Shown here: one piece after another, positions 1 through 47,609 of the stretch
Layout of the letters: each line of letters starts with the position of its first letter
How positions within the stretch are numbered: the first letter of the stretch is position 1
IMG/VR virus record: IMGVR_UViG_3300032288_004095
Location: 1 to 47,609 of that record
Origin: a virus
Direction: 5' to 3' (one strand)
DNA: 47,609 bases
The notes under the pieces: generated by a model
Told to the model about the DNA's origin: nothing
The model's database searches: none
What the model saw: only the letters and a program-made list of their open reading frames with translations
Translations under genes and position numbers: made by a program

Positions 1-210
1 AGACCACTCTTTTTCAAGAGCAAATTTAAAATCTTTCCCCGCATTTGAATGGTTGTAAGACAAGGGTGGAAATTTTGCAAATTCCATCATCGCTACATAG
101 TCTTCTGCCATTTTTTCGACTGCATTGTCAAGGACTGCAATCTCCTCTTTAGACAGAGAGCTTTTATCTTTCACCGCTTTTTTGAAAAGCTCCTGGGTAT
201 CTGTTTCCAT
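1..210 (-). CDS. Hypothetical protein, 5' part only (runs off left edge)
   Basis: The first 70 codons of a minus-strand gene are present, starting at the ATG complementary to 208-210 and still open at position 1. The visible part begins METDTQELFKKAV, is charged and probably helical, and has no motif I recognise. It lies 15 bp downstream of the stop of the 1445-aa protein and is the next gene of the same leftward head-gene series, so a structural or assembly role is likely by position only. No strong ribosome binding site is visible. Confidence 0.6.
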   Translation of the reverse strand, partial: METDTQELFKKAVKDKSSLSKEEIAVLDNAVEKMAEDYVAMMEFAKFPPLSYNHSNAGKDFKFALEKEWS

Positions 211-225
211 TATCTACGCCTATCG

Positions 226-3200
226 TTAATACGGTTTGTCTGTTGTTCCATCTTTTTTGGTTACTTCAATGGTCTTCAGCCACTCACGTGCATCGTCAAG
301 AGATGTGGCCTCGTTGAGTAGGATTAGACCGGTTCTATTTGTGACCATTATATGCGATTCATCGTCATATTTGCCAGGCGGAATACGCAAATAGTTCTTA
401 ACTGGGTCCAGGTTGTATGATGGGGTACCGCTACTCAGGTAGACATCAGCTCCAAGTATTGGGGCAAAAAGCACTTCATCGTCAAGGTGACGGATATACT
501 GCTGACTCCTGTACAAGCGCTTTACCTGTTCGTCTTCGTCAGTCAGCCCCATTGCGTAAAGTGCATTTTTTGCTATCTCCAACTGCACATACCATCCAAA
601 TATTTCATTTCTTGTTGCAGCAAACCAATCTGGCCCACCAATCGCTCCGTCAAGATAACCCGTTCCTGCATAGTTCCTTATTGCATAATCAGGAATCTCA
701 AACTTGAAGTCATTGTCAGGGGGTCTGTCTGTAGATAAGACTGCAAGGATTGATGAATAAAGAGATTCGACTGAGGCTTGGTCAGACCAAATTGCATTTT
801 GTGGAATTGGAAACATGCTGTTGGCTGACAGTTCTGACCATGCTCTATCCACATCGTCAGAGTACCTATCTCCTGCAAAATTCTTTTGCCCATCTCCGCG
901 GGTTATTTTCTTGTTGAAAAATGTGCTCAACTGCCTAATTTGAGTCGCCATTGTTTTCATCTCAGCGCGACCCATTATTCTTCCGGTGCGCGGTATCAAA
1001 GCAAGTATTGCTGATTTATCTTCGCCATCTCTTCCGTAGTAGCCAGTAATTGGTCTTTTAGCGGCAGAGAAGTTGTCACCTTCGCCACCAGCAGCGCCAC
1101 CTTCTCCTGAGGGAATATATCTTTCCCTGTATATATAGTCTAAAACCATTTCTTTTAGACTTTTTCCAGTTTTTGCTCTTGATATTCCTCTAACTATAGG
1201 AATGAACATTGGCTGGTCATCATCATCAAGCATTTTCAAAAGAGACTCAGCTTCTTCTGGAGAAACAACGACGGTGGGCTCGTTGTATCCATTAAGCCCA
1301 TGTGCAGCAGTTTGCATAGCTTTCTTTTGGTCACCAATGTTTTCAAGAGTTGCATAGTTGATACTTTCTTCACGAGCCATCTGAACTGTGTTGAAGTAGT
1401 CAATTTTCCCTTCTGACAAAATAGATGTTTGGTACTCTTCGCCCGGTTGCAATACGAGCGGCTGTTGTTCAAACAATCCAAGTGTTCTATTTCTATCAAA
1501 TATGTCACGTATCTCGGTTGGTGTTCTGAGTATCAGATTTCCTTCTTCGTCTTTTAGTGGAGTGAGTAGTATTGGGTCAACTCCGCCAATCACCCTTGTT
1601 CCGTCTTTCTGGGCTTTTGCTCTTGCTACAGCCAACTTGTTTCTTACTTTTGCAGAAGTCTCCATTGCGTTTTTAATGGACTCAGTGATTCGTGGGAAAA
1701 CAGCAGGGAAAACTCTTTCCGCTATTTCTTCAAGTGATTCTGCTAATTCGCCATTAAGTACAAAGTCTCTTCTTTGTCTTTGATTGTTTTTTGGAGTTCT
1801 CCTCCAATCGGCCAAAGCAGAATCCCGTGAGTTAACCGCATCTGAATGTGCTCTCTTAAGGTCTTTCCATGCTTGGTACCAAGCATTGCCATCGTTTGAC
1901 ACAAGAGCCTGATTGATTGATTCCATGACTTTTGATGCTTCTGTTGTTGAATAACTCCAGCCGACATCTTTTACTTTCGCAATAAATAGCGGCTGTGATG
2001 GGATTACATCTTCATCAATACCAGAAACAAGAGAATTTGACCTGTAGCTTCTTCTTCCAGAGAAGAACGAGTTAAAACCAGAAACATTTGTTACGCTTCC
2101 TGGTGTGCCAGGTGTGCCATCGGCGTTTGGTGGAATTTCAACAATCTGCAATCCTGGGAATTCTTTTTTAACTCGGTCTGGGAGGCTTTCCCATATCGCA
2201 TCTCTAGATTCTCTGTATGAATCCACGCTGTTTTCATGTGTGCCTGGTGCAAGAGATACAAAACGGTCTTGTCCGCCAGCACCACCAACATTTGTTTTAA
2301 TTTTTGGATAAGAAACAATTTCCAGACCGGTTTTAGCAGACCTTTGCATTGGGGGGTATGGCTGCATTGGTACGAACTCTGTGTCTATTGTTATTGGATA
2401 GTCTGAATAATCTTCTTGATACTGTCCAGATATTGGGTCACGTAATAGACCTGTATATTCTTCAAACACATACTTAGCATTTTCCGCAGCTTCTTGTGTT
2501 CCGTGCTCTACTGCTGGAATGACAACATTTGTTACTTCATCATTTGAAGGTTCATCAACTGAGTCAACATTGAGAACATCTGGAGTATCAATTTCTGTAG
2601 AAGCTGGGTCAATGTCTTCGGGGGCTGTTGTCTGAGGGGCAACATCCTGAGTTGTCGGTTGAGTTGCGTCAACTGGCAAACTTGGTTGATTTGTTTTTCT
2701 AGGTCTCTTTGGAGCAACTGGCGCAGTTGGTTTTTGTCTAGGAGTTTTGGCTGTGTTCTTTGAAAGAAGGCCAGCATCCTCCAGAATCCACTCTCTTAGA
2801 CCAGGCTTCAGAGACGCCCAGTCTGACTTTTTGTTTTTTGGATAAAGCGGTTCTGTTGAATCAAGGAAGTCGTCAAGAACAACTATATTGTGTGCTTGGT
2901 TTTTGATTATCGCAGCTTTTCTTGGCTGTGTTTTTGCCAAATTTGACATCCACTGCTCAATTGACTCTTCGGTCAAGTCGTCAGATGGATTGAGACCAAT
3001 CCTCTTTCGCCAACCGTTCTCAAGCCGTGTTCTAGCCTTCTTCATTGAGTCCTCTATTGAAGTCTGTTCAGCCGGGGTGTATGCGTCCCAATCTTTTATT
3101 GTTTTTGCAACTCTTTGCGACGGAACTATGTTGCCGTACATCAAGCTACGAGGATTTGTCTTGCTTAGAGAAACTGAACGAGCCCTCTGTCTAACTCCAA

Positions 3201-4563
3201 CTGGCTTATTAGCTTTTGGGGATTCGTTTGGAAGTACTGAATAGTCTGTTTTAGGCCTGCTGAGTCTATTTGCAAGTCTGTCTAGTCTTTGTGCAGCCCT
3301 TGAGCGCATTGACTCACCAGAACCATCTGGAGTCTTGCCAACTTTTTTACGTTTCTTACCTCTTCGCCTATTTGCCTCAAAATCTTCATCTGGAGTTAGT
3401 GAACGACTTCTAATCTTCTTGTCAATTGGAGAAATCTTTGGAGTCTTGCCTTTTTTTACTCTTCTGTTTGAGCTTGGCAAAACATTTTCGCTGTCTTCGC
3501 TCGGAACTACATCTGCTGGTGCTGGAGGTAACGCAAATTGCTCACCGGCTCCAGAGCGCTCATCTGCGCGTCTTGCTGTTCTTGATGTAACAACATCAGC
3601 ATCAACGAAATCCGGTTCATTAAATTTTGGTTTTACTCTTTGTCCGCTTATGCGGTCTGCAAATTGAGCAAGTCTTTCTGCTCTAGAGTTTCTTCTGTTT
3701 GAGCGTGCTTTTGGCTTTGTTATGTATGTATCAACAACATCAGTATCAATTGGTTCTTCAAGTTTTGCAATTCTTCGCTCTATCCTTCTTTGCTCTGAGC
3801 GAATCTTGTTGGCCTGTCTCCTAGATGCTCTTGCCAGAGATTGAGCCGAACGGAGGTCGCCAGTTGCTTCTAGTAGCGCTCCACGTTCACCAAGTGGAGT
3901 GTTTAGGTCGCCTCCAGCAAGGTCTATAAGCCTCGAGCCAAGGCGTCTAGCCATTCCGGGCAAACATCCTCGTCCAAACCTGTTTGTGAACTGTCCTGCG
4001 GTGTCTCCGCTTGTTGGAGGGCATCTCCAAGCGCCACCGCCTGGACTATCTGGGTCCCAAACTGCTCTAACTCCTTTTACCCCCAGCAACAGGGAGGATG
4101 AGGCTTTGTCAGATATAAAAGCCTTTGCCTTGAAGTTTACGGCGCTGCGCTTGAACTGTACCTCGATGAGACTCAATGCAACATCTGTTATCGGCCATTC
4201 GGATATGAGCTCAAACTCATCTTCCGAATAAAAGTCATCCATTTCTTCAGGGAGGGATTTTTTCTCAATTTTCAAAACAGGACCCTCAATTAGGTCCTTG
4301 AGCTTATTGAGAGTTTTAGGAGAGAGTATTTCTGATACAGCAGAAAGAGACTCATCATTTAGTATTTTTTCTTTTTCAAAATCTAAGCCAAAATCAAGTG
4401 AATCAAGTATTTCCTGAGTAGAAACTCTTGTTCTATTAGCCCACGAAGCCCAGTCGTCTGCTTGGCTAATATTGCCTATACATGTTGGTCCATTTTTTGA
4501 TACGACAATTGCACCGTATGGCACTTTTGTGTCTGAATCTCTAATTAAGATGAATTTACTCAT
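226..4563 (-). CDS. Giant putative head/virion protein with ADP-ribosyltransferase-like C-terminal region
   Basis: A 1445-aa protein of unknown overall function. An in-frame ATG lies 15 nt further upstream (4578), but the one at 4563 gives an 8-nt ATGAGTAA overlap with the preceding stop, as at the two junctions before it, so I prefer it. Near residue 180-200 is a Cys-x18-Cys box (RCPPTSGDTAGQFTNRFGRG, then C) shared with two neighbouring proteins. The middle (about 250-700) is basic, Arg/Lys/Pro-rich and probably disordered. Around 940-1320 in the window a VRGIS motif, then a Gly-rich loop and NFSAAKRPITGYYG, resemble the R-G / Gly-loop pattern of ADP-ribosyltransferase-like domains in phage head proteins. 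That match is from memory and tentative. Position in the head series suggests a minor capsid or ejected protein. Confidence 0.7.
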   Translation of the reverse strand: MSKFILIRDSDTKVPYGAIVVSKNGPTCIGNISQADDWASWANRTRVSTQEILDSLDFGLDFEKEKILNDESLSAVSEILSPKTLNKLKDLIEGPVLKIEKKSLPEEMDDFYSEDEFELISEWPITDVALSLIEVQFKRSAVNFKAKAFISDKASSSLLLGVKGVRAVWDPDSPGGGAWRCPPTSGDTAGQFTNRFGRGCLPGMARRLGSRLIDLAGGDLNTPLGERGALLEATGDLRSAQSLARASRRQANKIRSEQRRIERRIAKLEEPIDTDVVDTYITKPKARSNRRNSRAERLAQFADRISGQRVKPKFNEPDFVDADVVTSRTARRADERSGAGEQFALPPAPADVVPSEDSENVLPSSNRRVKKGKTPKISPIDKKIRSRSLTPDEDFEANRRRGKKRKKVGKTPDGSGESMRSRAAQRLDRLANRLSRPKTDYSVLPNESPKANKPVGVRQRARSVSLSKTNPRSLMYGNIVPSQRVAKTIKDWDAYTPAEQTSIEDSMKKARTRLENGWRKRIGLNPSDDLTEESIEQWMSNLAKTQPRKAAIIKNQAHNIVVLDDFLDSTEPLYPKNKKSDWASLKPGLREWILEDAGLLSKNTAKTPRQKPTAPVAPKRPRKTNQPSLPVDATQPTTQDVAPQTTAPEDIDPASTEIDTPDVLNVDSVDEPSNDEVTNVVIPAVEHGTQEAAENAKYVFEEYTGLLRDPISGQYQEDYSDYPITIDTEFVPMQPYPPMQRSAKTGLEIVSYPKIKTNVGGAGGQDRFVSLAPGTHENSVDSYRESRDAIWESLPDRVKKEFPGLQIVEIPPNADGTPGTPGSVTNVSGFNSFFSGRRSYRSNSLVSGIDEDVIPSQPLFIAKVKDVGWSYSTTEASKVMESINQALVSNDGNAWYQAWKDLKRAHSDAVNSRDSALADWRRTPKNNQRQRRDFVLNGELAESLEEIAERVFPAVFPRITESIKNAMETSAKVRNKLAVARAKAQKDGTRVIGGVDPILLTPLKDEEGNLILRTPTEIRDIFDRNRTLGLFEQQPLVLQPGEEYQTSILSEGKIDYFNTVQMAREESINYATLENIGDQKKAMQTAAHGLNGYNEPTVVVSPEEAESLLKMLDDDDQPMFIPIVRGISRAKTGKSLKEMVLDYIYRERYIPSGEGGAAGGEGDNFSAAKRPITGYYGRDGEDKSAILALIPRTGRIMGRAEMKTMATQIRQLSTFFNKKITRGDGQKNFAGDRYSDDVDRAWSELSANSMFPIPQNAIWSDQASVESLYSSILAVLSTDRPPDNDFKFEIPDYAIRNYAGTGYLDGAIGGPDWFAATRNEIFGWYVQLEIAKNALYAMGLTDEDEQVKRLYRSQQYIRHLDDEVLFAPILGADVYLSSGTPSYNLDPVKNYLRIPPGKYDDESHIMVTNRTGLILLNEATSLDDAREWLKTIEVTKKDGTTDKPY

Positions 4564-6616
4564 TTGATTGTCCAACATATTTTTTCAATAAAGCTACTGA
4601 AGTTGAGAGTTTTCTGATTCGATTGTCAAATAGAGATTTCATAATCTCTATGTGCTTTTTTTCCGATTCGCTTATTTGTCCATCAATTGATGCTCTATTT
4701 GCAAAATCGTCAAAATTGAACGACCTTGCTCTTTCAAGCAATTCGGTCAACATTGATAAAACTTTAGCTTTTTGATTTTTTCTTAGTTTTTCAAAATAAT
4801 CCTTATAAGTCAATTTATCACTTTCCTGAAGTATTTCAGTAATTGACATATCTATTCTGTCGGATTGATTTCTCTTGGTTAAACCAGAAAGCCCAGAATA
4901 TACAGACGGGCTTGCAAATGTTCTTTTTTTGTTGCCTGTTGAAATTGTATAGATTGAAGAAGGATTTCTCATTTTAGAGTCCGTTAGCAAATCAGATATG
5001 AAAAGTCTCGCCATATCGGAAGCGTTTGCCATATCCATTGACGCTGTTCTAGTAGAACGAGATGTTGCTACAGAGTCGTTTGGGTATGAGACCAAGTATC
5101 TTCTTCTTGAGCCTTCGCCAGAAAACCAAATGTCCGGGGACATCATCCCAAGATGCGATTGGATTTCAGAGGAAAGCATTGCTCCTAGGTGCTCGTATTC
5201 ACGGCTTGGAGACACTTCATATATTTTCTGTCTGCCAATTTCATGCTCAATAAGTCTGTCGTTGATTTTTTTTGTGTCTACAGATTTGCTCTTTCCGAGA
5301 GCTGTTCCACGCAATCTTGGTTCTATGTTACCAATCTGCCCACCTGAATCAATCAGCTTTATAGCATCTGCAAGTGATTCAACGAAACCGGCTTCATCCT
5401 CTATCTGTGTTTTTCTTTCGCTTACAACAGGTTTTGGCGTCTTTATAAATGCTTCATAATGCCATCTTCTCATTTGTTTTTTTGTCTTGTTGTTTGGCAA
5501 AAGCACTTCTATAACATCATTTGGATTTTTGATGTTCTCAAATTTTTGTTCGTAGGCAATTGCGCCATTCATCTCGGCGGCCACCATCTCAAGTCTTGAG
5601 GCTGGATTTTGCCCAACCTTCATTCTTTCTGCTTCGGCAACCGTTCTTCCAAGTTTTCTTCTTTCACCTGCTGATAGATTTCTTTTTTTACGAAGAGATA
5701 TTGTCGAGCCATCTGGCAGTACATAGATGACGCTGTTTATTCCGGTGTTTGAAAGCATCCCAAGCTCTGTTTTGCCGAGTTCGCTTGCAGAGACTATTTT
5801 CTGAATATATGCAGCGCCTTCCATGTCTCTGTTGTCGGGTACTGTTCTTAGAACGCGTGAGGACACTACCGGAGTCAGAACAACGCCGTCTCTTCTAACA
5901 AGCCTTGATAAACCACCAGAAACCGGTCTCATTTCATCAACAACATTTTCTATAGCCCTTTTATAGGCAGCAAAATTCATTCGTGAAACTTTAGGAATCA
6001 TGATATTAGGCTGTCTCATCAAAGTAACTTGATTATTACCAATTAGTGGTTTTATGACTCGTCCGGCCGTACCCATTTGTCTTGGTGTGTTTCTTGATGC
6101 AAGCTCTGACACATTCTGCAAACCAGCAGCTATTGACGTGGCAAGTTCAAACAATCTTTTACCGCAAGTTGTATAAAACTTATCGGTAAATCTGCCGCCA
6201 AACTGGAATCCTTCAGGGCACCTGTATCCGCGTTCTGGCTTTGGAAAACCACCAGCGCTCGCTCTGGCTAGCGGGTTTGGTATCCCGCTTCCACCAGGCA
6301 TCAACATTGACCAAGCTGCTGAACGCAATGGGTTTTTTAGGTCTCCAGGTATAACGGAGCTAATCAGCGATTGAACGCCTTGTCCTATTGGGTTGTCACT
6401 ACTTGCTATTCCTGCTTTCACTGAAATCAAACTGTCTTTAGAAGAGGATATGTGCGCTCTGCATTTAAACTCAATTGCGCTCTGTTTGTCTGTTACAACA
6501 ATCAATGGTGATTTAACTACATTTGGGCGTGTAACAGCAATTGCGGGCATGAGTGTTCGATTTCTGGTGACACCTGTTTTATCGCATGCAGCGCATTCAG
6601 CAGTTTTTTTACGCAT
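4556..6616 (-). CDS. Hypothetical virion protein with Cys-box motif
   Basis: A 686-aa protein starting at the ATG at 6616. A TTG lies directly upstream, but ATG gives an ATGCGTAA overlap with the previous gene's stop. The N-terminus has a CAACDK motif that could bind zinc. Two further cysteines 18 residues apart (codons at 6218-6220 and 6164-6166) enclose PEGFQFGGRFTDKFYTT, the same box as in the 1445- and 1751-aa neighbours. A preceding stretch, AIEFKCRAHIS, also parallels AVNFKAKAFIS in the 1445-aa protein, so the two share an N-terminal module. The rest is mixed alpha/beta without a fold I recognise. A minor head or virion protein is inferred from context. Confidence 0.7.
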   Translation of the reverse strand: MRKKTAECAACDKTGVTRNRTLMPAIAVTRPNVVKSPLIVVTDKQSAIEFKCRAHISSSKDSLISVKAGIASSDNPIGQGVQSLISSVIPGDLKNPLRSAAWSMLMPGGSGIPNPLARASAGGFPKPERGYRCPEGFQFGGRFTDKFYTTCGKRLFELATSIAAGLQNVSELASRNTPRQMGTAGRVIKPLIGNNQVTLMRQPNIMIPKVSRMNFAAYKRAIENVVDEMRPVSGGLSRLVRRDGVVLTPVVSSRVLRTVPDNRDMEGAAYIQKIVSASELGKTELGMLSNTGINSVIYVLPDGSTISLRKKRNLSAGERRKLGRTVAEAERMKVGQNPASRLEMVAAEMNGAIAYEQKFENIKNPNDVIEVLLPNNKTKKQMRRWHYEAFIKTPKPVVSERKTQIEDEAGFVESLADAIKLIDSGGQIGNIEPRLRGTALGKSKSVDTKKINDRLIEHEIGRQKIYEVSPSREYEHLGAMLSSEIQSHLGMMSPDIWFSGEGSRRRYLVSYPNDSVATSRSTRTASMDMANASDMARLFISDLLTDSKMRNPSSIYTISTGNKKRTFASPSVYSGLSGLTKRNQSDRIDMSITEILQESDKLTYKDYFEKLRKNQKAKVLSMLTELLERARSFNFDDFANRASIDGQISESEKKHIEIMKSLFDNRIRKLSTSVALLKKYVGQSNE

Positions 6617-7214
6617 CAAATTCTTCTAATTCCCAGTTGTCGTCGTTGGCTATCCAGCTTGAAAAATCTTGTTCCATGGATATGAACTGCTCAAGAACCT
6701 TGAATGCATGGTCCCAGTCTTCGTTTGTTACAACAGGTGTAAACGGTTCGTCATAAACAGTGCCGTGCCCTGAGGCAATTGCGGTTTTGCGACCTGCACG
6801 GGATGTGATTTTTTTGATTCTATCGTCAAATTCCTGGTCATTCCATATTGAACCCTGCACAGCACCACGAATTTTTTTTCTGCAATTTTTCATGCCTGGG
6901 TGATGGCATCCCTCATTTGGCCACAGGCCAGTGGTCTCGTGATGAAGCCATGCACAAATATTGTTTAGAGGATAAAGCTCTGGGTGGTCAGCCAAAATGA
7001 CTCGGCATCTTCTGAAGCCGCCCGGCTTCTTCATGATTGGACGCCAATATCTTAAGAGGCGCTCAAGGTTTCCACGTCTCGGACCACGACCTTTTAATAG
7101 GTCGCCAGTGATTCTTTCCTGTGGTATTGCATCTGGTGGAATAGCAAGTTTCTCGGATGTGTTACCCAGATTTTTTATTATGAGTCTGTCTGGTATGTAG
7201 TTATTTTCACTCAT
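6609..7214 (-). CDS. Conserved phage head-region protein, unknown function
   Basis: A 201-aa protein, stop overlapping the next start by 8 nt. Its core reads RRGNLERLLRYWRPIMKKPG, then FRRCRVILADH, NNICAWLHHETTGLW and CHHPGMKNC. The arrangement (Arg-Leu-Leu-x-Tyr-Trp, then a Cys, then CAWLHH) resembles a short conserved module that I recall in head-region proteins of actinobacterial phages; this is from memory and unverified. The cysteines and histidines could form a metal site. It sits between large virion proteins in a tight, overlapping series, so a structural role is likely. Confidence 0.65.
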   Translation of the reverse strand: MSENNYIPDRLIIKNLGNTSEKLAIPPDAIPQERITGDLLKGRGPRRGNLERLLRYWRPIMKKPGGFRRCRVILADHPELYPLNNICAWLHHETTGLWPNEGCHHPGMKNCRKKIRGAVQGSIWNDQEFDDRIKKITSRAGRKTAIASGHGTVYDEPFTPVVTNEDWDHAFKVLEQFISMEQDFSSWIANDDNWELEEFDA

Positions 7215-7632
7215 TTTCCTGAATCTCCGAATTCTTTATTTGCTCTAAAAACTTGTTTAGCTTTTCAATTACTGAATCACCCATTAAAAGAGATTCGCCA
7301 ATATTCATTTTTTTGTCTTTTGCTTTTAGGTAATCGTTCTTTTCCTTCATCAGCATTTCACCTTGAAGAGAATTGATGATTTTTTTTGCTGTTTCGGATG
7401 AATTGTTGTAAACATCGCTACTAATTAAACGCTTAATCCGCTCCCTGGTAGCTTCAGATGGCTGCCAATCGTTATTAAATTTGTCAACAATTGACATGCT
7501 TTCATCAAGCGGTCCATGTTTTACAGCACCGTCAAATCCACTATTTTCAATCAACTCCCTTATTGGGGTTTTTTTTATTCTGTCAAGCAATTCGACAAAG
7601 TCTTTATCTCCATTGACATTCTTGTCTTCCAT
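7207..7632 (-). CDS. Small hypothetical helical protein
   Basis: A 141-aa protein. The frame is open further upstream, but the ATG at 7632 is chosen: it is preceded by a strong GAGGGG ribosome binding site and lies one base after the stop of the 1751-aa gene, whereas a start at 7692 would overlap that gene by 59 bp. It begins MEDKNVNGDKDF, is highly charged and mostly predicted helical, with lysine-rich segments in its second half. Its end overlaps the next start as ATGAGTGA. No known domain was recognised; an assembly or scaffold-like role is only a guess from position. Confidence 0.65.
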   Translation of the reverse strand: MEDKNVNGDKDFVELLDRIKKTPIRELIENSGFDGAVKHGPLDESMSIVDKFNNDWQPSEATRERIKRLISSDVYNNSSETAKKIINSLQGEMLMKEKNDYLKAKDKKMNIGESLLMGDSVIEKLNKFLEQIKNSEIQENE

Positions 7633-7633
7633 G

Positions 7634-10600
7634 TTACATCCCCTCACCGTTCCCAGTAGCCCACTGAACCATTCTGGAATGAAGCCTATCAAGAAGTTCT
7701 TTCTCGGCTTCGGAGAAATGGTTTAGCGAGCCAGCTCTTTCCAGAGTTTTCATTACATGGAGTTCTGCATACCCCTCCGCATTTGACTCGACATAATTTT
7801 TCACCGGTGCGCTGTGTGGGTAATACGCAGGGCCGGCGTATATGGAAATATATGGCAAAAGCGCTGATACGGCTTCTATCTCGTCATCTGACAAGTTTTT
7901 CCAGCCATTATTACCTTGAGCTAACATCAAGACATTTGTGTAATGCAAAAGTTCTTGATACAGCGCGTCGCTGTTCACTTTTTCAATTACTGATTTCATG
8001 TACTTTGCATTATCAAATTTCCCATTTGCGTCAAACCAATCATTTTTGCCGTAAACACTTTTTGCAAAATTTTGCATAAATTCTGAAACTGCATTTTTAT
8101 TTCCTGTCAACATGTCTGTTACGAGATAATGCAGTCTGTCAAATGAAAATGTTTGATTATTTAGCCACTTGAGAATTGGAACAAGGTTTTGGAGCTTGTT
8201 TTGAAACGCATCCATCATTTGCTGAGCCGCCACAAGCTGTGCATCCATAGCTATAAGGGTTTCTTGCATGTCTCTTAGTTTTTGCAATGACTCGTCTTGA
8301 CTTGTAGCCATAATTGAATTTAGGATTGAATTCAAAACTGATTCTAAGCCAGAGCCGGATGTTAAAGCATCGTCCATAAATCCTCTTATGTCTGGCTCGC
8401 TTACTCCAGACATGGAAGAAGTTACAGTTTTTTCAAATTCAGATATAGCCTCAGCAAGCTCTTCTCTGTCCTTAATCATCTGGGGTATATCTTGAATCAT
8501 TCTGTCATGAGACATTTTTGTTTGAAGAGCATCTCCCACCTGTTCGGCAAAAAACCTAGTAGCAAACATTCTTGCCATATCGTCAAGAAATGGAGATGTC
8601 ATGCCAGATTCAATAGCAGACAACTCCGCAACGGTTAATCTGAATTCTCTTGCAGAATTAAGTCCTTTGCCGGAATTTTTGTTTGCTGCATTTCTAGAGT
8701 TTCTCCAGTCACCAATTCCATCAAGCACATGTCCAAATTCGTGAACTCCGACCAAAAATGTAGCAATTTTTAGTGTTTCATCAAAACCTTCAATTGCATC
8801 ACTCGTTGCTTTTGAAACCAATTGATTTCTTTTTGTAGGTGTTTTTTTGGCTAGGTCCATTGCCTCTTCGTAGTTATTTGCAATTTCTTGAGTAAGTTGA
8901 GCAACCGCAGTGGTTATTGTTGTGTCCATTAAATTCGCAGACGGTAGTCTTCCGCTCTGTGCAAATGCAAGCATATTAGAAATCATTCCATCAACAACTC
9001 CATTTGAAATTTCTTCTGGTCGTATGTAGAATGGTCCTTTTCCTGGGACATAAAATACTGGATTCTTACCATGGTCGTAAGTTACGGCTGGGAGTCCTAC
9101 TTGTATGGGTTTTTTTGCATTTCGCAGTTTTGGGCGAATAAACATATCCATTTGTGTCAAGTCGTCAAGTCCTGCATCAGAATAAACATCTGCTCCTCGA
9201 AGTTGTGGAATTTGATTATTTGGTCTTAGTCCAGATGCTCCTACAGAAGGCCTAGTTGAAGTTAACTCCATGAATGTTGGAAGAAGCATCGTGGTTCCTC
9301 CAGATGAAGATGGAGTTGGCATGTCTGGCATGTTAAATGCATTCATGTCTAAGAAAACATCTTTGAAAGCTTCTGGATATTCAATTAGATGATGCATTAA
9401 CGCATAGTAAACACCTAGTTCTGCAGGAGAAATGGGTGTGTCTGGTCCAATATACCTTCCACCAAGAATTTCTTCAAACTCTGTCATTGCTGGAATTATG
9501 AAGTATGTAGGAGTTATATCAAAACTTATTCCAGACTGGTTCATCATGTCTCTCATGGTTGCCAGATTTCTCAGTGCGTGAGAAAGTTTTTTTGGTTTGC
9601 CTGGAAAAAATGAGTCAACTTTTGCTTCTATCTCGCTGATTCTTTGCCTCAAACCATTCAGGTCGTAGAGCCAATCATTGTCTTCAGGCCTGGCAAGTGG
9701 ATACTTCTCCATCTTCCCAAGTGGCCCATTAGAAACTCTTTGCTCAGATGCAAGAGTTGCTATTGACTGAACGGCAGAAAATCTGTTGTCCGGTTTTTGT
9801 TTTTTGATTTTGTTTCTTCTGGTGCGTCTATTGTCGGTTGGTGGAGAAAAAACATCCTGCGTGGCGGTGTTTGCAGCTGCACGAATTGCCCCAACTGGAG
9901 AAGCCGGGCGTTCATGTATTGTTCCGTCCTGGACATTTCTGTCTTTATCACCGTCATAGGCATTTGGTCTAAATGGTTCAATTCTTCTCCCACGCGATAA
10001 ACCGATTGGGCTACCAAGAGCCTTAATCGAGGACTTGCCGACAAAGCTTGATATTGATTGCGCTTTTATGTTGTTGTAGTTGTGGAATTTACTAGGAGCA
10101 AGAGTCAATGCAGTATTTCTAACATTTACATTAAGGTTCTTAAAGTCGTAAGGATTTACGGCTCCTAGGTTCCTAAAAGCTGCTTCCACTCTTTCGTCGC
10201 CAAGAAAAAGTCCTAGTATTTTGATTAATTCGGCTTCTGTGTAGTTGGAAAAATTTGTATTTTCTGAGGAAGTTAACCATCTTTTTATTTGCTGTACTCC
10301 GTCTCCCGAAAAAATAAATGAACCAAGTTCAGCCATTGCCTCATTATGGTCTTGTTGCCCGTAGGTTGTGCCAAGAATGTTGTATATAAGCTTCCATAGG
10401 TCATCAGAAGCAACTGTATCTCTTGGTATAAACCTAAACGAAGGGTCCTGCTCGCCAAATGCGTTTACAAAAGCTTCATGCCACCAGTCAAAGTCGCCAT
10501 TTATACCTCGGGCACCTAGGGCGTCTTTAATTCCATCAAGAACATCTTGAATTTTTTGCTTGGTATATCCTTGTCTTTTTGCCCAATCCCTATATCTCTC

Positions 10601-12889
10601 TCTAAGATTTTCGTTAAAACCGTAGTTTTCCATATACCACTGCATTAAAACTGCAGCTTTTTCTACATCATCTTTAGCTGCCCCAACCCTTAAATCAAGG
10701 TTTCGCAATTGCGCAGCTAAAATACTGTTTGGATTATATGACGCAAGTGTTCTAAAGTTTAAGGGTTGTCCGCTAGATAGTATTGTTAGCCATTGTGCTT
10801 TCTCTATTCCGGCTACTGTTCTTATGCGATTGTAGTAATCATTTATGTGATTCATTTCGTGGTCCATCAAATCTTGTATATAATCTGATGTAGTTTTTGG
10901 AGTTCCGTTGACCATGAAATGCCTGCCGGATGAGTGCATAAACTTCCACAGTTCGTCTTCCCTCATAATTCTCGGATTTATCATAAAAACTCCATACGCT
11001 GGAGTATTAAATTGGCCCATTATTCGTCCAAGTTCACCTGGTGTTCCTTTAATCCGACTTACTTCTGCGTCGAGGTCTGCTGTAGATATTCCGGGATTAT
11101 TATTTTCAACATATTTAGCAATTTGCAAATCAAGTAGCTCGGCTTCAACGGGTGTGAGTGTACGATTCCCACCATATCTAACACCTTGCGTTCCTATTCC
11201 AAAGATATCTCCAAAGTTGTCTGCATCAATGTTTTCTGGTTTTTCAAAAGCAAATGGGGTCTGAACTCCTGGAATTTGTGCATAAACTAAAACATTTGAC
11301 GGAACCGGGTCCTCGTCATCTATTAGCCCGGGACTTGTCATTTCTCTCTCTGAACCCCAGTAAATTCTGAGCGGTATAACCGATATGTCTTCGTATGCAG
11401 CTGATGGGTTCTGGAGATGGATTGTCATGGCATCGATAATTTCAGATACGAATTCTTCCATTTCGTTTAATCGGCGTTCGGTTATTCTTTCGCCAAGTTG
11501 CCTAGATAGGGCATTCGCTCTTGCTGTTCTAATTTCTTTATCTGAAGCGCCGCGATTCATCAGTTGAACTACCACAGGGTCGTAGCCCAATACTGATACC
11601 TCAAGATTCGTCAAGAGTCTCTGTCCGCCTGAACCATCTGGGACGCTGGAGTATTCAAATATACCGCCTGGTCCCCCAATTTGGACTGGTGATGCTTGCT
11701 CTAAAAATGTTGAGTCTATTGATATATCAGGTTCACCTATGGCCCTGAGTCCTGCATTAATTCTTTCCTCAACATTTAATTTTGTGCGTCTGAACAGTTC
11801 GACAGATTTCTCAAGAGGCGTTCCCTTGATGTTTCTTTTTTCGTTTTTCAAATTGGTTTTTGGATTTGTCTGTATCGTTTTTTTTCTTTTTGCTCTTTCT
11901 TTTAGATTTGAAATAGGCGCCAATCTTGTTAATTCACTAACAATTGGTGTAATCATTGCTCCAACAGCAGATGTTTCTGGTGAATCCAAGCCGGAAGCAA
12001 TCAGTGTTCCGCTGTCGTCAAACAGGCTCAACTTTTTTTTATCGTAACGGAGAGGTCTTATGTTGCCTTGTATTGAATCTATAACTGCTGATAGCTTTCT
12101 AAACCTTTGAACATCTGGTGTTTTGTCTTTAGTTATCTTTGCAACAGCAGAGCCGGCTGGACTATCTGGTCCATCTGGTAAACCTGGTATATCGCAACCA
12201 ACTCCAAAAATGTTCGTAAATCTATTTGCTCCAGGGTTACCGGGGCCACAACGTAGTTTGTTTTTTCCGTCAAGGTAAAGACCTCTAGCTGCTGCAGCGA
12301 GTCCTAGGAGCGACTCACTAAATTCTCTCAAAGAACGTCCAAGCAAACCTTTTTCTGATTCATTTTCAACTTTGCGTGGGTACTGTATTTTAAAATTGTC
12401 TGTTGGCAATGGAAGGTATTTGATGAGGTCGTCTAATTCGTCAAACCGCATTTCGTCAATAGGCCCACCACCTCCAGAGTTGTGACACAATCTCATTGAC
12501 AATCCAGGAGGCATTGCTGGTAGGTCATCGCCTGGATTCCATTGTTTTGCCCACTTAAAGAATTCTGATTCTGGGTACGCCGGAATTTCTTTTTTAGTCT
12601 TTGAAGCTTTAAAATTTATCTGCTTATCAGGCTGTTTCCACCAACTGTCAAGGCTCTTTCCCTTGTAGGTAATGATTGCGTTAGTTGCCCACTCAGAATT
12701 ATGCCCACCAAAATCAGTTATTGATGCAGATTTTAATTGAATTTCGTCAGATGCTTCAGCTTTTCTTAGATTTCCAGTAGTCGAGTTGTAGACAAAACGG
12801 CCACCACTAGGTGTTTGATACATGAATGAGTTGCCATTTTTTGCAACAATTCTTGCATTTAGTGGAATGTTTTGGCTTTTGTCGCCCAT
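7634..12889 (-). CDS. Giant virion protein with two HEXXH metalloprotease-like domains
   Basis: A 1751-aa protein. A Cys-x17-Cys box (residues 214-232) matches that in the 686- and 1445-aa neighbours. The first zinc-protease signature, HEMNH, is at residues 677-681 with a possible third-ligand region (WWHEAFVNAFGE) downstream. A second, HEFGH, is at 1383-1387, followed by Glu-rich helices. Between them lie a copy of the KALG module (KALGSPIGLSRGRR) and two delimiter motifs, SPVGAI (997-1002) and GPLGKM (1055-1060), which would place the two protease domains on separate fragments if cut. HEXXH proteases use a water-activating glutamate and two zinc histidines, all present. Substrates are unknown; maturation, cell-wall entry and host-protein cleavage are all possible. 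It is preceded by a 67-bp gap with a TATAAT box. Confidence 0.75.
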   Translation of the reverse strand: MGDKSQNIPLNARIVAKNGNSFMYQTPSGGRFVYNSTTGNLRKAEASDEIQLKSASITDFGGHNSEWATNAIITYKGKSLDSWWKQPDKQINFKASKTKKEIPAYPESEFFKWAKQWNPGDDLPAMPPGLSMRLCHNSGGGGPIDEMRFDELDDLIKYLPLPTDNFKIQYPRKVENESEKGLLGRSLREFSESLLGLAAAARGLYLDGKNKLRCGPGNPGANRFTNIFGVGCDIPGLPDGPDSPAGSAVAKITKDKTPDVQRFRKLSAVIDSIQGNIRPLRYDKKKLSLFDDSGTLIASGLDSPETSAVGAMITPIVSELTRLAPISNLKERAKRKKTIQTNPKTNLKNEKRNIKGTPLEKSVELFRRTKLNVEERINAGLRAIGEPDISIDSTFLEQASPVQIGGPGGIFEYSSVPDGSGGQRLLTNLEVSVLGYDPVVVQLMNRGASDKEIRTARANALSRQLGERITERRLNEMEEFVSEIIDAMTIHLQNPSAAYEDISVIPLRIYWGSEREMTSPGLIDDEDPVPSNVLVYAQIPGVQTPFAFEKPENIDADNFGDIFGIGTQGVRYGGNRTLTPVEAELLDLQIAKYVENNNPGISTADLDAEVSRIKGTPGELGRIMGQFNTPAYGVFMINPRIMREDELWKFMHSSGRHFMVNGTPKTTSDYIQDLMDHEMNHINDYYNRIRTVAGIEKAQWLTILSSGQPLNFRTLASYNPNSILAAQLRNLDLRVGAAKDDVEKAAVLMQWYMENYGFNENLRERYRDWAKRQGYTKQKIQDVLDGIKDALGARGINGDFDWWHEAFVNAFGEQDPSFRFIPRDTVASDDLWKLIYNILGTTYGQQDHNEAMAELGSFIFSGDGVQQIKRWLTSSENTNFSNYTEAELIKILGLFLGDERVEAAFRNLGAVNPYDFKNLNVNVRNTALTLAPSKFHNYNNIKAQSISSFVGKSSIKALGSPIGLSRGRRIEPFRPNAYDGDKDRNVQDGTIHERPASPVGAIRAAANTATQDVFSPPTDNRRTRRNKIKKQKPDNRFSAVQSIATLASEQRVSNGPLGKMEKYPLARPEDNDWLYDLNGLRQRISEIEAKVDSFFPGKPKKLSHALRNLATMRDMMNQSGISFDITPTYFIIPAMTEFEEILGGRYIGPDTPISPAELGVYYALMHHLIEYPEAFKDVFLDMNAFNMPDMPTPSSSGGTTMLLPTFMELTSTRPSVGASGLRPNNQIPQLRGADVYSDAGLDDLTQMDMFIRPKLRNAKKPIQVGLPAVTYDHGKNPVFYVPGKGPFYIRPEEISNGVVDGMISNMLAFAQSGRLPSANLMDTTITTAVAQLTQEIANNYEEAMDLAKKTPTKRNQLVSKATSDAIEGFDETLKIATFLVGVHEFGHVLDGIGDWRNSRNAANKNSGKGLNSAREFRLTVAELSAIESGMTSPFLDDMARMFATRFFAEQVGDALQTKMSHDRMIQDIPQMIKDREELAEAISEFEKTVTSSMSGVSEPDIRGFMDDALTSGSGLESVLNSILNSIMATSQDESLQKLRDMQETLIAMDAQLVAAQQMMDAFQNKLQNLVPILKWLNNQTFSFDRLHYLVTDMLTGNKNAVSEFMQNFAKSVYGKNDWFDANGKFDNAKYMKSVIEKVNSDALYQELLHYTNVLMLAQGNNGWKNLSDDEIEAVSALLPYISIYAGPAYYPHSAPVKNYVESNAEGYAELHVMKTLERAGSLNHFSEAEKELLDRLHSRMVQWATGNGEGM
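8729..8743 (-). other. HEFGH zinc-protease motif (second copy)
   Basis: These codons spell HEFGH at residues 1383-1387 of the 1751-aa protein, in the hydrophobic helix context FLVGVHEFGHVLDG. This matches the classic HEXXH helix of gluzincin/metzincin-like peptidases. The third zinc ligand is not assigned; glutamates in VAELSAIESG or FFAEQVGD just downstream are candidates. Confidence 0.6.
9710..9901 (-). repeat. Two delimiter motifs (SPVGAI and GPLGKM) in the 1751-aa protein
   Basis: Codons at 9884-9901 encode SPVGAI (residues 997-1002) and codons at 9710-9727 encode GPLGKM (1055-1060). They match the motif repeated twelve times in the protease polyprotein. The roughly 52 residues between them are basic and Thr/Asn-rich, like a linker. 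They lie between the two HEXXH domains. Confidence 0.6.
10847..10861 (-). other. HEMNH zinc-protease motif (first copy)
   Basis: These codons spell HEMNH at residues 677-681 of the 1751-aa protein within DLMDHEMNHINDYYN. Both histidines and the glutamate needed for an HEXXH zinc site are present. A glutamate within WWHEAFVNAFGE about 110 residues downstream is a plausible third ligand. Confidence 0.55.
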
Positions 12890-12931
12890 TGTGGGTCTTT
12901 CTTTAATCTGTGTGATTGCGAGTTATTTGTA

Positions 12932-12947
12932 TGTAAATTATAGACTT
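12932..12947 (-). promoter_or_regulatory. Candidate promoter -10 box (TATAAT) upstream of the 1751-aa gene
   Basis: On the minus strand a perfect TATAAT lies at 12942-12937, in the 67-bp AT-rich gap between the 852-aa gene's stop and the 1751-aa gene's start. It is the longest gap in this part of the arm. No good -35 box is seen 16-18 bp upstream, so this would be an extended or phage-specific promoter, or chance in AT-rich DNA. Confidence 0.35.
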
Positions 12948-12957
12948 ATTATCATAA

Positions 12958-15516
12958 TTATTGCGAAGGAGACTCTTCGTAACCGTCAATAATTGAACCG
13001 ATTCTTGATGTCAGTTTTTCTCCTGTCGTAGACCAGCTGAAAGTCTTGTCATTTTTGAAGTCCGTATACACATAGCCAAATGGATTTGAGCGGATGCTTG
13101 GGTCGTCAATGTTTTTGTCAACTTCAAGAGTTTTCATTACAAGGTCGTATCCGGCTGCCCGTATTTTTTTTCTTGTTTTCTCTGAGCTTTCAGCAACATT
13201 TTCAGATAGAAGTTTTAGCATTCGTACAGCATTTTCTCTGTTCAATGATTTTCTGTTTGACAAGTACCCGTTGTTTATTAATCCCAAATCATTTGCCATA
13301 AAGGAAAAACCAAACCAGTCTCGCATCTCTTTGTCGGTCATTGGGCCCTCTGGAAGTCCATCTGTTCCATTGCTCAAAACACCTGATTCAATAAGCGAGT
13401 TAACCCTGTGGACAGGGTTTGAAATAGAACCTTTGCCTCCGGAAATTTGCTCCCACAAAGGGACTCCGGTGATTTCTGCTATATACCCATCGGTACTTCC
13501 TGCCGCTGAGTCGCTTGACATCGAACCAACTGGGCCTGGTTCGATAAATGGAGCAACACCTGTTTTTGATTTTGAACCACTAAAGCTCACTTGTCTTTCT
13601 TCTAAAAGCTTGAAGAAGTTTTTCAAGTCGTCGTAGGTTGGAAAGGCTTGTGCGTAGTCTGAATCTTTTCCCAATCTGTCAATCATTTGCTCAGCAATAG
13701 ACTCCCGTTCGTCTTGCGAAATTGACCAAATCAGTGGTGGGTCTTGGCCTATTTCAATTTTCCAACCATCAAGGGTGGATGTTATTTTTATGTCATTATT
13801 TTTGTTCAATTTTTTATTTGAATCTTTGAAATAATTCTCAAAATTGTTGTAATTTATAAGTTCTTCATCCACACCATTGAGACCCATGAAGTAGATTCCA
13901 GCCCTACGCATATCAAATGCTCTGTATTGTTCTTTTGCGGGATTGTTGCTTTCGCCTTTTAGGACTGAAAGAATGTAGTCGGCTGGTGTTCTGCCCAACA
14001 TCCCATAACCAGTTTTTTCAAGTAGTTCGTTTTTTTTGAGGTTTTCATCAACCTGTTTTTCAATCAATGGTTGTATGTCGTTTGTCATTAGCCAGAAGTC
14101 AAACCAATCAGTTGGTTCCCCTTCTGAAAAATTGCTAAACCCAAATATCTCGCCGTATTGGTTATTCAGCAAAGAAGGTCTATCCGTGTTGGTATCTTCC
14201 GGGCTAGATGAAATCCATGAATAAAGTGGGTTCGCAGAAATTGAGGTTCCAAATTTACCCCTTTGGTCAACAACTCCATTTTTTAGGTTGGTATTTAAAA
14301 GTTGACCCAAAGATGAAATATTTCCGGATGCACCTGTATTTTCTTGGTCTTTATACTTGGCCTGCTTGGTGTTGTTGATGTCTCCTGGGTTATCCCAGTA
14401 GTCATTATGATTGAACTTAATTCCACCATCAGCCAATGACTGTTGCATCAAAAGTAGAGATTCAAACTCTTTTTTAAGTCCAAGAATCTGGGCCGACCTT
14501 GTCATTTTCCAAATTCTCGTAGGGTAGGCAAGCCATGGGTCTTGCCCTGCATCCCAGTTGATGTCTTCAATGTATTTTGATGTTTCAATATCCCACGCAA
14601 GGGCAAGCGCATTTATCTTTATGGCTTCTGCAACATTTTTTAAGAATCTTCTATTCCTCTTCAGCCGCTTCAACGGCTTGCCTGCAATGTTGTATTTTTC
14701 ACCGAAACCAGCACTGCCTCTATCAATTGGGAACATCCACCAGTCGTAGTGGTCGTTGTGTATTTTTCGCCATTGACCAGAATCTGCTAGCTGTCTATGT
14801 TTTGCAAGTTCAAGGGCTTGGTGAGTGACTACAAATCTATCTCCACCATAAGGTGTTGTGTTTATGAACTTTGCCTTCGGGATGGTGCTTTTTGGCAACA
14901 TTGAAGAAGGTCTTTTATATCCTGAAAGAATGTCTGACTGTGGCTCAAAATCTTCTTGGCTGTCCATCGTCTCGTAATAATTTGGGGGAGGAAATTCATA
15001 CGACTCTTCAAAGTTTGGGTCTAGGCCAGCATCTTCAAGATAGGCGCGCCAGGCGTCGTTGTAATCAATTTGAAGCTCTTCTTCTTCCACCTCTGTGAGT
15101 TTGTTGCCGACTTCCGGCGAGCTCATATCGTCAAACTCAAAATCATCAAACAGCTCATCTTGTCCAAGAAGCGATGGAGGTGATTGCTCGTCTATGTCAA
15201 ATTCCGAGTCGGCTACTGGTTCGTCTTTTGAAACTGCACGGTTTACAAAATCTCTAGCTTTTCTTCTTTTTGACCTATTGTTTTCCATTTGCCCGACTGG
15301 GCCGCCCGGAGTTGGGTCAATTACGCCACGTCCTCTGTTAATCGTTGAAATACCCTCAAGAACATATGGGTCGCTGTCTGCGTTTCTTGCAGTTAAAGCG
15401 TTCATATTTCTTGGCGTTCTTCCGATTGCAGTGCCAAGAGCTTTAACGCCTAGGTTGGCGTTAGTTTTTCTATTTGCCCTGTTACCAGATTCTCTAATTT
15501 CAGTTGGTTCGGCCAT
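12958..15516 (-). CDS. Large virion protein with KALG module and two delimiter motifs
   Basis: An 852-aa protein. Residues about 24-70 hold a module (KALGTAIGRTPRNMNALTAR and on) that is almost identical, in protein and DNA, to one in the 3222-aa polyprotein. The module is followed at once by the delimiter GPVGQM (72-77); a second delimiter, GPVGSM, is at 661-666. If both are cut, the products are a short basic leader, a central protein of about 585 residues rich in aromatic residues and acidic near its start, and a C-terminal piece of about 185 residues. No enzymatic motif was recognised. It follows the 497-aa acidic protein by 14 bp. A virion or ejected protein processed by the phage protease is inferred. 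Confidence 0.7.
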   Translation of the reverse strand: MAEPTEIRESGNRANRKTNANLGVKALGTAIGRTPRNMNALTARNADSDPYVLEGISTINRGRGVIDPTPGGPVGQMENNRSKRRKARDFVNRAVSKDEPVADSEFDIDEQSPPSLLGQDELFDDFEFDDMSSPEVGNKLTEVEEEELQIDYNDAWRAYLEDAGLDPNFEESYEFPPPNYYETMDSQEDFEPQSDILSGYKRPSSMLPKSTIPKAKFINTTPYGGDRFVVTHQALELAKHRQLADSGQWRKIHNDHYDWWMFPIDRGSAGFGEKYNIAGKPLKRLKRNRRFLKNVAEAIKINALALAWDIETSKYIEDINWDAGQDPWLAYPTRIWKMTRSAQILGLKKEFESLLLMQQSLADGGIKFNHNDYWDNPGDINNTKQAKYKDQENTGASGNISSLGQLLNTNLKNGVVDQRGKFGTSISANPLYSWISSSPEDTNTDRPSLLNNQYGEIFGFSNFSEGEPTDWFDFWLMTNDIQPLIEKQVDENLKKNELLEKTGYGMLGRTPADYILSVLKGESNNPAKEQYRAFDMRRAGIYFMGLNGVDEELINYNNFENYFKDSNKKLNKNNDIKITSTLDGWKIEIGQDPPLIWSISQDERESIAEQMIDRLGKDSDYAQAFPTYDDLKNFFKLLEERQVSFSGSKSKTGVAPFIEPGPVGSMSSDSAAGSTDGYIAEITGVPLWEQISGGKGSISNPVHRVNSLIESGVLSNGTDGLPEGPMTDKEMRDWFGFSFMANDLGLINNGYLSNRKSLNRENAVRMLKLLSENVAESSEKTRKKIRAAGYDLVMKTLEVDKNIDDPSIRSNPFGYVYTDFKNDKTFSWSTTGEKLTSRIGSIIDGYEESPSQ
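13519..13536 (-). repeat. Delimiter motif GPVGSM in the 852-aa protein
   Basis: These 18 bases encode GPVGSM at residues 661-666, preceded by PFIEP and followed by a Ser/Asp/Gly-rich linker. It matches the consensus found throughout the 3222-aa polyprotein. Confidence 0.6.
15286..15303 (-). repeat. Delimiter motif GPVGQM in the 852-aa protein
   Basis: These 18 bases encode GPVGQM at residues 72-77, directly after the KALG module (ending IDPTPG) and before a basic stretch, NNRSKRRKARDF. It matches the consensus of the polyprotein delimiters. Confidence 0.65.
15311..15429 (-). repeat. KALG module DNA repeat, copy 1
   Basis: This 119-bp segment matches 25680-25798 in the same orientation with only three differences found by eye. 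It encodes the RTPRNMNA...GRGVIDPTP part of the module in the 852-aa protein. Differences fall at silent or conservative positions. Flanking DNA diverges at once on both sides. Confidence 0.85.
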
Positions 15517-15530
15517 GCCGCACCACCGAA

Positions 15531-17024
15531 CTAGTTAAGCTCTGTTTGAGGCTTTGATTCGTCTTGGCTGTTAGAAAAACCTTCTTCAGCCGCAATCATT
15601 TCAAACTCAAGAAGCGTTGAAAGGAAATTATCTGCTGCAGACTTTTCTCCAGTTTCAAATCTCTTTTTTGTTTCTTCATCAACCCAGCCATCTGGAATGA
15701 TGTTTTCAAGACCCAATGCCATTGCTCTTTTCATGATGTGCATCTTTGCAACATCGCTCTTTGAGCGCTCCCATGCCATGATTGCATTTCTTAGGTCCAT
15801 CTCGTTTGCAATTGGGAACTTGCCGTCTTCCATTGCCTCGCCGGACTCTGACATTTCTTTCTTTTGAATGTCGCTATAAGAACGCTTCAAAGCAATTTCA
15901 GCAGCTTCGGCTTCGATTGCAAGTGCTTCGTCTTGCGTGTATTCGTCGTATCCAAGGACATCGCCATCAAGCGAAACGAACACATCGTAGGACTTGCCGT
16001 CAATTCCTTCAATCTCCACTGCGTATGCATCAAAGCCCTCAAAAATGTCTGCTTCGACAGCTACAACATCGCCCTGAATACTCTTTGTAGCAATACCAGC
16101 AGCTTCGCTGAATGAAATTAGATTTGTTGGCTGGAAACCGGATTTAACCTGTAGAACTTCTTCGTTCAGCATGTGCCAACCCATTACTTCTCCGGTTGAA
16201 CCGTCAAAGAAGATTTCAATTGGCTTTCCGTCTTTCCTTTCAACATCAACCACGAACATGTCAGCAACATCTGAGTAACCAGAGTCAAGAACCTTGCCAC
16301 TGAACATGTCCTCTGCTCTGCCTTCAATTTCAAGCAAAGCTGGCATGTCGCCTTCTTTAACGCAACCGCCTGGGCAGTTGTCGCAAATACCAGACGCACC
16401 AGGATAAACCTTGCGCTCAATTGCGCATACAAATACATCGGAGCCAAAGTCCTCAGACTTATAACCCATGCTTCTTAGTCTTCTGTTTTCCATCATCTGA
16501 CGATTTGGAATTTCGTCTTCCTGCTCCGGCATTTCTTCATCAAGCTCTTCTTCCTCAACGAGCTCTTCTTCTGCCATTGGCATCATTTGTCTTTTTCTTT
16601 TTGGAGCCGAACGCATAGCGAGCATCTCGTCCATGTCGTCTTCCATTTCGTCGTCTTCCATGTCCATGTCCTCTTCGTCCATGTCCATTTCTTCTTCGTC
16701 CATCTCTTCTTCGTCATCTTCCTGGACGTCGTGCTCTTCATCTTGGTAAACATCGCCATAAGCTCTCATGGCAGCTTTTTCTTCTACCATTTCCACTTCC
16801 ATCATTGGCTTCTTTTTCTTTTTTGGCATTGGGGCAGGCATGTCTTCATCCATTGCCTCTTCAGCGGTGTCATACATCTTCATAGACACGGCCATAGCTC
16901 CGCATTTGCCGCAGACTTTGTCTCCCGCTTTATAACCACACTCGGAAGAATCAAGACCTTTTGCGCACTGAACAAGTTCTCCGTCAGCATCAATTTTTAC
17001 CATAGGACCATCACCCATTGCCAT
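15531..17024 (-). CDS. Acidic virion-assembly protein with Cys clusters and PepSY-like repeats
   Basis: A 497-aa protein with an AAGGAG ribosome binding site about 7 nt before its ATG. From the N-terminus it has a Cys cluster (CGYKAGDKVCGKCG), then a very acidic Asp/Glu/Met low-complexity stretch (about residues 95-180), a second Cys cluster (CAIERKVYPGASGICDNCPG), and two PepSY-like beta units (MFVVDVERKDGKPIEIFFDG and AYAVEIEGIDGKSYDVFVSL). Near the C-terminus FPIANEMDLRNAI...HIMKRA...IIPDGW repeats a segment of the 166-aa protein encoded just upstream. The acidic region and position after the protease gene would fit a scaffold or decoration protein, but no scaffold or capsid fold is recognisable. 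It contains no delimiter motif. Confidence 0.7.
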   Translation of the reverse strand: MAMGDGPMVKIDADGELVQCAKGLDSSECGYKAGDKVCGKCGAMAVSMKMYDTAEEAMDEDMPAPMPKKKKKPMMEVEMVEEKAAMRAYGDVYQDEEHDVQEDDEEEMDEEEMDMDEEDMDMEDDEMEDDMDEMLAMRSAPKRKRQMMPMAEEELVEEEELDEEMPEQEDEIPNRQMMENRRLRSMGYKSEDFGSDVFVCAIERKVYPGASGICDNCPGGCVKEGDMPALLEIEGRAEDMFSGKVLDSGYSDVADMFVVDVERKDGKPIEIFFDGSTGEVMGWHMLNEEVLQVKSGFQPTNLISFSEAAGIATKSIQGDVVAVEADIFEGFDAYAVEIEGIDGKSYDVFVSLDGDVLGYDEYTQDEALAIEAEAAEIALKRSYSDIQKKEMSESGEAMEDGKFPIANEMDLRNAIMAWERSKSDVAKMHIMKRAMALGLENIIPDGWVDEETKKRFETGEKSAADNFLSTLLEFEMIAAEEGFSNSQDESKPQTELN

Positions 17025-17217
17025 TTTTTTGCTCCTTGTATTGCATGGTTGTCGAAAGACAACCCTTTGGGCTCATGCATCCACCACACGGAAACTGGCG
17101 TTTTTCGCCAGCAACAATGCACTGATACTTTGCCTTAGAACTGTTTTCTTTAGTAGGTTTAGCATAACCCATAACAGGGTTCTTGCGGTTGTACCCACTT
17201 TTTCTTTCTGTATTCAT
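17011..17217 (-). CDS. Small Cys-rich protein, possible zinc knuckle
   Basis: A 68-aa basic protein filling the gap between the 166-aa and 497-aa genes. It starts 4 nt after the previous stop and overlaps the next start by 14 nt. Its C-terminal half has four cysteines in the order YQC...FPCGGCMSPKGC, which could bind a metal ion. It somewhat resembles the second Cys cluster of the 497-aa protein. The ribosome binding site is weak, so translation may depend on coupling. Function unknown. Confidence 0.6.
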   Translation of the reverse strand: MNTERKSGYNRKNPVMGYAKPTKENSSKAKYQCIVAGEKRQFPCGGCMSPKGCLSTTMQYKEQKNGNG

Positions 17218-17221
17218 AAAA

Positions 17222-17722
17222 CTATTTACTACTGTTTTTCCATTTTTCAGGAATCATGTCCTGCCGCCCTAGGGATATGGCTCTTTTCATTATGTGTTTT
17301 TTTGCTCTGGCTTTATTTTTTGCTCGACCAAAAGCGTAAATTGCATTTTCTAAGTCAGATTCATTTTCAATTGGGTATGAGCCATCAGGCAATGCCATCC
17401 CGTTTTTTGCAAGTTTTTCACGTGATTCGTCGCTAAATAATCTTTTCTCACTAACACTAGAAAGCTCGTGCAATTTCTTTACGAGTTCATCAACTAAAAG
17501 TGGACCCATTGATTTTGCGTCAACAAGAACTACGCCTTTTTCGTTTGCGGATGACTCGAATCCGTATTTTTCTAGGATTTGGTCAACCTCTGTTTTGAGG
17601 TGAAATATTTCTGACAATTCGCTTTGGATAACAATTTCTTCCTGAAGCGTGTTGTCAAGAGATTCAAGACTCTTTATTGACATTTCATATTTGCTTGTTT
17701 GAGTCGAAGTATATATTTTCAT
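17222..17722 (-). CDS. Hypothetical protein with C-terminal domain shared with the 497-aa protein
   Basis: A 166-aa protein starting 6 nt after the polyprotein stop, with GAGGGT upstream of its ATG. The N-terminal 115 residues are helical and acidic. The C-terminal 50 residues (SYPIENESDLENAIYAFGRA, then KKHIMKRAISLG and IPEKW) match the end of the 497-aa protein in nearly every conserved position. This looks like a short helical domain duplicated in neighbouring head genes, perhaps for interaction with a common partner. No enzymatic residues were recognised. Confidence 0.65.
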   Translation of the reverse strand: MKIYTSTQTSKYEMSIKSLESLDNTLQEEIVIQSELSEIFHLKTEVDQILEKYGFESSANEKGVVLVDAKSMGPLLVDELVKKLHELSSVSEKRLFSDESREKLAKNGMALPDGSYPIENESDLENAIYAFGRAKNKARAKKHIMKRAISLGRQDMIPEKWKNSSK

Positions 17723-17728
17723 ATAAAA

Positions 17729-20700
17729 CTACCCTCTTTCTCGTGGAACCGTAATTCCAGGTATGTTGTATCTTGGAAAGTTAGAGGAGTAAAGCATTGT
17801 TGGGTCTTCAAGTGAAACTCCGCTTCTTGTCTTTTCCATTGCGTCAATCTGCGAAACACCATCAACATCTCTGTTTTCAAGCATTTGTCTTCTGAGTTGC
17901 AAGTAGAACCAGTTTCTTCGTTTTTGAAGTTTTGGAAGATATGACACGAGCTTTCTGACTTCGGCTTTTTTCTTATCTCTAGCATCACCAGCATGAGTTC
18001 TCATTCTTGACAAGTACTCAAGTCTTCCAATGATTGTGTCTAGAGCTGCGTCTGAAGCCGTCCATCCCGAGAAAAGCATGTATTCAGATGCCTCTTCAGC
18101 TCCACCGTAAGGAAGAACTGCGTCACCCTCCTCGTATTCTCTTATAGCTGCCTCTGCGTTACCCTTTGTTACTCTTGCACCATTTCTGCGGACTGGGTCA
18201 TTTGACACATATCTGCTTCCGGGGATTCTTCTCATTGCTCCAGATGGACCGTCAGAGTCAGAGAATGGGAGTTCTGGCTGTTCGTTTTCGTAAACTTCAG
18301 ACTCAATTATTGGATTTGGATTTCCTTGAGGCCTGCTTGGTGGTTTTTGTTCAAAAACTTTTGGGGGAGCCCAAGGATTGAACGATGTGTCACCCATGTC
18401 CATTTTTTTAGCTCCAGCAAGAGCTGCGAGCCTGTTATCAAATGAACGACTAACTACAACATTCCTGTTTGCCGTGTCAATTATTACCCATTTGCCATCT
18501 TGGGTTTGTTTGATGTCATATCTTTGTGGAACAAAACGTCTGGCCATTGTTCCAACAGCTCCAGTACTACCTCCATCATCTCCATATGGAGGGCTATTGA
18601 ACAACCTGTTGAGTTCTTCAATTTCCCTAGCCGTATCAACATCAATGTCTGGCTCTGTTGTTTCTTGTCCATAAGAGAAATACCCAGCGTAAGGACCGCC
18701 AAGGTCATCTATTTCTTCTACAGAGCGTTCGTTTCCGTTTGCATCATAAAGTATGTTCTTATTTTTTTCAGTAGCAGCTTTAAACCAATCGGAGAATCCG
18801 TCTCCAAGTTCCTGTCTTCTTCTGGAGATGAGGCGCTCAAATGTCTTACGTCTGTCGTTTTGAATCATTCGCTCTGCTCGTTCAAATGGGGTCATCAAAG
18901 ATGCCATTCTGGCTTCGATTATTTCTTTGCCTTTTTTGGAATAATCAACGACTTGGTTTGCTGATATATCCAAATCTCCGGCAACAGAAAGTATGTCGTA
19001 AGGCATTCCGTCAAGTTCACCCATCTCTTCACCGCTCATCTGCGAGTCAAATATTCTTTGGGTAAGATAGTGATGGATGTCAATCAAGTCATCGTCTGTT
19101 GGGTTTTCCCAGTCTCTATCTTCAATCGTGGAGAATCTTTTCCCTATTTGTTCGGCGACAGTCTTCCAGTTATCATCTCCATAAACCTCATAAAGCCGTC
19201 TGTCAACATGCCTGCTACCGCTAATCGGATTTTCTGGCATTGAACCAGAAGACATGAGCCCAGTTGGGCCTTGAGGAGGGTTCTGCTGTATTTCCCTAAT
19301 TGCTGCTTGTGCGTCTTCTGAGTCAAAGTATCTTCTTTGAATTTCTCTGCCTACAGATTTGAGTTCTTTCATAAGGGCTGATTTAGCAGCTCTATCTTTG
19401 CGGTGTGGTCTTCCGTAAGAACCAAACAGATTCTCCATCGCTTCATTCCATGCATTTACAAGCTCATCATCAGACATGTCTGAAACATTCTTGCCAGACA
19501 TGGCTCCAACAGGACCGAAGTCATCGTACGGAAGATTCATTTCCCTATATGCGTAATCGACATTTCTAATCAGCTCTCTTGGGCTCATGTCTGAGTCGAT
19601 GCGCATTTCAAGTTCGTCAAATGTAATGTCGCCAGATTCAAGCTGGCTTATAATTTCATCAACAGAATCAAGCGAGCGTATTTCGTTTGCTCTTTCTCTG
19701 TCTACAACATTTAGTCTTCTTCTTATGTTCTGCTGACTGGTTGAATGTCTCTGTGCAAGCTGAGCTATTGCTTGTCCCTCTGGAACCGAGGCGAGCAAAT
19801 CTGTCAATTCATTATAAATCTGTATGTTGTAAGAATCGTCAATTACTCTTTCTTGCGCATCACGAGGTCTTACATATCTTCCCATTTTGCCGAAAGGAGA
19901 GGAATTTAGCTCTGGTTCAAATGGCATCATTCCTGAAATCTCATATTCGCCATTGTCAAGTCTTGTAATAGAAACACCAAACTCATCAACATACGGACCG
20001 TTTGCTGTCTTCATTATTCTTTCAAGTGCAGCATATCTGTCGAGAACGTCATTGAGTTGCGAATCATTTCTATTAGCTGAGCTAAGTATTCTAGAAAGAA
20101 GTCTTTGCGATTCAGCTTTTCTTTGAGCGTATGGCATTGAGGCATATGTTGCGTCGTGCTTGTTGGGTTTCCAAAACTCTGTTGGGGAATAGTTTGGAAC
20201 ACGTGCCGCATTTAATCCAATTGAACCAACTGGGCCGGTGTCGAAGCTGTTGAATTGATTCTGCCTGCTTGCTCTTGCAAGTTTTTCTTTTGCTCTGTTA
20301 TATGCTGCGATGTCTGAAGCGCTTGCTGTTGCAAACCCTCTTCTGTCTACCCCAATTCTGCGTCCAAGGTCGTCTAGCGAATACGGCAAAGCTGTAGGGA
20401 TTGGTTCAGAACTTGACCTCACTGCAATCATGTATGGGTCAAATATCTTTCTTTGGCCATCCGCTTTGTCCGTTGCATGCAACGATACATTGCCATCTGT
20501 GCTTTTAACAAACTTGACGAGTTCAACTGCATAGACTTTATTTCCGTACGGGAACTCTGCATCAATTACATCCCTGTCAGCTGTTGCTAGAGTGCTTGCA
20601 ACGGTGCCCTGATTATCGTCAAGAGATATAACCAGCGACCTTTCTCGCATTCCTCTTCTAAGAGAAGTTGTCTGTGCAATTATTTCAGCAGTTCTTTTTT

Positions 20701-23700
20701 GTCTTTCTGTTTGTCTTTCTTTTGGCCTAGCTTGCTCTTCGCGTGGTGGAGTTCTTTCTTGCCCACCAGGCTGTTCCCCTCTTGGGGTCCTGTTACTAGA
20801 ATCTCCTCCAGTCGGTCTGCCTGTTGATTCATTTCGAGGCCTACGTTCGCCTTCTGGCTCTCTGCGCGGTCTTCTTTGACCTGTCTGACCTTGTGTATCG
20901 GCTCCTGGTTTTGGTTTCTCAGACTTTCGGCCGTACATTCTGTCGGTTCTGAAATTCTTTTCTTTTCCATCTTTTTCATCAATGCCAACGATGTATGCTG
21001 CAATGGGTTCGCCATCTCTTCCAAAACGCTCTTCGTATCTTGGTTCAGTGACTGTTCGCTTTTCCGGTCTGTCTGCATCTGGCTTCAGGTATTCAAAAGA
21101 AATTCCAAGTCCGGAATCATTTGCATCATTAACCGCTTTCTTAATGTCTGATTCGGTGAAGTTTTTTCCAAGGATTATTTCAGTGTCTGTTTCAATAACT
21201 GGCGCAGATGAATCAGAACCAAGACCGTAAAGCCCAAGCTTCTCGTACTCCGCCTTGAGCTCTTGTGCGGTTATTGTTTCTCCAGCTGCTGTTCTGATGT
21301 CTGCTTCAATTTCCCATGGTTTTGCCGAAATAAAGACACCATCAGTTGCTGGATGCCTTCCTCTTTGGGTTCTAATCTTTTCTACTGTTTCATCAAATAT
21401 TTCGCCTAGCTCTTCTTGTGGCCAGTCTTCATATGAGAACAAGTCCCCAGCTACTGGGTGATTCCATTTGATTAAATTGCCATTTTCGTCTTCCGCAACC
21501 AAAAATACCGGACCATTAGAATTTGAGCCAACATTTTTGTGTCTGTACTTTGTTATCTCTCCGGTCAACTTGTTTACATAAGTAGAAACAAGTTTTCCAT
21601 CGTCTTCAACTTCTGATTTATCAATACTTGGTGCACTAACACCGGCCGTTGGAGAACTCGGTCTAGAAGAAGCTTGGCCGGCTTGTCTGGCTGCTCTGTT
21701 CTCTGCCATTCTCTGCTTTGTGAGAGCACGTAGTCTGTCCCACTGCTCTGGCATCAATCCACCATCAATATCGTACCTATACAATATTTTTTCAATCTCT
21801 GCGTCATCTTGTTCAAGCGTTCGTGCAGCATTCACAACACGCTTGGCATCTTCTGGGTCTGCGCCTAGCATTTCGCCAGTTTCTTTATTTACTTTAAGTA
21901 CAGCTTCTTCGCCTGGTGCAAGAGTGTATCCACCGTCTCCACTTTCAAACTTATCAATCAATGATGATGCATACGACCATTGTCTATCTGACAGGCCACC
22001 ATTTTTTGCGTACTGGTAATACATGTCGCTAAGTACTGAGTAATTTTTTTCTGCACCAGTTAGGTCTTTTTTGTCTTTTGAGTCAACAATCGCTCTTAGA
22101 GCATTGAAATCATCACTATTTCTAAGCGTGTGAATTTTTTCTATAACCGAAGGACCAAAGTCTGGAGTATTTGGACTTTTTGTAACAGACAAATCGTCAC
22201 TACCCTGGAATCTCCACTTCCACGAGTCTTTGGTCCAGAATTTTTCTTCGGGGCCACTTTCAAGTCTTCTCAACTTCTTGTTTCTGGCTACTCGCTTTGC
22301 ATTTCTTTCACCCTCGTCCCAGCTTTCAGACATATCAGCAGTTGCAAAAACCGTGCCGCCGAGTCTGAAGTACGAAGGCTCGCCATCGTATCCAGCACGG
22401 TCATTCCATGAAACAACTCTCAAACCTTCTCTTGGAGAAGTTTGAATTGGTATAGAACGCAATTCTTCAGTTCCATCTGGATTTAGGAATAAACCTTGTG
22501 GGTACATTTCATCGTCAAGGAACATTCCACGTTCAGCAGCTCTAGCCATTGCCTGAGCTTCAGTTTGATTTACGAATGAATACTCTGGAGTATCAACAAC
22601 CATGTAGTTGTATCCACCATCTTCTGCCAGAAGTTTTCTACCTAGCATTTCATGAAGTTCTGGTTGGTTGAATCCACGCACCCTGCGCAAGTAAGGCTTT
22701 TCTTGCATTGGAACGCCGTCAGAAAGGTCTTCGGTGAAGTCGTATTCTTCTACCAGGCCGTCATCTGCATTGGCGTAAATGCGTACTTTTTTGTTCTTTC
22801 TAATCGCCATTTCGCCAACAGGACCAGGCGAGAAGTATTCATCTATTTCGTTGCCGAGCTCTGTCTTGCCGAGGTATTTTTTGTAGACACTTCCGTCGCT
22901 AGCATCTGCTTCAATGAAAAATCCTTCGTCGTCGACTCCATATCTCGTGTTTGAAACAGATGGTGGCTTCGATGTTGAGCCGTCTGCTTTTCTGAGAGCG
23001 CGCAAAGACTTTTCTAATCTTGAATCAACATCATCAACTCTCAAATTAAATTCTTTTGCAATATCTACATTTGTTGCGCCGTAAAGTTTTTGAGACATTA
23101 TGTCTCTGTCTGTTCCGTCAAGCAGGTAACCGTGTTCTCTCATCAGGTAGCGCATCTCAGAGCGCTCTGGCGTCTCTGTAGCAGAGAGAATGGTGGCCTG
23201 TGCTTTTACAATTTGAATGACATCATTTCTTGAGATATCGTTGTTTTTTGCTATTTCGTCAATTGAAGAATTTCCAAAACTTGAATAAACATTTCTCATC
23301 AGCTTTTCTGGGTAGGAACTCTCTTCATTATTGTTATTGCTGATTATTCTGTTTATTGCTTTTATTGCACCAGAAGGACCGTCTGGGGCGTTGATGCCAG
23401 AATAAGGTTCTCCAGTCATTGAGAAATTGCTCAAGAAACTATTGATTATGTTTGGTAGATATTCGTCAAGCTCTGCGTCATCTGAGTTGTTTTGCTTTAA
23501 GTAACTCTTCTTGCGACCGGTTGAGTCAAAAACTTCAGATGCAAAACCATCCGGAAGAGCTCTTTCGTAAGAGGACATCTTGCCAACAGGACCAGAGCCG
23601 AGGCCTCTTCTAGCAATTTCCTGCTTCACATTATTTAGTGATTCTTCTGAAGCGGTTAATATTGGAAATCCAAAATTTATACCGTTTTGGATTTCTTCCA

Positions 23701-26700
23701 AATCTTCAAAATCTCTATTTCTACGCGCAATTCTTCTTTCCCGGAGTAGTTCTGCGAGGTCATTTTTCCAACGCTGAAAAACTTCTTCAATATCTTCTTT
23801 TATTGCTAAAAGCGATTCGTTGTCAAGCTTGGATATTTCTTCTTTGATTTTATTCTTAGCAATAGAACTTATCAATATTGATTCATCTGCCGTTTCAAGT
23901 TCGTCTACAAAATCAATATCTGATTCTGTTTCTCTACCTAAAATAGCTCTTGTCAAAGAATCGGCAAGAGCATTGTTCTCTTCATCAGAGCGTTTTTTGT
24001 ATGACCACGTATCTTCAGGTTTTGGCGGAGATTCAAACTTTAGATATTCTGCTGGTGGTTCATCAGCGGGGTCAGTGATTGAGGTTGGTCTTGCCGGAAC
24101 TGCTCTTGAGTCAGGGAGGTCTCTAGAAAATGTTCTTAACTCTTCAAGCTCAATCTCTGGTTTAGAAACTGCGGTTCCACGCAATCGTGGGCGCTCTGGT
24201 GTTGCAGGAGTTTCTACTGCTGTTCCGCGAAGTCTTCCAGTGTATGGAGTGGGGGTTGGTGGAACTGCACGTGTGTCAGGAAGCTCTCTAGAAAAAGTGG
24301 GTATCTCTTCAATTTCAATTCCTGGTTTGTCCAAACCTCTACCACGAAGTCTTGATGAACCTGGAGTAGCTGGTTCTATAACTGGTGGAGTAACCTCTAT
24401 TCTTGGGCGCCCCGTAGCTGCCGGTTTGTCCAAACTTGTTCCACGAAGTCTTGATGTACCAGGAGTTTCTGGTTTTATCACCGGTGGTGTGACTTCTATT
24501 CTTGGTCGTTCGACGACAGAAGGCTTACTTCCATCACCTCTATCAAAAATTACATCTTCTTCATCAAACAGACGACCATCATCTTCGTCGTCGGTTCCAA
24601 AACGCACTACTCCGAACTCGTCGCCAAAATCAATGATTTCATCGTCGCCCGACATTCTGCCAACTGGGGCGCTGTAGAAAATTCTGCTAAAAGGTTTTTC
24701 GCCTAGGCTTCTATCTTGACCTTTTAAATCGTCGACAGACTCGGCTGCCCTTATTGACTCCGTCCATTCCGTAGTTGCCATTGCGCCAACTGGCCCATTG
24801 TCAATCACCATGGAGTCTTGCAACTTTCTCATTGCAATTTGTTCTTGCCGTCTTATTGTTTGTCTGTCGGTACCAAGTCTTGCTGCTGCTTCTTGAAGAG
24901 TTTCCCCATCAAGTCTTCTCTTCATCAAATCTGTTTGTTCGTCAGTAAGAGTCGAGGCAGGGTCATCAAGCATTCTTCTTGTCACTCTGTTTGGACTGTT
25001 CTCATCCATGCCACGAAGTTTTGACATGTGTCTAAGCTCAAGCTGTCTTGCTTTTTGTCTTGAAACCTTAAATCTTGATGCTGCTTCTTCAAGCGAAATT
25101 CCCTCGTTTTCTCTTGCAAGGAATATCTGTCTTCCAATCTTTGCTTCTCGTAGAAGTCGTTTTTCTCTATTTGAAAGATTTGAGTCGCTTGGGGTGGACG
25201 CCATTGCACCAACTGGGCCACCACCTGGTCTAGAAGGAACAGGCCTTGCAGGCGCTCTTCCTGGAACTGGCATTGGCTCTTGGGTGCGACGCGGCTCTCT
25301 TGCAGGCTGCCTTGTTGGAGCTGGGACTCTTTCAGGCTGTCTTGCTGGCTGTTTTGCCGGTTCTCTTCTTGGAACGGGAACAGGCTCTGGAAGAGTTCTT
25401 GGAACACGGTCTGGTTTGGGAACTGGATATCTTTCTGGTTGCCGCTCTGGCACTTTTTCAGGGGTTTTTTCTGGAACTTTTTCCGGAATCCTTGCTGGCC
25501 TTGCTGGCTTTATGGTTGGCTTTACAGGAGTTACTTCTGGAATCTCTTCTGGAACTTCAATTGGGTTTGGGACTGCAGGCATGTCTGCTTCGCCTGGTCT
25601 CTTAGCGCGTCTTGGTTTAGTTGCGCCTCTTCTGCCTCGAGACCTCGGTGCTTTTGGGATATCAAAATCACTCCCTGGTGTTGGGTCAATTACGCCACGT
25701 CCTCTGTTAATCGTTGAAATTCCCTCAAGAACATACGGGTCGCTGTCTGCGTTTCTTGCAGTGAAAGCGTTCATATTTCTTGGCGTTCTTCCGATTGCGC
25801 CACCTAATGCTTTTTGTTCAAAAGAATCAAGCACATTTGACAAAGCTTTATACGCAGCAACACTCACTTTGTCAATGTCTGGAATAACAATTCCGTTTTC
25901 CAAAACTTTTACATCAAATGAATGGTATTCAGCAATTGTGTTGATGATTTCAAAAGCCTCAATTTTCTCTGCATTATCTTCTGGCTCCAAGAAAAGATGT
26001 TCGCCTCTATTTGCAGACTTAAACTCTTCAAGTGTGCTTAGATGATTTGGAACCGAGCATGATGTTTCACCTTTTGCGCAATCGTCGCAACATGCTTCAT
26101 GTGGAACAGCAGCCGAAGACATTGCATCGTAGAGGCTTCCGTTTGTTTGCGGCATTGATATGACCATTGCACTAGGTGTTCCACCATCACCAATTCGACT
26201 ACCGTTTGAGTTGCTTGTAGGTATGTAGACGGTTTCTGGCTTTACTTGTTGCGCCGTTCCGAACATAAACTCGTCACCATCAAAGTGATAAGCAACTCTT
26301 AGTGTCTCAACAGACTGGCCGGCACCCATCTCAAAAATTGCAATGTCGTTGTCGGCGTTAACGAGTCTTACCGCTCCGCCAAAGTGTGAAGCAAGTGCTC
26401 TTGTTAGGTCAGCGGCTCTTCCAACTACGGAGTTTTCTGCACTGTTCATTGCCTCGTAAATAGCGCTTACGTGATTTTTTGTTTCTGAGCTTTCGCTGTC
26501 GTCTTTTTTCTTTGTATTGCTATAACGCTCGAGAAGTCTTCTTCCTTTTGCAGCAAGTTTTGCAGCGTCTTCCATATTCTTTGGAACTGGCTCACCCCAT
26601 GCAGCCGCCGAAAGAGCAAGTCTTGTTGGTTCTCCATTTGGCTTCTTCATTGGGCCAGATGGGTTTGTAAAAAATCTTGTGAGGAATGAACCCTTGCGAC

Positions 26701-27397
26701 GCATCTTTTCTGGTGTGTCAGCTGGACCCTTTACTCCAGGCTTTAGATTTGCGCCTTCTGTTCTCTTGAAATGAGCACGGCCAGCTGCAGTCAAACCACC
26801 CTTTGGGTCTCTTAGAGGTTGGCGCTTTACATCTATTCCATCTTTGTTTTCGTTAACAGCTTCATCCGATTTAATTGAGATGGTGCCTGTCAGCTGGTTG
26901 GCTCCATGAAGAACGGGAGAAACCTCGTACAGCTCAACTTCTTTCAAAAGGTTTGCCTGCTGGGTTGGGTCAAAAACTGCATCAAGAGTTTTGTAGCCTA
27001 TTGACCACTCCTGCTCAAGACCAAAGAATGACACATTTGCAAATGCCTCACGGCCTCTTTCGGCTTTGAGGTTAAATTGCACTCTTGCATAAAGGCCACC
27101 TATTCCGGCCTTTCTCATCTTCGCTGGAAGACGAGGGTCATTTGGACCAACTTCATAGATTTCCAAAACTTTGCCGATTGGCTCATTCCAATTGTGGCCC
27201 CATACAACCCTGGGCTTTCTTCTTTTCAGGGAATTTGTAAAACATCCTGGGAGGCAAATATCGCCGACTGAGTCCTTGTTACCAACACCAGCAGCGAAGC
27301 ACTCGACAATGCCAAGAGCCTCATCAATATTGAACTGCCCTGTTAAGGACTTGTATTCGTAGTCAGCTGCTGTTTCGTGTGTGTTAGTCATGGTCAC
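17729..27397 (-). CDS. Giant polyprotein: N-terminal HK97-type prohead protease plus many delimiter-separated modules
   Basis: A 3222-aa protein with an AGGTGA ribosome binding site just before its ATG. Residues 1-175 are a prohead protease of the HK97 gp4 type: GNKDSVGDICLPGCF, a WGHNWNEPIGKV segment with likely catalytic His68, WSIGY with likely Ser132, and VELYEVSPVLHGAN. Residues about 191-293 resemble DUF6321 (GLTAAGRAHFKR...RRKGSF). A Cys cluster lies near 437, then a KALG module (about 535-580) and a Pro/Arg-rich linker (590-726). Then come twelve motifs of the form GPVGxM, which separate modules including pairs of helix-turn-helix domains. Such proteases normally are 150-250 aa and cleave scaffold or capsid, so the 3000-residue extension is exceptional. 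Self-processing at the motifs is inferred, not shown. Confidence 0.85.
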   Translation of the reverse strand: MTMTNTHETAADYEYKSLTGQFNIDEALGIVECFAAGVGNKDSVGDICLPGCFTNSLKRRKPRVVWGHNWNEPIGKVLEIYEVGPNDPRLPAKMRKAGIGGLYARVQFNLKAERGREAFANVSFFGLEQEWSIGYKTLDAVFDPTQQANLLKEVELYEVSPVLHGANQLTGTISIKSDEAVNENKDGIDVKRQPLRDPKGGLTAAGRAHFKRTEGANLKPGVKGPADTPEKMRRKGSFLTRFFTNPSGPMKKPNGEPTRLALSAAAWGEPVPKNMEDAAKLAAKGRRLLERYSNTKKKDDSESSETKNHVSAIYEAMNSAENSVVGRAADLTRALASHFGGAVRLVNADNDIAIFEMGAGQSVETLRVAYHFDGDEFMFGTAQQVKPETVYIPTSNSNGSRIGDGGTPSAMVISMPQTNGSLYDAMSSAAVPHEACCDDCAKGETSCSVPNHLSTLEEFKSANRGEHLFLEPEDNAEKIEAFEIINTIAEYHSFDVKVLENGIVIPDIDKVSVAAYKALSNVLDSFEQKALGGAIGRTPRNMNAFTARNADSDPYVLEGISTINRGRGVIDPTPGSDFDIPKAPRSRGRRGATKPRRAKRPGEADMPAVPNPIEVPEEIPEVTPVKPTIKPARPARIPEKVPEKTPEKVPERQPERYPVPKPDRVPRTLPEPVPVPRREPAKQPARQPERVPAPTRQPAREPRRTQEPMPVPGRAPARPVPSRPGGGPVGAMASTPSDSNLSNREKRLLREAKIGRQIFLARENEGISLEEAASRFKVSRQKARQLELRHMSKLRGMDENSPNRVTRRMLDDPASTLTDEQTDLMKRRLDGETLQEAAARLGTDRQTIRRQEQIAMRKLQDSMVIDNGPVGAMATTEWTESIRAAESVDDLKGQDRSLGEKPFSRIFYSAPVGRMSGDDEIIDFGDEFGVVRFGTDDEDDGRLFDEEDVIFDRGDGSKPSVVERPRIEVTPPVIKPETPGTSRLRGTSLDKPAATGRPRIEVTPPVIEPATPGSSRLRGRGLDKPGIEIEEIPTFSRELPDTRAVPPTPTPYTGRLRGTAVETPATPERPRLRGTAVSKPEIELEELRTFSRDLPDSRAVPARPTSITDPADEPPAEYLKFESPPKPEDTWSYKKRSDEENNALADSLTRAILGRETESDIDFVDELETADESILISSIAKNKIKEEISKLDNESLLAIKEDIEEVFQRWKNDLAELLRERRIARRNRDFEDLEEIQNGINFGFPILTASEESLNNVKQEIARRGLGSGPVGKMSSYERALPDGFASEVFDSTGRKKSYLKQNNSDDAELDEYLPNIINSFLSNFSMTGEPYSGINAPDGPSGAIKAINRIISNNNNEESSYPEKLMRNVYSSFGNSSIDEIAKNNDISRNDVIQIVKAQATILSATETPERSEMRYLMREHGYLLDGTDRDIMSQKLYGATNVDIAKEFNLRVDDVDSRLEKSLRALRKADGSTSKPPSVSNTRYGVDDEGFFIEADASDGSVYKKYLGKTELGNEIDEYFSPGPVGEMAIRKNKKVRIYANADDGLVEEYDFTEDLSDGVPMQEKPYLRRVRGFNQPELHEMLGRKLLAEDGGYNYMVVDTPEYSFVNQTEAQAMARAAERGMFLDDEMYPQGLFLNPDGTEELRSIPIQTSPREGLRVVSWNDRAGYDGEPSYFRLGGTVFATADMSESWDEGERNAKRVARNKKLRRLESGPEEKFWTKDSWKWRFQGSDDLSVTKSPNTPDFGPSVIEKIHTLRNSDDFNALRAIVDSKDKKDLTGAEKNYSVLSDMYYQYAKNGGLSDRQWSYASSLIDKFESGDGGYTLAPGEEAVLKVNKETGEMLGADPEDAKRVVNAARTLEQDDAEIEKILYRYDIDGGLMPEQWDRLRALTKQRMAENRAARQAGQASSRPSSPTAGVSAPSIDKSEVEDDGKLVSTYVNKLTGEITKYRHKNVGSNSNGPVFLVAEDENGNLIKWNHPVAGDLFSYEDWPQEELGEIFDETVEKIRTQRGRHPATDGVFISAKPWEIEADIRTAAGETITAQELKAEYEKLGLYGLGSDSSAPVIETDTEIILGKNFTESDIKKAVNDANDSGLGISFEYLKPDADRPEKRTVTEPRYEERFGRDGEPIAAYIVGIDEKDGKEKNFRTDRMYGRKSEKPKPGADTQGQTGQRRPRREPEGERRPRNESTGRPTGGDSSNRTPRGEQPGGQERTPPREEQARPKERQTERQKRTAEIIAQTTSLRRGMRERSLVISLDDNQGTVASTLATADRDVIDAEFPYGNKVYAVELVKFVKSTDGNVSLHATDKADGQRKIFDPYMIAVRSSSEPIPTALPYSLDDLGRRIGVDRRGFATASASDIAAYNRAKEKLARASRQNQFNSFDTGPVGSIGLNAARVPNYSPTEFWKPNKHDATYASMPYAQRKAESQRLLSRILSSANRNDSQLNDVLDRYAALERIMKTANGPYVDEFGVSITRLDNGEYEISGMMPFEPELNSSPFGKMGRYVRPRDAQERVIDDSYNIQIYNELTDLLASVPEGQAIAQLAQRHSTSQQNIRRRLNVVDRERANEIRSLDSVDEIISQLESGDITFDELEMRIDSDMSPRELIRNVDYAYREMNLPYDDFGPVGAMSGKNVSDMSDDELVNAWNEAMENLFGSYGRPHRKDRAAKSALMKELKSVGREIQRRYFDSEDAQAAIREIQQNPPQGPTGLMSSGSMPENPISGSRHVDRRLYEVYGDDNWKTVAEQIGKRFSTIEDRDWENPTDDDLIDIHHYLTQRIFDSQMSGEEMGELDGMPYDILSVAGDLDISANQVVDYSKKGKEIIEARMASLMTPFERAERMIQNDRRKTFERLISRRRQELGDGFSDWFKAATEKNKNILYDANGNERSVEEIDDLGGPYAGYFSYGQETTEPDIDVDTAREIEELNRLFNSPPYGDDGGSTGAVGTMARRFVPQRYDIKQTQDGKWVIIDTANRNVVVSRSFDNRLAALAGAKKMDMGDTSFNPWAPPKVFEQKPPSRPQGNPNPIIESEVYENEQPELPFSDSDGPSGAMRRIPGSRYVSNDPVRRNGARVTKGNAEAAIREYEEGDAVLPYGGAEEASEYMLFSGWTASDAALDTIIGRLEYLSRMRTHAGDARDKKKAEVRKLVSYLPKLQKRRNWFYLQLRRQMLENRDVDGVSQIDAMEKTRSGVSLEDPTMLYSSNFPRYNIPGITVPRERG
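19517..19882 (-). other. Polyprotein module 2506-2627 with helix-turn-helix
   Basis: About 122 residues between SPFGKM and GPVGAM. The segment AIAQLAQRHSTSQQNIRRRL has the helix-turn-recognition-helix pattern of a small DNA-binding domain, followed by an acidic helical tail. This is the third delimiter-bounded module with a helix-turn-helix-like sequence. Confidence 0.45.
19901..20218 (-). other. Polyprotein module 2394-2499 between delimiters
   Basis: About 106 residues bounded by GPVGSI and SPFGKM. It contains a helical stretch ending RKAESQRLLSRILSSANR and a short beta hairpin (YVDEFGVSITRLDNGEYEIS). No named domain was recognised; it is listed because it is a clean, compact unit between two delimiters. 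Confidence 0.4.
22826..23362 (-). other. Polyprotein module 1346-1524 with two helix-turn-helix units
   Basis: Bounded by GPSGAI and GPVGEM. Two helix-turn-helix-like segments are visible: SIDEIAKNNDISRNDVIQIV and, further on, TNVDIAKEFNLRVDDVDSRL followed by EKSLRALRK, which resembles the end of a sigma-70 region 4-like domain. A beta-rich tail (EGFFIEADASDGSVYKKYLG) follows. Confidence 0.5.
24080..24510 (-). repeat. Tandem Pro-rich repeats inside the polyprotein
   Basis: Two kinds of unit repeat here: RPRIEVTPPVI followed by SRLRGxxLDKP (two clear copies), shorter GRLRGTAVETP-type copies, and an acidic unit, EIExEExxTFSRxLPDxRAVP (two copies). The region is low in large hydrophobic residues and probably an extended linker. 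It lies within the piece between delimiters at 910 and 1269. Confidence 0.6.
24797..25201 (-). other. Polyprotein module 733-867: tandem sigma-70 region 4-like helix-turn-helix pair
   Basis: The 135 residues between two identical GPVGAM motifs hold two similar units. The first includes SLEEAASRFKVSRQKARQLE followed by LRHMSKLR; the second TLQEAAARLGTDRQTIRRQE followed by QIAMRKLQ. Both match the sigma-70 region 4 pattern (T-L-E-E-I-A..L-G-V-S-R-..-R-Q-I-E...A-L-R-K-L-R), which binds promoter -35 elements. That such a unit lies precisely between delimiters inside a protease precursor suggests it is released as a separate protein. Confidence 0.65.
25202..25620 (-). repeat. Pro/Arg/Glu-rich linker of the polyprotein
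   Basis: About 140 residues of irregular P-E-K-x-P, P-E-R-x-P and P-V-P-x-R repeats (for example IPEKVPEKTPEKVPERQPER) ending at the first delimiter. It is probably an extended, disordered spacer between the protease half and the helix-turn-helix modules. Confidence 0.65.
25680..25798 (-). repeat. KALG module DNA repeat, copy 2
   Basis: This 119-bp segment is the partner of 15311-15429, same orientation, 10.4 kb away, three differences by eye. Here it encodes GRTPRNMNAFTARNADSDPY and onward in the polyprotein, just before the Pro-rich linker. The module is not directly followed by a delimiter in this copy. Confidence 0.85.
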
Positions 27398-27451
27398 CTA
27401 GTTATCAATGATAAACGAGTTGTTTCTATTTTTGTGAAGCTATTTGGTTTA

Positions 27452-27484
27452 TTTATATAAACTTAGTTGTGTTTATATAAACTA
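27452..27484. promoter_or_regulatory. Twin TTTATATAAAC boxes upstream of the polyprotein gene
   Basis: TTTATATAAACT occurs twice, at 27452-27463 and 27472-27483, exactly 20 bp apart (two helical turns). The second lies within the 12-bp palindrome GTTTATATAAAC at 27471-27482, which overlaps the portal stop codon. They sit about 55-85 bp before the polyprotein start in an 84-bp AT-rich gap. A pair of phage-specific promoter or operator boxes is likely; each also contains a TATATAA -10-like core. Confidence 0.5.
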
Positions 27485-29725
27485 GCCTTTATCAAACCTC
27501 AACCTACATCTGCAGTTGATTGTTAGGTGCGGTGGGGCAAATGGGTCTCCAGGGAATCTGAGCAAGTTGCCACCCATATCAAACGCTTCCAAAACACCAA
27601 CCGATTTGCCATGCAGGCCGGCGTGCTCTGGTCTAACTTTTGGGTCTTTTTCCGTAATCCATGTCTTTGTCATTGCGCCAATTGAACGCCCAGACAAATA
27701 AGTCCCTGCGTTGTATGCAGTTTGACCTTCATGCTCGGCAATAAGTCTCTTGCGCTTCATCAAGAGATTTATAAAAATCGCCACGAGAGCAGCTTTGAGC
27801 ATTCCAACTTTATCTTCTCCGTCGGACATTGATGATGCAACAAGAACGGCTGCGGCTACCTCTGCTGCTGTAGTGGAGTTCACATTCTCCATGCGCTCCA
27901 TCTGTGAATCAAGATGCTCTTTTACGGCATCTTCATCCATCTCTGCCTGCATTGATGCTTCCTGAGAAACAACACTTGAAGCATCATTCATTATTCCGCT
28001 AAGAATTGGTCTTATGTCTTCGTTGAGCTGTTTGTTCCATACGGCGATGTCAAAAATTGTTTCTGGGTCAAGCGACTTTGACTCAATATTCTTTCGTGCT
28101 TTGCTCCCAGCAGCTTTTTCCATGATTACTCTCTGCTGTCTTTCAAAGAATCTCTCAAGTGACGCATCAAGTATTTCAATCCATCTATCGGATGATTCTT
28201 CTGCTTTAAAATCCCACTCGTCAGATATGTAGGAGCCAGCTCCTTCAGCTTTCGTTTGTGGTCCACCCATCGCCGTTGCTTGCTGGGCTGCAATTGCTTC
28301 TGCTGTCAAGGCTGCGGTCATGCCTTCAGCTGGACCCCCCTGTGGTGCTACTTGAGGACCAAATCCAGGTACTGGCATTTCTTGTGGAGTTGCAGTTGCC
28401 CCAGGTGTTGGGGGCATTCCGGGAACTGGTGGCATCCCAGGAACTGGCGCACCTCCTCCCATCATGTCAAGTTGTCCTTGTTGTGCTGGTTCAAACTTCT
28501 TGTTCGTGTATCCGATTGGTGTCAAGTTTGGATTAGCAAGCATTGCGTCCATCAATTCGGAGTCAATCTTCCCGCGCCCAGCACCCTCTCTGTATTCGTT
28601 TCCGCTTATCAAGCCACTTTGATATTCGTTAAGCAGGTATCTATCTCGTTCTTGTTTGTAGAGCACTAGAACAGGAACATCGGTAACGTCAAAGTCAACA
28701 TAGTATTTTGAATGAAGTTCGTCTAATCCACGAGCCAATGTTTCTAGGTGTGGGAGCATGGTTTCGTTCCAAAAAACTTTATGTTCTTCTGCTGCGTTAC
28801 TGAATGTTCTTCCGGAGGCATTGCCAATAACAGATTCTGGAACGCCAAAAGCTGCAAGAATTTCTTCTTTTTGTATTTGACGCATTTGTACATAGTTTGC
28901 ATCTCGTGGCGATTGACCTGTATCAACAAAATCAACACCTTCATCTGAAGAAACAACAGTTACTGCTCCAGCTCTGTTTATGTTTCCTCTAAAACGACTT
29001 CTCAATTCGTCTTTATCATCGTCGTCAATTTCTCCTCTAACAACAAGAAGACCACCAGGTCTTCCGTCATTAAGCAAGAAGTTTCTGTTGTAAATCTTTG
29101 ACAAGTTCTCAATTTCTATAGCAATACCGGCAGCTTCCATTGGGGTTAATGAAAGATATGGGTCTAAAGGGTGTGGCTTTCTAATCCAAACAACATCTTC
29201 TGGTTTTAGAATTACTTTTGTTCCGTTGCGCATGTCAACTTCAAAACCCGAAACAAATTTTCTTGGGTCTGGTATTGGCGCAGTATGTTGTGGTGGCAAA
29301 AGTTGAAGAGCAATTAGCTGACCATCTCTGCCTCTTACTTTTTCAATGAATGCACCACGAGAAGACATGAGCAACTGCGAAGAGAGTCTGTATCTAAAAA
29401 CAAAAGAGTTTTCACCCATGTTTGATTTGGTGTTTAGTAAGTTGAGAATGCTCTCACCTGACTCTCGAATAATTTTTCCAGTTGGACTGTTGTTTTCACG
29501 CAAGATGGCTGGGAGTCTTGATTGGTTTCCTGCAATTGCGTCAATGCACCTATTGACCCAAGTAACCTTTTGAAAACCCTCGCGGTAAGCTCTTTCTATA
29601 TCCCAAGAGTCTCTGTATGGCTTTCCAGCCATTGAAGGGTTGAACGCAACCGGCGCTCCTGGTCCAAGCGCAGACTTCTGCTGTGACTGGTTAATAGACT
29701 TATTTTGCGACGAATTCCAAGCCAT
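27482..29725 (-). CDS. Portal protein fused to a C-terminal MuF domain
   Basis: A 747-aa protein. Residues 1-400 match the HK97-type portal family: WVNRCIDAIAGNQSRLPA near 55, LQLLPPQHT, IRKPHPLDPYLSLTPMEAAG, LNDGRPGGLLVVRG, and EEILAAFGVPESVIGNAS near 300. Portals form the dodecameric DNA gate at one capsid vertex. A Pro/Gly-rich linker with repeats of PVPGMPP (about 425-470) follows. The last 60 residues are a MuF domain: KDPKVRPEHAGLHGKSVG, FPGDPFAPPHLTINCRCRLR. MuF proteins are usually separate or fused to portals in some phages; here the fusion is direct. It lies 9 bp downstream of a small membrane protein gene and diverges from the terminase. Confidence 0.92.
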   Translation of the reverse strand: MAWNSSQNKSINQSQQKSALGPGAPVAFNPSMAGKPYRDSWDIERAYREGFQKVTWVNRCIDAIAGNQSRLPAILRENNSPTGKIIRESGESILNLLNTKSNMGENSFVFRYRLSSQLLMSSRGAFIEKVRGRDGQLIALQLLPPQHTAPIPDPRKFVSGFEVDMRNGTKVILKPEDVVWIRKPHPLDPYLSLTPMEAAGIAIEIENLSKIYNRNFLLNDGRPGGLLVVRGEIDDDDKDELRSRFRGNINRAGAVTVVSSDEGVDFVDTGQSPRDANYVQMRQIQKEEILAAFGVPESVIGNASGRTFSNAAEEHKVFWNETMLPHLETLARGLDELHSKYYVDFDVTDVPVLVLYKQERDRYLLNEYQSGLISGNEYREGAGRGKIDSELMDAMLANPNLTPIGYTNKKFEPAQQGQLDMMGGGAPVPGMPPVPGMPPTPGATATPQEMPVPGFGPQVAPQGGPAEGMTAALTAEAIAAQQATAMGGPQTKAEGAGSYISDEWDFKAEESSDRWIEILDASLERFFERQQRVIMEKAAGSKARKNIESKSLDPETIFDIAVWNKQLNEDIRPILSGIMNDASSVVSQEASMQAEMDEDAVKEHLDSQMERMENVNSTTAAEVAAAVLVASSMSDGEDKVGMLKAALVAIFINLLMKRKRLIAEHEGQTAYNAGTYLSGRSIGAMTKTWITEKDPKVRPEHAGLHGKSVGVLEAFDMGGNLLRFPGDPFAPPHLTINCRCRLRFDKG

Positions 29726-29734
29726 TATGTACTT

Positions 29735-29956
29735 TTACTCCATCCCAAGTAATATTCCGACTGCACCGCACGCAACACCAAAAGCAATAAAACCAGCTGG
29801 TGGAGATATTAAAAATGTTCCGATGCTCACAAATAGTATAAATGAAGCAATCAATATGTTGGCGATGGTATTCCTCCGGGTCATTTTTGAAAGAAATCTG
29901 CCTATTGCTTTTATCATTTTTTTGAACTTTGTTTCGCTAGGATTATCTTGTGCCAC
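29735..29956 (-). CDS. Small two-helix membrane protein
   Basis: A 73-aa protein with a GTG start (complement of 29954-29956). The first 30 residues are basic (KFKKMIKAIGRFLSKMTRRN), followed by two hydrophobic helices (ILIASFILFVSIGTFLIS and AGFIAFGVACGAVGILLG) joined by a Pro turn. It is the first gene of the leftward arm and ends 9 bp before the portal start. Size and topology would suit a holin-like or small virion membrane protein; neither is shown. No Shine-Dalgarno is visible before the GTG, so it might be leaderless or a lower-confidence gene. Confidence 0.5.
   Translation of the reverse strand: MAQDNPSETKFKKMIKAIGRFLSKMTRRNTIANILIASFILFVSIGTFLISPPAGFIAFGVACGAVGILLGME
29922..29949 (+). 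promoter_or_regulatory. Candidate promoter for the rightward arm
   Basis: TTGAAC (29922-29927) and TATCTT (29944-29949) are separated by 16 bp and lie about 42 bp before the terminase start, within the 5' end of the divergent membrane-protein gene. Each box matches the bacterial consensus at four of six positions. The space between the divergent genes is only 34 bp, so promoters must overlap coding DNA. Confidence 0.3.
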
Positions 29957-29990
29957 AGTAATCTAAACTTAGCACGACTAATCGATTTGG

Positions 29991-31301
29991 ATGACAATGA
30001 CTAACTGGCAAAAAGTTTTAGAATACCTAGAACCAAGAAAACCTCATTTTTGCCCTGAAACTCCATCTATTACGCAAAAAGTGTTCCTAAGAACTTATGC
30101 GCTAGAAGCGTTTTTTGGAGGCGCTGCTGGTGGAGGAAAGAGTAGTGCTCTGCTCATGGCGGCGATGCAATATGTCGATGTGCCTGGATATTCAGCAATT
30201 CTTTTCAGAAGAACCTACGCCGACTTGTCCCTTCCTGGAGCCTTGATGGACCGTTTTAAGTCCTGGGTTGGCGGGGTGGAGGAGATAAGTTGGAACAACA
30301 ATACATATGTTGCGACATTCCCATCCGGCGCAAGAATCTCATTTGGTTACCTCAACAACACCAATGACTATTTGAGATACAAAGGTTCCGAGTTCCAGTT
30401 CATAGGCATGGACGAGGTTACCGAAATACGTGAATCGGATTACCGATATTTGTTCTCCCGACTCAGAAGACCAAAAAGCGGTGAGCTTTCAAAGGTTCCA
30501 CTGAGAATGCGTTCTGCATCAAACCCTGCCCCCAATTGGGTTAGGCAAAGATTCATTGTTGAGGGTGTAGAAACTGGGCGAATTTTTGTTCCATCCCTCC
30601 TTACCGACAACCCGGGAATTGACCCAGAGTCATACAGACAGGCCCTTGCGGCCCTGGACCCAATTGAGAGAAGGAGACTTGAAGAGGGTGACTGGTGGGC
30701 AACAACTCTGGGAAGCCTTTTTGACAGAACCTCATTTGTAATAATTGACCAATCAGAAGTCCCTCCAGTTGGCGGAAACGCTAGGGCGGTGAGGTTTTGG
30801 GACCTTGCGGCAACAGAGCCTTCTGGGAATAACCCAAACCCTGACTGGACAGTAGGAACATTGGTCCTATATGACTCAGGAGTTGCCTATGTGCTAGATG
30901 TCAAAAAAGCAAGAGTCAAGGGCGACAAGGTCGAACAATTAATAGCTCAGACTGCTTCAGAAGATGGGCCAAATGTCTCGGTCAGAATGGAGCAAGAACC
31001 TGGCTCCTCCGGCAAGGCGCTGGTAGACCAATACGCACGATACATACTCCCTGGTTACGACTTCATGGGAATTCGTTCAACTGGTGACAAACTCACAAGA
31101 GCCAGACCATTTGCGGCAGCCGTAGCCAACGGCAATGTTCGGGTTGTTCGTGGTCCATGGTTGAGCGACTGGCTGGATGAAATGTCATCTTTCCCAGAAG
31201 CTTGCGACCATGATGACCAAGTTGACTCGGCTGTTGGGGCTTTTACATTTTTAGCTGGTTTGGGCTTGCCTTATCGTCGCCCAACCAGTATCATCATCTG
31301 A
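29991..31301 (+). CDS. terL: Terminase large subunit
   Basis: A 436-aa DNA-packaging motor. The ATPase part has a Walker A-like loop, GGAAGGGKSS (residues 43-52), and Walker B FIGMDEV. The nuclease part has WDLAAT as first acidic residue, then EQEPGSSGK, and HDDQVDS near the C-terminus, the three RNase H-like acidic positions. Terminases cut concatemeric DNA and pump it into the prohead through the portal, which is encoded divergently next door. The start could be 29991 or the ATG at 29997; neither has a strong ribosome binding site. No small terminase subunit was recognised in the window. Confidence 0.93.
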   Translation: MTMTNWQKVLEYLEPRKPHFCPETPSITQKVFLRTYALEAFFGGAAGGGKSSALLMAAMQYVDVPGYSAILFRRTYADLSLPGALMDRFKSWVGGVEEISWNNNTYVATFPSGARISFGYLNNTNDYLRYKGSEFQFIGMDEVTEIRESDYRYLFSRLRRPKSGELSKVPLRMRSASNPAPNWVRQRFIVEGVETGRIFVPSLLTDNPGIDPESYRQALAALDPIERRRLEEGDWWATTLGSLFDRTSFVIIDQSEVPPVGGNARAVRFWDLAATEPSGNNPNPDWTVGTLVLYDSGVAYVLDVKKARVKGDKVEQLIAQTASEDGPNVSVRMEQEPGSSGKALVDQYARYILPGYDFMGIRSTGDKLTRARPFAAAVANGNVRVVRGPWLSDWLDEMSSFPEACDHDDQVDSAVGAFTFLAGLGLPYRRPTSIII

Positions 31302-31332
31302 CACCAACTAAACCCCTATTAAAAGAGGAAAA

Positions 31333-31857
31333 ATGAATACTGAAGTTATTTTTGATGCAGAAAAGTTTGCTGTGCAAATTGCGGAAATATCAAAGCAGCT
31401 CATGGACGCAGATAGGACTTTTTCTGCATCCAGGGAACAAAATGTTGACATCGAGGAACTCTGCGAATCGCTTTCTACCCTTAACTTTTTGAAACAAGAA
31501 CTCGCCTCTGTTTACGACACAGCAGCAAAAATAGTTGCTGACAAGATGGGTTCGCTCCCGATTGTCTCGCTATCAAATGGCACGACCATTGAAAAGAAGT
31601 CGGGAAGCGATAGGAAGTCGTGGGACCATGACGCACTGGCTTCAATCGTCACGCGACGGTTGGTTGAAATGTCAACAGACCTGGACACCGGAGAAATGAA
31701 TTCAAGCATTGACGACATTGCCTCACAGCTGCTACGTTTTGTCCAGCCGTCGTACTGGCGCATAAAAGAGCTTTCAAAAATTGGTGTTAACGCAGATAAC
31801 TACTGTCAAGTTTCAGAAGAAGTAAAAACAAGCATAATAATCCGAAAGGCAAAATGA
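31333..31857 (+). CDS. Conserved phage protein of unknown function next to recombination genes
   Basis: A 174-aa protein with an AGAGGA ribosome binding site. Its N-terminal half is helical. The C-terminal half reads IEKKSGSDRKSWDHDALASI, then TGEMNSS, PSYWRIKELSKIGVNADNYC, a pattern I recall in small actinophage proteins next to recombination genes. The role is unknown. Its end overlaps the Rad52-like gene (ATGATGA), which suggests translational coupling. Confidence 0.7.
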   Translation: MNTEVIFDAEKFAVQIAEISKQLMDADRTFSASREQNVDIEELCESLSTLNFLKQELASVYDTAAKIVADKMGSLPIVSLSNGTTIEKKSGSDRKSWDHDALASIVTRRLVEMSTDLDTGEMNSSIDDIASQLLRFVQPSYWRIKELSKIGVNADNYCQVSEEVKTSIIIRKAK

Positions 31858-32522
31858 TGAGCAACGAAATTTACCAACTTCTCTCAGAGCAGTTCCCGCA
31901 GGAAATGGAGCGCACTCTCAATAAGGGTGGAGCTTCTTTGACATACATCCCAGTTAGCGAAGTTGTTAACAGGATGAACAAGGTAATTGGTGTTGGGAAG
32001 TGGTCGCTGAAAGTTCAAAGCTTTGTTGAAATTGGAGACTCAATCGTTGCACATGTGACGGTTATCGCTTCTATTGATGGCAATGAGGTCACCCGTGATG
32101 GAGTTGGTGGCCAGAAAATCAAGCGGGTGAAGGCCACCGGTGTTGCTGTTGATTACGGCGATGAGGTGAAAGGTGCAGTATCCGATGCCTTCAAGAAAGC
32201 AGTTCAAACATTTGGAATTGGTTTGTACCTTGCTCGAAGCGAAGACGCAATAGAGATTGAGCAGGTTATGGACGCTGAAGTTTCACGACCTGTCGAGCCT
32301 GTTGATGCCGAAAAGCTTGAGATGTGGAACACATTCATGTCGGTCACAAAGAAGATGACACCAGAACAAAAAGCAACGCTTCGCAAGGAGTGGGAGACAT
32401 ATAGCAACAATGCTCCCGTACCAAGCAACGCAGCCAGTCTCTCAAACGAGCAAATGGTTTTCCTTCTTGAGACGGTTGTGAAGATTGAATTCAATGCAGA
32501 GTCGCAACCAGGAGCGCAGTGA
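31854..32522 (+). CDS. Rad52/Rad22-like single-strand annealing protein
   Basis: A 222-aa protein. The N-terminal 130 residues contain LSYIPV-like TYIPVSEVVNRMNKVIGVGK, TVIASIDGNEVTRDGVGG, and DEVKGAVSDAFKKAVQTFGI, matching the Rad52/22 double-strand repair family. Such proteins form rings that anneal complementary single strands during phage recombination. The C-terminal 90 residues are variable and helical. The gene is coupled to the RecB-like nuclease gene through a GTGA overlap at 32519-32522, giving an annealase plus exonuclease pair, as in lambda Red but with a different family. Confidence 0.82.
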   Translation: MMSNEIYQLLSEQFPQEMERTLNKGGASLTYIPVSEVVNRMNKVIGVGKWSLKVQSFVEIGDSIVAHVTVIASIDGNEVTRDGVGGQKIKRVKATGVAVDYGDEVKGAVSDAFKKAVQTFGIGLYLARSEDAIEIEQVMDAEVSRPVEPVDAEKLEMWNTFMSVTKKMTPEQKATLRKEWETYSNNAPVPSNAASLSNEQMVFLLETVVKIEFNAESQPGAQ

Positions 32523-33304
32523 TAATCGCCTCTGAACTACCATACGAACTTCCCCCGTATCTTTCACCGTCCTCAATATCAACATATGTTCAATGTCCTT
32601 TAAAGTACAAGTACTCTAGGGTTAACAAGCTTTCAGAGCCTCCTACGGAGGCAACGCTGATGGGCAACTTTGTTCACGATGTTCTTGAGTACTTCTATCT
32701 AAATATTGAACCAGCAGACAGGAATATTGCTTCGCTAAAAAACGTTAGCTCATCTATCTGGGCTAGTGGAGATTGGGCGGAAAAAGTACTTCCTTTCATT
32801 AAAGATGGACTCAATACTTTTAGGTGGAATTCCTGGTGGTGTCTTGAGAATATTTTTAAAGTTGAATCTCCAGTGGATGTTGTTCCGGCTGGAGTAGAAA
32901 CTGAACTGAACGGAAGTATTGGTGGTTTTCAAATCAAGGGATACATTGACCGGTGGTCCACCCTAGATGGCAAAACAACAATCTCTGATTACAAAACAGG
33001 TAAGACTCCAAAAGCTAGGTATGTCGGTGACAAATTTACCCAGCTGCTGATTTACGCAATCGTTTTGGCCGATACAAAAGATGTTGAGATAGACCTAATT
33101 GAGCTTTTGTATCTAAAAGACGGAACTAAGTTTTCTAAAAAATACACAGCAGAAGATGCTAACGATGTTTCAAAAATGGTTGAAAATGTGGGCAGTCAGA
33201 TAGCTGTTTCATTTGAAACAAATCACTGGGAGGCTATTCCAGCTGTTTTGTGTAATTGGTGTTATTTCAAAAAAGATATGTGTGAGTACTGGAACAATAA
33301 ATAA
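32519..33304 (+). CDS. RecB/Cas4-like PD-(D/E)XK exonuclease with Fe-S cysteines
   Basis: A 261-aa protein with a GTG start overlapping the previous stop. It has LSPSSISTYVQCPLKYKYSR, GNFVHDVLEYF, a catalytic block GYIDRW...ISDYKTGK, and QLLIYAIVL. The cysteine near residue 20 and three at the C-terminus (CNWCYFKKDMC) match the 4Fe-4S pattern of Cas4 and AddB-type nucleases. It probably resects DNA ends to provide single strands for the Rad52-like partner. Membership of the PD-(D/E)XK superfamily is clear; whether it is 5'-3' like Cas4 is inferred. Confidence 0.85.
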   Translation: MIIASELPYELPPYLSPSSISTYVQCPLKYKYSRVNKLSEPPTEATLMGNFVHDVLEYFYLNIEPADRNIASLKNVSSSIWASGDWAEKVLPFIKDGLNTFRWNSWWCLENIFKVESPVDVVPAGVETELNGSIGGFQIKGYIDRWSTLDGKTTISDYKTGKTPKARYVGDKFTQLLIYAIVLADTKDVEIDLIELLYLKDGTKFSKKYTAEDANDVSKMVENVGSQIAVSFETNHWEAIPAVLCNWCYFKKDMCEYWNNK

Positions 33305-33313
33305 GGAGATTAA

Positions 33314-33853
33314 ATGAGTACTGTCCACTACACGATGAGCGATGATGCTTTTGCACACCTAGTTGCTCAGGACATAAAGAATAAAGTTAACGATAAGCAA
33401 CGTGAGTTTTTGCGTGAATCGCAAAATGTTAACCGTTGGGCTAGGTGCTTAGATGCACTATTGCTAAATCTGAACGAGCAAATAGAAGACATTGAAAGCG
33501 ATATAGAGTCAGACACAGAACAGTATTCTGCGCTTGGCGAAGATGGAGCTGCTCTCCTTGCAGAAGCAATGCACCATTACCTTGGACAAAAACGCAAGAT
33601 TGAAAAGTTCAAGGGGTATGTGGCGCGAAAGATAAAAGAAGTAGCAGAGCTTGTTGCAATGCTGGAAAACGGAGTTTCGTCAGAAGACGACATCTTGGTT
33701 ATGTGCAGGCAGGCAATCATCAGGCACAGGAAAGAACTGAACGATAACGACATTGAGCCAACCCCGTATGACGAAGCTCTGTGGGATGTTTTAAATGGCC
33801 GATGGAACTTTGAAGAAATTGAATACGATGGAGCGAACCTAATTGAGATATAG
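33314..33853 (+). CDS. Hypothetical helical protein in the recombination block
   Basis: A 179-aa protein with an AAGGAG ribosome binding site, 10 bp after the nuclease gene. It is mostly charged helix, with a likely coiled coil around residues 50-115 (LNEQIEDIESDIESDTEQYS and on). No catalytic motif was recognised. Its position between a nuclease and an HNH protein suggests a role in DNA processing. Confidence 0.7.
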   Translation: MSTVHYTMSDDAFAHLVAQDIKNKVNDKQREFLRESQNVNRWARCLDALLLNLNEQIEDIESDIESDTEQYSALGEDGAALLAEAMHHYLGQKRKIEKFKGYVARKIKEVAELVAMLENGVSSEDDILVMCRQAIIRHRKELNDNDIEPTPYDEALWDVLNGRWNFEEIEYDGANLIEI

Positions 33854-34145
33854 GTCTGCCAAAAAAGAAAAAGAATATGTTGAGAGGAGAAAGCTTGTTG
33901 CTCGACTTCTTGAAGAAAAACCATGGTGCGAGGCTTGTCCAGTTTTTGCTGAACACGATGGAAAGAAAATGTACAAACGCAATCAATCATCTGATTTGCA
34001 CGAACTGAAGAGGCGCTCTCAGGGAGGGTCAATTCTGGATGAAGAAAACATAATCTGCGTTTGCAGACCGTGCCATACCAGAATTGGGAATTACCCGCAA
34101 TTGGCTTTTGACCTTGGTCTGGCAAAACATGGCTGGGAAGAATAA
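33843..34145 (+). CDS. HNH endonuclease-like protein
   Basis: A 100-aa protein. No in-frame ATG lies near the front, so the TTG at 33843 is taken as start; GGAG lies about 9 nt upstream and the gene overlaps the previous one by 11 bp. It has a zinc pair CEAC, then DLHELKRRSQGGS with the catalytic His, an Asn in ENIICVC, and a second pair CRPC followed by H. This fits a compact HNH nuclease (beta-beta-alpha metal). Phage HNH proteins often act near the terminase in packaging or as free-standing nucleases. Confidence 0.75.
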   Translation: MRYRSAKKEKEYVERRKLVARLLEEKPWCEACPVFAEHDGKKMYKRNQSSDLHELKRRSQGGSILDEENIICVCRPCHTRIGNYPQLAFDLGLAKHGWEE

Positions 34146-34239
34146 ATTCTTACAGAAGTTTTATTTCTGTTCTAATAATAATTAACACACAGAATATTTA
34201 TTGCTGGTGTATTGTTGTAATCCTTAGGACCGTTATAGG

Positions 34240-34286
34240 CGCGAGGGCCGGGTGCACAGGGCAACGTGCGGCACCCGGTTCTTGCG
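34240..34286. ncRNA. GC-rich stem-loop
   Basis: Six outer base pairs (one G-U on the plus strand) and eight perfect inner pairs, separated by a GG/TT internal loop. It is far more GC-rich than the surrounding DNA. No T tract follows, so it is not an ordinary terminator. Confidence 0.55.
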
Positions 34287-34429
34287 TGTAATAAATTAAC
34301 AAAATCCTCATATTTATTACCAGTTTCTATAAATATAGTTGGGTATAAAATCTCCTCATACGACTTAGGGAGGGGGTGGTCCATTTCTAAACGGGAAACC
34401 GTTGCAAGAAATATCCTTTACCTGGATTT

Positions 34430-34470
34430 GCCACTGTGAGAAAAAATCACAGTGGCTTCTTGCTTTTCTG
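34430..34470 (+). terminator. Rho-independent terminator
   Basis: A perfect 10-bp inverted repeat, GCCACTGTGA (34430-34439) and TCACAGTGGC (34447-34456), with a 7-nt loop, is followed by the T-rich run TTCTTGCTTTT. It would stop rightward transcription of the recombination block or of the putative RNA before the RuvC gene. Confidence 0.75.
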
Positions 34471-34486
34471 GTGTAGTTTTAATTAA

Positions 34487-35005
34487 GTGAATAGAAAGAT
34501 AATGGGCCTAGACCTATCGCTAACTTCAACCGGATGGTCGTGCGATGGTGAGTACGGAGTCATATCTTCAAAGAATAAAAAGACACAAAGACTTGTTGAT
34601 ATATCTAGTGAGATTTTAGAAAAATGCTCAAAGCACAAAGTTGAAACTGTGGTAATCGAGGGTTACTCCTTTGCATCAAGAAGCGGCCAAGCTTTCTCTA
34701 TTGGGGAGCTTGGCGGGGTTGTCAGATTTTGCTTGCTTCAATCTGGTTTTGAATTTGTTGAAGTCCCACCTACCGTTAGAGCCAAATTTGCAACCGGCAG
34801 AGGCAATGCGGCCAAGTCAGAAGTTGTTTCAGCAATATCAGCCAAGACCGGAATTGTATGGACCGGCTCCGGAGCGGACGATATGTGCGACGCTTGGATA
34901 TTAGAAGAAATAGGTTTAGTCCACTATGGACAACAACGGTTTGATTGGCCTAAACTGAACATGTCAGCGCTTGAGAGCCTTGACTGGACACCAACTACTA
35001 GATAA
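34487..35005 (+). CDS. RuvC-like Holliday junction resolvase
   Basis: A 172-aa protein. The N-terminus, IMGLDLSLTSTGW, holds the first catalytic Asp; VVIEGYSF holds a Glu; GADDMCDAW holds the last two Asp positions, as in RuvC/RNase H-fold resolvases. It would cut branched DNA produced by recombination before packaging. The GTG at 34487 gives the usual five residues before the GLDLS motif; an ATG at 34502 is the alternative. It follows the terminator directly. Confidence 0.85.
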   Translation: MNRKIMGLDLSLTSTGWSCDGEYGVISSKNKKTQRLVDISSEILEKCSKHKVETVVIEGYSFASRSGQAFSIGELGGVVRFCLLQSGFEFVEVPPTVRAKFATGRGNAAKSEVVSAISAKTGIVWTGSGADDMCDAWILEEIGLVHYGQQRFDWPKLNMSALESLDWTPTTR

Positions 35006-35015
35006 AGGAAGAACC

Positions 35016-35354
35016 TTGAGCAGAAGTAGCCCGATTAGCCAGGTCGAAGTTGAAGAAGAACTTTTGCGTCTTGTATCTGTTCTTGAAACAGAAACAGAAG
35101 CATTTGAGACGCTTGCAGTAGATGCCGCAAAAAAAGAAGCCGCCTATAAGTCAAACTGGGCAAAATCATACCTTGGAGCAAAAGGCTCAATTAGGGAGCG
35201 AGAAGCATGGGCCGACTACCAAATGAATGACGAGAATTACGATTACAAAATATCGGAAGGTCTTGTAAAAGCAAAACGAGAACAGCTTCTATCTCTTCGC
35301 ACATCAATTGATGCTCTTAGAACTCTTAATGCAAACGTTAGGTCGCAGGTATGA
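35016..35354 (+). CDS. Hypothetical coiled-coil protein
   Basis: A 112-aa protein. The frame is open upstream to an ATG at 34971 inside the RuvC gene, but the TTG at 35016 is preceded by AGGAAG at 35005-35010 and is the better start. The sequence is charged and helical, with VEEELLRLVSVLETETEAFE and many Lys and Ala residues. Its stop overlaps the next start (ATGA). Function unknown. Confidence 0.65.
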   Translation: MSRSSPISQVEVEEELLRLVSVLETETEAFETLAVDAAKKEAAYKSNWAKSYLGAKGSIREREAWADYQMNDENYDYKISEGLVKAKREQLLSLRTSIDALRTLNANVRSQV

Positions 35355-35461
35355 GGCTGAGCAAGAAGAACAAAAAGCTGTTCCCAGAAAAACTCACGAA
35401 TGACAAAAGTTATTCATTTTCAATATTCAAAAACAAAGATAAAAAGAAGAAGAAGAAATGA
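35351..35461 (+). CDS. Very small basic protein (36 aa)
   Basis: A 36-codon frame starting MRLSKKNKKLFPEK and ending in a lysine run. It is joined by ATGA overlaps to the genes on both sides (start at 35351 within the previous stop, stop within the next ATG at 35458). The perfect fit into a coupled series supports translation. The A-rich 3' end also provides an AAGAAGAAG sequence before the next start. Confidence 0.5.
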   Translation: MRLSKKNKKLFPEKLTNDKSYSFSIFKNKDKKKKKK

Positions 35462-36237
35462 CAGAAAATATACATCCATCGCTGTCTGGGATGACGATAC
35501 CGATAAGTCAACTTCGTCCACTTGAGAATAATCCACGGCGTGGAGACATTGGTGCGATTATTTCTTCCTTTAGGGAATTTGGACAAGTAACGCCAATAGT
35601 TGTTAAAGACAATGGCGATTCAACATTTACCGTCATATCTGGAAACCATAGGCTTGCGGCTGCAAAACAAATGGGATGGACGGAGCTTGCTTGCATTGAT
35701 TTTGATGGCAACGATAAATCTGCAATTGCATTTGCCTTGGCCGACAACAAGACATCAGAGCTTGGAGAAACAGACCAATCAGTATTGATAGAAATGATTA
35801 ATAGTATTTCCTCAGATTACGTTGAGCTTTTTGACAAGCTTGGTTGGGATGACTTTGAAATAGCTTCGCTTTCAGTCGATGAAATTAGAAGTTCTAAAAA
35901 CGATAATCGTTCCGGATATGTGGCTCCCCCAGAAGTAAACCCTTTCAAACCACAAAACGATGTAGCTCCGTCTGTGGAAAAAAATTCAAACGACGAAAAC
36001 ATCTATGTTGCCTCAGATGAAGTAAACGAGACAGAAGCCGTGACCCGTGGAAGCTCTGCAGTAAACATCAAGGGTGGAGAAAAAGCTGTAGTCCAATACA
36101 CGCTTGTTTTTGATGACTCATCACAACAGCGTGACTGGTATGACTTTATTCGCTACATACGAAACGACCCTGCGTACATGGGTGATACAACAGCTGCCAA
36201 GCTGATTGACTTCATTCGTTCTCATGCGGACTTCTAA
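35458..36237 (+). CDS. ParB-like domain protein 1
   Basis: A 259-aa protein. The N-terminal 110 residues are a ParB/Srx-like nuclease domain: IPISQLRPLENNPRRGD, FGQVTPIVVKD, and the hallmark SGNHRLAAAKQMGW. ParB-type domains bind CTP and DNA or act as nucleases in other families. The C-terminal 130 residues are acidic and variable. The gene overlaps the PAPS-reductase-like gene (TAATG). ParB/PAPS-reductase pairs resemble the IbrB/IbrA pair; a shared regulatory or DNA-modifying role is inferred. Confidence 0.8.
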   Translation: MTENIHPSLSGMTIPISQLRPLENNPRRGDIGAIISSFREFGQVTPIVVKDNGDSTFTVISGNHRLAAAKQMGWTELACIDFDGNDKSAIAFALADNKTSELGETDQSVLIEMINSISSDYVELFDKLGWDDFEIASLSVDEIRSSKNDNRSGYVAPPEVNPFKPQNDVAPSVEKNSNDENIYVASDEVNETEAVTRGSSAVNIKGGEKAVVQYTLVFDDSSQQRDWYDFIRYIRNDPAYMGDTTAAKLIDFIRSHADF

Positions 36238-37400
36238 TGCCTAGACAGCGGATGTTTTTGTCAATGTCATGTGTTGACGCTGCTCGTGAGAGGATGCGTC
36301 ACATTTACGACACCTTTGACACAGTGTGCATTCAGTTTTCTGGCGGAAAAGACTCAACAGCGATTCTTTATTTGGCAAAAGAAATACACGAAGAGCGCAA
36401 TCTTGGTCCTGTGAAAGTTATTTTTAGAGACGAAGAAATGCTAAGTCCAACGATTGTTAAGTTTGTTGAAGAAGTACGCAACTATGACTGGGTTGACATG
36501 GAGTGGTATTGCCTGCCTATGGGCACAGATGTTTGGGTTCTTGGCAGACGTCAGTATTGCTTGCTGTGGTCAGCACAGCGTGCGAGGGAAGGCCGTCTAA
36601 CCAGACAGATGCCAGAGTGGGCAATAACGGCAGAGGACTTTGGGCTTGACCCAAATAAGCCGATACCGCAGACAATTGATTACTACACGATGCAAGGCAA
36701 AAAAGGCAAGGTTGCATTTGTGATGGGGGTCAGGGCAAATGAGTCAATGATTCGTTATCGCTCATTGGTTCAAAAGCTTCACGAGAATTACATCGTTGTT
36801 CCGTACCGTTCAAAACGAAACATACCTCTTCGTTTTGCAAAGCCAATTTATGACTGGACAACTGATGATGTTTTTAAGTTCATCGTCGAGGAACACGGTG
36901 GAACATACTGCGAGTATTACGACCTAGCTTCTTCAACAGGAAGCAACACACGCGTAGGCATACCTTTGCACGCAGTTGCTGTTAGGCGAATAGGCGATGT
37001 TGTCGCAACCGAGCCAGAGTTTTACGACCGGCTATGGGAGATATTTCCACACCTTGATGCGCAGAGGAGAATTTGGCCAGACTACGACATAGAGATGGTC
37101 ATCATGCGTTATGCCAAAGATGGTTGGGACGGAGTCAGGCGCTGTATTGATGAAAACATCCTTACAAAAGGATTAGCTCAACGGGCTCTTGCCTACTCAG
37201 CAGAATTCCGTCGCAAGAGCATGAAGGAGCCGCTGTCATATCCTGTCCACTGGCTAATTAGAAATCTTCTGATGCATGAATTTATTGGAACATCGCCACA
37301 CCCGATTGGTCCAGGGACAAAAGCCTATTCTCTTGCAATGAAGGAAGCTTCAGAACTTGCAGACATGGATTCGCTTGACATAAAAGACGAGAAAATGTAG
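36237..37400 (+). CDS. PAPS reductase/IbrA-like PP-loop protein
   Basis: A 387-aa protein with an N-terminal PP-loop ATP-binding motif, SGGKDST (residues 35-41), and a phosphoadenosine-phosphosulfate-reductase-type fold (LGPVKVIFRDEEM, EWYCLPM, YCLLWSAQRAR). It lacks the C-terminal redox Cys motif expected of a true PAPS reductase as far as I can see. Homologues in phages and in the E. coli IbrA protein pair with ParB-like proteins, and DndC of phosphorothioation systems uses the same fold. It lies between two ParB-domain genes, overlapping the first by 1 base. Sulfur transfer to nucleic acid or nucleotide activation is possible but unproven. Confidence 0.8.
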   Translation: MPRQRMFLSMSCVDAARERMRHIYDTFDTVCIQFSGGKDSTAILYLAKEIHEERNLGPVKVIFRDEEMLSPTIVKFVEEVRNYDWVDMEWYCLPMGTDVWVLGRRQYCLLWSAQRAREGRLTRQMPEWAITAEDFGLDPNKPIPQTIDYYTMQGKKGKVAFVMGVRANESMIRYRSLVQKLHENYIVVPYRSKRNIPLRFAKPIYDWTTDDVFKFIVEEHGGTYCEYYDLASSTGSNTRVGIPLHAVAVRRIGDVVATEPEFYDRLWEIFPHLDAQRRIWPDYDIEMVIMRYAKDGWDGVRRCIDENILTKGLAQRALAYSAEFRRKSMKEPLSYPVHWLIRNLLMHEFIGTSPHPIGPGTKAYSLAMKEASELADMDSLDIKDEKM

Positions 37401-37409
37401 GATTTGAAA

Positions 37410-37967
37410 ATGTCTAATTCTCCAATTAACAATATCTCTTGGGTTGAAATTGAAAAGCTAAAACCGGCCGACTGGAGAACTACGCACACTCTCAAACCAG
37501 ACCTTAAAGTCCTGGCTGGTTCAATACTGGATTTTGGCTGGACCAGTCCAATTGTTGTTCAGAAAGATTCGCTCAAAATAATTGATGGATTTCACAGGTG
37601 GGTCTGTGCTCAATCTGAACCAGTGAAGAAAATGGGTAATGGCAAAGTCCCAATCGTGATTGTTGATGTTGACGAGATAGACGCAATGCTTATGCATGTG
37701 AGGCTAAACCGTGGCAGAGGCGATGTTGTCACCAAACACTTATCCAATTTGGTTCGCTCTGTTGTGCATTCAAAGAAATACTCGATTGAGCAGATAAAAG
37801 ATTTGCTGACTATGAGTAATTCGGAAATTGCAGCAATGGTTGACGGCACAGTAATCAAACAACGCAAAATCAAGGAGCACACATACTCCAGGGCATGGGT
37901 GCCAATTGAAGCTCCAAGCGAGCCAGAAATGCCTTCTCTGGAGCGTCCTCCAAACGCAGATAGGTAA
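37410..37967 (+). CDS. ParB-like domain protein 2
   Basis: A 185-aa protein; the ATG at 37410 is preceded by AGGA at 7 nt spacing and is preferred over a TTG at 37404. Motifs are WVEIEKLKPADW, FGWTSPIVVQ and IDGFHRWVCA, again ParB/Srx-like with a divergent signature. The C-terminal part includes a helical DNA-binding-like section (YSIEQIKDLLTMSNSEIAAM). It is not a recent copy of ParB protein 1. It completes the ParB / PP-loop / ParB cassette. Confidence 0.75.
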   Translation: MSNSPINNISWVEIEKLKPADWRTTHTLKPDLKVLAGSILDFGWTSPIVVQKDSLKIIDGFHRWVCAQSEPVKKMGNGKVPIVIVDVDEIDAMLMHVRLNRGRGDVVTKHLSNLVRSVVHSKKYSIEQIKDLLTMSNSEIAAMVDGTVIKQRKIKEHTYSRAWVPIEAPSEPEMPSLERPPNADR

Positions 37968-37993
37968 GTTTCGGCTTTATCGGGATAGCTGGT

Positions 37994-38014
37994 GTAAAAT
38001 ACTCGGTAGTATTT
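37994..38014 (+). promoter_or_regulatory. TAAAAT box with inverted repeat before the connector genes
   Basis: TAAAAT at 37994-37999 overlaps a perfect 7-bp inverted repeat, AAATACT-CGGT-AGTATTT (37997-38014). GGAGGT at 38020-38025 then precedes the next start. This could be a -10 box with an operator, or a small hairpin at the head of the morphogenesis transcript. No clear -35 box. Confidence 0.35.
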
Positions 38015-38029
38015 GACCCGGAGGTCTTG

Positions 38030-38302
38030 ATGAATTTTCCGTCGGATGTAGAGGATGAAGAGCTTACAGAAGAAGCTGTAGACATCATCCCAGAGCTTGA
38101 GCCAACAGGAACCGATTTGGTTCCTGTGCCTACCCCTGCCCCTCAAAGAAAACCAGCATGGTGGAGAAGAGCTGTTGCGTATTCAGTAAGAAGACTGGCA
38201 GACAGCCTCCAGTTTGGCCGTGGCGCAAGACAACGGACCCAGCCTGGTGAAGGTCGTAGTTTGGCTCGGGAGGCAAGAGGCCGAATAACTGGAAGGGGCT
38301 AG
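38030..38302 (+). CDS. Hypothetical small protein with basic C-terminus
   Basis: A 90-aa protein with GGAGGT four bases before its ATG. The first 35 residues are acidic, then a Pro-rich PVPTPAPQRKPAWW link leads to an Arg-rich tail (RRLADSLQFGRGARQR and on). It is the first gene of the connector/tail block. A DNA- or capsid-binding tail is possible; no family was recognised. Confidence 0.6.
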   Translation: MNFPSDVEDEELTEEAVDIIPELEPTGTDLVPVPTPAPQRKPAWWRRAVAYSVRRLADSLQFGRGARQRTQPGEGRSLAREARGRITGRG

Positions 38303-38310
38303 GTTAAAAA

Positions 38311-39168
38311 ATGCTAGTCAGCTTGTCAGAATTAAAGACATACATGGACATATCTCTTACGCAACGGCAACAAGATGCCGTTGAAATGATACTCCTTGGC
38401 CTAGAGAGTGAACTTGAAGCGTTCCTTGGTAGACCAGTATCTCAAGAGGAAGTTACTGAAGAGCACGTTATCCCTTCTTATTTTCAGGGCGTCCCTGCAA
38501 CATCTTTTTTCTATGACCACAGTCTTGACTCAACTGAAACAGGGCTCAACTATATTCAGCCTTCACAAATAATTTATGCAAGAAATTCACCAATAACCAA
38601 TGTCAGGCAAGTAACAATTAAAAACTTGGCTTCTGTACCGGTGAATCTTGCTGAGGCCATGCAAAGAAAAGCCATAATCACATCTGCTTCGGTTAATGGT
38701 TCTTCTGTTGTTTTCACTGCCGACAATGAATTTACAATTGGGCAGAGAGTTACTGTTTCAAACATAACCCCATCAACTCTTCAAATTAGCGCAAGAGAAA
38801 TAACTGCAGTAACTCCAACTACATTTACGGTTGGCGACGCTACTGGAGCAAATGGTTCATATGTTTCTGGCGGACTGGCTACGGCTACTGGAAATGATTA
38901 CACCGTGCATAGATACGGAGTAGAACTTTATAGAGGATTTCCAAATGATGTTGTAAGTATCACTTACACCGGCGGTCTTGATGGCTCAGCAATAAAAATG
39001 TTTAAGTTGATGATTCTTAGAGCTGCTTCTCGTGAAGTACAAAACATGCATGACGATGTTGTCGGTCTTAAAGACTTGAACACAAGAAATGTTGCACCAC
39101 TTGAAACAGGGTTCCTAGAAAAAGAATTAGCGGCAATGAAGTCGTATAAGAGAAGACGAATTGCGTAA
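38311..39168 (+). CDS. Head-tail connector (adaptor) protein
   Basis: A 285-aa protein. The N-terminus (LSELKTYMDISLTQRQQDAV, then LESELEAFLGRPV) resembles HK97 gp6-type adaptor proteins that join the portal to the tail. A beta-rich middle insertion (about 85-205) with NITPSTLQ and AREITAVTPTTFTVGD looks like a small domain not present in minimal adaptors. The C-terminus returns to helices (KLMILRAASREVQNM). The gene overlaps the next by TAATG. The assignment rests on pattern and position. Confidence 0.65.
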   Translation: MLVSLSELKTYMDISLTQRQQDAVEMILLGLESELEAFLGRPVSQEEVTEEHVIPSYFQGVPATSFFYDHSLDSTETGLNYIQPSQIIYARNSPITNVRQVTIKNLASVPVNLAEAMQRKAIITSASVNGSSVVFTADNEFTIGQRVTVSNITPSTLQISAREITAVTPTTFTVGDATGANGSYVSGGLATATGNDYTVHRYGVELYRGFPNDVVSITYTGGLDGSAIKMFKLMILRAASREVQNMHDDVVGLKDLNTRNVAPLETGFLEKELAAMKSYKRRRIA

Positions 39169-39764
39169 TGGATGCTCCAAGAGAGATTTATCGTTCGTTA
39201 AAAGTTGATACTGATTTTGATAAAAAATCATTATTAAAAGTAATTGGGGAAATAAAAGCCTTAGAAAAAGCTATTGATTCTATTGGCTCAAGTTCGCCTG
39301 GTGGTTCACGGGTTGAATTTGAACCTGATTTTTCTGAAGCGTATGAATTTCTTGCCGAAATTGGTGCTCGAGGTTCGTTCACTGCTCCAGTTTTTCCGGT
39401 GTTAAAAAAGCAAATACAGGCAATGAATGCAGCCAATTTTGCAACAAACGGACTACAAACTGGTGGATGGAAACCACTTGACGCAAAATATGCAGCATGG
39501 AAGTCAATTCGTTTTCCAGGTGCTCCACCTATGGTTAGAACTGGCGCATTGATGGAATCGCTAACGACAACCCCTCTGGTGCAAAAAGAAACCACAACAT
39601 CTTTTGAAATTGGAACAGCAATACCTTACGCAAGATTCCACCAAACCGGAACTTTTAAAATGCCAAAAAGACAAGTTGTTTATGAGCCAGTTGGTTTTGC
39701 TGAATTCGCAAGCGAGATAATTGCTGATTATGTTGCAGGCATAAGTAAGGTCCCAGGTGTCTGA
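39168..39764 (+). CDS. Neck/tail-completion protein, Mu gpG (virion morphogenesis) type
   Basis: A 198-aa protein. The C-terminal half carries GWKPLDAKYAAWK, PPMVRTGALMESLT, YARFHQTGTFKMPKRQ, the pattern of the phage virion morphogenesis family. These proteins complete the neck or tail end. Overlaps with neighbours on both sides (TAATG, TGATG) show a tight operon. Confidence 0.75.
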   Translation: MDAPREIYRSLKVDTDFDKKSLLKVIGEIKALEKAIDSIGSSSPGGSRVEFEPDFSEAYEFLAEIGARGSFTAPVFPVLKKQIQAMNAANFATNGLQTGGWKPLDAKYAAWKSIRFPGAPPMVRTGALMESLTTTPLVQKETTTSFEIGTAIPYARFHQTGTFKMPKRQVVYEPVGFAEFASEIIADYVAGISKVPGV

Positions 39765-40360
39765 TGACTTCAGAGGTGATGTATGGACCGCAGTTTGCGA
39801 AGCAATTTGTTAATGAGTATCTAATATCAGAGATGCCGCTTAGGCTGACTCGCTATAGAAACGCATGGAACCTCAGTACTAGCGAGCTTCCTGACATAGA
39901 AGACATATTTGCTTTTGAACCATTGGCGATGGATAAGTGGCCAACGATAATAACTGTTGCAATATCAACTAAATCTTTGGTTCGTACGGGATTCAATCTA
40001 GCCAACAACCCCGAATACAATGTCACCTATGCAATGCGTACATATGTGTGGGCACGTAGTGATGGCGCTCAAGACACAACACTAATGAGAGACAGGCTAA
40101 CAACTGTTGTTCGCTCTGCCCTCATGGACCATCCATGTCTTCAAAGGTCAAATCCTGATAGAGAAGCGCTTATCGAAGAGTCATCAATCAATGAGGAATA
40201 CTCTGAATTGACATTACTAAAAGGCGACAGGTATCTTGCTGGTGCATATATTGCCTACGACCTTAGAATTGAAGAAGCTATAGAAAGAGACAATTTGGGA
40301 ACCGTTTCTGAAATTGGTCTTGAATTTCAAAATCCTTCAAGTTGGTATTTAAATGAATAA
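39764..40360 (+). CDS. Probable tail terminator protein
   Basis: A 198-aa protein. It sits between the neck protein and the sheath, where tail terminator genes are found. Visible segments include WPTIITVAISTKSLVRTGFN and YAMRTYVWARSDG, alternating strands and helices as expected for that small alpha/beta fold. No specific family motif is decisive, so the call is mainly positional. The end overlaps the next gene by 8 nt (ATGAATAA). Confidence 0.5.
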   Translation: MTSEVMYGPQFAKQFVNEYLISEMPLRLTRYRNAWNLSTSELPDIEDIFAFEPLAMDKWPTIITVAISTKSLVRTGFNLANNPEYNVTYAMRTYVWARSDGAQDTTLMRDRLTTVVRSALMDHPCLQRSNPDREALIEESSINEEYSELTLLKGDRYLAGAYIAYDLRIEEAIERDNLGTVSEIGLEFQNPSSWYLNE

Positions 40361-40691
40361 TTTTGAAAAACTAGATGAAGAGACTCCGGTTCTTCCACAA
40401 AGATTTGCTGGGATGATTCAGATAAAGAACATATCTGGTCGCACTGTCGCAGCTGACTCACAGGGAAATTACATGACCCCAGATTCCTATGCAGCGGTAA
40501 ACCCGTTTGATGTAACGGTTATGAAACAGCTAGGCAAGGGCATTTTTCAGGTAATCGAATTTTTAATAGATGACAACGATTTGTCTTCCAAGACCATTGT
40601 CAACAAAATACCTAAAAAGAAAAAGAATAAACCACAAAGTATTCCAGCTGGCGGGTCGCTTCCACCCGGGAAATGCTGCCCAACACGCTAA
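40353..40691 (+). CDS. Hypothetical small tail-region protein
   Basis: A 112-aa protein. Residues 15-75 look beta-rich (FAGMIQIKNISGRTVAADSQ), followed by an acidic stretch, a lysine run (KIPKKKKNKP) and a Pro/Gly end with two adjacent cysteines. No family was recognised. It lies directly before the promoter-like gap upstream of the sheath. Confidence 0.6.
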   Translation: MNNFEKLDEETPVLPQRFAGMIQIKNISGRTVAADSQGNYMTPDSYAAVNPFDVTVMKQLGKGIFQVIEFLIDDNDLSSKTIVNKIPKKKKNKPQSIPAGGSLPPGKCCPTR

Positions 40692-40697
40692 TATGTA

Positions 40698-40725
40698 TTG
40701 GTGACTTTGAAATAAAGTTTATAAA
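40698..40725 (+). promoter_or_regulatory. Candidate promoter for the sheath and tube genes
   Basis: TTGGTG (40698-40703) and TATAAA (40720-40725) with a 16-bp spacer lie in the 126-bp gap before the tail sheath gene. A dedicated promoter fits the high copy number of sheath and tube proteins. AAGGAG follows at 40807-40812 as ribosome binding site. Confidence 0.45.
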
Positions 40726-40817
40726 AATAAGTTGCCAAAGAAAGTTCTACTATGGTGGTATTATCGCTGTGGTTAAAGAACGTAAAAAATTCTAGGCAGA
40801 AACCGAAGGAGTGACAA

Positions 40818-42278
40818 ATGGCGGGCATCGTACTCACCACAGCAGTAAGAACAGGTCCAGTAACTACTACAACTGCACCTACATCGACGTTGTTTATAGC
40901 TGGCGTCACCGAAAAGGGGCCAGAAGGTGATGCAAAGTTAATCACCAGTGTTGCTGACTACAATGCAATCTACGGCGGATACACATCTGCTGGATATGTG
41001 CACGAATCAGTCCAAATGTTCTTTGAAGAAGGCGGCTCACGCGCCTATGTTTCAAGAGTTATTCCTTCAGACGCAGTTAGTGCATCTTGCACAGTAGCTG
41101 ATGCCTCAGCCGGAACCGTTGTTACATTAATTGCATCTGGTGAGGGCACATGGCCACACTCTGGTGCGCTTACAGTTGGCGTAATTCAGCCAACTGCTGG
41201 TTCAACATTTAGACTCCGTATCTACTCTGATGGCGACCTTGTATACACAACTCCAATTTGCACAACCAAGACAGAGCTTGTTGACGAAATCAACAACAGC
41301 ACAGTTGCGGCTCTTTATGTAACTGCAGTTGCTGGAGCAAGCAGCTTGATTCCACAGGTAACGGTTTCAAACTTGAACTTCACCGGTGGTAGCAATGGAA
41401 CAACAGTAACTGACGCAGATGTTGAAACAGCTCTTGAGGCTTTCATTCCAACACTTGGGCCAGGCGCTGTTGCGGCTCCTGGTTTCTACACACAGACTGT
41501 TTATGAAGCTTTGATTGACCATGCAAAAGCAAACAACAGAATTGCTTTGCTTGGTTTTGACAAGGATGATACGGTCAACGATGTTTTGAGCGTAACTTCA
41601 AACTACGAAGACAGAGACGGCGCTGAAGGTGCCGCATGGTTCTACCCATGGGTAAAAATCCCAAGAGGCAACCTCACAATCTCCGTACCTTGCGAAGGTT
41701 ATGTTGCAGCTAAGAGAGCAGCCGTACACAATAAGCTTGGTTCATGGCACGCATATGCAGGCCTTAAGAGCGAAGCACGTTTTGTAAGTGGTGTTCAGAC
41801 AACAATCTCTTCTACACAGGCTGATGCATTGGACCTCGTCTACATCAATCCAATCAGAATCATCAACGGAAGCGTAAGAATCTACGGAGCACGCTCAGCC
41901 TCAACGGACACATTAAACTTCAGGTACATCAACTCTAGAGAAGTGCTCAATGACATCATTGACAAGGCTCAGGTTGGTCTTGAAGCGCTCGTGTTCTCGG
42001 TTATTGATGGTAGAAGAAGCCTCTTCGGGGAAGTTGCTGCTGTACTAATCAATGTGCTTGACCCAATCTCAAAAGCTGGTGGGTTGTTTGAGTTGTACAA
42101 CTCGGACGGAAAGCTTCTTGACCCCGGCTATGTAATTCAGGTCAACGACGCAATCAACCCAATTTCTCAGCTTGCCACTGGTGTGGTTAAAGCTAAGGTC
42201 GGCGCAAGAGTTTCATCTATTGGTGACACTATTGAAGTCGAAATAACAAAATCAAATCTTACGTCTTCGCTAGGTTAA
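40818..42278 (+). CDS. Tail sheath protein (contractile tail)
   Basis: A 486-aa protein. The N-terminus (TAPTSTLFIAGVTEKGPEGD, then LITSVADYNAIYGGY, VQMFFEEGGSRAYVSRV) is typical of myovirus sheath proteins. The C-terminal domain includes INPIRIINGSVRIYGARS and RYINSREVLNDIIDKA, the segment that contacts the next subunit. The sheath contracts to drive the inner tube through the cell envelope. This gene, with the tube protein after it, establishes the contractile tail. It has a strong AAGGAG ribosome binding site. Confidence 0.93.
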   Translation: MAGIVLTTAVRTGPVTTTTAPTSTLFIAGVTEKGPEGDAKLITSVADYNAIYGGYTSAGYVHESVQMFFEEGGSRAYVSRVIPSDAVSASCTVADASAGTVVTLIASGEGTWPHSGALTVGVIQPTAGSTFRLRIYSDGDLVYTTPICTTKTELVDEINNSTVAALYVTAVAGASSLIPQVTVSNLNFTGGSNGTTVTDADVETALEAFIPTLGPGAVAAPGFYTQTVYEALIDHAKANNRIALLGFDKDDTVNDVLSVTSNYEDRDGAEGAAWFYPWVKIPRGNLTISVPCEGYVAAKRAAVHNKLGSWHAYAGLKSEARFVSGVQTTISSTQADALDLVYINPIRIINGSVRIYGARSASTDTLNFRYINSREVLNDIIDKAQVGLEALVFSVIDGRRSLFGEVAAVLINVLDPISKAGGLFELYNSDGKLLDPGYVIQVNDAINPISQLATGVVKAKVGARVSSIGDTIEVEITKSNLTSSLG

Positions 42279-42294
42279 ACGGAGGAAAATCAAA

Positions 42295-42756
42295 ATGGCT
42301 AAGCTTTCTCAGCGTCAAATATTGGCAAAAATTGCACCGGTTCAACCATTAGTGCATCCAGCTCTTACTGGGTATTTTGCTCAAGTGTCGGGTGGCGAGA
42401 TAACTGCCGCCGTAGAAAAAATCTACGTTGGTGGAGAGAAGTTTCCTGAACTGCTCTGTGCTCCTTCCGAAGTTGGCGACATCACGCTAACCAAGCACTA
42501 CTCAGATGACGAAAGAGGCACACTTAATAAGCTTCGTCAGTATGTTGGCTCGGCATTTTATAATGTGACTATTTATTATCTGAACTGTGATATTTCTTCT
42601 GGTAAGCCAGACAGAGCATACTCAAACTGTCTTTTGGTTGGTTTGACAGAACCAGATGGCGACTCTTCTTCTGGTGCTCCAGCAACATATGCACTCACAT
42701 TCTCGGTGAACAAGGGTCCTGCGAATGTTGCCGGCGAAACATTCCAATTCGAATAA
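42295..42756 (+). CDS. Tail tube protein
   Basis: A 153-aa protein directly after the sheath with a GGAGGA site 9 nt upstream. It contains FAQVSGGEITAAVEKIYVGG and ITLTKHYSDDERGTLNKLRQ, a beta-rich tube-type pattern (compare T4 gp19 and similar inner-tube proteins). Size and position fit the subunit that stacks into the tail tube. Confidence 0.85.
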   Translation: MAKLSQRQILAKIAPVQPLVHPALTGYFAQVSGGEITAAVEKIYVGGEKFPELLCAPSEVGDITLTKHYSDDERGTLNKLRQYVGSAFYNVTIYYLNCDISSGKPDRAYSNCLLVGLTEPDGDSSSGAPATYALTFSVNKGPANVAGETFQFE

Positions 42757-42770
42757 GAATCATCTGCCAT

Positions 42771-42785
42771 CACGCATTTGGCGTG
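42771..42785 (+). terminator. Small hairpin between tube and chaperone genes
   Basis: CACGC and GCGTG form a perfect 5-bp stem around a 5-nt loop in the 44-bp gap. No T run follows, so it would be an attenuator or mRNA-end stabiliser lowering chaperone expression rather than a full terminator. Confidence 0.3.
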
Positions 42786-42800
42786 TGCTAGGTTTTGGGC

Positions 42801-43286
42801 ATGACAGAAAAATCAGCTCCTAAAGAAATTCAAGAAGAAACAATTCTCAATCAATTGAAGAACGTTATTGCCAAGAAGGTAGAACGGGCAGAAGTATTTA
42901 TTGAGGTTCCAGAACGAATCGGCGTAAAGCTGTTGGTTAGTCCGAATGTTACTCAGCAACAAATGAGAGCATGGCAAAAGCAGTGTGGTGGAGATTCCCC
43001 AAAGGGAATGGACGCAACAAAGTTTGCATGCACCGTTGTCGGTCAAACAACAAAGGGTGTGTTCTTGAACGGTGAAGAAGTTCTTGATGATGGATGGCCA
43101 TGTACTTTTGGTTCGCCAATCATCTTGGAAATGACAGAAACAACAAAAGCAGTTCCAGACGCAGTTCAAAAGTTTTTTGGTTTGGATGCGCATGTTGAAG
43201 CAGCAGCTCTTGCAATCATTGAAGCCTGTGGTTTCGGTGACACAATCTCGGCGGAGGCTACCGAAAACCCTACGAAACGGTCATAG
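42801..43286 (+). CDS. Tail assembly chaperone, short form (G-like)
   Basis: A 161-aa protein located between tube and tape measure, the standard place for the chaperone. ATG at 42801 is preferred to a TTG at 42795. It includes VFIEVPERIGVKLLVSPNV and ends at TAG 43284-43286. The open -1 frame at its end continues into a conserved extension, so the usual G and G-T products are expected. These proteins coat the tape measure during tail assembly and are not in the mature virion. Confidence 0.8.
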   Translation: MTEKSAPKEIQEETILNQLKNVIAKKVERAEVFIEVPERIGVKLLVSPNVTQQQMRAWQKQCGGDSPKGMDATKFACTVVGQTTKGVFLNGEEVLDDGWPCTFGSPIILEMTETTKAVPDAVQKFFGLDAHVEAAALAIIEACGFGDTISAEATENPTKRS

Positions 43287-43456
43287 AGGAACTTTCCGAA
43301 GACCCTCGAGTGGCCGCAGCAGCCAGACTTGGCGAACTGTGGGGAACAGACCCAATCGTAATACTTAACTCGGAGCCAGATGAATGGCTGATTAGGTATG
43401 CATGCGCAAAGGTGATTGAAGCAGACCGTAAACGTGCAGAGAGCGAATCACGCTAA
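43241..43456 (+). CDS. Tail assembly chaperone, -1 frameshift extension (T-like)
   Basis: The -1 frame is open from after a TGA at 43238-43240 to TAA at 43454-43456 and encodes YETVIEELSEDPRVAAAARL then GELWG and LIRYACAKVIEADRK, a typical chaperone C-terminal domain. It has no usable start codon with a ribosome binding site, so expression needs a -1 shift between 43241 and 43283. There is no standard X-XXY-YYZ heptamer; C-GAA-AAC (43262-43268) is the best candidate, with a GGAGG (43253-43257) placed upstream as in dnaX-type stimulated shifts. The fused protein would be about 218 aa. Confidence 0.75.
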   Translation, partial: HNLGGGYRKPYETVIEELSEDPRVAAAARLGELWGTDPIVILNSEPDEWLIRYACAKVIEADRKRAESESR

Positions 43457-43494
43457 ACTAGTTGTGTCCTCCTATTGCTATTCTGAGGTAATCC

Positions 43495-46400
43495 GTGGCT
43501 GACGCACGCGCAACGATAAAAATAAATGTAACCACAGACAAGAAGGATTTTGCGTCTGCGCTTGGGCAAATGAACGGTCTTAACGCCGCGCTCGGAAACG
43601 GCTCAACAAATTCTAATAAATTCACTCAGTCTTTAAACAAAACAACAACTTCGTTCAGAAGTTACTCAACCGGCGCAGCGGGTGCGGTTAAATCAACTCG
43701 TGGATTTAATACCCAGACAATGACCTCGCAAAAACTTTTGGGCGCATTAAATAAATCCATGAGAGCTATATTCTGGATTGTTATTGCCTTGGGCATTGAG
43801 TTTGCAATAACGGCAGCAACGCTGGCATCAGTTAACGCCGCATTTACAGTTGGGAGAATGGCCGTCAAGGCCTACCACGTCTCGCTGGGACTTCTTGCTG
43901 GAGCTCTCGCTTCGGTTACAGCAGCCGTTGGAATAGGACTTGCTGCATTCCAAGAATACACAGCAGCGATGACCGCATTTAGCTACAAGGGAGTTAACGA
44001 CCTTGGCGACGGAATGGAACAGTCATCAAGCGCAATGAGAAATTTTGCAAAAGATACATCTCTTGCAACTATGGGCGTTGTTGCATTGACACAGGCTTAT
44101 TCAGCAATGGCAAAACAAGCACCAGTTAGTGCGGCTCAAAGAAAAGCACTTGCTGGGGCACTTGATTTTACGACGACTGCAGAAGACCCAAAGAAGGCAT
44201 TTCAGAGTCTCTCTCAGTTCATTGGACTAGTTACTAAGGCAAAAAAAGTTGATTCAAAAGCAACAAGAGCCGCTCAAGCAGTAAGCCCTGAGTTCGCAAA
44301 AGCTGTTGCTGGACAAAAAGATAAATCAGCAGGAGCAATACTTGCATCATTGTCTAGTGGACAACTAGCCACTTCCGCTGGAGTGAGTGGCAACTACAAG
44401 ATGCAACAAACACTTGTTGGGCAATTCCAATCGTTTTTAACAGACCTAGTTGTTCAGCTTACAGACTTTGGTAGAAAACTTTTAGAGCCAGCAAAAGACG
44501 TTCTTGAGTCTTTTTACAAAAATTTTAGAAATGCATTTCGACGAACAGAAGGAATAATAAGCGATTTTGCAACAGGCACAATGATGCCTGGTCTTATAAC
44601 AATTGGTGACACAATTGAAGAATTTTCTGTAAAACTACTAAGAGACTATCTTCCAAAAATAAGCGGTGGAGCTGATTGGCTAAGAAAAACATTTAGCGAC
44701 CTAAAAACATCATTTTCACAATTTGTTAATTCTTTAGACAAATTTAGACGCGGCTCAAAGATTATTACAGACACATTTGGCGAGCCTTTGCTTGCTTTGG
44801 TAAAAGGATTTGGAAGAAATGCCGAACAACTTGGCTATCTTGCAGAAGACAATGAAGAAGCATTTCTAAAATGGGGCAAAGCTCTTGAGGGTCTAATATT
44901 CTCAATCTTTGATTTCTTTGCTGCAATGAAAGTTGCATTTACTGAAGCGCTTCCAGTGTTGACACAAATTGTAAATGGACTGGCCTCCCTTGTTCGTGGT
45001 TTGTCTGCTGTGATAAGCCTGACTGGAACCCTTGGTGGTGGTGGGGGTAACAGCGGAACCGTAAATGCCGGAATGGGTCCTGTCCTCTCATCTGCCTTGA
45101 CCATGGGTCTTATGTATGCAGGCTTTAAGGGTAGGCGCAGATTCCGCGGTGGCAACATAGGAGCCAAATCTGGTCCAACTGCTGCAAGCAAATATGCCTA
45201 CCAACAAACAATCGCTGGTGCTCCAGTACTGCAACGTATGTTCGGCACACCGAACATGATGGGTCCTACTGGTTTTGTTACTAGAACTCGTTCTGCATTT
45301 AGCCGCGGAAGTCTTGGCTCAAGACTGTCAAGAGGCGCTACGGCAATGCTTGGCGGTAACACCGGGTCCGTATCAAACCAAGCCGCAAATCTTGCTACAA
45401 ATATTTATAGGAATCAAACTGGGAGAGCGCAGGCAACTGGTTTTTCAAAAACTAGTTTAGTTGGTGAGTTTGATGAATTCTTAGGAAGAAGAATAAAAGA
45501 TAAAACTGAGCGCATAGAAGCTCTTAGGGCAAGAAAATCATTGAGTAAGTTGAGTTATAGGGAACTTACAAGGGCTGGGCTAACTGGAAATTTGTCTGCA
45601 ATAAGCACCCCAGGGGCTGCTGGTTCAGATTTTGCAAACACATTAAGTTCAAGAAAAAATCCAATCACAGGCGCAACTCTAACCCCCAGACAAATAGCTA
45701 TGTTTGGTATTAGAGCAAAAGTCGGTGGAGCAATGACCGGCCGAGTAGAGGCAATGCAAGCTGGTCTAAGAGGTTCATTTACGCCTGGTCTTGGAATGGC
45801 TGGTTCGCTGATTACAGCTTCTGGTGTTACGTCAAAAATAGGGAATGAAACAGCTCGTTCTGCAGTTGACATGGGTCTAGCGGGTTCTTACTTTGGGAAG
45901 AAGGGCATAATAGCCGGTGCTGGAATTGGCGTTTTGTCAAAAACAACAAATTACGCAGCTGGAGCGATAGCTGGTGGTGCTACTGGTGCACAAATTGCTG
46001 GGACACTAACTGCTGGACTTCCTCCACAAGCTCAAGCAATTGGCAAGGCTTTAGGTTTTGCTATTGGTACAGCAGTTGGAATATTTACTGTTAAATCAAG
46101 AAGGGCGAAGGTAGCAAAAGGAATTGCTGACGAAATGGTTAGAGCTACAGGCGCACGCTCTATCGAAGCTTTACTAAATAGCCCAACATTAAGCACCGCA
46201 TCAGCTATAGCAAAAATTGAAAAGGACCAAAAGGTTTATCAAAAAGCAATATCAATGTCCAAGGGTGGTTCTGGCGACCAAGCAATTAGAGATTACCTGC
46301 TTTCAACCGGCTCAATTAATGAGGAGCAAGCCAAGTCAATTGACATGAGCGACGGAGCTTTTATACAACAGCTTGAGTCAAATAGCACAGCGTTAAAGAT

Positions 46401-47609
46401 GCAGGGTGAATCTTATAAAAAGTTTGAAAATAATGTAAACGCATTAACTACCAGCACTGGTAAAACAAGGGAAGAAATATTTAAATTAGCCAAAGAAACC
46501 GGGGTTAATTTATTTGATGCTTCGCGTTCTTTGACCGATAATTTTAAAGACATGGGTCTGGCCATGAGACAAACAGCTGACAGCATTAAAAATTCAATGA
46601 ATGATATTAGGGCTACAGCGTTAAACGAACTAGACAAGATAAGACAAAAACGCGACGCTTTTGAGGGCTTGCGGTCGTCTCAAAAAGATTTAGCAGAACT
46701 TGGAGCTGGAGCAACGCAAGATGATTTTGCAAATTATCAGCAAGCTATGTCTGATTATGTAGCTTCAGCTTTCCCAGATGACCCAGCTAAACAAATTGAA
46801 GTTTTTAAAAGCTTCGCAACAGGAGCAATGTTCACAGACCCAACATCTCCATTTTTTGGTAATAAAGGACTTCAGGAAGCATTTACCAGAACCCAAAATG
46901 TTGGGGGCGTTTTAACAAGTGGACAGAATAATGCACAAGCTGCCCTAAATGCAATGGCTACGGGGTACTCCTCAAAAATTGCCGTACCAGGAATTAGTGG
47001 ATTGTTAAACATGTCGGGAAGTCAATTTGCAAGAGGCGATGTTGCTACAAATGTAATAAATGAAGGAATTTCTTCAGCAATAGCAAATAATACATTTAAT
47101 CAAGAAGAGTTTGAAAAATTCTTGATAAGTGGCGATATGGAAAATATTAATAACGCTGATGAAATTCAAAGATTGCTAGCAAGTTTTGGTGTTGTCATTG
47201 CCGACAGCGATAAGGGTGCGTTAAAAACACAAAACAATCTTGAAGCTGCAATACTCGCAGGAAGCCTTGACAAAGTAGCATTAGAGCTACATCAACAATT
47301 TTTAGACGCTATTTCATCAGGATTTGACTCAACTCCGGAATGGTGGGAAACACAGCCAGAATGGTGGAGGCAAATGGTTGCTTCTGGTTTTGTAAAGCCA
47401 GCAGATACCAGAAGTTCAAGAAGAGGAAACATCGGTGACACCTCAACCTCTAGAACACTTGGGCGAACTCTTTCCGCACATTCACGTTTTGATTCAGCAC
47501 TAACTGGCTCAAGAAAAATAACAAGCGCATTTAGAACATTTGGTCTCGGTTCACCAAGCTCTGACCATGCAGCTGGTCGAGCCTACGACCTAACAGGTCA
47601 AAACCTTGG
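43495..47609 (+). CDS. Tape measure protein with C-terminal peptidase-like domain (partial)
   Basis: An open frame from GTG 43495 (GAGGT seven bases upstream) to the right edge: 1371 codons with no stop. Early hydrophobic helices (MRAIFWIVIALGIEFAITAA and LLAGALASVTAAVGIGLAAF) and a long helical body with Ala/Gly-rich membrane-like segments are typical of tape measures, which set tail length and exit to the host envelope. Near the edge, SPSSDHAAGRAYDL gives the S-x-H-x2-G-x-A-x-D zinc-ligand pattern of M15-type (VanY-like) peptidases, so it may cut peptidoglycan peptides during DNA entry. The remaining domain lies outside the window. Confidence 0.85.
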   Translation, partial: MADARATIKINVTTDKKDFASALGQMNGLNAALGNGSTNSNKFTQSLNKTTTSFRSYSTGAAGAVKSTRGFNTQTMTSQKLLGALNKSMRAIFWIVIALGIEFAITAATLASVNAAFTVGRMAVKAYHVSLGLLAGALASVTAAVGIGLAAFQEYTAAMTAFSYKGVNDLGDGMEQSSSAMRNFAKDTSLATMGVVALTQAYSAMAKQAPVSAAQRKALAGALDFTTTAEDPKKAFQSLSQFIGLVTKAKKVDSKATRAAQAVSPEFAKAVAGQKDKSAGAILASLSSGQLATSAGVSGNYKMQQTLVGQFQSFLTDLVVQLTDFGRKLLEPAKDVLESFYKNFRNAFRRTEGIISDFATGTMMPGLITIGDTIEEFSVKLLRDYLPKISGGADWLRKTFSDLKTSFSQFVNSLDKFRRGSKIITDTFGEPLLALVKGFGRNAEQLGYLAEDNEEAFLKWGKALEGLIFSIFDFFAAMKVAFTEALPVLTQIVNGLASLVRGLSAVISLTGTLGGGGGNSGTVNAGMGPVLSSALTMGLMYAGFKGRRRFRGGNIGAKSGPTAASKYAYQQTIAGAPVLQRMFGTPNMMGPTGFVTRTRSAFSRGSLGSRLSRGATAMLGGNTGSVSNQAANLATNIYRNQTGRAQATGFSKTSLVGEFDEFLGRRIKDKTERIEALRARKSLSKLSYRELTRAGLTGNLSAISTPGAAGSDFANTLSSRKNPITGATLTPRQIAMFGIRAKVGGAMTGRVEAMQAGLRGSFTPGLGMAGSLITASGVTSKIGNETARSAVDMGLAGSYFGKKGIIAGAGIGVLSKTTNYAAGAIAGGATGAQIAGTLTAGLPPQAQAIGKALGFAIGTAVGIFTVKSRRAKVAKGIADEMVRATGARSIEALLNSPTLSTASAIAKIEKDQKVYQKAISMSKGGSGDQAIRDYLLSTGSINEEQAKSIDMSDGAFIQQLESNSTALKMQGESYKKFENNVNALTTSTGKTREEIFKLAKETGVNLFDASRSLTDNFKDMGLAMRQTADSIKNSMNDIRATALNELDKIRQKRDAFEGLRSSQKDLAELGAGATQDDFANYQQAMSDYVASAFPDDPAKQIEVFKSFATGAMFTDPTSPFFGNKGLQEAFTRTQNVGGVLTSGQNNAQAALNAMATGYSSKIAVPGISGLLNMSGSQFARGDVATNVINEGISSAIANNTFNQEEFEKFLISGDMENINNADEIQRLLASFGVVIADSDKGALKTQNNLEAAILAGSLDKVALELHQQFLDAISSGFDSTPEWWETQPEWWRQMVASGFVKPADTRSSRRGNIGDTSTSRTLGRTLSAHSRFDSALTGSRKITSAFRTFGLGSPSSDHAAGRAYDLTGQNL

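Follow-up and report, generated by a model that had tools for sequence, protein, structure and literature searches.

RNA viruses make replication proteins as polyproteins, precursors that are cut at repeated short sites by their own protease. The polyvalent proteins of phages were likened to these polyproteins in 2017, in a paper proposing that embedded peptidases, some of them assemblin-like, release their domains (PMC5512222). In head maturation, related prohead proteases cut at P3-x-Glu sites in which P3 varies, such as SxE in phiKZ and AxE in SPN3US (PMC5694885). The term polyprotein is also found in PMC7689252, where it refers to a 1606-aa polymerase. The preliminary description of the DNA analysed here took a polyprotein strategy of this size in a tailed phage to be a new idea, an overestimate in view of the 2017 proposal. 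A search of titles and abstract openings in the open-licence literature found no description of a motif array with a prohead protease like the one reported below.

The window (the whole stretch of virus DNA analysed, 47,609 nucleotides) contains a 3222-aa ORF that starts with a prohead protease (Table 1). The Peptidase_S78 match reached 43.4 bits against a Pfam cut-off of 21, and the best PHROGs family was phrog_80, head maturation protease (2.4e-30). This bears out the HK97-type protease described earlier at the N-terminus of the 9.7-kb frame and adds the strand, which is minus and had been omitted. His68 and Ser132, which we take to be the catalytic His and Ser of the S78 active site, were invariant in all 34 aligned S78 domains (the window, 32 of the best 80 of 333 loci and Gordonia phage DalanDe). 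A search of the protease domain against solved structures gave no match. The 333 relatives of this domain came from a scan of virus contigs, of which the best 80 were kept as loci. Among these 80, long protease ORFs were found in L001 (a 174-kb record, 3190 aa), L007 and L008 (2929 aa), L006 (2391 aa), L013 (3615 aa) and L014 (3626 aa), the last three being open. The homologous ORFs of L001, L007 and L008 indicate that the long frame of the window is no assembly accident. Also among the best 80, the protease ORFs of L054, L057 and L078 measured 1600-2100 aa and those at most other loci about 550-1050 aa, several close relatives ending at a contig border. The S78 ORF lies in a head-cluster setting, with the portal gene upstream in the window, the large terminase past the portal on the opposite strand, and a capsid gene in G001-G004. 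A search for this gene with the capsid protein of a Gordonia phage was positive in four of five records (G001-G004) and negative in the window, which probably stops short of it. The Asp-rich DxDxD element of the protease ORF is common to the 852-aa ORF and to other giant ORFs, and might be a targeting tag.

Table 1. Positions in the window of the protease ORF, its neighbours, their domains and the inter-module motifs
Feature	Position	Strand	Remarks
3222-aa putative protease-polyprotein ORF	17729..27397	-	GTG start, reads 27397 to 17729
Peptidase_S78 prohead protease domain	26879..27310	-	residues 30-173; Pfam 5.2e-11, PHROGs, alignment
DUF6321	26597..26812	-	residues 196-267; Pfam 4.2e-29
Asp-rich DxDxD element	25658..25801	-	about residues 533-580, borders by eye
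Motif GPVGAM	25202..25219	-	residue 727
Sigma-70 region 4 domain	24818..24952	-	residues 816-860; module bounded by motifs 727 and 868; Pfam
Motif GPVGAM	24779..24796	-	residue 868
Motif APVGRM	24653..24670	-	residue 910
Motif GPVGKM	23576..23593	-	residue 1269
Motif GPSGAI	23363..23380	-	residue 1340
Motif GPVGEM	22808..22825	-	residue 1525
Motif GPVGSI	20219..20236	-	residue 2388
Motif SPFGKM	19883..19900	-	residue 2500
Motif GPVGAM	19499..19516	-	residue 2628
Motif GPTGLM	19253..19270	-	residue 2710
Motif GAVGTM	18545..18562	-	residue 2946
Motif GPSGAM	18233..18250	-	residue 3050
852-aa ORF	12958..15516	-	DxDxD element, then GPVGQM (72), GASGNI (395, weak), GPVGSM (661)
Motif GPVGQM in 852-aa ORF	15286..15303	-	
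Motif GPVGSM in 852-aa ORF	13519..13536	-	
1751-aa ORF	7634..12889	-	two HExxH motifs; SAVGAM (307), SPVGAI (997), GPLGKM (1055)
HEMNH, candidate zincin active site	10847..10861	-	residue 677 of 1751-aa ORF
Motif GPLGKM in 1751-aa ORF	9710..9727	-	
HEFGH, candidate zincin active site	8729..8743	-	residue 1383 of 1751-aa ORF
Portal protein, C-terminal Mu-F domain	27482..29725	-	upstream of protease ORF

The 3222-aa ORF carries twelve motifs of the form [GSA][PA]xGx[MI], with Gly4 invariant and the last residue Met in ten and Ile in two; a pattern scan recovered all twelve GPVGxM-type motifs of the preliminary description, codon variation included. In the six frames of the whole window the strict form GPxGx[MI] was matched 12 times, nine in this ORF, two in the 852-aa ORF and one in the 1751-aa ORF, and nowhere else. 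The looser form was matched three times in each of the two smaller ORFs and once in the portal (SPTGKI, probably by chance). Over 18 loose matches in the window the Gly4 codons were GGC (5), GGA (5), GGT (4) and GGG (4), a variety that indicates selection at the protein level. An Ile codon took the place of ATG at four (ATA once, ATT three times).

We also searched chosen giant ORFs de novo for enriched gapped patterns, the motif not being assumed beforehand. In the three ORFs of the window GP.G.M ranked first (10 occurrences against 0.05 expected, score 85), the best patterns of eight shuffled sets scoring 13-21. The version of this Met-type motif differs by phage, and PVGxM, PTASM, TEAGM, ISGRM and ITGxM were all found in giant head-cluster ORFs of up to 5347 aa. 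The top patterns were PVG.M in G001 (11 against 0.05 expected), EAGM in G003 (17 against 0.33), ITG.M in G002 (7 against 0.05), I.GRM in G004 (15 against 0.09) and GP..SM in L013. For the window and G001-G004 the real sets scored 56-124, whereas the top patterns of 40 shuffled versions of these five sets scored 13-27. A control of 13 other ORFs of G001 gave an LH..PR repeat, unrelated to the motif, with a score of 191, above any motif score, so a high pattern score alone is no proof of a cleavage site. Five further head-cluster ORFs of G001 (P687, P1450, P497, the 317-aa ORF and the capsid) lacked the strict motif and gave no pattern scoring above 16; the unfused 317-aa ORF has GPVGIS, a near motif without the Met or Ile at its end.

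A second panel was built from 80 capsid loci, which gave, after removal of duplicates, 26 upstream ORFs of 700 aa or more. In eight of them the first or second pattern was a Met-type motif: L114 (GP.G.M), L117 (the same as G001), L118 (TASM), L119 (the same as G004, ISG.M), L128 (the same as G002, I.G.M), L131 (ITG.M), L145 (ISG.M) and L120 (VSG.M, second after PKP..V). Other patterns came top in L124 (VA.EE), L138 (GVSG), L192 (DL.GA) and L162 (STRS), and in L124 and L138 the form [IVL][ST]GxM appears only on a targeted look. Inspection showed repeats resembling G[MLF][RA]S in L192, L054 and L078. The top patterns of the last two (GF.S, score 20, and GM.S, 19) are no stronger than shuffles of other sets (13-27), so that their dialects are read by inspection.

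The motif is a feature of a family of uncultured tailed phages, the best cultured matches being phages of Gordonia and Brevibacterium. The minus-strand ORFs of at least 250 aa, counted stop to stop, of the 174-kb G001 follow the order portal, 3190 (the protease ORF), 515, 870, 1759, 689, 1469, 317 and then 5347 aa, the last beside the capsid gene. The 5347-aa ORF contains seven strict GPxGx[MI] matches, of which that at residue 3305 is due to chance, and further near matches. At least sixteen sites across three precursors had been proposed earlier; the extent turned out to be larger, with 33 pattern matches, chance accounting for one or more, in four motif-bearing giant ORFs of G001 and five motif-bearing ORFs of 4580, 1870, 2815, 1849 and 5251 aa in G003. 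Between the motifs Pfam recognised Clp_N, Nudix, Zeta_toxin and HTH domains in G001, Nudix, Zeta_toxin, RNase_T and GerE HTH in G003, and DnaJ, Nudix, Zeta_toxin and RNase_T in G004. Zeta_toxin is here the Pfam name of a P-loop kinase fold and carries no claim of toxicity. The single exception was a loose match at residue 2291 of G004, inside HTH_23. By a hand count, one of 65 pattern matches in seven ORFs fell inside a recognised Pfam domain versus about 5 expected from coverage, which is suggestive, and not strong, evidence that motifs avoid recognised domains.

The motif goes with fusion and not with membership in the head. Using the generic form [IVLP][STVIA][GA]xM, we counted 63 matches versus 12.2 expected beyond residue 300 of the protease ORFs, with at least one match in 24 of 36 (those left after deduplication and a length filter from 48 given by the best 80 of 333 loci). 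ORFs upstream of the capsid gene had 87 matches versus 16.4 expected, with at least one in 15 of 41 after deduplication. Among these, 10 of the 12 ORFs of at least 1690 aa had 4-11 matches and only five of the 29 below 1300 aa had any, most of the long ones ending at the 10-kb flank and some short ones at contig ends. The long exceptions without motif arrays, L162 and L192, carry other repeats. Portals gave 9 matches versus 9.2 expected (27 proteins), and the capsid proteins showed no enrichment (3 versus 5.6, 32 proteins). The 16 matches inside the protease domain (1.3 expected) were not taken as sites and were ascribed to NPSGPM, a conserved piece of DUF6321.

The phage-specific motif was likewise absent from the aligned capsid N-terminal regions. 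The capsid would be an expected S78 substrate, and this absence was counted against S78. A-[AGS]-S-[ML]-T and NGANM were weighed as degenerate capsid sites and neither was supported; NGANM, near the end of the capsid propeptide region in the aligned uncultured phages, has no more than the [G/A]-x-M core in common with the motif, and Pro often comes next.

Alignment of homologues indicated that the motif is kept at orthologous module borders, each phage with its own version, and that the flanking modules are conserved. Between the window, L001 and L007 most motif positions are common and single residues vary, while L013 and L014 have a dialect of their own at several of the same borders. In the 5347-aa family, G001, L118 and G003 read respectively SGPAGAM, DEPTASM and EAMAGM at border 3619, SGPVGKM, MGPTASM and SAEAGM at 4595, DSPTGSM, SEPTASM and AQPEAGM at 4751, and DGPVGKV, SDPTASM and VAEAGM at 5060. 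At ten borders, picked by hand from those with a recognisable site in the alignment of two or more lineages, a choice by motif that favours the result, mean motif identity was 3.98 of 6 within a phage (n=111), 2.42 at the same border between phages (n=24) and 2.30 at different borders between phages (n=216). The observed value exceeded those of all 20,000 label permutations, the highest of which was 3.649. For the 60 residues that follow the motif the relation was the opposite, with a mean local score of 88.4 at the same border between phages versus 22.3 within a phage. Motifs alike within a phage beside conserved orthologous flanks point to a common recogniser per phage. In this test the label W covers the window (six borders) and G001 (four), and the label L013 covers L013 (six) and L118 (four); sites 727, 910, 1269, 1340, 2500 and 3050 of the window and 232, 979, 1155, 1303, 1696, 2381, 2914, 3001, 3305 and 4424 of G001 were left out. 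The de novo search is independent of the hand-picked borders. Indels of modules suggest only a slight tie to motifs: among inserts of at least 25 aa in three pairwise alignments, the end of the window insert 1170-1274 coincides with a motif Met and that of its G001 counterpart is 3 residues off, these being the only two ends within 3 residues, and the remaining ends lie 14 to 530 residues from a motif.

Over 159 pattern matches in 11 phages, P5 was P, I, V, A or T, P3 was Gly in 117 and Ala in 41, and P1 was Met in 146 and Ile or Val in 13, positions fixed by the search patterns, Met at P1 having come also from the de novo search. The residue after Met was free, and was S (53), A (39), G (32) or T (5) in 129 of the 159 versus a background of 29%, and never Pro. 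These matches are not all independent sites, since some phages are related (the window to G001, G004 to L145) and chance explains a few matches. That Met is followed by a small residue is consistent with a scissile bond.

Taken as a whole, the motif is very likely the processing signal of a polyprotein strategy, and the fused S78 protease is the likely, although putative, cutting enzyme. It is the first candidate because His68 and Ser132 are kept in all 34 domains and because it is fused to the cargo. Our main reading, to which we give a probability of about 0.68, is a head-cargo polyprotein in which the fused S78 protease would process both its own tail and the remaining giant ORFs, cutting before a small residue at [G/A]-x-M and releasing packaged proteins. 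The N-terminal protease would be drawn into the prohead with the string of modules carried along, cargo that may comprise a sigma-70 region 4-like HTH and unknown domains in the window, and DnaJ, Clp_N, Nudix, a zeta-like kinase and a DnaQ-type exonuclease in relatives. Upon prohead closure the protease would cut after the Met of [G/A]-x-M (in the window G-P-V-G-x-M before A or S), and the separate proteins so freed, from its own chain as well as from the remaining giant head ORFs, would be packaged and probably injected with the DNA. Residues before [G/A]-x-M would drift between phages, all sites of one phage moving together. The module domains could plausibly suit functions early in infection, as proposed for polyvalent proteins (PMC5512222). 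It is also fairly probable that a lineage of uncultured tailed phages makes much of its head cargo in this way, the fused protease processing several precursors of ~850-5300 aa through dozens of [G/A]-x-M sites before small residues, and that the dialect of each phage co-evolves with its protease, so that substrates, borders and specificity could be read from sequence. The earlier proposal of GPVGxM as the cleavage signature of this phage is partly and indirectly supported: the motif behaves as a specific, trans-recognised signal between modules, given its conservation at borders, its concerted change, the small residue that follows and the lack of strict matches in five other head-cluster ORFs of G001. 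The cleavage, its exact bond, S78 as the enzyme, packaging and injection are inferred.

The motifs could be cleavage sites for another enzyme, the HExxH zincin of the 1751-aa family, an explanation that we consider unlikely but the main rival to the S78 reading. HExxH, as a pattern only, is present in this family (the window and G001-G004) and in plus-strand ORFs of at least 400 aa at 18 of 21 protease loci inspected (none in L013, which is incomplete, L017 and L069). Of these, L017 and L069 lack motif arrays as well (10.2 and 8.8 kb downstream; among 33 loci), and autoprocessing by metallopeptidase domains of polyvalent proteins was proposed by Iyer et al. (PMC5512222). However, L051, L053 and L070 have HExxH and small ORFs, yet no arrays, so arrays may be tied to the fusion rather than to the zincin. 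Furthermore, prohead proteases are established head-processing enzymes (PMC9958956, PMC5694885), and it is the S78 domain itself that is fused to the motif-bearing modules. That the motif is a tag for binding or sorting, read by a single protein of the phage (capsid, scaffold or chaperone) with no cutting, seems more unlikely still: any single trans-acting partner would produce concerted divergence too, but tags would be expected on unfused head proteins, and the strict motif is absent from P687, P1450, P497, the 317-aa and the capsid ORFs of G001. Short ORFs upstream of the capsid gene are also mostly without the motif, and the small residue after Met suits a scissile bond better than a tag.

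Explanations without recognition in trans fare much worse. That the motif is a structural linker or a leftover of module duplication is very improbable. A structure model of part of the window (mean pLDDT 48.3, poor, 412 of 743 residues below 50) places all five of its motif sites below 50 and four of them in coil, as a linker might be, the site at residue 2628 overlapping a five-residue helix; a second model was also poor (mean 44.6) and uninformative. Against this, the flanks of the sites within one phage are unrelated, by the local scores given above, and a simple linker is not expected to change in concert across separate ORFs. We give even less credit to internal translation starts, in which the Met codon would be the start and the Gly codons would mimic a ribosome-binding site. 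ATG does usually end the motif and modules often start with MA or MS, but the codons vary and include the Ile replacements already mentioned, the spacing from Gly to Met changes by phage (EAGM versus ISGRM), and Pro, Val, Ile and Ser before Met are kept as amino acids.

If the S78 reading is true, it would provide a cleavage code for phage head proteins readable in their sequences, and a natural series of prohead proteases that have changed specificity in step with many substrates. Giant phage ORFs that now resist interpretation could be divided into modules to be annotated or tested singly, and the 2017 idea of polyvalent proteins processed like viral polyproteins would become directly testable.

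Among cultured phages the nearest are Bendigovirus-type actinophages (Gordonia phage DalanDe gp27, GMA6), with about 40% identity in the protease and 48-49% in the capsid. DalanDe gp27 is a 1633-aa fusion with the protease domain in its C-terminal third, and the generic Met-type motif is absent from it. In T4, phiKZ and SPN3US, a single prohead protease processes several head proteins through a short motif in which P1 is constant and P3 varies, removing propeptides and core proteins (PMC5694885, PMC10052503, PMC9958956). A similar layout is found here, P3-x-P1 before a small residue, with [G/A]-x-M in several giant ORFs per phage; P1 is apparently Met, whereas it is Glu in those phages. Processing of their type would lead us to expect a motif in the capsid, whereas the generic form is not enriched in the 32 capsid proteins counted above. 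The 14 sites of SPN3US are spread over nine separate proteins, and 13 of these sites remove N-terminal propeptides (PMC10052503), in contrast to the concentration of matches in four ORFs of G001. Like RNA-virus polyproteins, the precursors would be cut at repeated short sites by their own protease, but this is a DNA phage with several precursors, carrying head cargo and not replication proteins, and we claim no homology. The likeness to polyvalent proteins is in their size, as huge multidomain phage proteins with varied enzymatic and regulatory domains and an embedded peptidase (PMC5512222). In the portions of that account used here the assemblin-like peptidase is always C-terminal and no delimiting cleavage motif is found, whereas the S78 domain of the window is N-terminal and followed by a motif array. 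We therefore consider this system a new variant of polyvalent proteins and of prohead processing, unusual in scale.

Many of the giant ORFs contain copies of an Asp-rich element, often located ahead of the first motif, that takes forms like NPxTARDADxDxxVLEGxPxxNxGRGxPD or DGDxDxxVQDGTxxERPA. A loose pattern for this element gave 35 matches in the giant ORFs versus 9.8 in shuffles, and it is a possible candidate for a capsid-targeting tag or a Ca-binding element. Three different head-cluster proteins of the window, as well as giant ORFs of the related uncultured phages G001-G004, have in common an element bounded by Cys residues, C(P/G)...FT...C.

Location of the shared elements and of the 497-aa protein in the window
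Feature	Location	Strand
Asp-rich element	25658-25801	-
Asp-rich element	15304-15444	-
Asp-rich element	about 9902-9991	-
Cys-bounded element	residue 134 of ORF 4556-6619	-
Cys-bounded element	residue 186 of ORF 226-4578	-
Cys-bounded element	residue 214 of ORF 7634-12889	-
497-aa protein with acidic tract	15531-17024	-

Other repeated motifs were found in the giant ORFs of more distant phages, namely STRS and G[ML]RS at the capsid loci L162 and L192, and GFASS and GMRS at the protease loci L054 and L078, among which only STRS was statistically prominent. These repeats may mark versions of this system in which the site has diverged further. The 3464-aa ORF of G004 has two adjacent motifs at residues 596-609 (AISGRMTSISGRM) that look duplicated. 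On the plus strand, a 345-aa open frame (25008-26045) runs opposite the Pro-rich stretch of the window polyprotein and most likely reflects sequence composition.

Scanning bacterial genomes gave loci L193-L205. Two contigs from a single gammaproteobacterial MAG, L193 and L194, matched the protease part (query residues 2-187). The DUF6321 part (within query residues 157-299) was matched by 11 other genomes or MAGs, including several from Acidobacteriaceae.

One region of the 497-aa protein was ~55-67% identical across many loci of the comparison. The protein had no match in the PHROG search and showed a weak PepSY-like similarity. One part of it is similar to the 166-aa ORF and, judging by eye, to the end of gp27, the protease fusion of the Gordonia phage DalanDe.
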